The notes beneath the pieces are model-generated. The model searched no databases and was not told the origin of the DNA. It saw only the letters and a program-made list of their open reading frames with translations. Positions 1 through 64,000 of a stretch of 64,000 bases of DNA are shown one piece after another (position 1 is the first letter of the stretch; every line of letters begins with the position of its first letter). The translations under genes were made by a program, and so were the position numbers. The stretch is taken from contig NZ_OZ075067.1 of the NCBI RefSeq assembly GCF_964186585.1, positions 1,488,001 through 1,552,000 of the forward strand, written 5' to 3'. This stretch comes from Microbacterium sp. MM2322 (GTDB taxonomy: Bacteria > Actinomycetota > Actinomycetes > Actinomycetales > Microbacteriaceae).

Positions 1-281
1 TCTACACCGTGTCCACGATGGGGATCACGGGGGAGCGGGCCGAACTGGATGCCGCTGCCCGCGCTCTCGTCGAACGCCTCCGTGCGCACGGTGTCGAGAA
101 CGCCTGCGTGGGCATCGGCATTTCGACGGCCGATCAGGTCGACGGTGTCCTGGACTACGCCGACGGCGCGATCGTGGGAACCGCGCTCGTCCGGGCTCTC
201 CGTGACGGCGGTGTGGCGGGGCTCGCCGCCACGGCGCGCGAGCTGTCTCGCGGCGCAGGGCCACAGTCCATCACCGCGTAG
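1..281 (+). CDS. trpA: Tryptophan synthase alpha subunit, C-terminal fragment
   Basis: Last ~92 codons of TrpA (the reading frame enters at base 3), cut by the window edge. The alpha subunit cleaves indole-3-glycerol phosphate to indole and glyceraldehyde-3-phosphate in tryptophan biosynthesis. The visible part has the YTVSTMGITGER loop and the phosphate-binding GIGIST segment followed by DGAIVGTALV, which are characteristic of the end of the alpha-subunit barrel. Its TAG stop (279-281) is also the start of the TAGACT -10 hexamer of lgt, so the genes are tightly packed. Trp genes are expected upstream of the window. Confidence 0.93.
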   Translation, partial: YTVSTMGITGERAELDAAARALVERLRAHGVENACVGIGISTADQVDGVLDYADGAIVGTALVRALRDGGVAGLAATARELSRGAGPQSITA

Positions 282-291
282 ACTCGCCGTC

Positions 292-1263
292 GTGACTTCT
301 GCAGCCCTCTCCGTCGTCGCGAGCATTCCCAGCCCGCCGATCAGTTCGTTCCAGCTCGGCCCGCTGACGATCCACTTCTATGCCCTCTGCATCCTGGCGG
401 GCATCGTCGTCGCGGCGTTCTGGACCAATCGCCGTCTTACGCAGCGCGGTGCCGAGCCGTGGGTGGTCATCGACATCTGCCTGCTCGCCGTGCCGCTCGC
501 CATCATCGGGGCGCGCATCTTCCACGTCCTCACCCACCCGGGGTTCTACTTCGGTGAGGACAAGGACATCTGGGCGATCTTCCGCATCTGGGAGGGTGGC
601 ATCGCCATCTTCGGCGCCCTCATCGGCGGTGCGATCGGCGCCTGGCTCGGCTGCAAGTGGAGCGGCATCCGCTTCTGGACCTTCGCCGACGCGCTCGCGC
701 CGGCGCTGTTGCTCGCCCAGGCGTTCGGCCGCTTCGGCAACTGGTTCAACCAGGAGCTGTACGGCCTGCCCACCGACCTCCCGTGGGGTCTGAAGATCGA
801 CTACCCGAACTCCGCCTGGCCGGCAGGACTTCCCGAGGACACCCTCTTCCACCCGACCTTCCTGTACGAGGTCATCTGGAACGTCATGGGCGTCATCATC
901 ATCGCCGCCGCCGGGCGTCGCTTCCGTCTGCAGTGGGGCCGCCTGTTCGGTTTGTACCTCGTCTGGTACTCCGCGGGGCGCATCGTCTGGGAGTCGATTC
1001 GCATCGATCCGAGCGAAGTCTTCCTCGGCCTCCGCACGAACGTGTGGGCCGCGATCTTCGGCGTCGTCGTGGGCCTGGCGATCATGATCGTGCAGAAGCG
1101 CCGTCACCCGGGCTGGGAGCCCTCGCCGTACCAGCCGGGTCGCGAGTGGACGCCTCCGGGCGGGGTACACTCGCAGGAAACCGATGACTTCGTGGACGTG
1201 AGCGCACCCCCCACGTCCGAAGAATCCTCCGACGGGGCCACAAGCTCCCTCACCACCCGATAG
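292..1263 (+). CDS. lgt: Prolipoprotein diacylglyceryl transferase
   Basis: Membrane enzyme that transfers diacylglycerol from phosphatidylglycerol to the lipobox cysteine of prolipoproteins. It has 323 aa from GTG 292 with several hydrophobic segments, an [10 protein letters not shown] segment and the Lgt signature [13 protein letters not shown] in the first half. A polar C-terminal tail of about 50 residues ([13 protein letters not shown] onward) follows the last membrane segment, as in other actinobacteria. GTG 292 is preferred to the upstream in-frame codons because those lie inside trpA, and because TAGACT (279-284) sits 7 nt before it, the layout of a leaderless start. Lipoprotein substrates in this window include the two ABC binding proteins; lnt is at 50.7-52.3 kb. 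Confidence 0.95.
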
Positions 1264-1319
1264 CAGCACCACAGGGCCGACGTCGTCCCAGGTTGAGCAC
1301 CCATGTGAGGACGGTAGGC

Positions 1320-7383
<6,064 letters not shown>

Positions 7384-7426
7384 GCTGAGATCGTTCCCAA
7401 AATCTCTACCCGACGGAGCTATTTCT

Positions 7427-8875
7427 GTGAGACGCGCGAAGATCGTCGCCACTCTGGGTCCCGCCACCGAAAGCTACGAGATGGTTCGCGCCATCATCGA
7501 CGCTGGTGTGGACGTGACCCGCTTCAACCTCAGCCACGGCGACTACGCCGACCACGACGCCCGGCTGGCCAACGTGCGGAAGGCGTCTGAGGATGCCGGC
7601 CGTGCCGTCGCCGTCCTCGTCGACCTGCAGGGCCCCAAGATCCGGCTCGGCCGGTTCGCCGAGGGTCCCCACTTCCTCGCCGTCGGCGACGTGTTCAAGA
7701 TCACGACCGACGACATCCCGGGCACCAAGGAGATCGTCTCCACCACGTTCAAGGGCCTGCCCTCCGACGTGAATACGGGCGACTTCCTTCTGATCGACGA
7801 CGGCAAGGTCCGCGTCCAGGTGACCGGTGTCGAGGGCTCCGTCGTGACGACGGAGGTCATCGTCGCCGGGTACGTGTCCAACAACAAGGGCATCAACCTC
7901 CCGGGCGTCGCGGTCAACGTGCCGGCCCTGTCCGACAAGGACGAGGCGGACCTCCGCTGGGGTCTCCGCGCCGGCGCGGACATCATCGCGCTGTCGTTCG
8001 TGCGCAACGCCGCCGATGTGACGCGCGTGCACGAGATCATGGCGGAGGAGGGCCGGAAGGTCCCCGTCATCGCCAAGATCGAGAAGCCGCAGGCCGTCGA
8101 CGCGCTCGAGGAGATCATCGACGCCTTCGACGGCATCATGGTCGCCCGTGGCGACCTCGGTGTCGAGCTTCCTCTCGAGGCCGTCCCGATCGTCCAGAAG
8201 CGTGCCGTGGAGCTCTGCCGCCGGATGGCGAAGCCCGTCATCGTTGCGACGCAGATGCTCGAGACGATGATCGAGAACCCGGTGCCCACCCGCGCCGAGA
8301 CGAGCGACGTCGCCAACGCGGTCCTCGACGGTGCTGACGCGGTCATGCTCTCCGGTGAGACGAGCGTCGGCAAGCACCCCGTGGGAGTTGTCGAGACGAT
8401 GGCCCGCATCATCGATGCGACCGAGACCCACGGCCTCGAGCGCATCCCGCCGCTCACGGCCAAGCCGCGGACGCAGGGTGGCATCATCACCCTCGCCGCG
8501 AACGAGGTCGCCGAGTTCGTCGAGGCGAAGTACATCTGTCTCTTCACCGAGTCGGGCGACACCGCTCGTCGCATGTCGCGACTGCGCTCCGGCATCCCGA
8601 TGCTCGCCTTCACGATCGAGCCGGCGATCCGTCGCCGCATGGCGATGACGTGGGGCATCCAGTCGGCGCTCGTCGAGCACGTGGCCCACACGGACCTCAT
8701 GTTCCTCCAGGTCGACGACTACTTCCTGTCACGTGGCCTTCTGCAGGAAGGTGACAAGGTCGTCGTCATCTCCGGGTCCCCTCCCGGAATCATCGGCGCG
8801 ACCAACGACATCCGCATCCACAAGATCGGTGACGCCGTGCACGGCAAGGCCCCGATCTACAAGGCGGAGAGCTGA
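7427..8875 (+). CDS. pyk: Pyruvate kinase
   Basis: Final step of glycolysis: phosphoenolpyruvate plus ADP gives pyruvate and ATP. It has 482 aa from GTG 7427, with GGAG upstream. Motifs are IVATLGPAT at the N-terminus, the FNLSHG substrate loop, the active-site segment VPVIAKIEKPQAVD and MVARGDLGVELPLE. The C-terminal regulatory domain ends with VVISGSPPGIIG. Length and motif order are normal for bacterial enzymes. A strong hairpin terminator follows 19 nt after the stop. Confidence 0.97.
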   Translation: MRRAKIVATLGPATESYEMVRAIIDAGVDVTRFNLSHGDYADHDARLANVRKASEDAGRAVAVLVDLQGPKIRLGRFAEGPHFLAVGDVFKITTDDIPGTKEIVSTTFKGLPSDVNTGDFLLIDDGKVRVQVTGVEGSVVTTEVIVAGYVSNNKGINLPGVAVNVPALSDKDEADLRWGLRAGADIIALSFVRNAADVTRVHEIMAEEGRKVPVIAKIEKPQAVDALEEIIDAFDGIMVARGDLGVELPLEAVPIVQKRAVELCRRMAKPVIVATQMLETMIENPVPTRAETSDVANAVLDGADAVMLSGETSVGKHPVGVVETMARIIDATETHGLERIPPLTAKPRTQGGIITLAANEVAEFVEAKYICLFTESGDTARRMSRLRSGIPMLAFTIEPAIRRRMAMTWGIQSALVEHVAHTDLMFLQVDDYFLSRGLLQEGDKVVVISGSPPGIIGATNDIRIHKIGDAVHGKAPIYKAES

Positions 8876-8894
8876 TCGCAGACCCGTAATGCAC

Positions 8895-8924
8895 GAAACG
8901 GCGCCCCTTCGGGGGCGCCGTTTC
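8895..8924 (+). terminator. Intrinsic terminator after pyk
   Basis: A perfect 13-bp GC-rich stem (8895-8907 with 8912-8924) closed by a TTCG tetraloop, followed by a mixed GC/T tail rather than a long T run, as is usual in high-GC actinobacteria. It lies between pyk and the oppositely oriented tRNA-Leu and may serve both. Confidence 0.85.
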
Positions 8925-8928
8925 GCTG

Positions 8929-9015
8929 TGGTGCCGGTGGTGGGAGTCGAACCCACACGCCCTTTCGGGCAACCGAGTTTGAGTCGGTCGCGTCTGCCAT
9001 TCCGCCACACCGGCG
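8929..9015 (-). tRNA. tRNA-Leu (anticodon CAA)
   Basis: Read on the minus strand: a 7-bp acceptor stem GCCGGTG/CACCGGC with discriminator A, an anticodon loop CTCAAAC giving CAA, a long variable arm closed by GCCC/GGGC typical of class II tRNAs, a T-loop GGTTCGACTCC, and an encoded 3' CCA (TGG at 8929-8931 on the plus strand). It decodes UUG codons. Confidence 0.95.
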
Positions 9016-9071
9016 CGCGCCTCAACGACGATACCGCAGGATGCGGGTGCACCCTGGCCTAGGATGGACGA

Positions 9072-9695
9072 GTGACTGAGCAGGAACCCCCCATCGCCCC
9101 CCAGGCAGCCCCGGCTCCCCGACGCGTCGTCGTCGCGGAGGATGAGTCGCTGATCCGCCTCGACATCGTCGAGATCCTGCGTGACAGCGGCTTCGACGTG
9201 GTCGGCGAGGCGGGCGACGGCGAGACCGCAGTGCAGCTGGCCACCGAGCTTCGTCCCGACCTCGTCATCATGGACGTGAAGATGCCGATCCTCGATGGCA
9301 TCAGCGCCGCCGAGAAGCTCAGCAAGAACCACGTCGCGCCTGTCGTCCTCCTGACGGCGTTCAGCCAGAAGGAGCTCGTCGAGCGCGCGAGCGAGGCCGG
9401 TGCACTGGCGTACGTCGTGAAGCCGTTCACGCCGAACGACTTGCTGCCTGCGATCGAGATCGCGCTGGCGCGCTACGAGCAGATCATCACGCTCGAGGCC
9501 GAGGTCGCCGACATGGTCGAGCGCTTCGAGACGCGCAAGCTTGTCGACCGTGCCAAGGGTCTTCTCAACGAGAAGATGGGGCTGTCCGAGCCCGAGGCTT
9601 TCCGGTGGATCCAGAAGGCGTCGATGGACCGTCGCCTGACGATGCAGGACGTCGCCAAGGCGATCATCGAGCAGCTGGCGCCGAAGAAGTCCTGA
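9072..9695 (+). CDS. ANTAR-domain response regulator, PdtaR-like
   Basis: 207 aa. The N-terminal receiver domain has its acidic pocket in VVVAEDESL, phospho-acceptor Asp68 in VIMDVKMP, a Thr in LLTAF and a Lys in VVKPF. A short coiled linker follows (ALARYEQIITLEAEVADMV), then a C-terminal ANTAR RNA-binding domain with VDRAKGLLNEKMGLSEPEAFRWIQ. ANTAR proteins bind paired RNA hairpins and act as antiterminators; the closest family match I recognise is mycobacterial PdtaR (Rv1626), which works with kinase PdtaS. No kinase gene is adjacent. TAGGAT (9060-9065) lies 6 nt before the GTG start, a leaderless layout. Confidence 0.9.
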   Translation: MTEQEPPIAPQAAPAPRRVVVAEDESLIRLDIVEILRDSGFDVVGEAGDGETAVQLATELRPDLVIMDVKMPILDGISAAEKLSKNHVAPVVLLTAFSQKELVERASEAGALAYVVKPFTPNDLLPAIEIALARYEQIITLEAEVADMVERFETRKLVDRAKGLLNEKMGLSEPEAFRWIQKASMDRRLTMQDVAKAIIEQLAPKKS

Positions 9696-9700
9696 CGGCA

Positions 9701-10213
9701 ATGATCGACGAGCTCGAGCTTCCTGCGGAGCTCTCCGCTCGCCGCGGCGCGGTTCAGCTTCGGCGTGCGGCGACCGACGACCTTGACGTCGTCATGGGCC
9801 TGCTGTCGGACGACCCGGTCAGCTCCGGCCGAGGTGACGTGTCCGCCGCACAGGATCGGCCGCTGTACGCCGCCGCGCTCGACCGGACGCTGGCGGCAGC
9901 GGGCAACGACCTCCTCGTCGTCGAGACCGACGGCCGTGTCGTCGGCACCATGCAACTGACGGTGATCCCCGGAATGGCCCGCCGCGGCAGCACACGACTC
10001 CTCGTCGAGGCTGTGCGCGTGGCGAGCACGGAACGTTCCGGCGGTATCGGCGGCGCGATGATGACGTGGGTCGCCGAGGTCGCCGCCCCTGCGGTGGGGG
10101 CATCCATCGTGCAGCTGACCTCGGATGCCGCTCGTCTCGACGCCCACCGGTTCTACACCCGACTGGGATTCGTCGACTCGCACGTCGGCTTCAAGCTCGC
10201 CGTGCCGCGCTGA
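9701..10213 (+). CDS. GNAT family N-acetyltransferase
   Basis: 170 aa from ATG 9701, 5 nt after the pdtaR-like stop and probably co-transcribed with it. GNAT fold signs are the N-terminal VQLRRAATDDLDVVMGLL, the central beta strand LLVVETDGRVVGTMQLTVIPG, the acetyl-CoA loop RSGGIGGAMM in place of the usual R/QxxGxG/A, and a C-terminal TSDAARLDAHRFYTRLGFV. The acceptor substrate cannot be told from sequence. The coding region holds a chance GGAACGTTCC at 10030-10039. Confidence 0.88.
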   Translation: MIDELELPAELSARRGAVQLRRAATDDLDVVMGLLSDDPVSSGRGDVSAAQDRPLYAAALDRTLAAAGNDLLVVETDGRVVGTMQLTVIPGMARRGSTRLLVEAVRVASTERSGGIGGAMMTWVAEVAAPAVGASIVQLTSDAARLDAHRFYTRLGFVDSHVGFKLAVPR

Positions 10214-10220
10214 ATCCGGA

Positions 10221-10652
10221 TCAGGATGCCGGCAGGTCTCGCACCATGTTGGTGATGCGGACCGTCGAACAGCGCCGACCCTGATCGTCCGTCACGACGA
10301 TCTCGTGGACGGTGAGGCTCCGCCCCAGGTGCAGGGGAGTGCAGATGCCCGTCACCCAGCCCTCGGTCGCGGAGCGGGTGTGGGTCGCGTTGATGTCGAT
10401 GCCGACGGCCAGGCGGTCGGGCCCCGCGTGGAGGTTCGCGTGCATCGAGCCGAGCGACTCGCCGAGGACGACGTACGCGCCGCCGTGCAGGAGGCCCACC
10501 GGCTGCGTGTTGCCGGCGACCGGCATCCGTGCAACTGCTCGTTCGAGGGTGAACTCGACGAACTCGATGCCCATCTTCTCGGCGAGGGACCCCATGCCGC
10601 GACTGGTCACCCACGCGAGCGCGTCGGACGGAATTGGAGCAGTCTCGGACAT
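10221..10652 (-). CDS. PaaI-like hotdog-fold acyl-CoA thioesterase
   Basis: 143 aa, one hotdog domain. LLHGGAYVVLGESLGSM carries the HGG and downstream Glu of the PaaI/YbdB-type thioesterase active site, and the strand AVGIDINATHTRSATEGWVTG is the other family hallmark. It probably hydrolyses an aromatic or small acyl-CoA; in menaquinone-producing actinobacteria such genes are often linked to DHNA-CoA, but nothing nearby supports that here. It is divergent from polA across 82 nt. Confidence 0.88.
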   Translation of the reverse strand: MSETAPIPSDALAWVTSRGMGSLAEKMGIEFVEFTLERAVARMPVAGNTQPVGLLHGGAYVVLGESLGSMHANLHAGPDRLAVGIDINATHTRSATEGWVTGICTPLHLGRSLTVHEIVVTDDQGRRCSTVRITNMVRDLPAS

Positions 10653-10734
10653 GGCGGATCACCTTGCGGTCGGGCGGTGCCGGCCCGGCATCCGCGGGGA
10701 AGTCGATGTCGCAGGCCCGAACTAGGCTGGTCGG

Positions 10735-13362
10735 GTGAGCGACTCCGGAAAGCCTACTCTGCTCGTCGTCGACGGCCACTCGCTGGCCTACCGGGCGTTC
10801 TACGCCCTTCCCGTCGACAACTTCTCGACGAAGGACGGCCAGCACACGAACGGCATCTACGGCTTCCTGTCGATGTTCGTGAACCTCGTCAAGGCCGAGA
10901 AGCCGACGCACCTCGCCGTCGCGTTCGACACCTCGCGGCAATCGTTCCGCACGCGCGTCTACGAGGAGTACAAGGCGAACCGCTCCGAGTCGCCGGCCGA
11001 GTTCAAGGGTCAGATCCCGCTCCTGCAGGACTGTCTCGCGGCCATGGGCGTGCCCGTTCTCACCAAAGAGGACTTCGAGGCCGACGACATCCTCGCGACG
11101 CTCGCCACGCAGGGCATCGAGGGCGGGTTCCACGTCCTCGTGTGCTCGGGCGACCGTGACACGATCCAGCTCGTCACCGACGACGTCACTCTCCTGTACC
11201 CGAGCGTCCAGGGCGTCTCGCAGCTCAAGCGCTACACGCCCGACGCCGTCGTCGAGAAGTACGGCCTGCCGCCCGAGAACTACCCCGACATCGCCGCCCT
11301 CGTCGGTGAGACGAGCGACAACCTTCCCGGCGTACCGAAGGTGGGGGAGAAGACCGCGGTCAAGTGGATCACCCAGTTCGGCTCGCTCGACGCCCTCCTG
11401 GAGCGCGCGGACGAGATCAAGGGAGTCGTCGGCGGCAACCTCCGCGAGCACCTCGACGACGTCCGTCGCAACCGTCAGCTCAACCGCCTCCTGCGCGACG
11501 TCGAACTCGAGTACGCGCCGGAGGACCTCCTCATCCGTCCGCTCGACACGCAGGCGGTCCGCGACATCTTCGCGCGGCTCGAGTTCCGAACGCTCCTGCC
11601 GCGGGTGTTCGAGGCGTTCGACGCCACCGACGAGCCGCCCGCTCCCGAGGTCGCCGCACCCGAGCCGCAGCAGACGGATGCCGACGCCCTCGCCGCGTGG
11701 CTCGCCGAACAGTCTGGCGAACTCGCCCTCACGGTCGCCATGGCAGGAGGACTGCCGACCCGCGTCGGCGTCGCGACGTCGGAGGAGGTCCGCGAGGCGG
11801 CCTGGGACGACGCCGCGCGTGTGGCGCTCGCCCCCTGGCTCGAAAGCGACGCGCCCAAGATCATGACCGACGCCAAGCCGCAGGTGAAGGCGCTTCGCCG
11901 CGCCGGCGTGCGGCTCGGCGGACTCGCGTTCGACGTCCTGCTCGCCGGGTGGCTTCTGCGGCCGAGTCTTCCCGACAAGAACCTCGCCGACCTGGTCGAC
12001 CGCTACCTCGATGAGAAGCTGCCCGAGGCCGACCCGTCGCAGCTGGTTCCCGAGACCGAGGGTGCGACGCCCGGTCAGCTCGCCTGGTTCAGCCTGCGGG
12101 TCGCCGAGGCCGAGCGCGCGGAGCTGCCGGCATCCGTCTCGAGCGTTCTCGACGACATCGAGCTCCCCACCCTCGACGCCCTCGCCGACATGGAGCTCGC
12201 CGGCGTCTCGGTCTCCCGCGACAAGCTGTCGGGCTTCTCGGGCGAGCTCGCTGCTCGGGCCGACGCGATCGCGCAAGAGGCGTACGGGATCATCGGCCGC
12301 GAGGTGAACCTCGGCTCGCCCAAGCAGCTGCAGGAGGTCCTGTTCGAGCAGCTGGAGCTGCCCAAGACCCGCAAGACCAAGACGGGGTACTCGACGGATG
12401 CCGCGGTCCTTGCGGACCTGCAGGACTCCCACCCGCACCCGTTCCTCGGTCTGCTCTTGCAGCACCGCGAGGCGACCAAGCTCCGTCAGATCATCGAGTC
12501 GCTGACGGTCGGGATCGCCGACGACGGCCGCATCCACACGACCTACGTGCAGACCGGCAGCCAGACGGGGCGGCTCTCGAGCACCGATCCGAACCTCCAG
12601 AACATCCCGATCCGCAATGAGGAGTCGCGGCGCATCCGAGCCGCCTTCGAGGTCGGGCCGGAGTACGAGACACTCCTCACCGCCGACTACTCGCAGATCG
12701 AGATGCGGATCATGGCCCACCTGTCCGGCGACCCCGGGCTGATCGAGGCGTTCAACTCGGGCGAGGACCTGCACCGCTTCGTGGGTGCGCGGGTCTTCGG
12801 AGTCGAGCCCGCCGAGGTGACCTCGCCGATGCGCACGAAGGTCAAGGCGATGTCGTACGGCCTGGTGTACGGCCTGAGCGCGTTCGGCCTGTCGAAGCAG
12901 CTCCGCATCGAGCAGTCCGAGGCGAAGCAGCTCATGCTCGAGTACTTCGCACGCTTCGGTTCGGTGCGCGACTACCTGCGGTCGTCGGTCGAGCAGGCAC
13001 GTATCGACGGCTACACCGAGACGATCTTCGGCCGCCGTCGACCTTTCCCCGACCTGACCAGCCCCAACCGGGTCCTGCGCGAGAACGCCGAGCGTGCTGC
13101 TCTCAACGCTCCGATCCAGGGCAGTGCGGCCGACATCATGAAGATCGCGCTCGTCGAGATCCACAGCGACCTCCGCGATCAGGGGTTGTCATCCCGCGTA
13201 CTCCTGCAGATCCACGATGAGCTCGTGGTCGAGGTAGCGACAGGAGAGTGGGATGCCGTGGAGCAGATCGTCCGCACGCGAATGGGCGATGCGGCCGACC
13301 TGTCCGTCCCCCTCGACGTGCAGATCGGGCGCGGCAGCCACTGGGACGAAGCGGCTCACTGA
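10735..13362 (+). CDS. polA: DNA polymerase I
   Basis: 875 aa, acting in Okazaki-fragment processing and repair synthesis. N-terminal 5' nuclease: LLVVDGHSLAYRAFYAL, DRDTIQLV and the helix-hairpin-helix region NLPGVPKVGEKTA. C-terminal family A polymerase: motif A TADYSQIEMR, motif B RTKVKAMSYGLVYG, motif C LLQIHDELVVEV. The middle 3'-5' exonuclease-like domain lacks the Asp-x-Glu metal motif (the corresponding stretch reads SGELALTVAMAGG), so proofreading is probably absent, as in mycobacterial PolA. TAGGCT lies 6 nt before GTG 10735. Confidence 0.97.
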   Translation: MSDSGKPTLLVVDGHSLAYRAFYALPVDNFSTKDGQHTNGIYGFLSMFVNLVKAEKPTHLAVAFDTSRQSFRTRVYEEYKANRSESPAEFKGQIPLLQDCLAAMGVPVLTKEDFEADDILATLATQGIEGGFHVLVCSGDRDTIQLVTDDVTLLYPSVQGVSQLKRYTPDAVVEKYGLPPENYPDIAALVGETSDNLPGVPKVGEKTAVKWITQFGSLDALLERADEIKGVVGGNLREHLDDVRRNRQLNRLLRDVELEYAPEDLLIRPLDTQAVRDIFARLEFRTLLPRVFEAFDATDEPPAPEVAAPEPQQTDADALAAWLAEQSGELALTVAMAGGLPTRVGVATSEEVREAAWDDAARVALAPWLESDAPKIMTDAKPQVKALRRAGVRLGGLAFDVLLAGWLLRPSLPDKNLADLVDRYLDEKLPEADPSQLVPETEGATPGQLAWFSLRVAEAERAELPASVSSVLDDIELPTLDALADMELAGVSVSRDKLSGFSGELAARADAIAQEAYGIIGREVNLGSPKQLQEVLFEQLELPKTRKTKTGYSTDAAVLADLQDSHPHPFLGLLLQHREATKLRQIIESLTVGIADDGRIHTTYVQTGSQTGRLSSTDPNLQNIPIRNEESRRIRAAFEVGPEYETLLTADYSQIEMRIMAHLSGDPGLIEAFNSGEDLHRFVGARVFGVEPAEVTSPMRTKVKAMSYGLVYGLSAFGLSKQLRIEQSEAKQLMLEYFARFGSVRDYLRSSVEQARIDGYTETIFGRRRPFPDLTSPNRVLRENAERAALNAPIQGSAADIMKIALVEIHSDLRDQGLSSRVLLQIHDELVVEVATGEWDAVEQIVRTRMGDAADLSVPLDVQIGRGSHWDEAAH

Positions 13363-13393
13363 CGCGGAGCGTGCGACGCTCTACGCTCGAGGA

Positions 13394-15070
13394 ATGACCG
13401 ACGCACACCGCACACCCACTCCGATCGACGCGATCGCGGACCGCTGGGTGGACACGCTGGCAGAACTCTCCCCGAGTCTCGCGACCTACATCGGGCGCAC
13501 CGAGCACAACGGGCGACTGGACGACTTCTCGCCGGCGGGGCACGACCGTCTCGCCGACGCGGCAGCCGATACGCTGCGCGCCCTCCAGGCCGCGGACGCG
13601 GTCGACGACGTCGACGAGGTCACGAAGATGGACCTCTCCGCCGAGCTCGGCCTCCACCTCGACCTGCATGCGGCGAAGTCGCACCTCCGCGACATCAACG
13701 TGATCGCGTCGCCGTCGCAGGACATCCGAGCGGCCTTCGACCTCATGCCGACCGACACGGTCGAGGACTGGTCCGTCGTGGCCACGCGTCTCGCCGCGAT
13801 CCCCGAGGCCCTCGCCGGCTACGTCGAGTCACTGCGCCGGGGTGTGTCCGAAGGCGTCGTCCCCGCGCGTCGCCAGGTGCGAGAGGTCGTCACGCAGATT
13901 GCCCGCTACACGAGCGACACCGGCTTCTTCGCGACGTTCGTCGGCGATGCCGCCCCCGCCGAGGGGCACCTCCCCGCGTCCCTCGCTCGCGACCTCGCCG
14001 ACAACGCGGGGGCCGCTCGGGTCGCGTACGACCAGCTCGCGACGTTCCTCCGCGACGAGCTGGCACCGGCGGCATCCGATGTGGATGCCGTGGGCCGAGA
14101 GCTCTACCAGCTGCACTCGCGGCGATTCCTCGGCGCGACGATCGACCTCGACGAGACCTACGAGTGGGGTGTCGAGGAGCTCGCCCGGATGGTCGCGGAG
14201 CAGGAATCGATCGCCCACGAGATCAAGGCCGGCGCGACCGTCGAAGAGGCCGTCGCCTTCCTCGAGGAGGATGAGGCGCGCAAGCTCCGCGGTACCGAGG
14301 CGCTGCAAAAGTGGATGCAGGAGACCAGCGACCGTGCCGTCGAGGAGCTCGGGCGCACGCACTTCGACATCCCCGATCCGATCCGGCGGCTCGAGTGCAT
14401 GATCGCGCCCACCAACGAGGGCGGCATCTACTACACGGGTCCGACGGACGACTTCTCCCGGCCGGGCCGGATGTGGTGGTCGGTGCCGGAGGGCGTCGAC
14501 ACGTTCGACACCTGGCGCGAACTGACGACCGTGTACCACGAGGGCGTCCCCGGACACCACCTGCAGATCGCGCAGGCGGTCTACAACCGCACCGAGCTGA
14601 ACTCGTGGCGTCGACTGCTCGCCGGCTCGAGTGGGCATGCCGAGGGCTGGGCTCTGTACGCTGAGCGACTCATGGCGGAGCTCGGTTACCTCGACGACCC
14701 GGCCGACCGCCTGGGCATGCTCGACGGACAGCGGATGCGGGCTGCCCGTGTCGTCCTCGACATCGGCGTGCACCTGGGCAAGCCGCGTCTCGACGGCACC
14801 GGCGTCTGGGACGCCGACTACGCCCTCGAGTTCATGCGGCGGAACGTCAACATGTCCGACGAGTTCATCCAGTTCGAGGTGAACCGCTACCTCGGCTGGC
14901 CGGGACAGGCGCCCTCGTACAAGGTAGGACAGCGCATCTGGGAGCAGATCCGCGATGAGTCGGCTCAGCGTGGGGGCGCGGACTTCGACATCAAGCAGTT
15001 CCACATGCGGGCGCTCCGCCTCGGCGGTGTCGGTCTCGACACCCTGCGCGCCGCGCTCCGCGACGCCTGA
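13394..15070 (+). CDS. DUF885 family metallopeptidase-like protein
   Basis: 558 aa, DUF885. The family is thought to be zinc peptidase-like; the conserved signature here is VYHEGVPGHHLQIAQA, with HEGxPGHH resembling a gluzincin site, followed by GHAEGWALYAERL, which may give the third ligand. No signal peptide is seen, so the protein is likely cytoplasmic. The start ATG 13394 has TACGCT 6 nt upstream (leaderless layout), and the longer in-frame extension overlaps polA. Substrate unknown; the annotation is by family only. Confidence 0.85.
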   Translation: MTDAHRTPTPIDAIADRWVDTLAELSPSLATYIGRTEHNGRLDDFSPAGHDRLADAAADTLRALQAADAVDDVDEVTKMDLSAELGLHLDLHAAKSHLRDINVIASPSQDIRAAFDLMPTDTVEDWSVVATRLAAIPEALAGYVESLRRGVSEGVVPARRQVREVVTQIARYTSDTGFFATFVGDAAPAEGHLPASLARDLADNAGAARVAYDQLATFLRDELAPAASDVDAVGRELYQLHSRRFLGATIDLDETYEWGVEELARMVAEQESIAHEIKAGATVEEAVAFLEEDEARKLRGTEALQKWMQETSDRAVEELGRTHFDIPDPIRRLECMIAPTNEGGIYYTGPTDDFSRPGRMWWSVPEGVDTFDTWRELTTVYHEGVPGHHLQIAQAVYNRTELNSWRRLLAGSSGHAEGWALYAERLMAELGYLDDPADRLGMLDGQRMRAARVVLDIGVHLGKPRLDGTGVWDADYALEFMRRNVNMSDEFIQFEVNRYLGWPGQAPSYKVGQRIWEQIRDESAQRGGADFDIKQFHMRALRLGGVGLDTLRAALRDA

Positions 15071-15087
15071 CGCCCCGGGTTCGACGC

Positions 15088-15125
15088 CGTAGGGGGATGC
15101 CGGGAATAGTCGGCATCCCCCTACG
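15088..15125 (+). terminator. Intrinsic terminator after the DUF885 gene
   Basis: A perfect 15-bp inverted repeat, 15088-15102 with 15111-15125, with an 8-nt loop (GGAATAGT), followed by TTTAT. It ends 28 nt before the next start codon, so it isolates that gene from read-through. Confidence 0.85.
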
Positions 15126-15153
15126 TTTATGCATATGAATGAAAGGGGCGGAC

Positions 15154-16185
15154 ATGACCGCTGTGGAATTGGGCCTGGACACCTTCGGTGACATCACCGT
15201 CGACGCGAACGGCGAGAAGGTCTCGGGCGCGCAGGCGATCCGCAACCTCGTGGCGCAGGCCACACTCGCCGACCAGGTCGGTGTCGACTTCATCGGCGTG
15301 GGGGAGCACCACCGCGCCGAGTACTCCGTCTCAAGCCCCGAGATCGTGCTCGCCGCCATCGCGGCGCAGACGGAGCGCATCCGGGTGGGCACCGCCGTCA
15401 CCGTCCTCTCGAGCGACGACCCGGTCCGCGTCTACGAGCGCTTCGCGACCCTCTCGGCGATCTCGGACGGCCGCGCCGAGGTCATTCTCGGGCGCGGATC
15501 GTTCATCGAGTCGTTCCCGCTCTTCGGCTTCAACCTCTCGGACTACGAAGCCCTGTTCGAGGAGCGCCTCGAGCTGTTCTCGCTCCTCCGCACAGAGAAG
15601 CCGATCACGTGGCAGGGATCGACGCGTGCCGCGCTCACCGATGCGGACGTCTTCCCGAAGACCGAGCATGGCATCCGTGCCTGGGTCGGCGTCGGCGGGT
15701 CCCCGGAGTCCGTCATCCGCACCGCTCGCTACGGTTACGGCCTGATGCTGGCGATCATCGGCGGTCCGGCGGCCCGCTTCCGCCCGTACGTCGACCTCTA
15801 CCACCGCGCGATCGGTGAACTCGGTACCGAGGCTCAGCCCATCGGCATCCACTCGCCCGGTCACATCGCCGACACCGACGAGCAGGCGTGGGAGGAGGCG
15901 TACCCCGGTTTCGAGGCGCAGAACAACACGATCGGTCGTGACCGCGGCTGGCCGCCCTACAGCCGGATGCGCTTCCAGCAGGAGGTCGGTCCGGAAGGGT
16001 CGATCTACGCCGGTTCACCGGAGACCGTGGCACGGAAGATCGCGGACACGATCACGACGCTCGGCGCGGGACGGTTCGACCTGAAGTACGCGAACGGCAC
16101 CCTCGGGCACGACAAGCTCATGCGCTCCGTCGAGCTCTACGGCACCAAGGTCATCCCGCTCGTGCGCGAGATGCTCGGGGAGTGA
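15154..16185 (+). CDS. LLM-class flavin-dependent oxidoreductase (luciferase-like)
   Basis: 343 aa, bacterial luciferase-like monooxygenase fold: ELGLDTFGDI at the N-terminus, VGVDFIGVGEHHRAEY, then RIRVGTAVTVLSSDDPVRVYERFATLSAISDGRAE, a typical second strand and helix of FMN/F420-dependent members. ATG 15154 is chosen because GAAAGGGG (15141-15148) is correctly spaced before it; ATG 15139 has no such site. Cofactor and substrate are not determinable by eye. Confidence 0.9.
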   Translation: MTAVELGLDTFGDITVDANGEKVSGAQAIRNLVAQATLADQVGVDFIGVGEHHRAEYSVSSPEIVLAAIAAQTERIRVGTAVTVLSSDDPVRVYERFATLSAISDGRAEVILGRGSFIESFPLFGFNLSDYEALFEERLELFSLLRTEKPITWQGSTRAALTDADVFPKTEHGIRAWVGVGGSPESVIRTARYGYGLMLAIIGGPAARFRPYVDLYHRAIGELGTEAQPIGIHSPGHIADTDEQAWEEAYPGFEAQNNTIGRDRGWPPYSRMRFQQEVGPEGSIYAGSPETVARKIADTITTLGAGRFDLKYANGTLGHDKLMRSVELYGTKVIPLVREMLGE

Positions 16186-16219
16186 CCTGGCAGGGTCCGC
16201 GCCCTCGTACGATGCAGGG

Positions 16220-17569
16220 ATGACCACGACCACGACCGGCTCCGTCACCGGCCGACTCGATCGCCTGCCCTTCACCCGCACCCACCTGCGGGTGCTGACC
16301 GGCTCGGGAGCGGGGTGGGCGCTCGATGCGATGGACGTCGGGCTCATCTCGTTCGTGATCGCGGCGCTCGTCAGCGAATGGGGGCTGACGAGCGCAGCGA
16401 CCTCGTGGATCGCATCGGCGGGCTTCGCAGGAATGGCGATCGGCGCCACGGTAGGCGGACTGCTCGCCGACCGCATCGGCCGCCGGTCGGTGTTCGCCCT
16501 CACGCTCCTCGTCTACGGCATCGCGACGGGGGCGAGCGCCCTGTCCGGCGGGCTCATCGCCCTCATCGCGCTGCGATTCGTCGTGGGCCTCGGCCTGGGG
16601 GCGGAACTCCCCGTGGCCAGCACCTACGTCAGCGAGTTCGCCCCGGCACGGATGCGGGGACGCATCATCGTCGTGCTCGAAGCGTTCTGGGCGATCGGGT
16701 GGACCGCATCCGCCCTCATCGGGTACCTCGTCATCCCGTCGGTCTCGGAGGGCTGGCGCTGGGCGCTCGCGATCGGCGCCGTCCCCGCCGTCTACGCGCT
16801 CGTGGTCCGGTGGGGCCTGCCGGAGTCGCCGAGGTGGCTGGCGTCGCGCGGGCGGACAGCGGAGGCCGAGCGCATCGTCACGGATCTCGAATCATCTCGG
16901 CCCCTGTTCGGAACGACCGTCTCGACAACGGCACCGGCTGCGGAGGGCGCGTCTGCTCCCGCCACGACGATCGGGATGCGGCTGCGCGGGCTGTGGGCTC
17001 CGGATATGCGCGTGCGGACCGCCGCGCTCTGGGTCGTCTGGTTCTGCGTCAACTTTGCCTACTACGGCGCCTTCATCTGGATCCCGACCCTTCTCGTCTC
17101 GCAGGGATTCGGATTGGTGCGGAGCTTCGAATTCACCCTCCTCATCACGCTGGCCCAGCTTCCCGGCTACGCCGTCGCTGCGTGGCTGATCGAGAAGTGG
17201 GGTCGGCGTCTCACGCTCTCGGTCTTCCTGGCCGGGTCCGCGGTCGCGGCGATCCTCTTCGGACAGGCGACGACCATCCCCATGATCCTCGCGACCGGAA
17301 TGGCGCTCTCCTTCTTCAACCTCGGCGCGTGGGGAGCGCTGTACGCCGTCACGCCCGAGACGTACTCCACGTCGCTTCGCGCCACGGGTGCGGGCTGGGC
17401 CGCCGGGGTAGGACGCATCGCCTCGATCCTCGCGCCGCCCGCGGTCCCGGCGCTGCAGGCCATCGGCGGCATCCCGCTCGTCTTCGTGGTTTTGAGTGCC
17501 TTCTTCGTCGTCGCGGCGGCCGCCACCTGGGGGCTCGCGGAGTCGCGCGGGCGCAGCCTCGCTGACTGA
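16220..17569 (+). CDS. MFS transporter, sugar/aromatic-acid porter type
   Basis: 449 aa with 12 probable membrane segments. The A-motif GGLLADRIGRRSVF follows TM2 and RMRGRIIVVLEAFWAIG follows TM4; the PESPRWLASRGR segment ahead of the central loop is typical of the sugar/metabolite:H+ symporter branch, which includes niacin and aromatic acid carriers. Substrate unknown. TACGAT lies 6 nt before ATG 16220, a leaderless start. It is followed 27 nt later by an SGNH hydrolase with its own promoter. Confidence 0.9.
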   Translation: MTTTTTGSVTGRLDRLPFTRTHLRVLTGSGAGWALDAMDVGLISFVIAALVSEWGLTSAATSWIASAGFAGMAIGATVGGLLADRIGRRSVFALTLLVYGIATGASALSGGLIALIALRFVVGLGLGAELPVASTYVSEFAPARMRGRIIVVLEAFWAIGWTASALIGYLVIPSVSEGWRWALAIGAVPAVYALVVRWGLPESPRWLASRGRTAEAERIVTDLESSRPLFGTTVSTTAPAAEGASAPATTIGMRLRGLWAPDMRVRTAALWVVWFCVNFAYYGAFIWIPTLLVSQGFGLVRSFEFTLLITLAQLPGYAVAAWLIEKWGRRLTLSVFLAGSAVAAILFGQATTIPMILATGMALSFFNLGAWGALYAVTPETYSTSLRATGAGWAAGVGRIASILAPPAVPALQAIGGIPLVFVVLSAFFVVAAAATWGLAESRGRSLAD

Positions 17570-17596
17570 GCGCTCACAGCCTCGTAGGCTGAAGCA

Positions 17597-18364
17597 ATGC
17601 CAGCGGAAGTGCGCTACGTCGCGATCGGGGATTCGTTCACGGAGGGCGTGGGAGACGAGTTGCCCGACGGCACCGTCCGCGGCTGGGCCGACCTCGTCGC
17701 CCAGGGGTGGGCGGATTCGCGCGGCGAGGCGATCTCGTACGCGAACCTCGCGATCCGCGGCAAGCTCATCCAGCCGATCGTCGAGGAACAGCTGGAGCGG
17801 GCACTCGCGCTGCGACCGACGCATCTCTCCTTCAACGGCGGCGGCAACGACATGCTTCGCCCGCGCACGCCCATCTCCCGAGTGGCCGACGTGTTCTCCC
17901 GGGTCCTTCGCCGGTGCGATGAGGAGGGCGTCACCATGATCGTGCTGTCCGGTGCGAACCCGTCGGCGCAGTTGCCCCTGTCGGGGCTGATCCAGCGACG
18001 CGGTGACGAACTCTCCCGGGAGGTGACCGAACGCATCCGCGGTCGAGACGATCTCGTCGTCGCCCTCAACTGGCCGGACGCCGAGTTGTCGCATACGTCG
18101 TTCTGGTCCGAGGACCGGCTGCACATGAACTCTCGCGGACACCACCGCGTCGCCGCGCGGGTGCTCGAGGCTCTTGGAGAAACTCCGCCCGCGGACTGGT
18201 GGCGCCTGCAGGAGCCCGACTCCGCCGTCGCGTTGGGCCGCGGACGCTACTTCCGCGAGCATCTCGGCCCGTGGTTGCGACGACGCCTCACCGGCACGTC
18301 ATCCGGCGATGGACGGCAAGCGAAGTACGGCGACTGGTTCTCGGTCGAACCACGAAACGTCTGA
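17597..18364 (+). CDS. SGNH/GDSL-type hydrolase
   Basis: 255 aa. Block I is AIGDSFTEGVGDELPDG with the catalytic Ser in GDSFTEG; block III is SFNGGGNDML; the C-terminal block is SEDRLHMNSRGHHRVAARVL with the catalytic Asp and His in D-x-x-H. No signal peptide is apparent, so it is probably a cytoplasmic esterase or lipase-like enzyme. TAGGCT (17585-17590) lies 6 nt before the ATG. Confidence 0.9.
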   Translation: MPAEVRYVAIGDSFTEGVGDELPDGTVRGWADLVAQGWADSRGEAISYANLAIRGKLIQPIVEEQLERALALRPTHLSFNGGGNDMLRPRTPISRVADVFSRVLRRCDEEGVTMIVLSGANPSAQLPLSGLIQRRGDELSREVTERIRGRDDLVVALNWPDAELSHTSFWSEDRLHMNSRGHHRVAARVLEALGETPPADWWRLQEPDSAVALGRGRYFREHLGPWLRRRLTGTSSGDGRQAKYGDWFSVEPRNV

Positions 18365-18374
18365 TCCGCGGCTG

Positions 18375-18404
18375 TCAAGGGCTTTCAGGTTCCTGTCAGG
18401 CTCC
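18375..18404 (+). promoter_or_regulatory. Tandem ~11-bp direct repeats upstream of the DUF6458 gene
   Basis: TCAGGTTCC (18385-18393) and TCAGGCTCC (18396-18404) repeat with an 11-bp period; a poorer copy, TCAAGGGCT (18375-18383), precedes them. Direct repeats at one helical turn are the usual binding pattern of OmpR-family response regulators. The array ends 40 nt before the start codon. Functional role is inferred. Confidence 0.4.
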
Positions 18405-18444
18405 GCGAGGATCGGAGCACACAGCCAACAGAGGGAGTGTGCGC

Positions 18445-18702
18445 ATGAGCATCGGAACCGGAATCGTGCTGTTCGTCATCGGCGCCATCCTGGTGTTCGC
18501 CGTCAACGTCGACGTGGAGTACGTCAACCTCGACATGATCGGCTACATCCTGATGGGCGCCGGATTCGTCGTCTTCGTCCTCGGCCTCGTGCTGATGACG
18601 CGCCGGCGTTCCAGCGAGTCGACCGTCCGAACGGTCGACCCTGTCGCGGGGGAGCGGGTCACCCGCTCCGAGACGCGTACGTCGGGAGACGGCACCGTCT
18701 GA
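18445..18702 (+). CDS. DUF6458 family small membrane protein
   Basis: 85 aa with two predicted membrane helices (IGTGIVLFVIGAILVFAVNV and MIGYILMGAGFVVFVLGLVLM) joined by a short acidic loop, then a polar tail. The layout matches the short actinobacterial DUF6458 proteins; function unknown. A good ribosome site (GAGGGAG) lies upstream of ATG 18445. Tandem repeats upstream suggest control by an OmpR-type regulator. Confidence 0.8.
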   Translation: MSIGTGIVLFVIGAILVFAVNVDVEYVNLDMIGYILMGAGFVVFVLGLVLMTRRRSSESTVRTVDPVAGERVTRSETRTSGDGTV

Positions 18703-18715
18703 GCAGTCGGCAGAA

Positions 18716-18752
18716 ACCGGTGGCTCGTCCCTTCCGGGGACGGGCCACCGGT
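18716..18752. terminator. Bidirectional terminator between the DUF6458 and MFS genes
   Basis: A 16-bp stem, 18716-18731 with 18737-18752 (one G-T pair), and a 5-nt loop TTCCG. It sits between convergent genes whose stops are 14 and 5 nt away. Confidence 0.85.
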
Positions 18753-18756
18753 GCGC

Positions 18757-20064
18757 TCAGCCTCGGGGGCGGCGCGGCGGGTCCATTCCGATGTGGATGC
18801 GGGTGCGCCGCCGTTCGATGCTGATGAAGACGGCGCCGATGACCCACAGCGGGATCTGCACGAGGAAGGCGACGCGGAACGCCTCGAGCCGGTAGGTGTC
18901 GGGGGTACCCGCTCCCTGCAGATCGAGCACGAAGCCGATGGCGAAGATCGCGAGGAGAGCCGCGAGGAAGCCGCCGGCGTTCGTGACACCGGTAGCCGTG
19001 CTCAGGCGATGTGCCGGATTGTGCGTGCGCGCATGGTCGAAAGCGATCATGGATGCCGGGCCCCCCATCGCGAGCGCAATGAGCAGGATCACGAGCAGCC
19101 AGATCGGGGCGGGTCCCGGCCAGGCGATCACGGCCGTCCACGCGGCGAGCTGCACACCCACGGCGGGGAGCACGAGAGCGCGCGAGCGGCGATTCGGCGC
19201 GCGGCGGGAGAGCTCGCCGAGCACCGGGCCGAGCGCCATTCCGGCGAAGACGTACAGCGATGTGAGCACACCGGCTTGGCCGGTGGTGAGACCTTCGCCT
19301 GCCGTCAGGTAGGGGAATCCCCACAGCAGGATGAAGGCGGTGCCCGCGAAGGGCGTCGTGAAGTGGGACCAGAACGCCAACCGGGTGCCCGGATGGGCGA
19401 GTGCGGCGCGGATGCCGACCCCGGTGTCGATCGTGGAGGTGACGACCCGGATCGCGCCGGTGTCCGTGTCGACGCTCACGTCCCGCGCACGGTCGGGCGG
19501 ACGATTCCGTACGAGCGCGAAGACGAGGATGGCGAACAGCACGCAGAGCCCTGCGATGCCCCCGAAGGTCACCGTCCAGTCGGTCGCATGGAGGATGGCC
19601 GCGATCGGGATGACGGCGACCAGCTGCCCGGCCTGTCCGAGGATCCCCGTCAGCTGCACCATGAGCGGCCCTCGCTGCGCGGGGAACCACGTCGCCACGA
19701 GACGGAGGACGGCGGGGAAGACCGCGGCGTCCCCGGCGCCGAGGAGCATGCGCGCGACGAGGGCGACGCCGACACTGGGAGAGACGGCCATCGTCAGCTG
19801 TCCGACCGCCATCAGGACCATTCCGATCGTCATGATCGGTCGGGATCCGTACCGGTCGAGGAGGATCCCGATCGGGATCTGCATTCCGCCGTAGACCGCG
19901 AGCTGCACGACGGCGAACAGCGACAGGGTCGCGGCATCCGCCTGGAAACGGTCTGCGGCGTCGACACCGACCGCCGCGAGCGACGTCCGGTTGGTGACCG
20001 CGAGCATATAGGCGGCGACGCCGGTGCCCCAGATGATCCAGGCGCGGAATCCGGGCCCGGTCAT
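18757..20064 (-). CDS. MFS transporter
   Basis: 435 aa with about 12 hydrophobic segments. The A-motif-like GILLDRYGSRPIM follows TM2, and a loop/TM5 segment GAGDAAVFPAVLRLVATWFPAQRGP resembles the anion:cation and NarK-like branches. The central loop is short and polar (RNRPPDRARDVS). The C-terminus is positively charged (RRRTRIHIGMDPPRRPRG). Substrate not determinable. It is divergently placed from the DUF427 gene. Confidence 0.88.
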   Translation of the reverse strand: MTGPGFRAWIIWGTGVAAYMLAVTNRTSLAAVGVDAADRFQADAATLSLFAVVQLAVYGGMQIPIGILLDRYGSRPIMTIGMVLMAVGQLTMAVSPSVGVALVARMLLGAGDAAVFPAVLRLVATWFPAQRGPLMVQLTGILGQAGQLVAVIPIAAILHATDWTVTFGGIAGLCVLFAILVFALVRNRPPDRARDVSVDTDTGAIRVVTSTIDTGVGIRAALAHPGTRLAFWSHFTTPFAGTAFILLWGFPYLTAGEGLTTGQAGVLTSLYVFAGMALGPVLGELSRRAPNRRSRALVLPAVGVQLAAWTAVIAWPGPAPIWLLVILLIALAMGGPASMIAFDHARTHNPAHRLSTATGVTNAGGFLAALLAIFAIGFVLDLQGAGTPDTYRLEAFRVAFLVQIPLWVIGAVFISIERRRTRIHIGMDPPRRPRG

Positions 20065-20169
20065 GGGTGTCGTCCCGTGTCGATGGGGGATGCCGCTCCG
20101 CTCACCCGCCCACGCTACTCCCGGCGGGCGTACTCTGAGCCCACACCGTTCGGACCATCGGAGGACGAT

Positions 20170-20472
20170 ATGAAGGCGACCATCGGCGAGACCGTCATCG
20201 CAGAGGCAAGCGACGACGAGATCATCCGGATCGAAGGGAACGCGTACTTCCCGCCGTCATCCATCAAGGCGGGAGCCCTCGTCGAGAGCCCGACGCCGTA
20301 CACGTGCCCGTGGAAAGGCGAATGCCAGTACTTCCACATCGAGGCAGGACCGGAACGACTCGCGGACGGCGCCTGGTCGTACCCCAACCCCTACCCGTCC
20401 GCGTTCGACCGCGTCGGCAAGGACTTCTCCGGCTACGTCGCGTTCGCGCCGGCCGTCACCGTGGGGTCGTAA
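20170..20472 (+). CDS. DUF427 domain protein
   Basis: 100 aa, a single DUF427 domain: VIAEASDDEIIRIEGNAYFPPSSI, CPWKGECQYFHIEAG and the terminal YPNPYPSAFDRVGKDFSGYVAFAP are the family-wide conserved segments. Function unknown; these small cytoplasmic proteins are widespread in actinobacteria. The start is ATG 20170 with GGAGGA upstream. Confidence 0.9.
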   Translation: MKATIGETVIAEASDDEIIRIEGNAYFPPSSIKAGALVESPTPYTCPWKGECQYFHIEAGPERLADGAWSYPNPYPSAFDRVGKDFSGYVAFAPAVTVGS

Positions 20473-20490
20473 CCCCGAAACGCCGCCGCG

Positions 20491-22191
20491 TCACTCGTGC
20501 AGCGGCCCGAGCGAGGCGGCGGTGACGAACCGAGCCTCGGTGGGCACGGGCTGCTCCAGCTCGATCACCGTCAGGGTGTTACTGCCTGCCCGTGTCACCG
20601 GTCCGGGGATGTACAGCGTCCGCTGAGGGCCGTTCGACCAGTAGCGACCCAGCAGGAAATCGCCGACGAACACGTACCCCTTTCCCCACCCGGCGGTGTC
20701 GAGGAAGAGGTCGGTCGGGGCATCCAGGTCGAACTCGGCCGCAGCCACGAGCAGTTCCGGCGCGGACGCCGCGTCCTCGAGGCGAACCGGCGTCGTCCGC
20801 CAGTCGAGTTCTCGCCCGTCGACCGTCACGGGGCCGATGAGGCCCTTCTCTTCGCCCAGGCGATCGTCGTAGTTCACGCGTCCCTGCTCCTCGACGAGGA
20901 TCGAGAGCGCCCGACCGGCCGGCAGACGGAGCGCATGCTCGTGTCGCGTGCGCGACAGCGATCCGATCCGGATGCCGTCGACCGACACCCACGCCTGGTC
21001 GCGCACCTCGCCCACGGCGAGGACGGCACCCGCGAAGCCATCGGGGAGCGCCGCTTCGTAGCGCAGGAGGGTGCCCGTGTGCGCGGCATCCTCGAAGGTC
21101 GCCAGCGCCGAGATCGACGGCTGTTCGGGCTCGCCCGGAGCGATCACGGGGGAGAGGGCGACGCGGAACTCCGGTCGCAGCGCGGCGGGCTCCGGCACTT
21201 CGGCGGGGACCGCGGCGTACTTCGCGATGACCTCGCGGAATGCGTGGAACTTCGCCGTCGGGTCGCCGGCCTCGTCGAGCGGAGCGTCGTAGTCGTAGGA
21301 CGTGACGATCGGCAGATACCTGCCCTTGTCGTTCGCGCCGTTCGTCGTGCCGAAGTTCGTCCCGCCGTGGAACATGTAGATGTTCACCGAGGCGCCCGCG
21401 GCGAGGAGGTCGTCCAGCTCGGCTGCCGCCGTGGCGGCATCGGTCGTGTGGTGCGGGCCGCCCCACCAGTCGAACCAGCCGTCCCAGAACTCCGAGCACA
21501 TGAGCGGGCCGGTCGGCTGATGCGCGCGGAGCGTGGCGAGGCGTTCGTCCGCCCGCGATCCGAAGGACCCCGTGAGGTGCACGCCCGGGAGCGATCCGGC
21601 CTCGAGCATGTCGGGCTCCGGCTGATCGACGGTTGTCAGAGGCACCGTGATCTCGGAATCCCGTGTGATTCGGACGAGCTCGGCGAGGTAGTCCTTGTCG
21701 GACCCGTATGCGCCGTACTCGTTCTCGATCTGCACGAGCACGACGTTGCCGCCGCGGTCGATCTGCCGGGGCGCGACGATGCGGTAGACGCGGCGGAGGT
21801 ACGTCTCGAGCGCGTCCTGGTAGGCGGCATCCGTCTGCCGAAGTCGGATGCCGGGTGTCGCCGTGAGCCACGTCGGCAACCCGCCGTTGTGCCACTCCGC
21901 GCAGATGTACGGGCCCGGCCGGACGATGGCGTGCAGGCCCTCGGCGGCGACGAGGTCGAGGAAGTGGCCGAGGTCGAGGCCGTCGGACTCGCTCCACTCG
22001 CCGCGCACCGGTTCGTGGGCGTTCCAGGCCACGTAGGTTTCGATCGTGTTGAGGCCCATGAGGCGGGCTTTGCGGATGCGGTCGGCCCAGTCGCCGGGGT
22101 GGACGCGGAAGTAGTGCAGCGCACCCGAGATGATGCGGTGAGGCTGGCCGTCCAGGAGGAAGTCCCGGTCGCCGATGGCGAAAGTGCTCAT
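20491..22191 (-). CDS. Glycoside hydrolase family 35 beta-galactosidase
   Basis: 566 aa. GH35 retaining beta-galactosidase: barrel start SGALHYFRVHPGDW, GLNTIETYVAWNAHEP, RPGPYICAEWHNGGLPTWL, acid/base Glu158 in QIENEYG and nucleophile Glu234 in CSEFWDGWFDWWGG. C-terminal beta domains follow (LFLDTAGWGKGYVFVGDFLLGRYW). No signal peptide, so it acts on imported galactosides. It is divergent from the LacI gene across 94 nt containing a LacI-type palindrome, and the two are likely co-regulated. Confidence 0.95.
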   Translation of the reverse strand: MSTFAIGDRDFLLDGQPHRIISGALHYFRVHPGDWADRIRKARLMGLNTIETYVAWNAHEPVRGEWSESDGLDLGHFLDLVAAEGLHAIVRPGPYICAEWHNGGLPTWLTATPGIRLRQTDAAYQDALETYLRRVYRIVAPRQIDRGGNVVLVQIENEYGAYGSDKDYLAELVRITRDSEITVPLTTVDQPEPDMLEAGSLPGVHLTGSFGSRADERLATLRAHQPTGPLMCSEFWDGWFDWWGGPHHTTDAATAAAELDDLLAAGASVNIYMFHGGTNFGTTNGANDKGRYLPIVTSYDYDAPLDEAGDPTAKFHAFREVIAKYAAVPAEVPEPAALRPEFRVALSPVIAPGEPEQPSISALATFEDAAHTGTLLRYEAALPDGFAGAVLAVGEVRDQAWVSVDGIRIGSLSRTRHEHALRLPAGRALSILVEEQGRVNYDDRLGEEKGLIGPVTVDGRELDWRTTPVRLEDAASAPELLVAAAEFDLDAPTDLFLDTAGWGKGYVFVGDFLLGRYWSNGPQRTLYIPGPVTRAGSNTLTVIELEQPVPTEARFVTAASLGPLHE

Positions 22192-22272
22192 GTGATCTCC
22201 GCTCGGAGCCTGCTCTGCCGGCGGTGCCGACTGTCACGAGAAGGGGGTGCCCAGTCGATGCGCGAACTGCTA

Positions 22273-22286
22273 TGTTTACGCAATCA
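22273..22286. promoter_or_regulatory. Candidate LacI-family operator (GH35/LacI intergenic)
   Basis: TGTTTACGCAATCA is an imperfect palindrome with a central CG and 10 of 14 symmetric positions. It overlaps a TATGTT -10-like sequence (22271-22276) and the ATG of the LacI gene, and it lies upstream of the divergent GH35 gene. Position and form fit autoregulation by the adjacent LacI protein; this is inference. Confidence 0.45.
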
Positions 22287-23386
22287 TGTCGCCTCAGCGT
22301 AGCACGCGACCGGCTCCTGACGAGGGTGTCGAGGCCGCTTTCGGCGAGCCCGCGGAACGTCGTGGGGGAACGTCGCACGGCGTTCCCACGCAGGCCGATG
22401 TCGCCCGTCATGCCGGGGTGTCCGCGCAGACCGTGTCGCGTGTCGTGACGGGGACCGACCGCGTCGACGAACAGACGCGCGAGCGGGTCCAGGCGAGCAT
22501 GCGCGAGCTCGGTTACCGGCCGAATCGAGCCGCTCGCGCCCTGCGCTCGGCTCGGTATCGCAGCATCGGGGTCGTCATGAGCGACCTCACCTCGTACGGC
22601 AGCGTCCGCACGTGGGAGGCGATCTCGCGCGCGGGTGCCGCGTCGGGATATGCCGTCGCGCTCGTGCCGACCGCCCGGTTCGATCGGAGTGCCGTCGCCG
22701 AGGCGATCGAACGGGCCCGCGACCAGGCCGTGGACGGGCTCGTCATCGCCATCGGCGACCACCTCTCGGCGGGAGAGGACCTTCCCCTCCCCGATGACCT
22801 TCCGGTCGTGGTCGTCGACGCTTCCGCGCTCGAGGATCGCTCGTTCGTCGACACCGATCAGACGATGGGAGCCGGTCAGGCCGTCGAGCACCTTCTCGCC
22901 CTCGGCCATCGCACCGTCCACCACGTCGCGGGTCCGGAGCGCTCGTACTCGGCTGTGCGGCGCGAGCAGGGCTGGCGCACCGCTCTCGCCCGGGCCGGCT
23001 GCGCCCCGCCGCCGCTCGAACGAGGCGACTGGAGTGCGCAGTCCGGATACGACGCGGGATGCCGCCTGCGGGAGCGTCCCGAGGTGACTGCCGTATTCGC
23101 CGCGAACGACCAGATGGCGCTCGGTGTGCTCCGCGCTCTCCACGAGGCGAACATCCCGGTGCCCGTTCGGGTCAGTGTCGTCGGCTTCGACGACATGCCC
23201 GAAGCCGCGCAGTTCTGGCCGCCGTTGACCTCCATCCACCAGGAGTTCGACGAGGTCGGGCGGGCCGCGGTCGATGTCCTCCTGGCCGGCCTCGACGACC
23301 GCGAGGCCGTCCGACGCCTGCTCGTCCCCACCCGTCTGGTCGTGCGTGACAGCACGGCCCTCGCTCCCCGAAAGGCGAACACATGA
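22286..23386 (+). CDS. LacI family transcriptional regulator
   Basis: 366 aa. The DNA-binding domain starts near residue 33 (VPTQADVARHAGVSAQTVSRVV, hinge ELGYRPNRAARALRS), preceded by an unusual ~30-residue polar extension. The sugar-binding core has VMSDLTSYGSV, RSYSAVRREQGW and AVFAANDQMALGVLRALHE, ending SVVGFDDMPEAAQFWPPLTSIHQ. ATG 22286 is chosen over an upstream ATG at 22272 (out of frame) and the in-frame codon at 22247. First gene of an operon with GH31, GH51 and GH127, so it probably responds to an arabinose- or galactose-containing ligand. Its stop overlaps the GH31 start (ATGA). Confidence 0.92.
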   Translation: MSPQRSTRPAPDEGVEAAFGEPAERRGGTSHGVPTQADVARHAGVSAQTVSRVVTGTDRVDEQTRERVQASMRELGYRPNRAARALRSARYRSIGVVMSDLTSYGSVRTWEAISRAGAASGYAVALVPTARFDRSAVAEAIERARDQAVDGLVIAIGDHLSAGEDLPLPDDLPVVVVDASALEDRSFVDTDQTMGAGQAVEHLLALGHRTVHHVAGPERSYSAVRREQGWRTALARAGCAPPPLERGDWSAQSGYDAGCRLRERPEVTAVFAANDQMALGVLRALHEANIPVPVRVSVVGFDDMPEAAQFWPPLTSIHQEFDEVGRAAVDVLLAGLDDREAVRRLLVPTRLVVRDSTALAPRKANT

Positions 23387-25425
23387 CATTCCACTCCTCG
23401 GACACCGGTGTCCTCTGGCGCGGCGACGGGCAGACCGTCTCGATCGAAGCCTGGGGACGCGGGGTTCGCGTGCGCGCTGCGCTCGGGGCGATCGACGAGG
23501 CTCCCGGAGCTCTCGTGGATGTGCCCGACACTCGAGCCGACGTGTCCGTCGAGGGAGCCGTCGCGACTGTCGCGGCCGGCGGGGTCCGGGTAGTGGCCGA
23601 GGAGTCGGACTACAACGACTGGTCGGTCGGGTTCCACACGACGCGGCTCCGCCTGCAGGTTCAGGATGCCGACGGGCGCCTCCTGTTCGAGGAGATCACC
23701 GACGGTGGCGCCCTCAAGCTCAACGCGCGGGAGTTCCGTCCGACGGAGGGTGGCGATCACCGGTTGCGGCTGAGCCTGGCGACTCCCGCGGGCGAGCACC
23801 TCGTGGGCATGGGCCTCTACCAGCAGGATCTCGTCGACCTGAAGGGCACGGTCCTGGAGCTCGCGCACCGGAACTCGCAGACCTCCGTCCCTTTCGTCGT
23901 CTCCAGCGCCGGGTACGGATTCCTTTGGAATCTCCCTGCCATCGGACGCGCCGTGTTCGGCGCGAATCGGACCGAATGGGAGGCCGAAAGCGCCACCCAG
24001 TTCGACTGGTGGGTCTGCGCTGATCCGCGCCCCGCACAGATCGCGGCCGCCTACGCCGAGGCGACCGGTCACGCGCCGATGATGCCCGAGTACGGTCTCG
24101 GCTTCTGGCAGTGCAAGCTCCGGTACTCGACGCAGGAGGAGCTGCTGACCGTTGCGCGCGAGTATCGGCGCCGCGGCATCCCGATCGACGTCATCGTGGC
24201 CGACTTCTTCCACTGGCGATGGATGGGGGATTGGCGATTCGAGGCGGAGTTCTGGCCCGACCCTGCGGCGATGACCGCGGAGCTTCGCGAGCTCGGTATC
24301 GAGCTCATGGTGTCCGTCTGGCCGCAGGTCGTCCCGGAATCCGACAATTGGGAGGAGCTCCGCGACGGCAACATGCTCGTGCGAACCCGGCGGGGGATCG
24401 ACGTGCAGTACTACTTCGACGGCCAGTACACCCGCTTTCTCGACGTCACCGAGCCTCGCGCGCGCGACTTCCTCTGGCAGAAGCTCGCCGAGAACTACGG
24501 CGCGTACGGCATCACCGCGTTCTGGCTCGACGAGGCCGAGCCCGAGTACGGCGCGTACCACTTCGAGAACTACCGGCTGGCGGCCGGCCCGAGCGCCCAG
24601 GTCGCGAACCTGTATCCGCGCGAATTCACGCGGGCGATCGCCGACGGGCTCCGCGCCGACGGCAACGATCAGCCGGTCTCGCTCGTCCGTGCCGCGTGGG
24701 CAGGGTCGCAGCGTCACGGCGCACTCGTCTGGTCGGGCGACGTCCACTCCACTTTCGAGGATCTGCGGGCGCAGATCGCCGCGGGGGTCCACATGGGGGC
24801 CGCCGGCATCCCGTGGTTCACGACCGACATCGGAGGTTTCGCGGGCGGCGACATCCGCGAGCCCGCCTTCCACGAACTCCTCGTGCGGTGGTTCCAGTTC
24901 GGCACCTTCAGCCCGGTCATGCGCCTCCACGGCGACCGGGTGCCCGGCACGCCGATCGTCGATGCCCACGGCGTCACACGGGTCGGGACCGGAGCCGACA
25001 ACGAGGTGTGGAGTTTCGGGGAGGAGATGGAAGCGCTGCTCGTCGAATACATCCGGCTCCGCGAGGACCTCCGCGATTACACCCGCGAGGCGATGACCGA
25101 TGCGCACCGCAACGGCGCACCCGTCATGCGCGGGTTGTTCTTCGAGTTCCCCGAGGACGACCTTTCGTGGACCACCCCCGGCCAGTATCTGTTCGGTCCC
25201 GACATCCTCGTCGCCCCGGTCACCGATCCCGGCGCCACCCGATGGGACGTCTACCTGCCTGCGGGAGCGGAGTGGACCGACGCTCGGACGGGCGCGACCC
25301 ACAGCGGCGGACAGACGGTGACCGTCGATGCGCCGCTGGCTTCCATCCCGGTGTTCCACCGCGGCGAACGGGTCGGCGCTGCTCTGGCGCGACTCGCGAC
25401 CCTGCCCCACGTTTCCCAGCCCTGA
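23383..25425 (+). CDS. Glycoside hydrolase family 31 (alpha-xylosidase/alpha-glucosidase type)
   Basis: 680 aa. An N-terminal beta domain (residues ~1-210), then the GH31 barrel: [33 protein letters not shown], nucleophile Asp383 in [11 protein letters not shown], candidate acid/base Asp453 in [12 protein letters not shown], followed by [17 protein letters not shown]. The WLDEAEPE form resembles bacterial alpha-xylosidase branches more than maltases, but specificity cannot be settled by eye. No signal peptide; cytoplasmic. Overlaps the LacI stop and precedes GH51. Confidence 0.92.
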
Positions 25426-25456
25426 CCCTCACCCCCACCTCGACGGAGAGCACCGC

Positions 25457-26926
25457 ATGAGCATCATCACCGCGACCAGCCGCGCCCATCGCATCGACCG
25501 CCGCATCTACGGACAGTTCGCCGAGCATCTCGGCCGCGGCATCTACGAAGGCCTGTGGGTCGGCGAGCAGGACGAGATCCCCCACAAGAACGGACTCCGC
25601 ACCGACGCGATCGCGGCGCTGCGCGAGATCAAGGTGCCGGTGGTGCGCTGGCCGGGCGGGTGCTTCGCCGACGAGTACCACTGGCTCGGCGGCGTCGGCC
25701 CGGCCGAGGACCGCCGAGCGATGGTCAACACGCACTGGGGCGGCGTCGTCGACCCGAACACCTTCGGCACGCACGAGTACTTCGAGCTCCTCCACCAGCT
25801 CGATGCAGAGGCGTACGTCAACGGCAACGTCGGCAGCGGCTCGGTCGCCGAGATGCAGGACTGGGTCGAGTACATGACCCTCGACAAGCACACTCCGATG
25901 GCGGAACTCCGCCGCGCGCACGGCCGTGAACAGCCGTGGAAGCTGCAGTTCTTCGGGGTCGGCAACGAGAGCTGGGGATGCGGCGGCAACATGCTCCCAC
26001 TCCACTACGCGAACCTGTACCGCCAGTACCAGACGTTCGTCCGGGACTACGGTGACAGCCACGTCGCGAAGGTCGCGTGCGGGGCGAACGCCGACGACTA
26101 CGAGTGGACCGACGTCCTCATGGCGCGTGCCGCCGGCCACATGGACGCGCTCAGCCTGCACTACTACACACTCCCGACGGGCGAGTGGGACGTGAAGGGC
26201 GCCGCTCTGTCGTTCGACGACGCCGCCTGGTACGACACGATCCACCGGACTCGGCAGATGGATACGCTGCTCCGCCGGCACGGCGAGATCATGGACCGGC
26301 ACGACCCCGCCCGTCGGGTGGGACTGTTCGTCGACGAGTGGGGCACCTGGTACGACGTCGAGCAGGGCACAAACCCCGGGTTCCTGTTCCAGCAGAACAC
26401 GATGCGCGACGCGATCGTCGCCGCCGTGAACTTCCACATCTTCCACCGCCACGCGGCACGCGTGCGGATGACGAACATCGCGCAGATGGTCAACGTGCTG
26501 CAGGCGATGCTCCTCACCGACGGGCCGCGGATGCTCAAGACTCCGACGTTCCACGCCTTCGGCATGTACGTCGATCACCAGGATGCGGACTTCGTCGAAA
26601 CCGTCGACGACGCCGGCCGGTCCGGGGGGCGCGGCGCAGCGCACCTCGATCACACGATCAGCATGAAGGACGACGTCTACACGGTGAGCGCCGTCAACTG
26701 GGACCTCGAGACCGAGGCTGAGCTCGTGCTCCGCCTTCCCGAGCGGGTCGCCGAGGTGGTGAGCGCCCGGATGCTGCATGCCGCGGCATCCGCCCACAAC
26801 ACGTTCGACGAACCGGATGCCGTGACCCCGGTCGACTTCACCGGCACCGTCGTGGAGGGGTCGGGCCTCCGGCTCGCACTGCCGCCGCGGAGCATCGTCA
26901 CGGTGCGCGTGCGAGCGGCCGGGTGA
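25457..26926 (+). CDS. Glycoside hydrolase family 51 alpha-L-arabinofuranosidase
   Basis: 489 aa. Intracellular GH51: [43 protein letters not shown], acid/base Glu171 in [13 protein letters not shown] and nucleophile Glu294 in [11 protein letters not shown], the latter at the same number as in Geobacillus AbfA. The C-terminal beta domain ends [13 protein letters not shown] 25457 is chosen because it is preceded by GGAGAG and matches the family N-terminus; upstream in-frame sequence lies inside GH31. It releases arabinofuranosyl residues from oligosaccharides. Its TGA overlaps the GTG of the GH127 gene. Confidence 0.95.
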
Positions 26927-29190
26927 CGGAGGTCTCGCCGGCCCGGGGACCCGAGCCGATCGGTCTCGCCGACGTTGCGCTGACGGCGGGGCCGTTCGCG
27001 GCGGCCCAGCGGCGCGCCCTGCGGAGTGCGCTGGAACTGGGCCCCGACCGGCTGCTCGCTCCGTTCCGACGCGAGGCAGGTCTCGCAGCGGGAGCCGGGT
27101 ACGGCGGGTGGGAAGCGGACGGTCTCGACGGGCACACCCTCGGGCACGTCCTGAGCGCTCTCGCCGCCCACGCCGCGACGGGGTCGACTGACGCACGCGA
27201 GCGGATGGAACTGCTGATCGCCGCGCTGCGCGAGTGCCAACTCGCTCTCGGGACCGGATACATCGGGGGAGTGCCTAACGGAGTCGCGCTGTGGCAGGAG
27301 ATCGAGGCCGGTCGCATCGAGGCGCAGACCTTCGACCTCAACGGCCGATGGGTGCCGCTCTACAACCTCCACAAGGTCCTCACCGGCGTCGTCGATGCGG
27401 CGGTCTACGCCGGCTCACAGACGGGGCACGCGGTGGCGGCGGACTTCGTGAAGTGGTGGGTGGACACCTTCGCGTGGATCTCCGACGACCAGGTGGAGCG
27501 AGTGCTTCGGACGGAGTCGGGCGGGCTCGCGGCATCCTTCGGCCGCTGGGCGGAGTACGCGGGCGATGACGATGCCGCATCCCTGGGGTTCCGCCTCACG
27601 GGACGTTCGCTGTGGGAGCCGCTGGCTGCGGGTCGTGACGAGCTCGATGGCCTGCACGCGAACGCGCAGATTCCTCTCGTCGTCGGGTACGCCGTCCTCG
27701 CCCGACTCGGCGGTCGGCCCGAGATGGCCGCCGCCGCGAGGACGTTCTGGACCAGCGTCACGCGTCATCGGACGACGGCGATCGGCGGCAACAGCGTGCG
27801 CGAGCACTTCCCGCCGCGCGGCGACTGGTCGAGCATGTTCACGGCCAGGGAGGGTCCCGAAACGTGCAACACCGTCAACATGGTGGAGCTCGCGCGCGAG
27901 CTGTACCGCCTCGACGGCGGCCTCGAGTATCTGGCCTACATCGAACGCGCGCTGAGCGTGCACCTCTTGTCGGCGCAGCATCCCGATCACGGGGGGATCG
28001 TCTATTTCACGTCGCACCGGCCGGGCCATCACCGCGTCTACTCTCGGCGCGAGACGGGCTTCTGGTGCTGCATGGGCACGGGGCTCGAAGCGCCGGCGAG
28101 GTTCGCCGCATCGGCGTTCTCATCGGCACCCGACCGCCTCGACGTGAATCTCCTCGTCGGCGCTCGGGCGCGGTGGGACGACGTGGTCGTCGACACCGTG
28201 ACGGAGCGGCCGTTCGGCGACGACGCGGCGGTCCACCTCGCGGTGCCGACACCCCGGCGGTTCCTTCTCCGAGTTCGTGTGCCGGACGGCGTGCGCCAGG
28301 ACGCGGCGGTCGCCCGTGTCGACGGCGAGGCGATCCGCCCCTCCGCCGGGTGGTTCGAGATCGACCGCGAGTGGGCGGGACGGACCACGGTGCACCTCGA
28401 GTTGCCGCCGGTCCTCCGGACGGAGCGGGCTCCCGACGGTTCCGGCTGGGCCTGGATCGTCGACGGACCGCGCGTGCTCGCGGAACGCCTCGCCGAACCC
28501 GTGGTGGACCCGTTCGCCTCGGACGCGCGCATGGGCCACATCGCGCGCGGAGACCTGCTCCCGCTGGCATCCGCGCCGATCCTCACGCCGGGCGACATCC
28601 TCGCTGCCGAGCGCGAGGGACGCACCCTCACCCTCCCCGCCACGCCGGTGCGGCGCGAGGTCGTGCTCGAGCCGTTCGCAGCGCTGCACGACGACCGCTA
28701 CACCCTGTCGTTCCCCTTTGCCGACGACGCGGATGTCGCCCGTCGCCGGTCCGAGCTCGCCGAAGAGGACGCCCGAGCCGACGCCGTCGATGCACGCACT
28801 ATGGACGTCCTGACCTTCGGCCAGCAGCAGCCCGAGTCGGATCACGCTCTCACCCTCGTGGATTCCGAGTCCGGCTACGACGACGGCGTCCACTGGCGTC
28901 GGTTCCGCGCGCCCGCGCGGTTCGTCCTGCAGGACTGGGGTGCCTCGGCATCCGTGCTGCGGGTGAGCTGGCTCGCCGACTCCGCGACGCGGCATCTGAC
29001 GATCCGTGTCGCGGACGCGGTCGTCGAAGACCGCGCGGTCAAGCCGGGCGACGCCGAAGAACCCACGGTCGACGTCGACCTCTCGGACCTCGCCGACGGG
29101 CGGACGGAGTGGGTCGTCACCGTCGGTGGAGGTGCCGAGGGAACCCCGCGTCTCACCGAGACGAGGCTCATGAGCGCGCCGATCGGCTGA
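26923..29190 (+). CDS. Glycoside hydrolase family 127 beta-L-arabinofuranosidase
   Basis: 755 aa. Family features: [23 protein letters not shown] near the N-terminus, [17 protein letters not shown], then the catalytic zinc-thiolate set. Compared with Bifidobacterium HypBA1 (E322, E338, C340, C417, C418), the equivalents here appear to be Glu294, Glu313, Cys315, Cys382 and Cys383 ([14 protein letters not shown]). Known members cleave beta-L-arabinofuranosides of plant hydroxyproline-rich glycoproteins. No signal peptide. Last gene of the LacI operon; a hairpin covers its stop codon. Confidence 0.92.
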
Positions 29191-29213
29191 GCCCCCGGCT
29201 CCCGGCTCAGCCG
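29184..29213. terminator. Bidirectional terminator between GH127 and GH27
   Basis: A 10-bp perfect stem, 29184-29193 with 29204-29213, around a 10-nt loop. The arms include the stop codons of both convergent genes, so one hairpin can end both operons. Confidence 0.65.
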
Positions 29214-30517
29214 TCGTACCGCCAGAACGCACACGCGTGCGCGGCGAGAGCGAGATCGATCGCGCCGGAGTCGGGTGCGACCCCGCGGACGGTTGCGGAG
29301 CCCGTGCGTCCCGCGCGGATCTCCACCGGCTCACCCGTCCAGACGTCGACGACGTACCCCGGCGCGGCTCCCAGGCCGAGATCGCGGGCGTCGAGTGTCG
29401 TCGTGAGTGGCGCGTCAGTGGTGTTGACCGCAGCGACCCAGGTGGTGCCGTCTCCGACGGCGCGCCACAGCACCAGGCCGGACTCGCGGCGGATCTCGCC
29501 GCTCCTTTCGGCGCGCGTCAGCAGGTTGGCGAGTGCCGGGTTCTGCAGGAGCGCGATCGTGTCAGGGTTCGTCGAGGGCAGGTCACCACCGAACATGAGC
29601 GGTGACCGGGCGATCGTCCACAGCGTGAGAAGGCTCCGTCGCTCGTCGGGTGTGAGCAGGTCATCGCGCGGTTCGCCCCGTTCGCCACGGATTCCGATGT
29701 GACCGAGCGGCAGCATGTCGGCATCCGGCCACGCCCCCGCCCGCGCATACGGTGCCCATCGCGCCATCCGGCCCAGGTTGTCGGCCACATCCTCCCACCG
29801 GTCCCAGACGTCGTCGCAGATCCGCCACATGCTCGAATGGTCCGCGAGGTGATCGAGGTGGGCAGCCGACAGATCACGACCGGGGGAGAGGCTGAGGACG
29901 ATCTCGCGGCTCACTGCGGCGACGGCGTCGCTGTAGGCCGTGATGTCGCGCTCCTGATACGGCCAAAGCATGTCGTCGGCCTTGATGAGGTCGACGCCCC
30001 ATGAGTCATAGAGCTCGACCGTCGACCGGTAGTACGCCCCGGCATCCGGGTGCGCGTGATCGATACCGACGAAGTGCGGGTTCCACTCGCAGTCGTTCGC
30101 AGGATCGGCCAGGTCGGCGAGCGGCGTCGACGTGCCGAGCAGCAGCATCCCCTCCGCAAGGGCGCGACGGGGGATGCCGCGCATGACATGCAGACCGAAC
30201 TTCAACCCGAGTGCGTGGATCTGATCGGCCAGGGGGCGAAAGCCTGCGCCGCCCGCCGCCGACGGGAAACGCACCGGGTCGGGGAGGAGCCGCCCATGCT
30301 CGTCAAGATGCAACCGCGCGTCGTCGTTGTATCCGTGCGCGCGGGCGTCGGGATCGGCCCAGTCCGCGTCGACGACGATCGTGTCCCAGCCGGCGTCCCG
30401 CAGATGCTCCGCCATGAAACGCGCGTTGGCGAGGACCTCGGCTTCGGTCACCGTGGTGCCGAAACAGTCCCAGCTGTTCCAGCCCATCGGCGGGGTCTGC
30501 GGGCGTGCGAGAACCAT
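29207..30517 (-). CDS. Glycoside hydrolase family 27 (alpha-galactosidase or beta-L-arabinopyranosidase)
   Basis: 436 aa. GH27 signs: PPMGWNSWDCFGT, VDADW, GLKFGLHVMRGIPRRA, nucleophile Asp181 in DLIKADDM (family K-x-D) and acid/base Asp236 in WRICDDVWD (R-x-x-x-D). A C-terminal beta domain ends AHACAFWRYDG. GH27 includes alpha-galactosidases and beta-L-arabinopyranosidases; given the arabinosidase neighbours, both are plausible. No signal peptide. Last gene of the minus-strand operon SBP-permease-permease-ROK-GH27, 19 nt after the ROK gene. Confidence 0.92.
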   Translation of the reverse strand: MVLARPQTPPMGWNSWDCFGTTVTEAEVLANARFMAEHLRDAGWDTIVVDADWADPDARAHGYNDDARLHLDEHGRLLPDPVRFPSAAGGAGFRPLADQIHALGLKFGLHVMRGIPRRALAEGMLLLGTSTPLADLADPANDCEWNPHFVGIDHAHPDAGAYYRSTVELYDSWGVDLIKADDMLWPYQERDITAYSDAVAAVSREIVLSLSPGRDLSAAHLDHLADHSSMWRICDDVWDRWEDVADNLGRMARWAPYARAGAWPDADMLPLGHIGIRGERGEPRDDLLTPDERRSLLTLWTIARSPLMFGGDLPSTNPDTIALLQNPALANLLTRAERSGEIRRESGLVLWRAVGDGTTWVAAVNTTDAPLTTTLDARDLGLGAAPGYVVDVWTGEPVEIRAGRTGSATVRGVAPDSGAIDLALAAHACAFWRYDG

Positions 30518-30536
30518 GGGGCTCCTGTCGTGGTCG

Positions 30537-31820
30537 TCAGCCCGCGATGGGCTGAGGGGCGGAAGTGGATGCCGCCGGTGCAGCGACCGGCAGCGCAGGA
30601 ATCGGATCGGTGCGGGGTCTGTTCCGTCGAGCGAGAGCCCGGGAGTCGAGGTGGTTCTCGAACGCGAGCACGGCCATCCCCGTTGCGACGCTGTTCACGC
30701 GGACCGGTGACACCCCGAGATCGAGGCGCGCGGCGGTCAGCTCCGGAGCGCGCTCCGCGAGGGCCGCTCGCGCCGCCGGCAGCAGGGCATCGCCGAGTGC
30801 CCATGCCGTCCAGCCCGTCAGAGTCAGCACCTCGGGATTCAGCACGGCGACGATGTCGGAGAGCGCGATACCGAGGTACCGCGCCGTCCGGGCGAGTGTT
30901 TCCGCCACGGCGGGGTCCCCGACGGCGTCGCGGAGGCCCTGCACGAACTCCCGCTGGTGCAGCTGCAACAGGGCGTGTTCGGGATCCACGTCCCCGAGGG
31001 TATGACGGATGCCGGGCACCCCGACGTACGCCTCGACGCACCCCTGACGGCCACAGCGACAGGCCCGCCCGTCGAGCTCGAGGACGGTGTGGCCCCACTC
31101 GCCCGCACTGCGGGTCGCGCCTCGCAGCACGCGTCCCTCGACGATGATGCCGGCGCCCACGCCCGTTCCGAGGTTCACGACGACCGCCGTCGAACGTCCG
31201 CGCGCGGCACCGAACCAGATCTCGGAGTGCCCGACGGCCTGCAGCGGGTTCGCCGTGACGAGGGGGTCGGGAAGGAGCGGACGCACCCGATCCTCGAGTT
31301 CGCGGATGTGCGCAGCCCACTCCGGCGTCGAAGCGGCCCCCCTCAGATCGGTCGAGACGAGTCCGGGGAGGCCGAGCCCCGCACCGAGCAGGTCGCTCGC
31401 GGGGCGCCCGCCGCGTTCGATCGCCTGTGCGACGGCGCTGAGCAGCGCCTCGGCGATGCGGTCGATGGACTGCCATTCCTCGTCGACGTCGACGTTGGCC
31501 GCCCCGATCTCGGTGATGGCCGCGTCGAAGACGACAGCGCGGATGTAGGTCTCGGCGACGTCGATTCCGAGGAAGGAGCCGCCCCGGCCATCGATGCGGA
31601 GCACCGTCGTCGGCCGCCCGGAGCCGGCGTTGTCGGTCCCGGCATCCGTGATCAGTCCTGCCTCCCGCAATTCCGCGACGAGGTTCGACACGGTCGCCGC
31701 GCTCAGCCCGGTCGCCTGCGCCAACTCGGTGCGCGTGGCGGTGCCGCCGACCACGAGGGCGCGGACGATCTCACGGCGCGAGGCGTCGCGGATCTCACTC
31801 GAAGATCGTGTGCGATTCAT
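30537..31820 (-). CDS. ROK family transcriptional regulator (first copy)
   Basis: 427 aa from ATG 31820. N-terminal winged helix (IVRALVVGGTATRTELAQATGLSAATVSNLVAELREAGLI), then a ROK domain with FLGIDVAETYIRAVVFD, VVVNLGTGVGAGI and zinc cysteines CRCGRQGCVEAYVG. It has a long Ala/Pro-rich C-terminal tail. Such proteins are usually sugar-responsive repressors. Encoded within the ABC operon, 31 nt after the second permease. Clearly paralogous to the ROK protein at 35.1-36.4 kb; the two share long identical stretches around the zinc motif. Confidence 0.92.
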   Translation of the reverse strand: MNRTRSSSEIRDASRREIVRALVVGGTATRTELAQATGLSAATVSNLVAELREAGLITDAGTDNAGSGRPTTVLRIDGRGGSFLGIDVAETYIRAVVFDAAITEIGAANVDVDEEWQSIDRIAEALLSAVAQAIERGGRPASDLLGAGLGLPGLVSTDLRGAASTPEWAAHIRELEDRVRPLLPDPLVTANPLQAVGHSEIWFGAARGRSTAVVVNLGTGVGAGIIVEGRVLRGATRSAGEWGHTVLELDGRACRCGRQGCVEAYVGVPGIRHTLGDVDPEHALLQLHQREFVQGLRDAVGDPAVAETLARTARYLGIALSDIVAVLNPEVLTLTGWTAWALGDALLPAARAALAERAPELTAARLDLGVSPVRVNSVATGMAVLAFENHLDSRALARRNRPRTDPIPALPVAAPAASTSAPQPIAG

Positions 31821-31851
31821 GAGAGTCGTCGGTCGTCGAGCCGAACGAGGC

Positions 31852-32700
31852 TCAGGACCCCCCGAGACCTGTCTCCGCCACACCGCGCAGCAGCCAGCGC
31901 TGCAGCAGGATGAAGACGAGCAGGACCGGGATCGAAGCGAGGAAGCCAGCGGCGAACAGCCCGGTGTAGTCGAAGGTCTGCGCCGTGATGAACGACGACA
32001 GGTACACCTGGACCGTCAGAGCACCGAACCCCGTGCCGGCCACGACGAGGGGCCAGAGGAACGCATTCCACGCACCGAGAAACCCGAGCACCGTCAACGC
32101 TGCCGCGAAGGCGAGCGAGTTGGGGAGGACGACGCGCACGAAGGTGCCGATGTACCCGAGTCCATCGAGCTTGCCGGCTTCTTCCAGCTCCTTGGGGAAA
32201 GAGATGAAGAACTGCCGGAAGAGGAACACGTTGAACGCCGTGAAGAGCGTCGGGATGACGATGCCCTGCAGGCTTTCGGTCCAGCCCAGCCACGACACGA
32301 TGAGGTAGTTCGGCAGGAACGTGGTCGCGCTCGGGATGAGCAGCATCGTCACAGTCAAGCCGAGGAGCGGCTTCGACGCGCGGTTCGGGATGCGGGCGAG
32401 CCCGTAGCCGGCGAGGGCGCCGATGATGATCTGGCCGACGGTCATCGACACGGCCATGATCGCCGAGGTGACGAGCGACTGTCCGAAGCGCTCATCGGCG
32501 AAGATCTCCGCGAACTTGCCCCAGTTGGGGTTGGACGGCCACCACACGAAGGTCTTCGAGGTGACGTCCTCCGGCTGCGAGACCGCCGTCTTGACCATCA
32601 CGTACAGCGGCAGGAGGAAGAGGAGCGCGAGCACCACGAGCACCGCGTATCGGAACGTCAGTTCGACGCGCTTGCGGACGGGGTTTCCGACGACACTCAT
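31852..32700 (-). CDS. Carbohydrate ABC transporter permease, MalG/CUT1 type
   Basis: 282 aa, six probable membrane helices. The EAA loop is EEAGKLDGLGYIGTFVRVVLPNSLAF, which contacts the ATPase. N-terminal YAVLVVLALLFLLPLYVMVKTAVS is the usual first helix of MalG-like proteins. Its ATG overlaps the stop of the preceding permease by 4 nt. The ATPase is not in the locus and is presumably a shared MsiK-like protein. Confidence 0.93.
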   Translation of the reverse strand: MSVVGNPVRKRVELTFRYAVLVVLALLFLLPLYVMVKTAVSQPEDVTSKTFVWWPSNPNWGKFAEIFADERFGQSLVTSAIMAVSMTVGQIIIGALAGYGLARIPNRASKPLLGLTVTMLLIPSATTFLPNYLIVSWLGWTESLQGIVIPTLFTAFNVFLFRQFFISFPKELEEAGKLDGLGYIGTFVRVVLPNSLAFAAALTVLGFLGAWNAFLWPLVVAGTGFGALTVQVYLSSFITAQTFDYTGLFAAGFLASIPVLLVFILLQRWLLRGVAETGLGGS

Positions 32701-33704
32701 GAGGCACGTCCCTTCCGGGCACCGCGACGCGGCACCTTCGTCTCGTCAGCGGCACCGAATCCGAAGAAGCGCGATTGCAGCAGGGCGACGAGCACGACGA
32801 TCGCCGTGACGACGAACGCACCTGCGGAGCCCTTGCCGTAGTCGAGTTGCTGGAACGAGAGGTTGTAGATGTACAGCAGTGGCGGGCGGACCGAGGGAAT
32901 CGTTCGCACGAGGTTGTAGAACTCGTCGAACGCCTGGAAGGCGGCCACCAGCAGGAGGAGCATCACGGCCGCCGTCGTGGGACGGAGCTGGGGCCAGGTG
33001 ATCGCGAAGAATCGGCGGGGTCCTCGTGACAATCCGTCGATCGCAGCCGCTTCGTACAGGGTCTCGGGGATCCGCTGGAGGCCGGCGATGAACAGCAGCA
33101 TGTAGAACCCGACCTGCAGCCACAGGCGGACGCTCACGATGACCACCCAGTAGTACGGCGACTGCGTCAGCCAGGCATCCACCGTCGGCAGCCCGAGGGA
33201 GGAGAGCACCGAGTTGGCGACGGAGGAGGTCGACCCACTGAAGATGCCGAGCTTCCAGATCAAGGACGCGATGACGTACGAGAATGCCGTCGGCAGGAAG
33301 AAGACCGACCGGAAGAAGGCGCGGGCGACGGGGAGATTCGCCACGAGCATCGCCAGGGCCAGCGAAACCACGAGGGTGGTCGGCACCACGAGGACCGCGA
33401 ACACGGTGAACGACAGGAGCGACGACAAGAAGCTCGGGTCGGTCAGCAGCGAGACGTAGTTGTCGAATCCGACGAAGTCGGTCGGCGTGATGGTCGCGAC
33501 GGCGCGGGTGAAGCTGAGGTAGAAGCCCCAGAACAGCGCGATGATGCTGAAGATCAGCAGGCCGATGAAGAACGGGCTGACGAAGAGCCAGAAGGCAGTC
33601 CGAGTGCCCCGGATCGGACGCTTGCGTCGCGGCACGGACGGCGGGGGAGTGGGCCGGTGGCCCGGGTCTGAGACCCGAGCCACCGGTGTGTTGAGCTGAG
33701 TCAC
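32697..33704 (-). CDS. Carbohydrate ABC transporter permease, MalF/CUT1 type
   Basis: 335 aa, N-terminal polar segment then about six helices: TAFWLFVSPFFIGLLIFSIIALFWGFYLSF, ARAFFRSVFFLPTAFSYVIASLIWKL, and the EAA loop LYEAAAIDGLSRGPRRFFAITWPQLRPTTA. It pairs with the MalG-type permease. Start and stop overlap the neighbouring genes by 4 nt on both sides, showing one operon. Confidence 0.93.
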   Translation of the reverse strand: MTQLNTPVARVSDPGHRPTPPPSVPRRKRPIRGTRTAFWLFVSPFFIGLLIFSIIALFWGFYLSFTRAVATITPTDFVGFDNYVSLLTDPSFLSSLLSFTVFAVLVVPTTLVVSLALAMLVANLPVARAFFRSVFFLPTAFSYVIASLIWKLGIFSGSTSSVANSVLSSLGLPTVDAWLTQSPYYWVVIVSVRLWLQVGFYMLLFIAGLQRIPETLYEAAAIDGLSRGPRRFFAITWPQLRPTTAAVMLLLLVAAFQAFDEFYNLVRTIPSVRPPLLYIYNLSFQQLDYGKGSAGAFVVTAIVVLVALLQSRFFGFGAADETKVPRRGARKGRAS

Positions 33705-34945
33705 TGGAGTGCGTCCAGCATGCCCTGCATCGTGGACTGAGCCGCCGCCAGCTCGGACTTGGCGTCCGCGCCTTCGACGACGATGCGGTTGACCGCGTCG
33801 GTGAGCGCGGTACTCATCGCCGGCGTGTAGTACGGGCCGCCGGTCCAGCCGTACTCGGTGGTGAGGTCGACGATGTCCTTCGCGATGCCGTCACCGAGGC
33901 TCTTGGCCTGCTCGCGCGCGGACTTCAGCGGCGGGATGTGGAATCCGTACTTGGTGCTGAACTCGATCTGCCAGTCTGTGTCGTCGATCCACTGCTTCTT
34001 GGCGATCTCCTTCGCCTTCTCGATCTTGCCCGACTTGCCGGCCACCATCTCGTTCCACTGCGAGACGCCCACGATGGGCTGTCCACCCTCGAGCGCCGGA
34101 ACCGCGAACGCGCCGACGTCGTCGCCGAGCGCCTTCTTGAGGGCGGGGATCGCCCACAGACCCTGCCAGCTGATCGCGACATCACCGGCGATGAAGGACG
34201 TCGGGTCCCACCAGTCCGTCGGTGCACCCATCAGGAGCGAGCCCGAGTCGTAGAGGTCGTGCGCCGAGGTCAGGGCATCGGCGAGCTGGGGCGAGTCGAG
34301 CGAGACCTTGGTGTTCTCGTCGTTGATGATGCCGCCGGGAGCTGCCGGCGGCAGATTGGCGGCGAGGATGCCCGCGCCACCGTCGTTGCCGAGGAACAGG
34401 CCCTTGTGGTCGGCGTTCGTGAGCTTCTTGGCCGCCTCGACGAGCTCGTCCCACGTCTGGGGGACCTCGATGCCGGCCTCCTTGAACATGGAGGGCCGGT
34501 AGACGAAGAGCTGGGCATCGGTGATCATCGGGATGCCGTAGTACTTGCCGTCGATCGTGACCGGCTTGAGGGCGATCGGGAGGATGTCGTCTTTCACCGG
34601 CTCGACGATGTCCGTGAGATCTGCGTACTGCCCCTGTCGGGCTGCCTCGACGTTGATCGCGTTGTACTCGAACAGGTCGACACCGCGGCCCGAGGCCAGC
34701 AGTGCATTGACGCGCTGGGCATAGTCGCCCTCGACCCACTGCAGGTCGATCTTCGGGTCCTTCTGCTCATCGGCCCAACGGTTGACCGCATCCTGGACAC
34801 CGGCTTCGCCGTACTGGTGGTAGAACTGCGTGATCGGGCCGTCTGCACCCCCGCCCGCGCCGCTCGAGCATCCGGAGATCAACAGCGCCGATGCGCTGAG
34901 GAGTGCTGCTGTGACTGCGAGCTTGCGTCGCTTGGGTGATGTCAT
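33701..34945 (-). CDS. ABC transporter extracellular sugar-binding lipoprotein
   Basis: 414 aa from ATG 34945. Lipoprotein signal peptide: KRRKLAVTAALLSASALLISGCSS with lipobox Cys26. The mature protein has the family 1 solute-binding pattern: ITQFYHQYGEAGVQDAVNRWADEQ, GVDLFEYNAINVEAARQGQYADLTDIV, VTIDGKYYGIPMITDAQLFVYRPSMFKEAGI. First gene of the ABC-ROK-GH27 operon. The ligand is probably an arabino- or galacto-oligosaccharide by context. AGAGAGG upstream of ATG 34945 supports the start. Confidence 0.93.
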   Translation of the reverse strand: MTSPKRRKLAVTAALLSASALLISGCSSGAGGGADGPITQFYHQYGEAGVQDAVNRWADEQKDPKIDLQWVEGDYAQRVNALLASGRGVDLFEYNAINVEAARQGQYADLTDIVEPVKDDILPIALKPVTIDGKYYGIPMITDAQLFVYRPSMFKEAGIEVPQTWDELVEAAKKLTNADHKGLFLGNDGGAGILAANLPPAAPGGIINDENTKVSLDSPQLADALTSAHDLYDSGSLLMGAPTDWWDPTSFIAGDVAISWQGLWAIPALKKALGDDVGAFAVPALEGGQPIVGVSQWNEMVAGKSGKIEKAKEIAKKQWIDDTDWQIEFSTKYGFHIPPLKSAREQAKSLGDGIAKDIVDLTTEYGWTGGPYYTPAMSTALTDAVNRIVVEGADAKSELAAAQSTMQGMLDALQ

Positions 34946-35021
34946 CCTTCTCGCCTCTCTGCGGGATGGTGACGGCGATACGGGTGTCTGATCGGTCCGC
35001 CGTCGCACCGATCGCCCTTAA

Positions 35022-35034
35022 TCTAACGGTTAAA
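35022..35034. promoter_or_regulatory. Candidate ROK operator in the SBP/ROK divergent region
   Basis: TCTAACGGTTAAA contains TAAC-G-GTTA (35024-35032), symmetric around a central G, in a short AT-rich patch between the binding-protein gene and the divergent ROK gene. It is 77 nt before ATG 34945 (minus) and 100 nt before GTG 35135 (plus). Likely target of one or both ROK proteins, but unproven. Confidence 0.4.
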
Positions 35035-35134
35035 AGAAGGAGTGGTCTACCCCCGATATCAAACCGTGTTCTGTCTGGCAGGATTTCAGGCATGCGATCG
35101 CGCGTGACGAGGCGGACGCAGGGGAGAGGGCACT

Positions 35135-36364
35135 GTGGTCGGAAAGAGGTCGTCGCGCGACATCCGGAGCGAGTCGCGTCTGGACGTTCTTCATGGCCTG
35201 CTGTCCGCCGGAACGTCGACGCGCAACCAGCTGGCGCAGACCACCGGATTGAGCGTCGCGACCGTCGCCACGATCGTGCAAGAACTCCGAGGCGAGGGCC
35301 TCGTGGTGGATGCCGGCAGCTCGACTCTCGGCGCCGGGCGGCCGACGACGATGCTCCGCGTGAACGGGGAGCGCGGGCGGATCCTCGGCATCGATGTCGC
35401 CGAGACCTACGTCCGGGCGATCGTCTTCGACGCGAGCCTCGAAGAGGTCGGTTCGGTCGAGGTTCCCATGGACGAATCGCTGCCGTCGGCGAGCAGTGTG
35501 ACCGAGAGCATCGTGCGCGCTGTCGAGACCGCACTGCGCGAGACGGCGATCGACCGCGAGCGAGTCCTGGGCGCCGGCATCGCACTTCCCGGCCTGATCA
35601 GCGCCGAAGAATCAGCGGATGCCGTCGCCCCCCGCTGGGCAGCGCGCAACGTCGAGGTCCTTCGTCAACTGCGTCAGCGCATCGGACTGCCCCTGGTGGT
35701 CGAGAACCCGCTCAAGGCGATCGCGACGGCCGAGCTGTGGTTCGGCCGCGGGCGCACCGCATCGTCGATGGTGATCGCGAACCTCGGGACAGGCGTCGGC
35801 GCGGGCATCGTGCTGGAGGGCAAGATCCTCCGCGGCGCGACGCACAGCGCAGGGGAGTGGGGGCATGCCGTCCTCGTGCTCGACGGCCGTGCGTGCCGGT
35901 GTGGCCGCCAGGGATGCGTCGAGGCCTACGTCGGAGCCCCCGGCATCCAGTTGACCCTGCGGCAACTCGCACCGGACCACGAACTGGCCGATGCTCCGCA
36001 GCGCGAGTTCATCGAAGGTCTCGCCCGTGCGCACCGGCGAACAGGGGGAGACGTCGTCGCCGACGAAGTCCTCACGCGCACCGCACACTATCTGGGGGCC
36101 GCGCTGGGCGACCTTGCGTCGATCATCGATCCCGAAGTGCTGATGCTGACGGGCTGGACGGCGTGGGCGCTCGGCGACGATCTCGTGGAGCCGACGAAGC
36201 GGGAGCTGCAGCGGCGCGCTCCCATCGGTGCCACGACGCCTATCGACCTGGGGGTGTCGACTGTGCGGGGCAGTTCGGTCGCGATCGGTATGGCAACGCT
36301 CGCGTTCGAGCGGTTCCTCGGCGACGTCGGGCTCTCGACGACGCGCCTGCCGCTCGCGCTCTGA
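35135..36364 (+). CDS. ROK family transcriptional regulator (second copy)
   Basis: 409 aa from GTG 35135, preceded by GGGGAG. The winged helix is LLSAGTSTRNQLAQTTGLSVATVATIVQELRGEGL; the ROK domain has RILGIDVAETYVRAIVFD, MVIANLGTGVGAGIVLEG and zinc cysteines CRCGRQGCVEAYVG. Divergent from the ABC operon and a likely regulator of it. Its last 13 residues (DVGLSTTRLPLAL) and stop codon lie in a 48-bp sequence repeated at 44.8 kb, so this 3' end is one junction of the island. Confidence 0.93.
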   Translation: MVGKRSSRDIRSESRLDVLHGLLSAGTSTRNQLAQTTGLSVATVATIVQELRGEGLVVDAGSSTLGAGRPTTMLRVNGERGRILGIDVAETYVRAIVFDASLEEVGSVEVPMDESLPSASSVTESIVRAVETALRETAIDRERVLGAGIALPGLISAEESADAVAPRWAARNVEVLRQLRQRIGLPLVVENPLKAIATAELWFGRGRTASSMVIANLGTGVGAGIVLEGKILRGATHSAGEWGHAVLVLDGRACRCGRQGCVEAYVGAPGIQLTLRQLAPDHELADAPQREFIEGLARAHRRTGGDVVADEVLTRTAHYLGAALGDLASIIDPEVLMLTGWTAWALGDDLVEPTKRELQRRAPIGATTPIDLGVSTVRGSSVAIGMATLAFERFLGDVGLSTTRLPLAL

Positions 36365-36368
36365 GGGC
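36321..36368 (+). repeat. 48-bp direct repeat, copy 1 (left island boundary)
   Basis: Spans the last 13 codons and the TGA of the second ROK gene plus four bases. It differs from copy 2 (44777-44824) only at the eleventh base (G here, A there), which is synonymous (Gly) in the ROK frame. Sequence outside the two copies is unrelated. Typical of an att-site duplication. Confidence 0.85.
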
Positions 36369-36429
36369 CGCCTCGAACGAGAGGTCGCCCAGCACCTCCG
36401 CTCGGCTGGGCCCGAAGACAGGGGAATAC

Positions 36430-37557
36430 TCATCGCACCACGTGGAAGAGCGCTGCGACCCCGAGACCGCCACCGACGGATGCCGCGGCCACCCCGTAAG
36501 TACTTGACGGCGCTCCGCCCCGGACGAGACGGCTGAACAGGCGAACAACGGCGACGGCCCCGCTCGCGCCCCACGGATGACCGTAGGCAAGAGCTCCGCC
36601 GCCGGCGCACACACGTGAATCGTCTTCGCCGATGTGCAGCAGGTCAAGAACTGCCAGGCTCTGCACCGCGAAGGCCTCGACGATCTCGAAAGCATCGACA
36701 TCCTTCGTTTCCAGCCCTCTGGCTGACAACACCTCCTGTACCGCAGCCGCGGCGCCGACACCCGGGATGGCGGGGTCGCAACCGACTATGGCGGTAGCGC
36801 GCACTGCCAGCCCTGGGCCCTGTCCTGGGGGAACGAGGAGAACTGTTGCCGCACCGTCGCTGATGCGGGCGGTGTTGCCCGCGGTGACCGTTCCGCCTGG
36901 GAACACCGGCGGTAGGCGCTCACGCACTGTGTCGGCCACTCCGATGGCATCGTCCTCCACGGACCCGAGGACCGAGACGATCTCACTGTCGAAGCCGCCG
37001 GAGGCGCGGAGTGCTCGCGCACGCGCGTGACTTCGGGCGGCGTGAGCATCTTGACGACGACGTGAGATGCCGCGGTGGATCGCGAGGTCCTCCGCCGCCT
37101 GGACCATGTCGGGATCCGCGAAACCCCTGGGCGCGAACGGCGCCCGCGCGTAGGGTCTGCCGTCAGTGCTGCGGGTAGGGGCCGTGGACGCGCTCTCGAC
37201 GCCACCGGCGATGCGCGCGCGTTCATCGCCAGCTCGGATAGCGGCGGCCGCATCCGCGATCGCCGCCAGGCCGCTCCCGCACTGACGATCCACCGTCCCC
37301 CCGGGGACACTGAATCCGAGGCCTGCGCCGAGGGCGGCGATGCGGCCGAGGTTGCCCCCTGGGCCCATGCAGTTGCCGAGGAGGACATCCGCCATCTCGA
37401 TCTCCGCTGTTGCGACGCGTCGCGCATCGCGCAGTGTCTGCCGTACGACCGGAGCAGCAAGTTCTCCGGCGGTGGCTCCTGCCAGTGCGCGCCCTCGGGT
37501 CCCGATGTGCGAGCGGCGGGCGGCGATGATGACGGGGTCACGGTCGATTCGGGTCAA
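36430..37557 (-). CDS. Thiolase-family protein with altered active site (YhfS-like)
   Basis: 375 aa from TTG 37557, which has GGGGAGG suitably placed upstream inside the ligase gene; longer starts overlap that gene too far. Thiolase fold: nucleophile Cys93 in DRQCGSGLAAI, GGVESAS, and His327 in YGHPWGASGA. Two usual catalytic positions differ: the NEAF motif reads VEAF (Val294 for Asn) and the C-terminal CxGGGxG motif reads ASVGGGLG (Ser360 for Cys). It may therefore not be a normal acetyl-CoA acetyltransferase. It overlaps the ligase by 20 nt, and the ligase-thiolase order matches yhfT-yhfS of Bacillus. Confidence 0.82.
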   Translation of the reverse strand: MTRIDRDPVIIAARRSHIGTRGRALAGATAGELAAPVVRQTLRDARRVATAEIEMADVLLGNCMGPGGNLGRIAALGAGLGFSVPGGTVDRQCGSGLAAIADAAAAIRAGDERARIAGGVESASTAPTRSTDGRPYARAPFAPRGFADPDMVQAAEDLAIHRGISRRRQDAHAARSHARARALRASGGFDSEIVSVLGSVEDDAIGVADTVRERLPPVFPGGTVTAGNTARISDGAATVLLVPPGQGPGLAVRATAIVGCDPAIPGVGAAAAVQEVLSARGLETKDVDAFEIVEAFAVQSLAVLDLLHIGEDDSRVCAGGGALAYGHPWGASGAVAVVRLFSRLVRGGAPSSTYGVAAASVGGGLGVAALFHVVR

Positions 37558-38650
37558 AGCGGGGCACCTCCCCGGCGAGCATTCGGCGTTCCGCTTCAGC
37601 CCGCGCGATCTTGCCGGAGGCGGTGCGCGGCAACGGGCCGGCAAACCAGCGGCGGGGGCGGTGGGATGGTGCAAGGTGGCGCGTCAGGTCGTGTAGGTCG
37701 GGCCGGTCTGGTCCGGCGAGCTCGACGTAGGCCGACAGGAGTGCTCCGAGAGACGGGTGAGGAATTCCGCACACGAACGCGTCGCGCACACCGGGCGCTG
37801 CTCGAAGTGTGGTTTCGACATCTTCGGGTATCACGGTGGCAGACGCAGTCAGGATCGCGCCGTCGCGGCGTCCGCGAATCTGAAGCGTCCCGTCCGAGAT
37901 GCGAGCCCTGTCTCCCACCGTCGCCCAATCGTCTCGTAGCCGCAGCGGGCCCGGTTCGCCCAGGTACCCGATAGCGATGTACGGAGAACTCACCCACAGC
38001 TCCTCGTCTCGGACGTCCAGCCTCACCTCGGGAAATGCGTGAAGACCGGAGCCTTCGTCGGTGGCGACAAAGGAAAGCTCCGCCGCACCGTAGTACTCGA
38101 TGACGCGCACGCCGGCAGCTTCCGCGCGAGACCTCAGGGCGAAATCCAGCGATGACCCGCCGATGAGCGCGACCCGCAGATTCGCTGGCAAGCCGGCATC
38201 CAAAACTGCTCGCAGCGCGTGCGGTGTTCCGTGCATACACGTCGCTCGCTCTGCCATCGGGGAGCCGATCGCTGCGAGACCTAAGAGGGGTCGGGGGCCG
38301 TCTTCGAGGGCATGAGCAAGCGAGAAGAGGGTCAACGACGAGGAGGGAGGGCCGGGAAGGAGGATGTGATCGTCGTGCCCGGCTTTCAACATCTCGGAAA
38401 CCGCAGCGAACGAATCGGCCCAAGAGCTCGCCGTTCGAATGACGACGCGAGGGTTCCCGCTGGATCCTGAGGTGGTTGTGGCCCACGCGACGTCCGCGGG
38501 GAGCTCCGAGGAAAGGAACGCGTCACCCGCAACGCCGTCGGGAAGCCAGTCCCAGCGGGGATCGGTGACAAGCGGTACCTGTCCGGCCGCGCGCACGGCG
38601 CGCAGCTGTTCGAGAATCTTCGGGCTGTCGGCGCGTATCGGCGTGATCAC
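37538..38650 (-). CDS. Short AMP-forming acyl-CoA ligase (YhfT-like)
   Basis: 370 aa from GTG 38650. ANL-superfamily motifs: P-loop TTSGSSGNPRVV at 59-70, YYGAAELSF at 186-194, VGDRARISDG at 245-254 and the C-terminal catalytic Lys347 in PRTASGKIAR. The P-loop lies unusually near the N-terminus, as in short MenE-type enzymes, and its usual Lys is Arg. It likely activates a carboxylic acid as an acyl-CoA for the coupled thiolase. Two adjacent inverted repeats, one like a BioQ box, lie upstream. In Bacillus the equivalent pair sits in the biotin (BirA) regulon. Confidence 0.85.
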   Translation of the reverse strand: MITPIRADSPKILEQLRAVRAAGQVPLVTDPRWDWLPDGVAGDAFLSSELPADVAWATTTSGSSGNPRVVIRTASSWADSFAAVSEMLKAGHDDHILLPGPPSSSLTLFSLAHALEDGPRPLLGLAAIGSPMAERATCMHGTPHALRAVLDAGLPANLRVALIGGSSLDFALRSRAEAAGVRVIEYYGAAELSFVATDEGSGLHAFPEVRLDVRDEELWVSSPYIAIGYLGEPGPLRLRDDWATVGDRARISDGTLQIRGRRDGAILTASATVIPEDVETTLRAAPGVRDAFVCGIPHPSLGALLSAYVELAGPDRPDLHDLTRHLAPSHRPRRWFAGPLPRTASGKIARAEAERRMLAGEVPRFDPNRP

Positions 38651-38703
38651 TGGGGCGTGAGGCTTTCTGACTCAGACGCGGGATCGCTTCTCCGCGTTTC
38701 GCT

Positions 38704-38716
38704 GGTGAACATCACC
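38704..38716. promoter_or_regulatory. Inverted repeat GGTGA-N3-TCACC upstream of the ligase gene
   Basis: GGTGAACATCACC has two perfect 5-bp arms around ACA. It lies between the ligase start codon and the TGAAC-N3-GTTCA element, only 4 nt from the latter. Could be a second site for the same or another regulator. Confidence 0.35.
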
Positions 38717-38720
38717 CTCC

Positions 38721-38733
38721 TGAACACCGTTCA
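38721..38733. promoter_or_regulatory. BioQ-like operator TGAAC-N3-GTTCA
   Basis: TGAACACCGTTCA has perfect 5-bp inverted arms. From memory the corynebacterial and mycobacterial BioQ (TetR family) box is TGAAC-N3-GTTAC; this differs at the last two bases. It lies about 70 nt upstream of the ligase start. Together with the YhfT/YhfS-like gene pair it suggests biotin-responsive control. No bioQ gene is in the window. Confidence 0.5.
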
Positions 38734-38835
38734 AGAGGACGACGTTCACTGTAGCGTTCTCGTGGCCGACTGTGGGAACGCGGACCGACTGCTCGCACCA
38801 CGATGTGTCCGCCTCCGACTGCTAGCCTGTGGCCC

Positions 38836-39453
38836 ATGGAACGTTCCCGGCCGTCATGGAATGGACTTGTCGTTTTCGACCTGGGTGAGGTTCTTGCCAC
38901 CCCGATAGACCTATATGGGCGGCTCGCCGTTGTTCTCTCCGTCGACGAGGAGCTCGTGCGGAACGCCTACTGGGTGGACCGCGATGCTCATGATCGCGGC
39001 TCGTCCGTCGAGGACTACTGGGCCGGCGTGGCAACTCGAGTGGGAGCCCAGCCGCGAGCGGAGATCAGCAAGCAGCTGGCCGAGATCGACGCATCGGCCT
39101 GGGCGACGATTCGAGCCGATGCAGAGTCCGTTCTCGCTGACGTGAAGGCTGCAGGATCGCGGATTGCGATCCTGTCCAACGCCCCTCATCCGATGGCGGC
39201 AGCTGCGCGGGCGAGTGGCTGGGGACAGTACATCGACCATTGGTTCTTCTCGTGCGAGCTTGAGGTTGCCAAGCCGGACCTTCGCGTCTACGAAATCGTC
39301 ACTGAGCGCGTCGGCGTTGCGCCACGCAGCATTCTCTTCTTCGATGATCGGCAAGTGAACGTCGAGGGTGCGTCGGCGTCGGGATGGGACGCGCGTCTGT
39401 GGACGTCCGGGGAACGCACGCGCGAGGTCCTGCTCGATCTCGGTATCTTGTGA
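38836..39453 (+). CDS. HAD-superfamily phosphatase, YihX-like
   Basis: 205 aa. HAD motifs: I with nucleophile Asp15 in VVFDLGEVL (the second Asp is replaced by Gly, as in YihX-type sugar-phosphate phosphatases), II Ser114 in ILSNAP, III Lys146 in VAKPD, IV Asp170-Asp171 in FFDDRQVN. Cap domain of about 80 residues after motif I. Likely dephosphorylates a small phosphorylated metabolite. TAGCCT (38823-38828) is 7 nt before ATG 38836, so the mRNA is probably leaderless, and a GGAACGTTCC operator covers the first codons. Followed 4 nt later by the LacI gene. Confidence 0.9.
   Translation: MERSRPSWNGLVVFDLGEVLATPIDLYGRLAVVLSVDEELVRNAYWVDRDAHDRGSSVEDYWAGVATRVGAQPRAEISKQLAEIDASAWATIRADAESVLADVKAAGSRIAILSNAPHPMAAAARASGWGQYIDHWFFSCELEVAKPDLRVYEIVTERVGVAPRSILFFDDRQVNVEGASASGWDARLWTSGERTREVLLDLGIL
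38838..38847. promoter_or_regulatory. LacI-type operator GGAACGTTCC at the HAD/LacI transcription start
   Basis: A perfect 10-bp palindrome with a central CG, beginning on the third base of the HAD start codon. With a leaderless start it would overlap +3 to +12, a strong repression position. Its core is identical to the one in front of the permease operon at 44579. Same general form as the CebR-type palindrome GGGAGCGCTCCC of other actinobacterial LacI proteins. Confidence 0.65.
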
Positions 39454-39457
39454 CGTA

Positions 39458-40519
39458 ATGGACAATGATCAGGTGCCCTCGAGTCATGCCCGCCGAGGCG
39501 GAAGGGCTAAGGCGCCCACGATCAAAGACATCGCCGTCGAAGCCGGTGTATCCAAATCGGCTGTATCACGAGCCCTTCTCGGTCAAGGGGAGGTGAGCGA
39601 TGCAACCCGTGAGCGAGTCCAGGCCGCCGCTACGCGTCTGGGTTACGTCGCCAACGCGATGGCAGCCGGCCTCCGTGCTCGGACGAAAACGGTGGGAGTC
39701 GTGCTGCGCGACATCAACCGCCCGTACTACAGTCACCTCCTCTCTGCGCTGCAGGCGCAGGCGGAAGTCCGCGGATATCGCCTCGTGGCCATGACCAGCG
39801 CGGGAGAACTCGACGTAGCCAACGCCATCAGCGCAGTCAGATCGCTTGTGTCTTTGCAAGTTGATGGTGTCATCCTGGCGTCAGCTCAGCTGGACTCCGA
39901 ATTGATCAAACCATTCGCCGAGCGTGTGCCGATGGTCGTGGCGGGGCGCATGGAGTTGGGATCCGTCCCGAGCGTATTCGGCGATGAGACGCACGGCGGT
40001 CGACGACTGGCTGAGTTCCTGCTCGGCGCGGGCCACCGACACATTGCAGTGGGGCTGGTCGACAGGGCGTACTCGATGTCACAGCATCTGAGCGGACAAG
40101 CCATGATCGATCAGATACGCGACGGCGGCGGCACCCCCGTCGTCTTCGAGATCGAAAACGACTGGCGGATGGTTGATGTTGTCGAGCCGATCTTGGGGGA
40201 CAGGAGCATTACAGCGGTCATGTGTCCCACAGACGCATCCATGTTGAACGTGCTCGGATCTCTACAGGATCGCAACGTGCGGTGCCCGGAGCACTTGTCG
40301 ATAACCGGCTACGGCGGGATCGGCGAGCTTGCGAGCGCCCACCTCGGATTCACGACGTATCGGCAGCCGGTCGATCACATCGGGGTGAATGCGATCAATC
40401 TCCTCGTCGATGCGATTGAGAGCGATCAGGATCTCGAGAAGACTCCTGAACACAGGACGGTGCACGGAGAATTCGTCACGGGGCGAACTGTGCGACTGCT
40501 TGCGGACGAAGTGATTTAA
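39458..40519 (+). CDS. LacI family transcriptional regulator (island)
   Basis: 353 aa from ATG 39458. HTH near residues 20-45: PTIKDIAVEAGVSKSAVSRALLGQGEVS, hinge RLGYVANAMAAGLRA. Core domain: VGVVLRDINRPYYSHLLSAL, VIFCP-type segment AVMCPTDASMLNVLGSL, and LSITGYGGIGELASAHLGFTTYRQPVDHIG. Second gene after HAD and so probably autoregulated through the GGAACGTTCC element; also the best candidate repressor of the convergent Ugp-like operon. A strong hairpin terminator follows. Confidence 0.93.
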   Translation: MDNDQVPSSHARRGGRAKAPTIKDIAVEAGVSKSAVSRALLGQGEVSDATRERVQAAATRLGYVANAMAAGLRARTKTVGVVLRDINRPYYSHLLSALQAQAEVRGYRLVAMTSAGELDVANAISAVRSLVSLQVDGVILASAQLDSELIKPFAERVPMVVAGRMELGSVPSVFGDETHGGRRLAEFLLGAGHRHIAVGLVDRAYSMSQHLSGQAMIDQIRDGGGTPVVFEIENDWRMVDVVEPILGDRSITAVMCPTDASMLNVLGSLQDRNVRCPEHLSITGYGGIGELASAHLGFTTYRQPVDHIGVNAINLLVDAIESDQDLEKTPEHRTVHGEFVTGRTVRLLADEVI

Positions 40520-40533
40520 GGTCTCAAAGACTC

Positions 40534-40572
40534 ATGGCCAGGATCTGACCGCAACGGGCAGATCCTGGCCAT
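40534..40572. terminator. Bidirectional terminator between LacI and the 2H phosphoesterase gene
   Basis: A perfect 14-bp stem, 40534-40547 with 40559-40572, and an 11-nt loop, lying between the two convergent island operons. Confidence 0.8.
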
Positions 40573-40583
40573 AAGCTTGCGTG

Positions 40584-41222
40584 CTACTCGGCGCCCGGGT
40601 CGGGGAGGGTCCAGGTCTTGAGATGCTGGTACCGGTGCGTGCGCCACCACTGCCCTTCCCAGTCGTCACTGTCTGTGCCGTACAGCACGACCGTTCGACC
40701 GGAGAACATCTCGGGGGCGGGGGTAGGGAGCCCTGCCAAGAGCTCGGCAAGGAATTCGCCGACCTCGTCATACAGCGTTCTGTCAACGGACAGGTCATGC
40801 GACGCTAGCGAGAGGTGGCCCCAGAACTCGGCCTCGGCCACGGGGGTGACGAGGAAGTCCTCGGTAGGCAGAGCGATGGGGAGAATCGCTGCTTTGATTG
40901 CTGTCGCGGTGTCAATGAACGGCTGATTCGGTTCTCCGTTCCCGTTCTCGTGAACGTTGAAGACATATCCGTCCCCGGTCGTTTCGAGACCCTTGTTGTG
41001 AACCGTGAACGAGGTCTTGCCGATGAGCGCGTGCTCGACGCGATCGACGATGTCGGCGATGCTCGCATCCGTCTTCAAAGAACCGACGAGCGTCGCGTGC
41101 GGGGGGAACGCTGCGGCGGAGATGAGTCCGTACTGTTGTTTCAGCGTCATGTTGGTCTGCGCTTGTACCCAGCAGGTGACGGGGTCGGGGCGCAGATAGA
41201 TCCCATATCGAGTCGGGGTCAC
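40584..41222 (-). CDS. 2H phosphoesterase superfamily protein (2'-5' RNA ligase-like)
   Basis: 212 aa from GTG 41222, with AAAGGAC upstream. Two H-x-T/S-x motifs define the 2H superfamily: His42-Ala-Thr44-Leu in PPHATLVGSL and His136-Leu-Ser138-Leu in WGHLSLASHD, spaced about 94 residues. Members act as cyclic phosphodiesterases or RNA end-processing enzymes. No signal peptide. Last gene of an operon after two permeases and a UgpB-like lipoprotein, so I infer a role in cleaving an imported phosphodiester rather than in RNA repair. Confidence 0.82.
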   Translation of the reverse strand: MTPTRYGIYLRPDPVTCWVQAQTNMTLKQQYGLISAAAFPPHATLVGSLKTDASIADIVDRVEHALIGKTSFTVHNKGLETTGDGYVFNVHENGNGEPNQPFIDTATAIKAAILPIALPTEDFLVTPVAEAEFWGHLSLASHDLSVDRTLYDEVGEFLAELLAGLPTPAPEMFSGRTVVLYGTDSDDWEGQWWRTHRYQHLKTWTLPDPGAE

Positions 41223-41254
41223 GGGTGCTGTCCTTTCTGTGAAGTCACGGGTCG

Positions 41255-42634
41255 TCAACCGAGCTGAGTCCGGTATTGCTCGATGGCCTTGTCCGCTTCG
41301 GTGCGTGCGTTGGCGAGAGCTTCGTCCAGGGTGACGGATCCGTTGATGGCGGCCTCCATCTGAGCGGAGACCGCAGCTCGGATCGAGGTCATTGCGCCGC
41401 TGAGGCAACCTGCGGTGGCGGTGACACTCGGGGTGTTGTCGATCTGGTCGACGAAAGTCTGAGCGTCGGGGTGGCTGGCAAGGTATTTTCTGCGCGCGGG
41501 CAGGTCGTCCACGCCCTTATTGACCGGGACGTAGCCGGTGGCCGCGCTGAACGACTCTTGGTTTTCCGCCGAAGCGAGGTAGCTGATGAGCTTCCATCCG
41601 GCTACCTTCTCTGCATCGGTTGCAGTCGAGCTCAACCACATCGCTGCGCCGCCGATAACCGGCCCCGCTTCGGTGGGGTCTGCGCCCTCTGACAGTGGAT
41701 ACGGCACGGCCTCGAAGTCGAACGAGGGCGCAGATGTGTCCAGCGCCCCTGCAGCTCCGGAACTGTTGAACATCATGGCGACCTGACCTGCGGCGAACGC
41801 TGTCACGGCAGCGTTGCCGTCGACACCGATGTCGGTACCGGCGCCCGAGGTGTAGACATCAACCAGTGACCGGAGTCCGTCGACCTGGGCAGGCGCATCC
41901 AACGGAAGTGACGTGGCGCCATCGCCGCTGCGGCCATTCTTCGGTGTGCAGTAGGAATTTCCAGATGCAGCGGTGATCTGCTCGAACCACCATCCATCGA
42001 ACGATCCCGCCAGACCGGACACCCCGGTCTTCGCCTTGACCCTCTTGGCGGCTGCCGCCACATCTTGGATCGTCTTCAGATCTGTCTTCGGGTCGATCCC
42101 GGCCTGCGTGAGCAGGTCGGTGTTCACCCACAGCACAGGTGTGGAAATGGCCAGAGGAACGGCGAACATCTCGCCATCGGCGCCGTAGTAGTTCGCTCCC
42201 ACAGGCCGGATCTGGCTGAGGTCGAGGTCGTCAGGGTTTGCTTTAGCCATCGCCTCGGGGGAAACGCTACGTTGCACGTCGCGAAGGTAGCCCGAGGTGG
42301 TGTCTCCGGAGATCACCACGGTCGGGGTGGAGTCGTCTCGGAGTCCAGCCGTGTATTTCGCCAGCAGGTCGGTGTATGAACCCTGAAAGCTTGAGTTGAC
42401 GTGGATCTTGCCCGCGTTGGCTGCATTGAACGCCGAGATCGATGCGTCGAGCGCCTCGCCGTTCGCGTTGCCGAACCCGTGCCAGAGGGTGATGGTGGTG
42501 ACACCGTCGGCGTCCTCGAGCGCCTCGGGTCCGGGGGCGCCCTTTGAACCGCTGCCCGCCGACGCCTCCGGGCTGCACGCCGCGAGGCTGAGGGCGAGGA
42601 CACCGACGGCGATGCTCGCGATGAGTTTCTTCAT
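41255..42634 (-). CDS. UgpB-like ABC transporter solute-binding lipoprotein
   Basis: 459 aa from ATG 42634 with GGAG upstream. Signal peptide MKKLIASIAVGVLALSLAAC, lipobox Cys20. It aligns by eye along its length with E. coli UgpB: WHGFGNANGE, FQGSYTDLLAKYTAGLR, NYYGADGEMFAVPLAISTP, FAAGQVAMMFNSSGA, GPVIGGAAMWLSS, TGYVPV, and a C-terminal SIRAAV. Residues matching UgpB's glycerol-3-phosphate site appear kept (Tyr87, Ser291/292, Gly328/329, Tyr368, Arg419). Ligand is therefore likely a glycerol phosphate, glycerophosphodiester or similar phosphate ester. Confidence 0.9.
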   Translation of the reverse strand: MKKLIASIAVGVLALSLAACSPEASAGSGSKGAPGPEALEDADGVTTITLWHGFGNANGEALDASISAFNAANAGKIHVNSSFQGSYTDLLAKYTAGLRDDSTPTVVISGDTTSGYLRDVQRSVSPEAMAKANPDDLDLSQIRPVGANYYGADGEMFAVPLAISTPVLWVNTDLLTQAGIDPKTDLKTIQDVAAAAKRVKAKTGVSGLAGSFDGWWFEQITAASGNSYCTPKNGRSGDGATSLPLDAPAQVDGLRSLVDVYTSGAGTDIGVDGNAAVTAFAAGQVAMMFNSSGAAGALDTSAPSFDFEAVPYPLSEGADPTEAGPVIGGAAMWLSSTATDAEKVAGWKLISYLASAENQESFSAATGYVPVNKGVDDLPARRKYLASHPDAQTFVDQIDNTPSVTATAGCLSGAMTSIRAAVSAQMEAAINGSVTLDEALANARTEADKAIEQYRTQLG

Positions 42635-42751
42635 GTTGTCTCCTTCTTCGATGGCACCGTTGGACGATGCGGGTTTCGCGATGCACACTCGACGGCGTCG
42701 CGAGGTCTCAAGGTGAGGGCAGCGCGGCGGGGCGGGGCCCAGAAGCGATCG

Positions 42752-43648
42752 CTACTTGCCCGACCCACTGGCGAGGCCGGTGACGAGCAGTCGCTGGCTG
42801 AAAATGACCAGCAGGACCGTGGGCACGAGGACGAGAGCGGTCCCGGCGAAGATGACGGCGGGACTCGTCACCTCGGAGGTCACCAACTGGGTCAGGCCGA
42901 CTTGCACCGTTCGGTTGTTGGGCGAGTCGGTGATCAGCAGGGGCCAGAAGAATCCGTTCCACGCGGCCAGCGCGCTCCACATCACGGAGGTCGTGACCTG
43001 GTTGCGGGCGGAAGGCATGAGGACAAGGAACAGGGTGCGCAGGTCGCCACAGCCGTCCAAGCGGGCTGCTTCCCACAGCTCGTGGGGGATCGAGGCGAAG
43101 GCTTGTCGCAGGAGGAAGATCGGATATCCAACGGCGAGAAAGGGAATCACAATCCCGAAGATGGTGTCCCGCAGACCCAGTCCTGTCACGAATTCGTAGT
43201 TGGGGATGACGAGACTCTCGCCGGGCACCGCCAGCGTGGCGATGATGAATCCAAAGGCGACAGCTCGCCCGCGCCACCGCGGAAACACAAGCGCGTAGGC
43301 CGCGAGCGACGCAGTAATGAGCTGCGCAAGAGTTTGCAGAACGACGACGACGAGGCTCACCAGATACTGGTTGCCGAGCGGGATTGACCGCAGTGCGGCG
43401 GCGAAATTGTCCACCGTGAATCGGTCGAGTGGGGGCATGAGTCCGTTGCTGATGAGGGTGCCGTTCGGGAAAAAGCCGGTGGCGAAACTCAGGTAGAGCG
43501 GAAAGCCCATGACGACGAAGAGCAGCACGATGACAAGGAAGCGGGGGAGGTCGCGCCAGGTGAGCGAGTGAAAGTTTCCGCGCCTATTCGCACGGCTCTC
43601 CTTTTGCGGCATCCCGAGGACCGCTGTCCCAGTGGTGGGTGCAGACAT
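42752..43648 (-). CDS. ABC transporter permease, UgpE/MalG type
   Basis: 298 aa with six probable helices: FLVIVLLFVVMGFPLYLSFATGF first, then ALVFPRWRGRAVAFGFIIATLAVPGESLVIPNY, and the EAA loop LWEAARLDGCGDLRTLFLVLMPSARNQV. ATG 43648 is preferred to ATG 43657 because GGAAGG lies directly against the latter but is well placed for the former. It begins 1 nt after the stop of the UgpA-type gene. Confidence 0.92.
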   Translation of the reverse strand: MSAPTTGTAVLGMPQKESRANRRGNFHSLTWRDLPRFLVIVLLFVVMGFPLYLSFATGFFPNGTLISNGLMPPLDRFTVDNFAAALRSIPLGNQYLVSLVVVVLQTLAQLITASLAAYALVFPRWRGRAVAFGFIIATLAVPGESLVIPNYEFVTGLGLRDTIFGIVIPFLAVGYPIFLLRQAFASIPHELWEAARLDGCGDLRTLFLVLMPSARNQVTTSVMWSALAAWNGFFWPLLITDSPNNRTVQVGLTQLVTSEVTSPAVIFAGTALVLVPTVLLVIFSQRLLVTGLASGSGK

Positions 43649-43649
43649 G

Positions 43650-44552
43650 TCACGCATCCTTCCGATTTGCGATCTTGAATTGGATGGCTGTCACGGCCGC
43701 GATCAGGAGGACGAGGAACGTCCCGATGACAGACGCGCGGCCGAAGTCAGGGACGCCGCGCCCGAACGCCAGCTGGTAGAGCTGGTACACCAGCGTCGTG
43801 GTGGTACCCGAGGGGCCGCCACGGGTGAGGACATAGACCTGCGTGAAGGTCTGCAGACCCGCGATCGTCTGCGTGACGAAAAGGAAGAACAGGCTGGGGC
43901 GCATCAACGGAATCAGCATGGTCCAGGCCAGCCTCGCGCCAGAGGCGCCGTCCAGTTCCGCTGCCTCGAGGACTTCTTCGGGGATGTTCCGTATGGCCGC
44001 GATCAGGACAAGGAAAGCAAACCCGGACTCGTACCATGCGGTCGTGACGGAGATGGAGAGGATGGCCCATCCCGGCTCCTGCAGCCAAGGAACGGTGTCG
44101 AACCCGAATCGTTGCAGCAGCAGATTTACCGCGCCGGTTGATGGTCCGAAAAGCCCATAGAAGATTGCTGACGCGGATGCGGCTGAGTAGGCGAAGGGGA
44201 GCGAAAAGATCACCTGAAAGAGACCGCGACCTGGAATCCAACGGCGGAGCAGGAGCACGCAGAGCAGGGAGACCCCCACCGCAAGCACCATTGCAACCAC
44301 AGCGATCAGGAGGGACGTCCACAAGGTCCGCTGAAAGGAACCTGTGGCGAAAAAGTCGACCCAGTTGTCCAGTCCCACGAACCGGGACGGGTTGCCGACG
44401 ATGTCGCTGCCGAAAAAGCTCAGTTGCACACCACGAAAGACCGGGCGATAGACGAAAAGAGCCAGAAGGATGGCCGCGGGCAGCAAGAGCCACGGTCCCA
44501 AACCTGCCTTCGAGAGCTTGCCTCGGAGCCGCGGTTTCGCTTCCAACGTCAT
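43650..44552 (-). CDS. ABC transporter permease, UgpA/MalF type
   Basis: 300 aa, six probable helices: LGPWLLLPAAILLALFVYRPVFRGVQLSFFG, RTLWTSLLIAVVAMVLAVGVSLLCVLLL, and the EAA loop LEAAELDGASGARLAWTMLIPLMRPSLFF. First gene of the operon UgpA-UgpE-UgpB-2H phosphoesterase. Its promoter region has a GATAAT -10 and a GGGAACGTTCCC operator. No UgpC-type ATPase is encoded in the island. Confidence 0.92.
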   Translation of the reverse strand: MTLEAKPRLRGKLSKAGLGPWLLLPAAILLALFVYRPVFRGVQLSFFGSDIVGNPSRFVGLDNWVDFFATGSFQRTLWTSLLIAVVAMVLAVGVSLLCVLLLRRWIPGRGLFQVIFSLPFAYSAASASAIFYGLFGPSTGAVNLLLQRFGFDTVPWLQEPGWAILSISVTTAWYESGFAFLVLIAAIRNIPEEVLEAAELDGASGARLAWTMLIPLMRPSLFFLFVTQTIAGLQTFTQVYVLTRGGPSGTTTTLVYQLYQLAFGRGVPDFGRASVIGTFLVLLIAAVTAIQFKIANRKDA

Positions 44553-44578
44553 TGAGTCTCCTTCGCCCGCATCATCAC

Positions 44579-44590
44579 GGGAACGTTCCC
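44579..44590. promoter_or_regulatory. LacI-type operator GGGAACGTTCCC upstream of the Ugp-like operon
   Basis: A perfect 12-bp palindrome 26 nt before ATG 44552 (minus) and just downstream of a GATAAT -10 at 44604-44609. It contains the same core GGAACGTTCC as the HAD/LacI promoter, linking the two island operons to one regulator. Confidence 0.68.
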
Positions 44591-44603
44591 GAGCTGCGGT
44601 AAA

Positions 44604-44636
44604 ATTATCAGAGGCTCAGGTTGACGACAATCAACC
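44604..44636 (-). promoter_or_regulatory. Promoter region of the Ugp-like operon
   Basis: On the minus strand, GATAAT (44604-44609) is a good -10. Immediately upstream is an inverted repeat GGTTGA-N6-TCAACC (44619-44636), in the place of a -35 or activator site. No clear -35 hexamer is seen. The stretch further right to 44776 has a small hairpin (44645-44657) and no convincing gene. Confidence 0.4.
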
Positions 44637-44703
44637 GGGGAGTAGCCCCAAAGGGGCGAACCCTCGAACAGATGCCCTTCATCGGACCGGGGGAGCGAGC
44701 CTG

Positions 44704-44820
44704 ATGGGGCACCATCGCCGCTACCTTGAGGCGTGTAAGGAGGAAGGCTGGGGGAGCAGTTCTCCTTGCGATCAACGCGACGTCGGACTCTCGACGACGC
44801 GCCTGCCGCTCGCGCTCTGA
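44704..44820 (+). pseudogene. 38-codon chimeric ORF ending in the repeated ROK tail
   Basis: ATG 44704 follows GGGGGAG (44689-44695) and encodes MGHHRRYLEACKEEGWG plus a short linker. It then reads in frame into direct-repeat copy 2, ending DVGLSTTRLPLAL exactly as the ROK protein does. I do not recognise the first part. It may be a remnant of a gene disrupted at the junction, or not translated at all. Confidence 0.3.
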
Positions 44821-44824
44821 GGGC
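44777..44824 (+). repeat. 48-bp direct repeat, copy 2 (right island boundary)
   Basis: 47 of 48 bases match copy 1 (36321-36368). The reading frame and TGA of the ROK tail are preserved even though no ROK gene precedes it here. The phosphotransferase gene ends 7 nt beyond it on the other strand. Confidence 0.85.
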
Positions 44825-44830
44825 TCCGGG

Positions 44831-45718
44831 TTACTCCGGCGTCATGCCCTCCGGGTCGAACAGCGTGCCATGAGCCACGCGTCGCCGGAAGTTGTGGAGT
44901 GCATGGTCGCGGAGGCCGTCGAGTCCCGCGAGGACCGCTGAAGCCGCGACCTGCAGCGGCAGCGTGGCGCGAAGGAGCATCGCGCGTTGCAGCACCGCGC
45001 TGGAGCAGAGCTGAGACGCTGCGCGCGCACCGTGGAAGCCGATGAGGGGAGCGATATCGGTCGCCGGGTCCCCGAGGCACGCATGGTCCAGGTCGATGAG
45101 ACCGCTCAGATCGTCACCAGCCCAGAGCATGTTGTGCGGACCGAAATCACCATGGCAGAAGGTGACTTCCTCCGTCTCGCTCGACAGCACGTCCTCGATG
45201 GCGGCGGATGCGGCTGCCCCCGCGTCGGCTGAAAGCCGGGGGACGAGCTCCTCGGCAACGATCTCTGTCCACAGCATCCCGCCGCACCACGATCGCGGCG
45301 GCGGCAGATCAGTAAGACACGACACAGGAATCTGCCGGAAGAGCGTGAGCGTCTCGGCGTACACCTTCATCCGGAACTGCGACCGATCGGCGACGTCTAG
45401 GGAAGGTCGTCCCGGTACCTGGCTCATCAACACGGCACCCGCCGCGGTCGCTTCCTCCGATGTGGCGAGCGGCTCGGGTATTCGGAGGGGAAAGTCGCTC
45501 GTCGACAGGATCCGGAGGATTCGATGCTCTCTCGCGGCGCGCCGGGAGCCGTCGCGTCCGATCGTGACGCGAGCGACAGGGCCGTCGGGCAACACGGCGA
45601 CCTGGTGAAATGCGCCATTCGTCGCACGGGCGGCAGACCAGTCCCACTCGGGCCAGAAGCGAGCGGCGACGACGCGCACGTCAGGTGGTGCGACATCCTG
45701 ATCCACGGCCGATCCCAT
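44831..45718 (-). CDS. APH-family phosphotransferase
   Basis: 295 aa from ATG 45718. Aminoglycoside/choline-kinase-like fold: ATP-site strand GPVARVTIGRDG, AGAVLMSQVPGRPSL, then the catalytic loop CHGDFGPHNMLW (Asp in HGD-F-x-x-x-N) and metal site LIDLDHACLGDPATDIA. Substrate unknown; sequence alone does not show antibiotic resistance. TACGGT (45726-45731) lies 7 nt before ATG 45718, a leaderless layout that favours it over GTG 45739. An AT-rich palindrome lies about 75 nt upstream. Confidence 0.85.
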   Translation of the reverse strand: MGSAVDQDVAPPDVRVVAARFWPEWDWSAARATNGAFHQVAVLPDGPVARVTIGRDGSRRAAREHRILRILSTSDFPLRIPEPLATSEEATAAGAVLMSQVPGRPSLDVADRSQFRMKVYAETLTLFRQIPVSCLTDLPPPRSWCGGMLWTEIVAEELVPRLSADAGAAASAAIEDVLSSETEEVTFCHGDFGPHNMLWAGDDLSGLIDLDHACLGDPATDIAPLIGFHGARAASQLCSSAVLQRAMLLRATLPLQVAASAVLAGLDGLRDHALHNFRRRVAHGTLFDPEGMTPE

Positions 45719-45792
45719 GGCCCACACCGTACCTGCCACCTGACGAGACGTGGCGTCCCATGGAGGAGCGGCCTCGCTCTCTTTGATTTGAC

Positions 45793-45806
45793 ATAATGTG
45801 CATTAT
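45793..45806. promoter_or_regulatory. AT-rich palindrome ATAATGTGCATTAT
   Basis: A perfect inverted repeat with 6-bp arms around TG, striking in this GC-rich sequence. It sits between the stop of the membrane protein gene (45824) and the phosphotransferase start (45718), and it overlaps a possible minus-strand -10 (GATAAT, 45804-45809). Form is like MarR-type operators; no MarR gene is adjacent. Confidence 0.4.
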
Positions 45807-45823
45807 CGGCTGTTTGATCCTTC

Positions 45824-46846
45824 TCAGAGGCATCCCGTGGTGATCACCCCGTGGATCGTTCCGTCGATCGTTGAACGATCGGCGATGCGCAGGGTGACCG
45901 TCGTGATCGGATCGAAGCGGATGTCCGTCTGGATCGCACGATCGACCTCGTACCCGGCGGCATCCCACGTCGCGAGGATCTTCTCCAGTGACGCCGCGTT
46001 GTCCTCGGTTGCGAACGCGAACGTCAGCGCCGATTGCGCGGTGCCACGATCGCATGTCGTCCGTGTCGGCGCGGACGACGCCACGGCGCGGCCGTCCGTG
46101 CCGACGGCTCCGGGAACCGCAGCGAGTGTCGCTGCGTACATGCGCTCCAGTTCCGCCTCGGCGCGTTCCAGACTGACGGGTGCCGGCGCAGTCGGCGTCG
46201 GCGACGGACGATCCGCCTGATACGTCGGACGCTTCAGCCCGCACTCCGGCACGTGCCCCGTCAGCTCAGGCACGGTCACCGTTTCGACGACACCACTGCC
46301 CGCGGAGGCAGCCGACACCCGCAGAGTTCCGTCCTCTTCCGAGGCGCCGTACGCGCCCTCGTGGAACGGCATCCCGCCATCCGCGTTCGAGATCGTCGCC
46401 ACGCCGGTCGCAACGAGACCGTCCATGCGGTACAGGGAGCTCGAGCTCGACAGCCAGTGGTTCTCCTCGCGGACGAGGTAACCGGTGTCGCATCCGTCAT
46501 CGTCGATGAGCGGCGACACGATGGTGGTCGGGAACGTCGCCAGGAACACACCTGCGCCCGCGACGAGCACCGCTCCGGTTGCCGCGACCCTCGCCACGAT
46601 CACTCCAACGCGGCCCGCGACCCTCGTCGCTCGCAGACTGAAGACGAGGACAGTGAGGTCGATCACGCCCACCAGGATGAGCACAGCCACGATCTGCGGC
46701 GAATCCAGCGTCCCTACGAGAACCGTCGTGCCCTCGCCTTCCTCGCTCGTCGACACCGCTACGGCGATCATCGCTGCGGCGATGAGAACTGCCACCACCG
46801 CTGTGAGGACTCGGATGCCGACGGCCACGCGCCGTGCGTCAGCCAC
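45824..46846 (-). CDS. Uncharacterised membrane protein with extracellular Cys-containing domain
   Basis: 340 aa from GTG 46846, which overlaps the XRE gene's stop by 8 nt. Three predicted membrane helices in the first ~130 residues (IRVLTAVVAVLIAAAMIAVAV; IVAVLILVGVIDLTVLVFSL; VAATGAVLVAGAGVFLATF). A ~210-residue soluble region follows, with four Cys (GCDTG, PECGL, TTCDRG, TTGCL), a Pro/Thr linker and alpha/beta-like C-terminal sequence. I recognise no family. Its position suggests a role linked to the DUF2975/XRE pair. Confidence 0.65.
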   Translation of the reverse strand: MADARRVAVGIRVLTAVVAVLIAAAMIAVAVSTSEEGEGTTVLVGTLDSPQIVAVLILVGVIDLTVLVFSLRATRVAGRVGVIVARVAATGAVLVAGAGVFLATFPTTIVSPLIDDDGCDTGYLVREENHWLSSSSSLYRMDGLVATGVATISNADGGMPFHEGAYGASEEDGTLRVSAASAGSGVVETVTVPELTGHVPECGLKRPTYQADRPSPTPTAPAPVSLERAEAELERMYAATLAAVPGAVGTDGRAVASSAPTRTTCDRGTAQSALTFAFATEDNAASLEKILATWDAAGYEVDRAIQTDIRFDPITTVTLRIADRSTIDGTIHGVITTGCL

Positions 46847-47060
46847 CCGTATCCTCGGCCGGCTCCCAGCGCAGCAAATCACCCGGTTGGCAGTCGAGCG
46901 CCTCGCAGAGCGCGTCGAGCGTCGTGAACCGGACGGCTTTCGCCCGGCCGTTCTTCAGCACCGCGAGGTTCGCCGGTGTGATGCCGATGCGGGCGGCCAG
47001 GTCACCCACGGCCATCTTCCGCCGCGCGAGCATGACATCGATGTCCACGACGATGGGCAT
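46839..47060 (-). CDS. XRE-family helix-turn-helix regulator (YozG-like)
   Basis: 73 aa, nearly all HTH: MLARRKMAVGDLAARIGITPANLAVLKNGRAKAVRFTTLDALCEALDCQPGDLL. This short form typically accompanies a DUF2975 membrane protein, which is what lies directly upstream (start and stop overlap by one base). It probably represses its own operon, and the inverted repeats upstream of DUF2975 are the likely target. Confidence 0.9.
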   Translation of the reverse strand: MPIVVDIDVMLARRKMAVGDLAARIGITPANLAVLKNGRAKAVRFTTLDALCEALDCQPGDLLRWEPAEDTGG

Positions 47061-47524
47061 CAGACGACCTCGTCGAGCTCGGAACGCATCTCGATCGCCT
47101 TCCGCAGCAGTGACCGCATCACCACGACCACCAAGGCCACTCCCCCGGTCGCCAACGCCGCAGCGTAGATGAGACCGACGACACCGGGGGCGATCCCCCC
47201 GGGCACGAGAAGCGTGGCCAAGACCGCCGTCAGCAGCGCTGCGACGCCGATGGCCGCGATTACGACATCGACGAAGCGGAAGGCGGCGGGAGAGAAGACC
47301 GCATCCACTGCAGCCATGGATACGAGCCGCCAAATGCAGATCGCAACGACCTGCAGGCAGACCAGCCACAGCGCGAGGACAGTCACAGCACTCACCCGCC
47401 AGCCGAAGGGGGTGCTCGCCAGATCGCGCCAGATTGCTGGCAGGATGACTGCCTGCACAGCGGCCGAGCCGATCAAGGATAGGCCGAGAACGCTGCGCAG
47501 GGCCACGATCGTCGTGCGACTCAT
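47060..47524 (-). CDS. DUF2975 family membrane protein
   Basis: 154 aa from ATG 47524. Four predicted helices: TIVALRSVLGLSLIGSAAVQAVILPAIW, VSAVTVLALWLVCLQVVAICIW, VDVVIAAIGVAALLTAVLATLLV and GVVGLIYAAALATGGVALVVVVMRSLL, then a polar end. Function unknown. First gene of a three-gene operon with the XRE regulator and a membrane protein. The long upstream in-frame extension lies antisense to the AEC gene and is rejected. Confidence 0.82.
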   Translation of the reverse strand: MSRTTIVALRSVLGLSLIGSAAVQAVILPAIWRDLASTPFGWRVSAVTVLALWLVCLQVVAICIWRLVSMAAVDAVFSPAAFRFVDVVIAAIGVAALLTAVLATLLVPGGIAPGVVGLIYAAALATGGVALVVVVMRSLLRKAIEMRSELDEVV

Positions 47525-47544
47525 TGTTGCCTTTCGATACTGAT

Positions 47545-47561
47545 CTATCGAAAAACGATAG
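47545..47561. promoter_or_regulatory. Candidate operator of the DUF2975-XRE operon
   Basis: CTATCG-AAAAA-CGATAG is a perfect 6-bp-arm inverted repeat 20 nt upstream of ATG 47524, and a further TTTCGATA (47532-47539) lies between it and the gene. Repeated CGATA units at this position fit autoregulation by the small XRE protein. Confidence 0.5.
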
Positions 47562-47609
47562 CCACTCCCCTGGTCGGATGCAAGCGACACGTCGCCGTAG
47601 GCTCGGAGC

Positions 47610-48542
47610 ATGCTCGAGGTGCTGACTGGATTCGCCGTGATCGGCGTCGCGATCCTGCTGGGGTGGATCATCGGTCGCATCGACCTCCTCGGCCCCACCG
47701 GCGGACAGGTCCTCGGACGCCTGACCTTCTTCGTCCTCAGCCCCTTTCTGCTTTTCGTCGTGCTCGCCCGCGCCGACGTCGCGACGCTGTTCTCCGCTCT
47801 GTTGCCGGTTTCGGCGCTGTCCGCCCTCGCGGTCTTCACGATCTTCGCGGCGGTGTCGAAGTTCGTCTGGCGGCGCCCGGCGGGCGAGGTCCTGATCGGC
47901 CTCCTCTCGGCCGGGCAGGTCAACTCGAACAACATCGGCATCCCGCTATCGCTCTATCTGCTCGGCAGCGCGGCGTACCCGGCGCCGGTGATCCTGTTCC
48001 AGCTGCTGATCCTCACGCCCATCGTGATGGCGATCTTCGAGGCTCTCACCACGGATGGACGCCGACGCCCGTGGCCGATCCTGCGCCGGACGATCACCAA
48101 TCCGATCGTCGTCGGGTCGCTCCTCGGCACGATCGTCTCGGCCAGCGGCATCCCCCTGCCTCCGATCGTCATCGACCCGCTCGAGCTGGTCGCCGGTGCG
48201 GCCGTCCCGGTGCTGTTGATCAGCTACGGAATCTCCCTCAACGGACAGCGGGTCCTCGGGACCCGGGGCCGGCGTCGCGACATACTGCTCGCGAGCGGAC
48301 TCAAGCTGCTCGTCATGCCCCTCGCGGCTTGGCTGCTGTCGCGTTTCGCCTTCGGCCTCTCCCCCGCCGAGGTCCTCGTCGTCACGGTGCTCGCCGCGCT
48401 TCCGACGGCGCAGAACGTCTTCAACTATGCGCAGAGGTACACGATCGGGCAGACGATCGCCCGCGACACGGTGTTCCTTACGACGATCGGGTGCGTTCCC
48501 GTGCTGTTCCTGATCGTCGTCCTGCTCAGCCCCGGCACCTGA
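47610..48542 (+). CDS. AEC family transporter (auxin efflux carrier type)
   Basis: 310 aa with about ten hydrophobic helices in two five-helix repeats: VLTGFAVIGVAILLGWIIGRI, LGRLTFFVLSPFLLFVVLARAD, AGQVNSNNIGIPLSLYLLG (the conserved Asn/Gly motif), and the second half ITNPIVVGSLLGTIVSASGI, VLLISYGISLNG, LPTAQNVFNYAQRY. Family members export or import organic acids or auxin-like anions; substrate unknown. TAGGCT (47598-47603) lies 6 nt before the ATG. Confidence 0.92.
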   Translation: MLEVLTGFAVIGVAILLGWIIGRIDLLGPTGGQVLGRLTFFVLSPFLLFVVLARADVATLFSALLPVSALSALAVFTIFAAVSKFVWRRPAGEVLIGLLSAGQVNSNNIGIPLSLYLLGSAAYPAPVILFQLLILTPIVMAIFEALTTDGRRRPWPILRRTITNPIVVGSLLGTIVSASGIPLPPIVIDPLELVAGAAVPVLLISYGISLNGQRVLGTRGRRRDILLASGLKLLVMPLAAWLLSRFAFGLSPAEVLVVTVLAALPTAQNVFNYAQRYTIGQTIARDTVFLTTIGCVPVLFLIVVLLSPGT

Positions 48543-48557
48543 GCCGAGGGAGACAGC

Positions 48558-49319
48558 TCAGACGCCGAAGGAGCTCGTGTCGCCGATCAGACGGGTGTTG
48601 TCCGCGGGAATCGGCTCGACCGCCGCACGCGCGACCTCGGCCGCGAATTCCGACACGTTGTAAAGCTTCCCGGCACTCTCTCGACGCTCTGCGATCGCAC
48701 CGGGGTTCGCGCGCTCGAGCAGGGTCGCCGTGATGGTGCCCTCGATCATGTCGCCCGAGACGACCACGAACTCGACGCCCTTTTCAGTGAGCGAGGGGAT
48801 GCGCTCGCGGAGAGCGTCCTCACCGGCACGCTTCGAACGGGCAACGGGCTCGTACTCGGGCATCGTGGGCGTGGTGTGGATGAAGTGAGCCTGGTGGCTG
48901 GTCACGAAGACCACACGGCCACCGGCGGGGATCAGCGGCAGCGCCGCATCGAGGGCGCTGACCTGCGCATCGCGGTTCAGGGTGAGGGCGTAGTCCTCGG
49001 CCATGCCGCCCTCCATGCCGCCGGAGGCGTTCAGCACCAGGATGTCGAGCGACCCGAATCGCTCCTTCACCGCGGCGAACATCTCCGCGACGGATGCCGG
49101 ATCAGTGAGGTCCGCTCCGACTGTCAGCACCTCGACGCCGAGTTCACGGAGTTCCGTCGCGAGCTTCTCTGCGCGCGGAGCCTTGTTCCGGAAGTTGATG
49201 ACGACGTTCGCGCCCGCCTGCGCCAGGTAGCGCGCAGTGTCAGCGCCGATTCCCCGCGATGACCCGGTGACGAGGGCGGTCTTACCGGTCAGGGATGCGG
49301 CGGGGACGGGCTGCGACAT
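48558..49319 (-). CDS. SDR-family protein lacking the canonical catalytic Tyr
   Basis: 253 aa from ATG 49319 with AGGAGAG upstream. Rossmann motif TGSSRGIGADTARYL, DILVLNASGG, and FVTSHQAHF in the catalytic Ser strand. The usual YxxSK is PVARSK here: Lys is kept but Tyr is Val, although another Tyr lies three residues earlier (EYEPVARSK). So it may be a reductase with a shifted Tyr or a non-catalytic NAD(P)-binding protein. Longer upstream in-frame sequence is antisense to the GDPD gene and rejected. Confidence 0.88.
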   Translation of the reverse strand: MSQPVPAASLTGKTALVTGSSRGIGADTARYLAQAGANVVINFRNKAPRAEKLATELRELGVEVLTVGADLTDPASVAEMFAAVKERFGSLDILVLNASGGMEGGMAEDYALTLNRDAQVSALDAALPLIPAGGRVVFVTSHQAHFIHTTPTMPEYEPVARSKRAGEDALRERIPSLTEKGVEFVVVSGDMIEGTITATLLERANPGAIAERRESAGKLYNVSEFAAEVARAAVEPIPADNTRLIGDTSSFGV

Positions 49320-49455
49320 GGGGCTCTCCTGCGAGGTGCTCGGTGGATGCCGAGGCGGACGGGGCATCGTCGAGCCTACCAATGGCGCCGGTTCGGCCTG
49401 AGCGTCGGACCCGGTTGATATCGTGCGAGGACACGCCCCACCGAAGGAGCCGACA

Positions 49456-49488
49456 ATGTTCCTGGACCTGAGCCAGCACCTCTCGTGA
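49456..49488 (+). CDS. 10-codon upstream ORF coupled to the glycerophosphodiesterase gene
   Basis: ATG 49456 follows AAGGAG at ideal spacing and encodes MFLDLSQHLS. Its TGA (49486-49488) overlaps the downstream GTG (GTGA). The downstream gene has no strong ribosome site of its own, so its translation probably depends on this short ORF. No known leader family recognised. Confidence 0.45.
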   Translation: MFLDLSQHLS

Positions 49489-50261
49489 CGACGCATCCGT
49501 GGTTCCTCGGCGAGGCGACCCCGCGCATCCTCGCCCACCGCGGCTTCGTGCCTCCTGACTCCGAGCACGTCGCGGAGAACTCGGTCGCCGCCCTCGCCGC
49601 CGGGCGCGCGGCCGGCACGGTGTATCTCGAATCCGACTGCCACGTCACCGCGGACGGTGATGTCGTCCTGTTCCATGACGACGACCTTCGACGTGTCACG
49701 GGTGACCCGCGCCCGGTTGCCGCGGTCAGCACCCGAGAGCTCACCGCGATCATGTCGACGCGCGGTGGACTCGCGATCCTCTCCGACGTCCTTCGCGCCT
49801 TTCCCGACGCTCGGTTCAACCTGGATGTGAAAGCGGATGCCGCGGCACGCCCCGTCGGCGCGCTCACCGCCCGCGAATCGCACCGTGTGCTCCTCACGAG
49901 CTTCTCCGACCGTCGACGCGATGTCGCGCTGGAAGCGGCTCGAGAGCGTGGCGGCGACCCGGCGACATCCGCCGGCTCGGCGACGCTTGCGCGAGTGGTC
50001 GGCGCGCTGACTGCACGCCTCCCCCGCCTCGCCGCGCGAAGCATGAACGGCGTCGACGCTCTGCAGATCCCGGAGCGGCACCGCGGCGTACGGGTTCTCT
50101 CCCGCCGCCTGCTCGATCTCGCTCACGACGCAGGAGTCGAAGTTCATGTGTGGACCGTCAACGACCCGAGCGACATGCGCCGCCTGATCGACATGGGCGT
50201 GGACGGGATCGTCACCGACAGAGCCGACCAGGGCGCATCGGTGAAGAACCAGGTTCTATAG
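49485..50261 (+). CDS. Glycerophosphodiester phosphodiesterase family protein
   Basis: 258 aa from GTG 49485. GDPD barrel: ILAHRGFVPP with the first catalytic His-Arg, AENSVAAL, YLESDCHVTADGDVVLFHDDDLRRVTG with the Glu-x-Asp metal ligands and the second His, FNLDVKAD, and the C-terminal VHVWTVNDPSDMRRLIDMGVDGIVTDRAD. Hydrolyses glycerophosphodiesters to glycerol-3-phosphate and an alcohol. No signal peptide. It sits outside the island but might serve the same class of substrate as the island's UgpB-like importer. Confidence 0.93.
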   Translation: MTTHPWFLGEATPRILAHRGFVPPDSEHVAENSVAALAAGRAAGTVYLESDCHVTADGDVVLFHDDDLRRVTGDPRPVAAVSTRELTAIMSTRGGLAILSDVLRAFPDARFNLDVKADAAARPVGALTARESHRVLLTSFSDRRRDVALEAARERGGDPATSAGSATLARVVGALTARLPRLAARSMNGVDALQIPERHRGVRVLSRRLLDLAHDAGVEVHVWTVNDPSDMRRLIDMGVDGIVTDRADQGASVKNQVL

Positions 50262-50312
50262 TCGCCGGTCCTGAAGATCCGCTGTGAATAGCACATCGAT
50301 TGAGGTCTTCTC

Positions 50313-50343
50313 GGATGATCCGCACAGGTGGGTTCGTTATACC
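50313..50343 (+). promoter_or_regulatory. Promoter region of rbpA, possible SigR-type element
   Basis: GGATG (50313-50317), 17 nt, then CGTTA (50335-50339) resembles the SigR/SigH consensus GGAAY-N16-17-CGTTR, with an imperfect -35. TATACC (50338-50343) could serve as a housekeeping -10. The rest of the 106 nt between the GDPD stop and rbpA shows nothing else. Confidence 0.35.
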
Positions 50344-50367
50344 TGAGGACGACGAGAGGACCACACA

Positions 50368-50739
50368 ATGGCAGATCGCAGCCTACGCGGCATGCGCCTC
50401 GGCGCTTCGAGCCTACAGAGCGAAGAAGGCGTCGTATTCGTAGAGCGCACCAACCACACCTACGTCTGCACGCAGTGCGAGCGCGAGACCGTTCTCACGT
50501 TCGCGGCAGACGCTGAGGTGCCCGAGGCCTGGGAATGCCGCACCTGCGGATCCGAGGCACTCCGACGCATCGGCGACACCATCGCCGTCGTCGACCACTC
50601 CGGCGACAAGGCCGCTCGCACCCACTGGGACATGCTCATGGAGCGTCGCACCATCCCCGAGCTCGAAGAGCTGCTCGAGGAGCGACTGGCTCTCCTGCGG
50701 TCCCGACGCGGCGAGAACTCCGGCAAGCTGAGCGCCTGA
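50368..50739 (+). CDS. rbpA: RNA polymerase-binding protein RbpA
   Basis: 123 aa. N-terminal MADRSLRGMRLGASSLQSEEGV, zinc-binding core FVERTNHTYVCTQCERETVLTF ... CRTCGSEALRR, basic linker, and the sigma-interacting HWDMLMERRTIPELEELLEERLALLR. It binds sigma A/B and stabilises the open promoter complex; restricted to actinobacteria. GAGAGGA lies upstream of ATG 50368. A strong hairpin follows, within the 3' end of the convergent lnt. Confidence 0.96.
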   Translation: MADRSLRGMRLGASSLQSEEGVVFVERTNHTYVCTQCERETVLTFAADAEVPEAWECRTCGSEALRRIGDTIAVVDHSGDKAARTHWDMLMERRTIPELEELLEERLALLRSRRGENSGKLSA

Positions 50740-50742
50740 CAC

Positions 50743-52296
50743 TCACACTTCAGCGGCGCCGTCCCCCGTGGGCGGCGCCGCTTTCGTGCGCCTGCGCACG
50801 AGCAGACCGAGCAGGACGATCACGGGAATGGCGGACCAGCCGAGCACCCACTGCACTGCGGGGCCCATGACGACCGCACCGGTCAGCCCTGCCCGCAGAG
50901 GGACGTCCACCAGGAGCGCGCCAGACGTATCGGCCGCCAGGCCGTCGATGACCGAACCGTCCGGGCCAATGACCTGGCTCGTGCCGACCGTGGAGATGTT
51001 GACCACGGAGCGACCCGTCTCGATCGCGCGCATCCGGGCGAATCCGAGCTGCTGCAGGTTCTCGTCCGTCCCGCGGAAGTCCGCGTTGTTCGTCTGGAAC
51101 ATGTACACCTCCGCCCCGTCCTTCGCGCCCTGCCAGATGACGTCGTCGTAGATCACGTCGAAGCAGATGGCCAGCCCGACGCCGACGCCGTTCACATCGA
51201 AGAAGGGCGGATTCGTCCCGGGCGTGTACTCCCGCTGGATGAGGCCGATCAGGTCCGGGGCGAGCGCCTCGAAGAACCACCGGTCCGGAACGTACTCCCC
51301 CATCGGAACCGGGTGCGTCTTGTCGTGGATGGCGAGGGGATTCTTCGCTCCGGCTTGCCACAGCATCGACGAGTTGTAGACCTTCTCGTCCCGCTCGGTG
51401 GCGGCATTGATGATCAGTGGAGCGTCGACTTTCTCGGACAGCTCGTCCAATGCGCTCGCGATCGACGGATTGTTGAGCGGGTCCGCGTCGACACCGCCCT
51501 CCGGCCAGAGGAGCACGTCGAGGTCTTTGCCGATGAGGGGCTGCGTAGCGGCGAGTTGCGCACGGTAGACGTCGTACGGCTCACGCGTGTCGAAGTAGCC
51601 GGAAGGACCATTGCCCTGCACCGCGCCGACGCGCATGGTCCCGGCATCCGTCGTTGGGAACTGCGGGACCAGGACGAGCAGCGCGGCGGCCGCCGCGGCG
51701 GGAACCACGAGCTTCACGCGGCGCCAGAAGCGGAGCCGGACGGCTTCGATCGCTGCCGCGACCACGAAGGCCATGACGAAGGTGAGTCCGCTCACGCCGA
51801 GCCACGACGCGAGCTCGGCGAGCGGGCTGTCCGCCTGGCTCATGCCGAGGCGGGCCCAGGGGAAGCCCGTGTACGGCCACGAGCCCATGAACTGCTCGCG
51901 CGCCGTCCACGCCGCAGCCACCAGCGCGGGGAGCAGCGTCACGCGGGCCCACGGGGCCGGCATGAGCCGCGGCAGCCACCGGTACGACAGTGTGATGGCG
52001 ATGGCGCCGGCGGCGCTGAGGATGGTCTCGACCCCGGCGAGGGCGAACCAGGGCACGGGGCCGAGGTACCGGGTGATCCAGGCGATGTGCAGCAGGTAGA
52101 AGGATGCCGCGAACACGGCGCCCACCGCGACGGCACCCCACGCGGAGCGCCCGATGAGGGTCAGCAGCGTGAGCGCTGCTCCCACGAACGCCAGCGGCCA
52201 GATGCCGATGTCGGGGTAAGCGAAATCCATCACGGCCCCACCGGCGACCGCCACGGGAAGCGCGAGCCAGAGCGGGAGAAGGGGGCGGTCGGGCAC
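50743..52296 (-). CDS. lnt: Apolipoprotein N-acyltransferase
   Basis: 517 aa: an N-terminal membrane domain of about eight helices (LAFVGAALTLLTLIGRSAWGAV and others), then a nitrilase-like domain with the Glu-Lys-Cys triad in LWPEGGVD, DKTHPVPMGEYVPD and AICFDVIYDD. A final helix (VMGPAVQWVLGWSAIPVIVLLGLLV) anchors the C-terminus. It N-acylates diacylglyceryl-Cys of lipoproteins after Lgt and Lsp. TAGGCT (52303-52308) lies 6 nt before GTG 52296: leaderless layout. Confidence 0.95.
   Translation of the reverse strand: MPDRPLLPLWLALPVAVAGGAVMDFAYPDIGIWPLAFVGAALTLLTLIGRSAWGAVAVGAVFAASFYLLHIAWITRYLGPVPWFALAGVETILSAAGAIAITLSYRWLPRLMPAPWARVTLLPALVAAAWTAREQFMGSWPYTGFPWARLGMSQADSPLAELASWLGVSGLTFVMAFVVAAAIEAVRLRFWRRVKLVVPAAAAAALLVLVPQFPTTDAGTMRVGAVQGNGPSGYFDTREPYDVYRAQLAATQPLIGKDLDVLLWPEGGVDADPLNNPSIASALDELSEKVDAPLIINAATERDEKVYNSSMLWQAGAKNPLAIHDKTHPVPMGEYVPDRWFFEALAPDLIGLIQREYTPGTNPPFFDVNGVGVGLAICFDVIYDDVIWQGAKDGAEVYMFQTNNADFRGTDENLQQLGFARMRAIETGRSVVNISTVGTSQVIGPDGSVIDGLAADTSGALLVDVPLRAGLTGAVVMGPAVQWVLGWSAIPVIVLLGLLVRRRTKAAPPTGDGAAEV
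50752..50782. terminator. Terminator of rbpA, overlapping the 3' coding end of lnt
   Basis: A 10-bp GC stem, 50752-50761 with 50773-50782, followed on the plus strand by TTCG. The whole hairpin lies inside the last codons of lnt (which ends at 50743), so it must be transcribed through by lnt before its stop. Confidence 0.6.
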
Positions 52297-52343
52297 GGAC
52301 GAAGCCTAAAGGAGGTGCGCTATGACGGCGCTGAAGGCGGACG

Positions 52344-52874
52344 TCACGCGACCGAGCCGTGACGTTCGGAGTGCGCGAGGTAGACCTCGGCGTTCCGGAG
52401 GATGGCGGCGCGCTCGTCGGAGGTCAACTCCCGCCGCACCTTCGCGGGCACACCCGCCACGAGGGATCCGTCGGGAATCTCCGCGCCCTCGAGCACGACC
52501 GCTCCCCCGGCGATGAGGCATCCCGCTCCGATGACGGCGCCCGACAGTACGACGGCCCCCATGCCGATGAGCGTGCCGTCACCGATTCGGCATCCGTGCA
52601 CCACTGCGTTGTGGCCGATCGACACGTCCTCGCCGATCTCGACACCGTGGGCGGCGTCGACGTGAATCGCGACGCCGTCCTGGACGTTGCTCCGCGCACC
52701 GACGACGATCGACGCGCTGTCCCCGCGCAGGACGGCGTTGTACCAGATGCACGAGTGCTCGCCCAGCGTGACCGCGCCGACGATGCGCGCACCAGCAGCG
52801 ACGAAGGCGGAATCGTGGACCGACGGGGCGGCATCCGGCAGCGCGAGGACGGTCGCGAGCGGTGAGACGGTCAT
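52344..52874 (-). CDS. Gamma-carbonic anhydrase-like left-handed beta-helix protein
   Basis: 176 aa. Hexapeptide-repeat beta-helix: AGARIVGAVTLGEHSCIWYNAVLRGDSASIVVG with NVQDGVAIHVDAAHGVEIGEDVSIGHNAVVHGCRIGDGTLIGMGAVV carrying the three zinc-His positions (His in AIHVD, SIGHN, VVHGC). YrdA/PaaY subgroup; enzymatic activity is often uncertain in this subgroup. Follows the amidohydrolase gene by 13 nt on the same strand. Confidence 0.92.
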   Translation of the reverse strand: MTVSPLATVLALPDAAPSVHDSAFVAAGARIVGAVTLGEHSCIWYNAVLRGDSASIVVGARSNVQDGVAIHVDAAHGVEIGEDVSIGHNAVVHGCRIGDGTLIGMGAVVLSGAVIGAGCLIAGGAVVLEGAEIPDGSLVAGVPAKVRRELTSDERAAILRNAEVYLAHSERHGSVA

Positions 52875-52887
52875 GGGTATCCGTTCC

Positions 52888-54390
52888 TCAGAGGCCGATG
52901 TGGGTGAGTCGGCCGGCCAGGACCGTGGCGGCCACCTGAGTCGAGCGGAGCTCGGCGTCCGACGCGGTCTGCGGATCCCGGTCGACGACGATCAGGTCTG
53001 CCACCGCCCCCGGCTCGAGTGCGCTGCCGGTCGCTGATCCTCCGGCCGTGGATGCGGCGAGGGCCGTGGCCGCGTCGAGCCCCTGATCGGGGCGCCAGGG
53101 AGCGCGCCCGCCACGGGTCCGATGCACGGCCGCTGCCATCGCCGCCCACGGGTCGAGCGGCGAGACCGGGGCATCCGACCCGAACAGCAGGTTCGCGCCG
53201 GTGTCGGCGAGCGAGCGGAGCGGATACGGGAGTGCCGTCTGCGCGGCCCAGACCGAGTCGGTGAGGTCGCGGTCATCGACGGCGTGCTCCGGCTGCACGC
53301 TCGCTCCGACGCCCAGGCGAGCGAAGCGCGGGATGTCGGCATGCGCGACCAGCTGCGCATGCTCGATGGTTCCCGTCGCCCCGGTCGTTGCGAACGCGTC
53401 GAGCGCGTGCGAGTTGGCGACGTCCCCGATCGCGTGGATCGCGCAGGACAGCCCCGCACCCGTCGCCCGCACCATGAGCGACTGGAGCTCTTCGGGCGGC
53501 ACCGTCAGAACACCCGTGTTGTGCGGGTCGTCGGGGTACGGATGCGAACACGCCGCGGTGCGGGTGCCGAGCGAGCCGTCCGTGATGACCTTGAGCGAGC
53601 CCACGCGGACGAGCCCCCGAGGGTCCAGCGCGTCGCCGGTGGCGAGGCCTTCGGCGACGGCGCGCTCGAGCAGGGCCGGATACACCCCGAACGACACCCG
53701 CAGGCAGTCGAAACCGGCGGCGAGTCGGCGGGCCCAGGCATCCGCGTTCCAGGCCATGTCGAGGTCGACGATGCCGGTGACGCCACGGGATGCCGCCACG
53801 TCGAGCGCGTGCCGGACGAACCCGTCGGCGACCGCCGGATCGACGTCGTTGAGGCGGCGGGAGATCTCGAACGCCGGCTCCTCCCGGAGCATGCCGTCCT
53901 CCGTCACCGCGATGGACTCGCGACGGAATGCCGCGCTGTTCATCCAGACGCTGTGCACGTCGGCGTTGATCAGGTAGGTCGGGATATCGCCTGTCTGCGC
54001 ATCGAGCAGGGCGAGCGACGGCGCGTCCGCCCAGAAGGCGTCGCGAAAGCCGGTACCGACACGTCGACCGTCGTCCAGGACAGGTGCGCGTCCCATGACG
54101 GATGCCGCTTCCGCCGCGCTGTCGACGTCCCCGAGCGGGGTGCGCTGCGCCGTGAGGGCCCACTGCACCGTGTGCACGTGGTGGTCCCACAGTCCCGGAA
54201 GCAGCCAGCCCCCGGAGCCGTCGACGACGACTCCCCGGAGGGGCAGCCCACCCGTCGGCGCGATGTCGGCGATCACGCCCCCGCGCACGTGCACGTCGAC
54301 CGGGTCGTCGCCGAACGGGTCGATCCGTCCTCCGCCGGTGAGGCGTACTCCTGTGATGACACCGACGTCTTCGCCGCGCGCAGGGTTCAC
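52888..54390 (-). CDS. Amidohydrolase family protein, YtcJ-like
   Basis: 500 aa from GTG 54390, overlapping the TGA of the upstream PaiB-like gene. Metal-site segments: LPGLWDHHVHTVQW, then VGSLKVITDGSLGTRTAACSHPY, CAIHAIGDVANSHALDAF, GTIEHAQLVAHADIPRFARLGVGASVQPEHAV, LFGSDAPVSPLDPW, ending GAVADLIVVDRDP. Composite barrel plus beta-sandwich as in the exoenzyme/imidazolonepropionase-like branch. Substrate unknown. Longer upstream in-frame sequence belongs to the overlapping gene and is rejected. Confidence 0.9.
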   Translation of the reverse strand: MNPARGEDVGVITGVRLTGGGRIDPFGDDPVDVHVRGGVIADIAPTGGLPLRGVVVDGSGGWLLPGLWDHHVHTVQWALTAQRTPLGDVDSAAEAASVMGRAPVLDDGRRVGTGFRDAFWADAPSLALLDAQTGDIPTYLINADVHSVWMNSAAFRRESIAVTEDGMLREEPAFEISRRLNDVDPAVADGFVRHALDVAASRGVTGIVDLDMAWNADAWARRLAAGFDCLRVSFGVYPALLERAVAEGLATGDALDPRGLVRVGSLKVITDGSLGTRTAACSHPYPDDPHNTGVLTVPPEELQSLMVRATGAGLSCAIHAIGDVANSHALDAFATTGATGTIEHAQLVAHADIPRFARLGVGASVQPEHAVDDRDLTDSVWAAQTALPYPLRSLADTGANLLFGSDAPVSPLDPWAAMAAAVHRTRGGRAPWRPDQGLDAATALAASTAGGSATGSALEPGAVADLIVVDRDPQTASDAELRSTQVAATVLAGRLTHIGL

Positions 54391-55040
54391 GACTGGGCTC
54401 CGCGCGCGGCCCGCATCACGTCGCGGGCGCGACGCATCTCGTCCGCGAGACGCGGGTCGGCGTACGGGCTCGCCCCGGCATCCAACCGGTCGATGATCGT
54501 GTCGACCACCTCGTCGGGGCGGTTCTGGCTGAGCTTCCGCTTCGCCGTCACGTGAGACGGGGTGAGACGGAAGCCGACCGTGCCCTTCTCGAGCTTGCGG
54601 ACGAAGTCGTCGTCGTTCGGGGCTTGCCACATCTGTCGCGGTTCCGGCATGCCGGATTCGAAACGGTCCACGAGACGCTCGAGGACATCCAGGTTCTCGG
54701 CCGGCGTCAAGATCTCCGGTGTGCCGCGCAGGTGCACCGAGACGAAGTTCCACGTCGGGACCGCCGGCCCGTCGCCGTACCACCCCGGAGAGATGTAACC
54801 GTGGGGGCCCTGCACCACGACGAGCAGTTCGGACTCCCCCAACCCGTGGATGAGGTCGTCGGGCCGCCCGACATGGCCGACGATCGTGAGGTCGTCACGT
54901 GTCGGATCGAGGAGGACGGCGTAGTGCGACGCGACGAGACCGGAGTCCGTGTCGCTCACGATCGTGACCCAGGGGTGCGCGTCGATGATGCGGCGGATCT
55001 CCGCCACATCCGTCATCGCAAAGCTCGGGTTCTGTCTCAT
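54387..55040 (-). CDS. FMN-binding split-barrel protein, PaiB-like
   Basis: 217 aa from ATG 55040 with GAAGAGG upstream. The PaiB signature is at the N-terminus, MRQNPSFAMTDVAEIRRIIDAHPWVTIVS, followed by SHYAVLL, HVGRPDDLI, LLVVVQGPHGYISPGWYGDG and VPTWNFVSVHLRGTP. C-terminal KLEKGTVGFRLTPSHVTAKRKLSQNRP is also family-typical. PaiB was named a negative regulator in Bacillus, but the fold suggests flavin binding; function here is uncertain. Confidence 0.92.
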   Translation of the reverse strand: MRQNPSFAMTDVAEIRRIIDAHPWVTIVSDTDSGLVASHYAVLLDPTRDDLTIVGHVGRPDDLIHGLGESELLVVVQGPHGYISPGWYGDGPAVPTWNFVSVHLRGTPEILTPAENLDVLERLVDRFESGMPEPRQMWQAPNDDDFVRKLEKGTVGFRLTPSHVTAKRKLSQNRPDEVVDTIIDRLDAGASPYADPRLADEMRRARDVMRAARGAQS

Positions 55041-55062
55041 TCGCAGCGAACCTCTTCCGCGG

Positions 55063-56055
55063 TCATGCCTGGCATCGCGGACACCAGTAGAGCTTTCGTG
55101 CGGCCATCTCCTCGAGGACGATCGCCGTTCCGCAGACACGGCACGGCAGCCCCGCGCGGTGATAGACCCAGTGCCGGTCGTCGCGATGCGCCATCGCCCG
55201 GCGATACGCCTCCGGATCGAGGTCGTCCATCGTCATCATCTGACCGGTCTCGACACCGATCGTCAACAGACGCACCCAGTCGTTCCACATGGCCCGGAGG
55301 GTCTCTTCGGGGACCTCGCGACCAGGTGTGTGGGGGTTCAGGTTCGCCCGGAACAGGATCTCGGCGCGGTAGACGTTCCCGATCCCGCTCACGACCTTCT
55401 GATCCATGAGCAGCTGGCCGATCGGGGTGGGCTTGCGGCCGGCGACGGCGACGAAGCGTTCCTCGCCCTCGGCGAGGTCATCGACCAGCGGGTCGGGCCC
55501 GAGAGCAGCCACCGTGGCGAGCATCTCCTCGACCGTTTGGATCTGGCACGCCGTCGGTCCTCGGAGGTCCGCGCACGTCGCATCGGTCAGCAGTCTCAGA
55601 CGCACCTGACCGACGACGGGCGGCGGCCACTCGGCATCCGTCGCATCCTCGAGGCCGCGAGTCTGCTCGCTCATCCGGACCACTCCGCGAGCACGACGCG
55701 GCGCACCGATCGAGGCGAGCGAGTTCTCGCCCGCCTCGTCGAAGACGGGGGCGACGCCGCGCTGATTCGTCTGTCCCATGCGACCGTTCGCGGAGGCGAT
55801 CGTGGGGTCGAGAACGATCTCGCCGGCGAAGTCCCAGGCGCCGTAGATGCCGAGGTGCACGCGCAACCAGACGTCGCCCTCGAACTCCAGGAACATCTGC
55901 TTGCCGACCGCACGCGCCAGCGTCGGCGTCCGACCGTCGAGAACGGCGGCGCCCTCGGCGAAGCGACCCTGCGGGCTCGAGGCCGACAGGGGCCGTCCCA
56001 CGAAGTTGCGGTCGAACTGCCGGGCGATCCGATGGACGGAATGACCCTCGGGCAT
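55063..56055 (-). CDS. Fpg/Nei family DNA glycosylase
   Basis: 330 aa from ATG 56055. Begins MPEGHSVHRIARQF with the Pro and Glu of the bifunctional glycosylase/AP lyase after Met removal. GKQMFLEFEGDVWLRVHLGIYG carries the conserved Lys/His region, VVSGIGNVYRAEILFRANLNP the H2TH motif, and CRVCGTAIVLEEMAARKLYWCPRCQ the C-terminal zinc finger. Base-excision repair of oxidised bases; the GHSV start places it nearer Nei-like than MutM. One-base overlap with rpiB upstream. Confidence 0.94.
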   Translation of the reverse strand: MPEGHSVHRIARQFDRNFVGRPLSASSPQGRFAEGAAVLDGRTPTLARAVGKQMFLEFEGDVWLRVHLGIYGAWDFAGEIVLDPTIASANGRMGQTNQRGVAPVFDEAGENSLASIGAPRRARGVVRMSEQTRGLEDATDAEWPPPVVGQVRLRLLTDATCADLRGPTACQIQTVEEMLATVAALGPDPLVDDLAEGEERFVAVAGRKPTPIGQLLMDQKVVSGIGNVYRAEILFRANLNPHTPGREVPEETLRAMWNDWVRLLTIGVETGQMMTMDDLDPEAYRRAMAHRDDRHWVYHRAGLPCRVCGTAIVLEEMAARKLYWCPRCQA

Positions 56056-56591
56056 CAGCCTGCTTCCGGGTCGAACGTCTCCGAGGCGTCGAGCACATCC
56101 GGCTGCACCGCACGCGGGTCGGGCTCGAGCGACCCGTCCGTCTCGTACGCCGCGAGCTGACCGATGCGACGAGCGTGACGCTCCTCGCCCGAGAACGGGG
56201 TCGCGATGAAGCGGTCGATGAACCCGACGGCCTCGTCGAAGGTGTGCTGACGCGCGCCGATCGCGATCACGTTCGCATCGTTGTGCTCGCGGGCAAGCTC
56301 CGCCGTCGCGATGCTCCACACGAGGGCCGCACGGATGCCGCGCACCTTGTTCGCGGCGATCTGCTCGCCGTTGCCCGACCCGCCGAACACGACCCCGAGG
56401 GTCTGGATGCCCTGGGCCTGATCCTCGGCGACGGCCTGTGCCGCGCGGATGCAGAAGGAGGGGTAGTCGTCGAGGGCGTCGTACTCGACGGGACCATGGT
56501 CGACGACGTCGTGACCGGCTTCGGCCAGGTGGTGCTGCAGGCGGGTCGAGAACTCCATGCCCGCGTGATCGGTCGCGATGTGGATGCGCAT
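56055..56591 (-). CDS. rpiB: Ribose-5-phosphate isomerase B
   Basis: 178 aa: interconverts ribose-5-phosphate and ribulose-5-phosphate in the pentose phosphate pathway. RpiB/LacAB fold: MRIHIATDHAGMEFSTRL at the start, VVDHGP, DDYPSFCIRAAQAV, GVVFGGSGNGEQIAANKVRGIRAAL and NDANVIAIGARQHT. The Cys of the typical active-site loop is Gly here (GGSGNGE), as in actinobacterial RpiB. A C-terminal acidic tail is extra. TAGAAT (56598-56603) lies 6 nt before the ATG: leaderless layout. Confidence 0.94.
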   Translation of the reverse strand: MRIHIATDHAGMEFSTRLQHHLAEAGHDVVDHGPVEYDALDDYPSFCIRAAQAVAEDQAQGIQTLGVVFGGSGNGEQIAANKVRGIRAALVWSIATAELAREHNDANVIAIGARQHTFDEAVGFIDRFIATPFSGEERHARRIGQLAAYETDGSLEPDPRAVQPDVLDASETFDPEAG

Positions 56592-56715
56592 GTCACGATT
56601 CTAGGGACGCCGGTACGTCGTTACGGCGACCCATCGGCGTAGGCTGTGACGGTTGCCGTCGGCGCCAGCAGCGCCCGTCCGCGGCACCCCACCCTCACCC
56701 CTGGGAGACACGAAC

Positions 56716-59265
56716 GTGCCTGGAGAGAACCTCACCCGCATCGAAGCGCAGGAGCGGCGTGCGACCGTCGAGACGCATTCGTACGACATCTCACTCGATC
56801 TGACCACCGGTGACGAGGTCTTCGCTTCGCGAAGCGTCATCCGTTTCGCGGCAACCGCCGGTGCGTCGACCTTCGTCGACCTGATCGCCCGCGGCATCCG
56901 CGAGATCACCCTGAACGGTCGCACCCTCGACCCCGCCGCAGTCTTCTCGGACTCGCGCATCTCCCTCGACGGCCTCACCGACGAGAACGAGCTCGTCGTC
57001 GTCGCGGACTGCGAATACACCAACACGGGTGAGGGCCTCCACCGTTTCGTCGACCCGGTCGACGGCGAGGTGTACCTGTACTCCCAGTTCGAGGTGCCCG
57101 ACTCGCGCCGGGTCTTCGCCGTCTTCGAGCAACCCGACCTGAAGGCCACTTTCCGGTTCACCGTCACAGCGCCCGACGCGTGGAAGGTCGTCTCCAACTC
57201 CCCCACCCCTGCCCCGGTCTCCGCCGGCGACGGCGTGGCGACGTGGGCGTTCGAGCCCACTCCGCGCATCTCCTCGTACATCACCGCGCTCGTCGCCGGA
57301 CCGTACGAGCAGGTCTTCTCGGAGCTCACGAGCTCCGACGGTCGCACGATCCCGCTCGGCGTCTACGCCCGCAAGAGCCTCTGGCAGCACCTCGACGCGG
57401 ATTACGTCTTCGAGAAGACCCGTCAGGGCTTCGCCTACTTCGAGGACAAGTTCGGGGTCCCGTACCCCTTCGCCAAGTACGACCAGCTCTTCGTGCCCGA
57501 GTTCAACGCCGGTGCCATGGAGAACGCGGGCGCGGTGACCTTCACCGAGGCCTACGTCTTCCGTTCGAAGGTGACGGATGCCGTCAAGGAGCGCCGCGTC
57601 GTCACGATCCTGCACGAGCTCGCCCACATGTGGTTCGGCGACCTCGTCACCATGAAGTGGTGGAACGATCTCTGGCTGAACGAATCCTTCGCTGAGTGGG
57701 CGTCGACGATCGCCACCGCTGAGGCCACGGAGTGGACCGAAGCGTGGACGACCTTCAACGCGATGGAGAAGACCTGGGCCTACCGACAGGACCAGCTCCC
57801 GTCGACCCACCCCGTCTTCGCCGAGATCAACGACCTCGAAGACGTGCAGGTCAACTTCGACGGCATCACGTACGCCAAAGGCGGATCCGTCCTCAAGCAG
57901 CTGGCCGCGTGGGTGGGCATCGAGGCGTTCTTCGCCGGAGTCTCCGCCTACTTCCAGAAGAACGCGTGGGGCAACACCGAGCTCAGCGACCTGCTCGTCG
58001 AGCTCGAGGCAACGAGCGGCCGCGAGCTCACGACCTGGTCGAAGAAGTGGCTCCAGACGGCCGGCGTGAACACGCTCGCTCCCGAGATCCGCGTCGACGG
58101 TGACGGCACCATCACCCGGTTCGCGATCGTGCAGACGGCGCCTGCCGACTACCCGACGATCCGTCCGCACCGCCTGGGCGTGGGCTTCTACTCCCTGCAG
58201 GGCGACGCGCTCGTCCGGACCCACCACGTCGAGCTCGATGTCGACGGGGACCTGACCGAGGCCCCCGAGCTCGTCGGACTCGCCCAGCCGGATCTCGTGC
58301 TGTTGAACGACGAGGACCTCGCCTACGCGAAGATCCGTCTGGACGAGCGTTCGCTCCGCACGGCGACCGACCACCTGAGCAAGATCAGCGACCCGCTCGC
58401 GCGTTCGCTCGTCTGGGGCGCCGCGTGGGATCAGACGCGTGACGCGGAGGCCTCGGCATCCGAGTACATCGACCTGGTCCTGAAGAACATCGGCACCGAG
58501 ACCGAATCGACGACCGTCCGGACGACGCTCGGCCAGTTGCAGCTCGCGGCGAACTCCTACGTGTCCCCCGAGAAGCGGGATGCCGCGCGCCAGCGCGTCG
58601 CCGACGGTCTCTGGGACCTCGCGCAGAACGCCGAAGCGGGAAGCGACAGCCAGCTGCAGTTCGTGACCGCCTTCGCGTCGGCCGCGGCCACGCCGGGCCA
58701 GTGGGAGCGTGTCGCTCAGCTGCGTTCGGGAGACCTGGCCCTGCCGGGGCTGGACATCGATGCGGACCTGTTGTGGTCGCTGCTCGTCTCGCTCGCCGCC
58801 GGCGGCGTCGTTTCGGCAGAGCAGATCGACGAGGCGCAGGCCGCGGACAACACGGCGAAGGGTGGCGAGTTCGCCGCGCAGGCTCGCGCTGCTCTGCCGA
58901 CCGTCGACGCGAAGCGCGTGGCGTGGGCCTCGCTCATCGACAACGACGATCTGCCGAACACCGTCGTGCGCTCGGCCGCCGCCGGCTTCGTGCACCCGGC
59001 GGGGACGGACGCGCTCGGCGAGTTCGTCGGCGCGTACTTCGACATGCTCCTGCCGGTCTGGGAGTCGCGGACGTACCAGATCGCGCAGTACCTCATCGTG
59101 GGTCTCTACCCGGCGCCGCTCGCCAACACGGCTCTCCGCGATGCGACGCGCGGGTGGCTGGCCGATCACCGTGACGCCCCCGCGGCGCTCCGCCGCCTCG
59201 TGAACGAGAATCTCGCCGGCGTCGAGCGGGCGCTGTCCGTGCAGGAGCGCGACCGCCAGGACTGA
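56716..59265 (+). CDS. pepN: Aminopeptidase N
   Basis: 849 aa from GTG 56716, with GGGAGA upstream; family N-termini begin as here (MPGENLTRIEAQERR). M1 metallopeptidase: exopeptidase motif GAMEN at 266-270, zinc motif HELAH at 300-304 in ILHELAHMWFGDLVTMKWW with the downstream Glu in LNESFAEW. C-terminal helical ERAP1-like domain. Cytoplasmic peptide turnover. An in-frame TTG at 56653 has TAGGCT 7 nt before it and might give a 21-residue N-terminal extension from a leaderless transcript. Confidence 0.95.
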   Translation: MPGENLTRIEAQERRATVETHSYDISLDLTTGDEVFASRSVIRFAATAGASTFVDLIARGIREITLNGRTLDPAAVFSDSRISLDGLTDENELVVVADCEYTNTGEGLHRFVDPVDGEVYLYSQFEVPDSRRVFAVFEQPDLKATFRFTVTAPDAWKVVSNSPTPAPVSAGDGVATWAFEPTPRISSYITALVAGPYEQVFSELTSSDGRTIPLGVYARKSLWQHLDADYVFEKTRQGFAYFEDKFGVPYPFAKYDQLFVPEFNAGAMENAGAVTFTEAYVFRSKVTDAVKERRVVTILHELAHMWFGDLVTMKWWNDLWLNESFAEWASTIATAEATEWTEAWTTFNAMEKTWAYRQDQLPSTHPVFAEINDLEDVQVNFDGITYAKGGSVLKQLAAWVGIEAFFAGVSAYFQKNAWGNTELSDLLVELEATSGRELTTWSKKWLQTAGVNTLAPEIRVDGDGTITRFAIVQTAPADYPTIRPHRLGVGFYSLQGDALVRTHHVELDVDGDLTEAPELVGLAQPDLVLLNDEDLAYAKIRLDERSLRTATDHLSKISDPLARSLVWGAAWDQTRDAEASASEYIDLVLKNIGTETESTTVRTTLGQLQLAANSYVSPEKRDAARQRVADGLWDLAQNAEAGSDSQLQFVTAFASAAATPGQWERVAQLRSGDLALPGLDIDADLLWSLLVSLAAGGVVSAEQIDEAQAADNTAKGGEFAAQARAALPTVDAKRVAWASLIDNDDLPNTVVRSAAAGFVHPAGTDALGEFVGAYFDMLLPVWESRTYQIAQYLIVGLYPAPLANTALRDATRGWLADHRDAPAALRRLVNENLAGVERALSVQERDRQD

Positions 59266-59276
59266 GCCGAGTCCGA

Positions 59277-59322
59277 ATCGGGGCGGGTGTGTCCTCCTAC
59301 GGGACGACACACCCGCCCCGAT
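59277..59322 (+). terminator. Intrinsic terminator after pepN
   Basis: A perfect 17-bp stem, 59277-59293 with 59306-59322, around a 12-nt loop, 11 nt after the stop codon, followed by CTCAT. Confidence 0.85.
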
Positions 59323-59375
59323 CTCATGCTTGCGGGGGACGCGGAAAGCACGCCTCTCTCCGTAGCGTGACTTTC

Positions 59376-60290
59376 ATGATCGTTGCAGAAGGCCTCACGA
59401 AGAGGTACGGAGACAAGACAGCCGTCGATGGCGTGAGCTTCACGGTTCAGCCCGGGAAGGTGACGGGATTCCTCGGCCCGAACGGCGCTGGGAAGTCCAC
59501 CACGATGCGGATGATCGTGGGCCTCGACTCCCCGACAGCAGGCCGCGTCACCCTCGACGGACGCGACTACCGGTCACTGCGTTCGCCGTTGACAGAGGTG
59601 GGCATCCTGCTCGACGCGAAGGCGGTCCACACCGGCCGGAGCGCACAGAACCACCTGCGCGCAATGGCGGCGACGCACGGTATCCCGCGGTCACGGGTCG
59701 ACGAGGTCATCGAGATCACGGGGCTTCAGAGCGTGGCGAAGCGCCGCGCCGGCAAGTTCTCGCTCGGCATGGGTCAGCGACTCGGCATCGCGGCGGCCCT
59801 CCTCGGTGATCCCCGCACCCTGATCCTGGACGAGCCCGTCAACGGCCTCGACCCCGAGGGAGTCCGCTGGGTGCGCCAGTTCGTGCGCGCTCAGGCCGCA
59901 TCGGGTCGCACGGTCCTCCTGTCGAGCCACCTCATGAGCGAGATGGCGTTGACGGCCGACCACGTCATCGTCCTCGGCCGCGGACGGGTTCTCGCCGACG
60001 CGAGCATCGCTGATCTGGTCTCGGCGTGGACACGCAGTGCCGTCACCGTCCGCTCGCCGCGGACGGGCGAACTCGCGCAGCTCGTCACCGGTCCTGATGT
60101 CACCGTGACCTCCGCCGAGGCGGGTCTGCTCGACATCACCGGCACGACGGCTGCCGCGGTCGGCGAGATCGCCGCCCAGCACCAGATCCCGCTCCACGAG
60201 CTGACGCCGCGAAGCGGATCGCTCGAGGACGCCTACCTCGCCCTCACCGAGGGTTCCGTCGAGTACCGCACGCAGGGAGCCGCATCATGA
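59376..60290 (+). CDS. ABC transporter ATP-binding protein (exporter type)
   Basis: 304 aa from ATG 59376. Walker A GFLGPNGAGKSTTMRM, signature FSLGMGQRLGIAAALLG, Walker B TLILDEPVNGLDPEG and H-loop LLSSHLMSEM. C-terminal ~80 residues are the usual extension of DrrA/CcmA-like exporters. TAGCGT lies 7 nt before ATG 59376, a leaderless layout; the longer in-frame start overlaps the pepN terminator. Its last 4 nt overlap the permease start (ATGA). Confidence 0.94.
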   Translation: MIVAEGLTKRYGDKTAVDGVSFTVQPGKVTGFLGPNGAGKSTTMRMIVGLDSPTAGRVTLDGRDYRSLRSPLTEVGILLDAKAVHTGRSAQNHLRAMAATHGIPRSRVDEVIEITGLQSVAKRRAGKFSLGMGQRLGIAAALLGDPRTLILDEPVNGLDPEGVRWVRQFVRAQAASGRTVLLSSHLMSEMALTADHVIVLGRGRVLADASIADLVSAWTRSAVTVRSPRTGELAQLVTGPDVTVTSAEAGLLDITGTTAAAVGEIAAQHQIPLHELTPRSGSLEDAYLALTEGSVEYRTQGAAS

Positions 60291-61120
60291 CCACGACGAT
60301 CGACACTCGCGCGGCGGGGATGTCCGCACCGACGGCCGCTTCGCCGTACCGACTGAACTTCGTGCGTCTGGTACGCAGCGAGGCCCTCAAGCTGTTCACC
60401 CTGCGCTCCACCTGGTGGTCGCTGGGGGTGACCGTGGCGCTCGCCACCGGGATCTCTCTGCTCGTTGCCGCGGTGACCACCAGCCTCCCCGAGGAAATCC
60501 GCGCTCAGATGTCAGTGAACCCGATGAACGCCGTCGTCTCACCGCTGCAGTTCACGATGCTGGTCGCAGGCATCCTCGGGGCAATGGCGATCACCGGTGA
60601 GTACTCGACGGGGATGATCCGCTCCACCCTGACCGCTGAACCTCGCCGCGGTGCCGTGCTCCTTGCAAAGGCGCTGATCGTCTCGGCCACCCTCATCGTC
60701 ACCACCCTGGTGACCTCGCTCATCTCGATTCTCGTCGTGACGCCGATCTTCGGGAGCAACGGGTTCACCTGGGATGACGCCGAACTGACCTGGATCCCCC
60801 TGGCCTGGGCGATGATCTCGATGGCGACGTTCGCCCTCTTGGGGCTGGGATGGGGGTTCCTGATCCGCAACGGTGCCGGAGCCATCGCGGCCACCGTCGG
60901 CATCCTCTTCGTCCTCCCCATCGTCATGAATCTCTTCGCCTTCGGCGGCGAGTCGTGGCGGTGGCTCATCGACCTGTACAACTACCTGCCTTCGTCGGCT
61001 GCAGCAGGTTTGACGACCGATCCCACCAATGAGACCGTGCGGAACGTCATCGTTCTTCTCGCCTGGCCGGCGGCAACCCTCCTCGGTGGATGGGCGGTCC
61101 TCCGCGTACGTGACGCGTAA
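60287..61120 (+). CDS. ABC transporter permease (ABC-2 type)
   Basis: 277 aa with six predicted helices: WWSLGVTVALATGISLLVAAV, FTMLVAGILGAMAITGEYSTGMIRSTL (with the conserved EYSTGMIRSTL loop of this subfamily), IVSATLIVTTLVTSLISILVV, WAMISMATFALLGLGWGFLI, AIAATVGILFVLPIVMNLF and NVIVLLAWPAATLLGGWAVL. Works with the upstream ATPase; exported compound unknown. Followed by a two-component system that may control it. Confidence 0.92.
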   Translation: MTTTIDTRAAGMSAPTAASPYRLNFVRLVRSEALKLFTLRSTWWSLGVTVALATGISLLVAAVTTSLPEEIRAQMSVNPMNAVVSPLQFTMLVAGILGAMAITGEYSTGMIRSTLTAEPRRGAVLLAKALIVSATLIVTTLVTSLISILVVTPIFGSNGFTWDDAELTWIPLAWAMISMATFALLGLGWGFLIRNGAGAIAATVGILFVLPIVMNLFAFGGESWRWLIDLYNYLPSSAAAGLTTDPTNETVRNVIVLLAWPAATLLGGWAVLRVRDA

Positions 61121-61129
61121 GGTCATGGC

Positions 61130-62383
61130 GTGACGAACCGAAGCCGCAGCTCTCCCTTCTCGGAGGGAGAGCTGCGGCTTCCGCGTCCGCCCGGAGTGCT
61201 GCGTCGATACTGGGCGCGGCATCCCCTCTTCGCTGACATCCTCGTGTGCGTCGTCTGCCTGCTGGTCTCGGCCGTGCCCGTGATCGCCACGCCGGTGCTG
61301 CCCGAGGGAGTCGGAACCAGATCGTCGGACTGGGTGCGGGTGCTGCCGTTCCTCGGCGTCATGGTCGTTCTCGGCTGCCTGTCCCTCCTGTTGCGCCGTC
61401 GGCATCCGATCCTCGTTCTCGGGGCTGCGTACCTCGTGGCCCTCGCGTACCTCTTCACGCCGGACCCGATCACCGGACCGCTCGTCCTCGTGGCCACCTA
61501 CTCGGTCGCCGTCTACGTCAGCACGCGCGCCACCCTCATCGGCGTCGCAATCGGGACCGTCGTCCTCGTCGGCACCGGGATCGGTCTCGCGTCCGCGGGG
61601 GCGATCTCCACAACAGTCCTCTGGGGATCGATCGTCAACGAAGCGCTCAATGCGGTGATCGGCGGGCTCATCGGCACCAACGTCGGCTCCCGGGCACGAT
61701 ACGTCGCCGCGCTCATCGATCACTCCCGACGCCTCGTCGTCGAACGCGATCAGCAGGCGAAGCTCGCATCGGCCGCCGAGCGGGAGCGGATCGCCCGAGA
61801 GCTCCACGACATCGTCGCTCACTCGCTGACCGTCATGGTCGCCCTCGCCGAGGGGGTCGCCGCCTCGCGCGACGCCGAACACTCCCGCCCGGGGGTCGAG
61901 GCGATCGCCGCCACCGGGCGCGAGGCGCTGCGAGACATGCGGGCGACCCTCGGCATCCTTCGCGATCCCGCAGAGGCGCCGCTTGCCCCGCTGGCTCGCG
62001 ACACCACCGCTGAGACCGTCGCCTCGGCCCGTGCGGCAGGGTTCGACACCCGGCTCGTCGTGTCGGGCGATCCCGCCGGTCTCGACTCCCGGACCCAGCT
62101 CGCGGTGTCGCGCATCGTGCAGGAGAGCGTGACCAACATCCTCCGCCACGCGTCGGGAGCCACGCGCATCGACGTGGTGATCCGGCACGAGTCGAAGGGC
62201 GTGTCCGTGGCTGTCAGCGACGACGGCTTCCCCGTGACGGCTCCGCAGGACTCCCCCGGCTTCGGATTGCGGGGCCTTCGAGAGCGCGTCGAGCTCACGG
62301 GAGGAACCGTGTCGGCGGGACCGCGACACCCGCACGGCTGGTCGGTCACCGCCCACATCCCGAGACAGGAGCAACACGCGTGA
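61130..62383 (+). CDS. Sensor histidine kinase, NarL/DesK-associated class
   Basis: 417 aa. About five or six N-terminal helices in residues 25-180 with short loops (no large extracellular sensor), then the HisKA_3 dimerisation helix with phospho-acceptor His226 in RIARELHDIVAHSLTVMVAL. The ATPase domain has RIVQESVTNILRHASG (N box), VSDDG and FGLRGLRERVELTGG. TAAGGT, made from the permease stop codon, lies 6 nt before GTG 61130. Overlaps the regulator gene by 4 nt. Signals for the neighbouring ABC exporter would be typical. Confidence 0.94.
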   Translation: MTNRSRSSPFSEGELRLPRPPGVLRRYWARHPLFADILVCVVCLLVSAVPVIATPVLPEGVGTRSSDWVRVLPFLGVMVVLGCLSLLLRRRHPILVLGAAYLVALAYLFTPDPITGPLVLVATYSVAVYVSTRATLIGVAIGTVVLVGTGIGLASAGAISTTVLWGSIVNEALNAVIGGLIGTNVGSRARYVAALIDHSRRLVVERDQQAKLASAAERERIARELHDIVAHSLTVMVALAEGVAASRDAEHSRPGVEAIAATGREALRDMRATLGILRDPAEAPLAPLARDTTAETVASARAAGFDTRLVVSGDPAGLDSRTQLAVSRIVQESVTNILRHASGATRIDVVIRHESKGVSVAVSDDGFPVTAPQDSPGFGLRGLRERVELTGGTVSAGPRHPHGWSVTAHIPRQEQHA

Positions 62384-63114
62384 GCTTTTCCGCATCCCCC
62401 GCCCCCATCCGGGTGCTGATCGTCGACGACCAGTCGCTGATCCGGCTCGGTTTCCGCATGGTCCTCGAGTCGGCCGATGGGATCGACGTGGTCGGCGAAT
62501 GCAGCGACGGCGCCGAGGCGATCTCGGCGACTGACACACTGCGCCCCGACGTGATCCTCATGGACGTCCGGATGCCGGGGGTCGACGGGATCGAGGCGAC
62601 GCGACGGATCATCGACAGCCACCCTGAGATGCGCGTGCTCGTCCTCACGACCTTCGACCTCGACGAGTACGCGTTCGGAGCGCTGCGCGCCGGCGCCGGC
62701 GGGTTCCTCCTGAAGGATGCCGGTCGCGACGAGCTCGTTGCAGCCGTCCGGGCCGTCGCCGCCGGCGAGGCGACGCTCGCCCCGCGAATCGTGCGGCGGA
62801 TGATCGAGCTCGTGACCACGTCGGACTCCCCCGACTCACCCGCGCCCGCCGACGAACGCACAGCGCACGAACAGAACGTCCTGACGGCACGCGAGCAGGA
62901 TGTGCTTGAGGCGATGGCGCGCGGCCTCACCAACACCGAGATCGCGGATGAGTTGTTCCTCGGCGAATCGACGGTCAAGACCCATGTCGGTCGCATCCTC
63001 GCCAAACTGCCCGCCCGCGACCGGGTGCACGCCGTCCTCATCGCCCACGGCCTCGCAAGCCCGCTGACCGATGCGGGCGTCGCCGCTCAGACGGGCGACG
63101 GGGCGCGCCGGTAG
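62380..63114 (+). CDS. Response regulator, NarL/FixJ (LuxR HTH) family
   Basis: 244 aa from GTG 62380. Receiver domain: IRVLIVDDQSLIRLGF, phospho-acceptor Asp62 in VILMDVRMPG, Thr in LVLTTFD and Lys in FLLKDAG. A linker of about 50 residues leads to the LuxR-type HTH LTAREQDVLEAMARGLTNTEIADELFLGESTVKTHVGRILAKL. Partner of the overlapping kinase. Confidence 0.95.
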   Translation: MSFSASPAPIRVLIVDDQSLIRLGFRMVLESADGIDVVGECSDGAEAISATDTLRPDVILMDVRMPGVDGIEATRRIIDSHPEMRVLVLTTFDLDEYAFGALRAGAGGFLLKDAGRDELVAAVRAVAAGEATLAPRIVRRMIELVTTSDSPDSPAPADERTAHEQNVLTAREQDVLEAMARGLTNTEIADELFLGESTVKTHVGRILAKLPARDRVHAVLIAHGLASPLTDAGVAAQTGDGARR

Positions 63115-63124
63115 GATCGGAGCG

Positions 63125-64000
63125 ATGATCTCGCCCGTTCTCGCCGCATCCCCGCAACCGTCAGCCGTCGGCTGGGAATCCGTCCGCGACGACTTCCTCG
63201 CATTCCTGGTGACGGCCGGCTGGAACCTCCTGTGGGTCGCGGTGACCATCGCGTCCGCACTCCTGCTCTCCTGGATCATGCGCCGCCTCATCGGCCGCGT
63301 GGTCGATCACATCGTCCTCGGGGCGAAGTCGCGCGCGGCCGCCGAGGACACCCGGGCGATCGACATGTCGCCGCTGGCGCAGGTGCGGATCGTGCAGCGT
63401 ACCCGGACGCTCGGGTCGATCCTCACCAACATCGTCAACGTGGCGATCGTCATCATCGCGATCCTCACGATCGTCTACATCCTGAACCCCGGCGTGCTCG
63501 CCTCGTTCACGCTGCTCTCCGCCGCGATCGGCGCGGGGCTGGGCTTCGGCGCTCAGAACATCGTCAAGGACGTCCTCAACGGGATCTTCATCGTCGCGGA
63601 GGACCAGATCGGCATCGGCGACGTCGTCGACGTGGGGCTCGCCACCGGCATCGTCGAATACGTGAGCGTCCGGGTGACGCACGTCCGCGACGTCAACGGG
63701 ACTCTCTGGTTCGTCCGTAACGGCGAGATCCTTCGGATCGGCAACATGTCGCAGGGATGGTCGCGTGTCGTGATCGACGTCGGTGTCCCTCTCGATGCGG
63801 ACATCGACGCGGTCGAAGACGCCATGCTCACCGCCGCGAAGGACCTCGTGCGCGAGCCGAAGTGGCGCACCCGCATCCTCGACAAGCCCGAGGTCTGGGG
63901 CCTCGAGTCGATCGGCGGAGACACCGTGATCACCCGTCTCGTCGTCAAGACCCGTCCGAACGCCAAGGACGACGTCTCCCGCGCGCTTCGCAAGCGGCTC
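63125..64000 (+). CDS. Mechanosensitive channel of MscS family, N-terminal part
   Basis: First 292 codons, continuing past the window end. Two or three N-terminal helices (WNLLWVAVTIASALLLSWIMRRL; IVNVAIVIIAILTIVYIL), then the pore-lining helix and Gly-rich stretch FTLLSAAIGAGLGFGAQNIVKDVLNGIFIVAEDQIGIGDVV and the beta domain VTHVRDVNGTLWFVRNGEIL. Releases solutes under osmotic downshock. TAGGAT (63112-63117) lies 7 nt before ATG 63125: leaderless layout. Confidence 0.94.
   Translation, partial: MISPVLAASPQPSAVGWESVRDDFLAFLVTAGWNLLWVAVTIASALLLSWIMRRLIGRVVDHIVLGAKSRAAAEDTRAIDMSPLAQVRIVQRTRTLGSILTNIVNVAIVIIAILTIVYILNPGVLASFTLLSAAIGAGLGFGAQNIVKDVLNGIFIVAEDQIGIGDVVDVGLATGIVEYVSVRVTHVRDVNGTLWFVRNGEILRIGNMSQGWSRVVIDVGVPLDADIDAVEDAMLTAAKDLVREPKWRTRILDKPEVWGLESIGGDTVITRLVVKTRPNAKDDVSRALRKRL

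Follow-up and report, generated by a model that had tools for sequence, protein, structure and literature searches.

A putative LacI-controlled phosphodiester utilisation locus with a UgpB-like importer and a 2H phosphoesterase in Microbacterium sp. MM2322

In the 64,000-nucleotide stretch of Microbacterium sp. MM2322 DNA analysed here (the window), two convergent operons probably encode a LacI-controlled system for the use of an external phosphodiester, which would be taken up by an ABC importer, cleaved by a 2H phosphoesterase and dephosphorylated by a HAD phosphatase. One half of the ligand is most likely a sugar or polyol. The linkage of these genes, the clade and site residues of the substrate-binding proteins (SBPs), the candidate operator and the alternation between GDPD and 2H genes are each shown by sequence comparison.

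The locus and its recurrence

All six genes of the locus pass the Pfam cut-offs, in agreement with the positions given in an earlier note on this DNA for two permeases, a UgpB-like lipoprotein and a 2H protein, and for a convergent operon of HAD and LacI genes. The features are as follows.

36321..36368, + strand: left copy of a 48-bp direct repeat, at the 3' end of a ROK gene
38803..39453, + strand: HAD-superfamily phosphatase (PF00702), distant kin of YihX, identified by Pfam and by the motifs FDLGEV, LSNA, AKP and FFDD
39458..40519, + strand: LacI-family regulator (PF00356 and PF13377), identified by Pfam; ATG start
40531..40575, no strand: inverted repeat with 21-nt arms, 90% complementary, between the convergent operons
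40584..41222, - strand: 2H phosphoesterase (PF13563; Pfam 32.5 bits versus a cut-off of 27); GTG start
41255..42634, - strand: UgpB-like lipoprotein SBP with lipobox LAAC, phosphate site conserved, Trp clamp altered
42752..43657, - strand: ABC permease PermB, UgpE-like
43650..44552, - strand: ABC permease PermA, UgpA-like, first gene of the transporter operon
44578..44591, no strand: palindrome CGGGAACGTTCCCG, candidate LacI operator
44777..44824, + strand: right copy of the 48-bp direct repeat (47/48), candidate right border of an insert

The HAD and LacI genes form one operon on the forward strand (38803-40519), which converges on the PermA-PermB-SBP-2H operon on the reverse strand (44552-40584). 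The inverted repeat between them is likely a terminator shared by both. The palindrome CGGGAACGTTCCCG is present as a single exact copy in the 3.09-Mb genome and, with at most one mismatch, lies upstream of 44 of 47 transporter operons. The locus is located within an insert that is absent from two close relatives. The ROK gene (35135-36364), which is outside the insert, was used as the marker of the empty site; an APH gene was rejected for this purpose as too rare, being found in 2 of 59 genomes of the genus (that of the window included).

The neighbourhood is not unique to this genome. In the co-occurrence search that the earlier note had asked for, the full set of three transporter genes was found within 7 kb of the 2H gene at 42 of 57 loci of the 2H subfamily (window included), and 38 of these 42 also have a phosphatase of the HAD or the inositol monophosphatase (IMPase) family. 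At least one partner is within 1.5 kb at 54 of the 57 loci, versus none of 30 ordinary PF13563 loci, which are the best-scoring among the PF13563 matches and sample the core of that family. Gene orders differ among the linked loci, and some genes of the 2H subfamily stand without this importer. HAD takes the place of IMPase at 26 of the 57 loci. To be called, a HAD match had to reach 150 bits and an IMPase match 250 bits, and no locus passed both limits; a weak HAD match of 36-60 bits is present at four IMPase loci (L017, L020, L024 and L035). Left out of the 57 were L006, which is the L055 locus, and L063 and L064, which have only a 2H fragment. L064 and L042 come from separate contigs of a single genome and were kept unjoined, and L064 is included in the 44 SBPs and the 47 operons. 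L056 was left out of the genome-wide search, and L071, one of 13 own-genome SBP matches, is not matched by the SBP profile and stayed out of the alignment. A linkage that recurs at 42 loci in differing gene orders speaks against an ordinary CUT1 importer of a neutral sugar to which a 2H gene of the RNA or tRNA repair type is linked by chance or for co-expression.

The binding protein and its sister transporters

The full-length alignment of the lipoprotein with UgpB claimed in the earlier note holds, with E. coli UgpB (4aq4) matching at E 1.8e-40 (residues 45-452 to 5-411). The claim that the glycerol-phosphate site is kept was right only in part. The window SBP retains the two Tyr and two Ser that coordinate the phosphate in UgpB as well as Arg374, and with Arg and Gly for the hydroxyls it has the residues of a phosphate-binding-type UgpB. 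However, Glu66 is replaced by Asp, and of the G3P-specific clamp formed by Trp169 and Trp172 in E. coli, Trp172 is kept and Trp169 is replaced by Phe. All of the phosphate-coordinating residues are kept in 40 of the 44 linked SBPs; none of the 44 has Trp at position 169, which in the linked clade varies among M, F, L, I, Q and D. With Phe at this position the site is not an intact G3P site, and the incomplete clamp makes G3P itself an unlikely ligand. The missing Trp169 would be as expected for a larger phosphodiester. Passages of PMC12718374 name the phosphate-coordinating residues of UgpB and state that they are not conserved in glucose-binding proteins. Their retention here therefore argues against a neutral sugar, and we give the CUT1 neutral-sugar importer very little credence.

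Of the 44 linked SBPs, 41 form one clade beside UgpB. The UgpB equivalog model (NCBIfam NF008211) gives the window SBP 166.6 bits versus a cut-off of 411, and for all 19 members of the set A2 it is the sole model matched at E <= 1e-10, with 3.5e-57 as the best E value. The best NCBIfam models for the SBP and both permeases are Ugp models, all below cut-off. These best-matching models and the phosphate residues are common to the locus and the Ugp importers (E. coli, Phaeobacter and M. tuberculosis UgpB), but the Trp169 clamp is missing here and neither a UgpQ GDPD nor a UgpC ATPase is found among the operon genes. Assignment to a known Ugp operon was rejected for the lack of both genes.

Five of 15 sister transporters carry GDPD and IMPase where the 2H-linked ones carry 2H and HAD or IMPase. 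The remaining ten have neither GDPD nor 2H, five over 18-19 kb and five over about 4.3 kb only. No GDPD was found at the 2H loci (phmmer, three queries, E <= 1e-4; span 33001-48000 for the window). The earlier proposal that the 2H enzyme takes the UgpQ role is supported, and the alternation of GDPD and 2H between sister transporters is its strongest new support. The genome has two GDPD genes; that at 49485-50261 was rejected as a partner and is regarded as a background gene, being conserved in two relatives without the insert.

Replacement of GDPD by 2H on the same substrate would make the system a glycerophosphodiester importer (GPC, GPE or GPI type) like M. tuberculosis UgpB. Passages of PMC12718374 name Asp102 for the GPC-binding protein and describe the Trp pair as having arisen with the G1P/G3P binders; the Asp66 and missing Trp169 of the present SBP fit this GPC-binding type, and GDPD is used by the five sister transporters. 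However, the linked SBPs form a clade separate from the GDPD-linked ones, with a variable position 169, and GDPD genes were at hand, two of them in this genome. In addition, no glycerol or choline gene was recognised in the neighbouring clusters, which were inspected mostly by eye. Considering both sides, we regard a glycerophosphodiester as an unlikely substrate and favour a diester that has a sugar or polyol on one side.

The 2H phosphoesterase and the phosphatases

The usual annotation of 2H proteins is as RNA ligases or enzymes of RNA ends, and in public records some members of the present subfamily are named 'heme utilization protein'. The window protein belongs to the 2H superfamily by its bilobal 2H fold, its PF13563 score and the two HxT/S motifs noticed earlier, which are H42-x-T44 and H136-x-S138. 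Across an alignment of 43 2H proteins, H42, T44 and H136 do not vary, and S138 hardly does. The nearest folds to the AF2 model (pLDDT 95.7) are plant cyclic phosphodiesterase, YjcG and LigT, with the cyclic phosphodiesterase 1jh6 as the closest. Kinship to known structures was drawn from this fold comparison and not from sequence search, in which the 2H profile A1 found nothing significant in the PDB (best E 0.034). At E <= 0.01 the window protein matches nothing in NCBIfam, PHROGs or PADLOC, and no relatives were found in viral_contigs; a phage, defence or RNA-repair role was put aside on the absence of PHROGs, PADLOC and viral_contigs matches.

The fold and the two motifs are common to ordinary PF13563 proteins (LigT, 2'-5' RNA ligase family), but the gene context of the 2H subfamily differs from that of the 30 ordinary loci. 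The 2H gene belongs to the operon of a regulated importer and has its operator in common with it, which speaks against a role confined to RNA ends. Scavenging of RNA fragments would combine import with RNA chemistry: 2',3'-cyclic nucleotides or dinucleotides would be imported, 2H would open the cyclic phosphates like plant CPDase and the phosphatase would act as a nucleotidase. We consider this distinctly unlikely.

The HAD phosphatase had been described as of YihX form, which is acceptable at the family level but not as YihX itself. It scores 43.4 bits against the NCBIfam glucose-1-phosphatase model PRK09456 (cut-off 295), and among known structures the YihX entries 8pno and 8pne (E 6e-9 to 7e-9) are preceded by a haloacid dehalogenase, 2no4 (8e-10). 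The phosphatase found in place of HAD belongs to the inositol monophosphatase family and is closest to SuhB. Together with 1jh6 as the nearest 2H fold, it could point to a cyclic inositol or sugar phosphate route, e.g. from myo-inositol 1,2-cyclic phosphate through inositol-1-phosphate to inositol. However, the IMPase family is broad, the HisN model outscores the IMPase model with both below cut-off, and the replacement by HAD at many loci does not favour an inositol substrate. No inositol catabolic gene was recognised in the neighbouring clusters, again inspected mostly by eye, and this route seems highly doubtful to us.

Proposed route and related systems

In the preferred reading, the diester would be bound at the UgpB-type phosphate site of the SBP, whose pocket lacks the closing Trp169 clamp. 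Import would run through PermA and PermB, presumably powered by a shared MalK/MsiK-type ATPase whose gene lies elsewhere in the genome. Cytoplasmic hydrolysis of the diester would fall to the 2H enzyme, in the place that UgpQ (GDPD) holds in Ugp-type systems, and HAD, or an IMPase-family enzyme in many relatives, would then strip the phosphate from the resulting monoester. LacI may bind CGGGAACGTTCCCG and repress the transporter-2H operon until the substrate or product appears.

In December 2025, PMC12807533 demonstrated cleavage of an imported sugar phosphodiester by XanP (WP_014501370.1), a 2H enzyme of Xanthomonas. Likened by genes and motifs alone, the XanT-XanP system and the present locus have in common a 2H protein with two HxT/S motifs, encoded beside a dedicated transporter gene, and an imported phosphodiester, proposed in our case. 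XanT-XanP differs in its TonB-dependent outer-membrane transporter and ROK regulator, where an ABC importer and LacI are found here, and in its known substrate; the word 'phosphatase' does not occur in the main text of PMC12807533. The earlier suggestion of an undescribed combination stands in that no report of it was found among the matches listed in open-licence PMC, with print elsewhere possible, but a 2H enzyme acting on an imported sugar phosphodiester has now been demonstrated with a TonB transporter. None of the 120 proteins listed, of 416 found with the 2H profile A1, is named Xanthomonas.

The agrocinopine route of Agrobacterium probably uses gene families unlike those here, AccF being of the GDPD type and AccA an oligopeptide-type SBP. 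Compared in architecture only, the acc genes (PMC4526662) also comprise an ABC importer, the phosphodiesterase AccF, the phosphatase AccG and the repressor AccR for a sugar phosphodiester; no 2H enzyme is named in the passages of PMC4526662 on these genes.

The present bacterium is of a soil and plant type, and many of the named Actinobacteria carriers are associated with plants, as judged from strain and species names only. A broader possibility, which we hold tentatively, is that Actinobacteria have a Gram-positive equivalent of the xanthosan and agrocinopine economies, in which a LacI-controlled ABC importer, a 2H enzyme and an exchangeable phosphatase serve a sugar phosphodiester still to be discovered and produced by plants or other microbes. 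The swap from GDPD to 2H between sister operons might then mark a shift away from glycerol-type diesters towards sugar-type or cyclic ones. If the proposed system is correct, the whole 2H subfamily would be one of catabolic phosphodiesterases, and one phosphodiesterase fold would replace another in homologous transport operons. The operon partners would lead directly to a nutrient for which we found no name in these bacteria, and the xanthosan finding would extend from one Gram-negative genus to Actinobacteria.

Gene arrangement, candidate operator and insert at the locus

The genome containing the window is 3.09 Mb in size. The six genes form two convergent operons separated by a strong inverted repeat:

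38803-39453, +, HAD (PF00702-type phosphatase), in an operon with LacI
39458-40519, +, LacI (candidate regulator), in an operon with HAD
40531-40575, strong inverted repeat between the two convergent operons
41222-40584, -, 2H (PF13563-type phosphoesterase), transporter operon
42634-41255, -, SBP (UgpB-like), transporter operon, lipoprotein signal at its start
43657-42752, -, PermB (UgpE-like permease), transporter operon
44552-43650, -, PermA (UgpA-like permease), transporter operon

This arrangement agrees with the earlier note, which had a HAD-LacI operon convergent with one for two permeases, the lipoprotein and 2H. The lipobox cysteine is invariant across 19 aligned SBPs. The motifs of the window's HAD are intact.

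In 44 of 47 loci the ~330 bp ahead of the transporter operon contain GGGAACGTTCCC with up to one mismatch (exact in 31/47), as do 3.9% of 9400 random same-size windows from the same loci. The single exact copy of CGGGAACGTTCCCG in the window's genome occupies 44578-44591, 25 bp upstream of the start codon of PermA, and one other site has one mismatch; ~0.04 exact copies are expected, assuming 68% G+C. No such palindromic site was found before the HAD-LacI operon in the window. LacI would bind the CGGGAACGTTCCCG site. The window's transporter operon has no ATPase gene. Counting ATPases by the MalK-type domain OB_MalK, the genome has one match versus 13 SBP_bac_8 matches, so a shared ATPase of MsiK type likely serves this importer.

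In two close relatives the ROK gene, which lies outside the insert (35135-36364), is 95 and 93% identical to that of the window. The ROK 3' end is followed in genome G538 by ~350 bp and a homolog of window 46861, and in G015 by ~70 bp and a homolog of window 45827. Compared with these two, the window has an insert of ~9.5-10.5 kb, in which the 2H system is accompanied by genes for a thiolase, an acyl-CoA-ligase-like protein and an APH-family protein. A 48-bp direct repeat of the ROK 3' end (36321-36368 and 44777-44824, 47/48 match) borders an 8.4-kb block missing from two close relatives. No recombinase was found among the insert genes run through Pfam. It is noted that the APH-family gene (PF01636; 44831-45727, -) occurs in 2 of 59 genus genomes, the window's counted (E<=1e-40).

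Linkage of 2H to transporter and phosphatase

A profile built from 43 2H proteins (A1) was searched against genome contigs and gave 58 loci. Going by their record titles, 57 of these are actinobacterial and one comes from an Acidobacteria MAG. With the window added and two loci holding only a 2H fragment left out, 57 were scored. Within 7 kb of 2H, LacI is present in 49/57, PermA in 46/57, PermB in 45/57, SBP in 43/57, HAD in 26/57 and the inositol-monophosphatase family (IMPase) in 17/57; Pfam confirmed one IMPase and two MgtC genes, the remaining assignments of both being by cluster profiles. An MgtC-family gene (PF02308) lies near 2H in 9/57 loci (L008, L018, L026, L027, L049, L053, L055, L057, L059). 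The neighbourhood is not unique to the window's genome: 42 of the 57 loci have the complete set of PermA, PermB and SBP, and 38 of these 42 also have HAD or IMPase. The two phosphatases never occur together above score limits (0/57), and four IMPase loci show a weak HAD match of 36-60 bits. Characterised kin are the alpha-D-glucose-1-phosphate phosphatase YihX for HAD and inositol monophosphatases for the IMPase partners. A monoester product would fit the sugar/polyol-phosphate kin of both families, which does not fix the product.

At least one partner lies within 1.5 kb of 2H in 54/57 loci, compared with 0/30 for a control made up of the top 30 ordinary PF13563 loci, by score, from the order. 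The partnerless loci are L042, L060 and L061, with 2H at a contig end in L042 and L060. Gene order is HAD-LacI-PermA-PermB-SBP-2H in many Streptomyces and LacI-2H-IMPase(-)-PermA-PermB-SBP in Agreia and M. testaceum, as in Curtobacterium, which has an extra LacI; a third arrangement is the convergent one of the window. Since the linkage survives this reshuffling, an inherited neighbourhood alone is an unlikely explanation. Eight loci (L011, L013, L019, L039, L054, L055, L056, L058) carry a duplicate 2H. The label 'heme utilization protein', given to such 2H proteins in several public records, seems to be an annotation error that has spread.

Distribution and loci lacking the importer

The 2H system is rare and patchy. 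The gene occurs, the window's genome counted, in 2 of 58 compared genomes (34 others being of the same genus) and in 2 of 394 genomes of the class. A close SBP is found in the same two of the 394 (100% and 50% identity); 15 other class genomes have only remote UgpB-like SBPs (31-35% identity), and a 2H match is absent from these 15.

Twelve genomes in which the 2H locus was truncated or did not include this SBP were searched, and in 10 no SBP of this clade was found: five Clavibacter, P. cyclohexanicum, two MAGs and the genomes of L055 and L058, two loci which use another SBP instead. The Clavibacter loci (L033, L036, L041, L043, L050) retain LacI and 2H, the transporter being absent. Loss of the importer in Clavibacter is suggested because in the 2H tree they group with the IMPase-type Microbacteriaceae loci (a group of 23 rows, SH-aLRT 97). 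2H may serve a function that does not depend on this importer, or it may be left over after the importer was lost.

Enzyme exchange in sister transporters

A GDPD gene directly follows SBP in 5 of 15 remote UgpB-like SBP loci without 2H, and these five SBPs form one clade in the tree. The three full-width stretches, L129, L130 and L131, have the order SBP-GDPD-IMPase-PermA-PermB; Pfam confirmed IMPase in L131 and, in L129, GDPD together with a DeoR regulator. In the other 10 loci (PermA-PermB-SBP; five over 18-19 kb, five over ~4.3 kb) GDPD was not found. A phmmer search with three queries (E<=1e-4) found none in the 2H loci either, the window being covered from 33001 to 48000. The GDPD-type operons end in a pectate-lyase-like, right-handed beta-helix gene with an apparent signal sequence (L129 4237-5793, L131 14285-15946, Pfam). 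A GDPD-family gene of the window (49485-50261, +; 4.9 kb from PermA), kept in two relatives without the insert, was set aside as background.

The homologous transporters thus fall into three partner states: some have GDPD with a phosphatase, some 2H with a phosphatase, and some neither of these. The earlier proposal of 2H in the UgpQ role is strengthened, GDPD standing in the five sister transporters where the 2H loci carry 2H. The strongest argument that 2H is able to take over the function of UgpQ comes from this swap. A sugar-type diester is a tentative choice of ligand, held at a little short of even confidence. Import, 2H cleavage and phosphatase action probably make up the mechanism overall, and, judged from gene content, the partner enzyme of the transporter is not obligatory.
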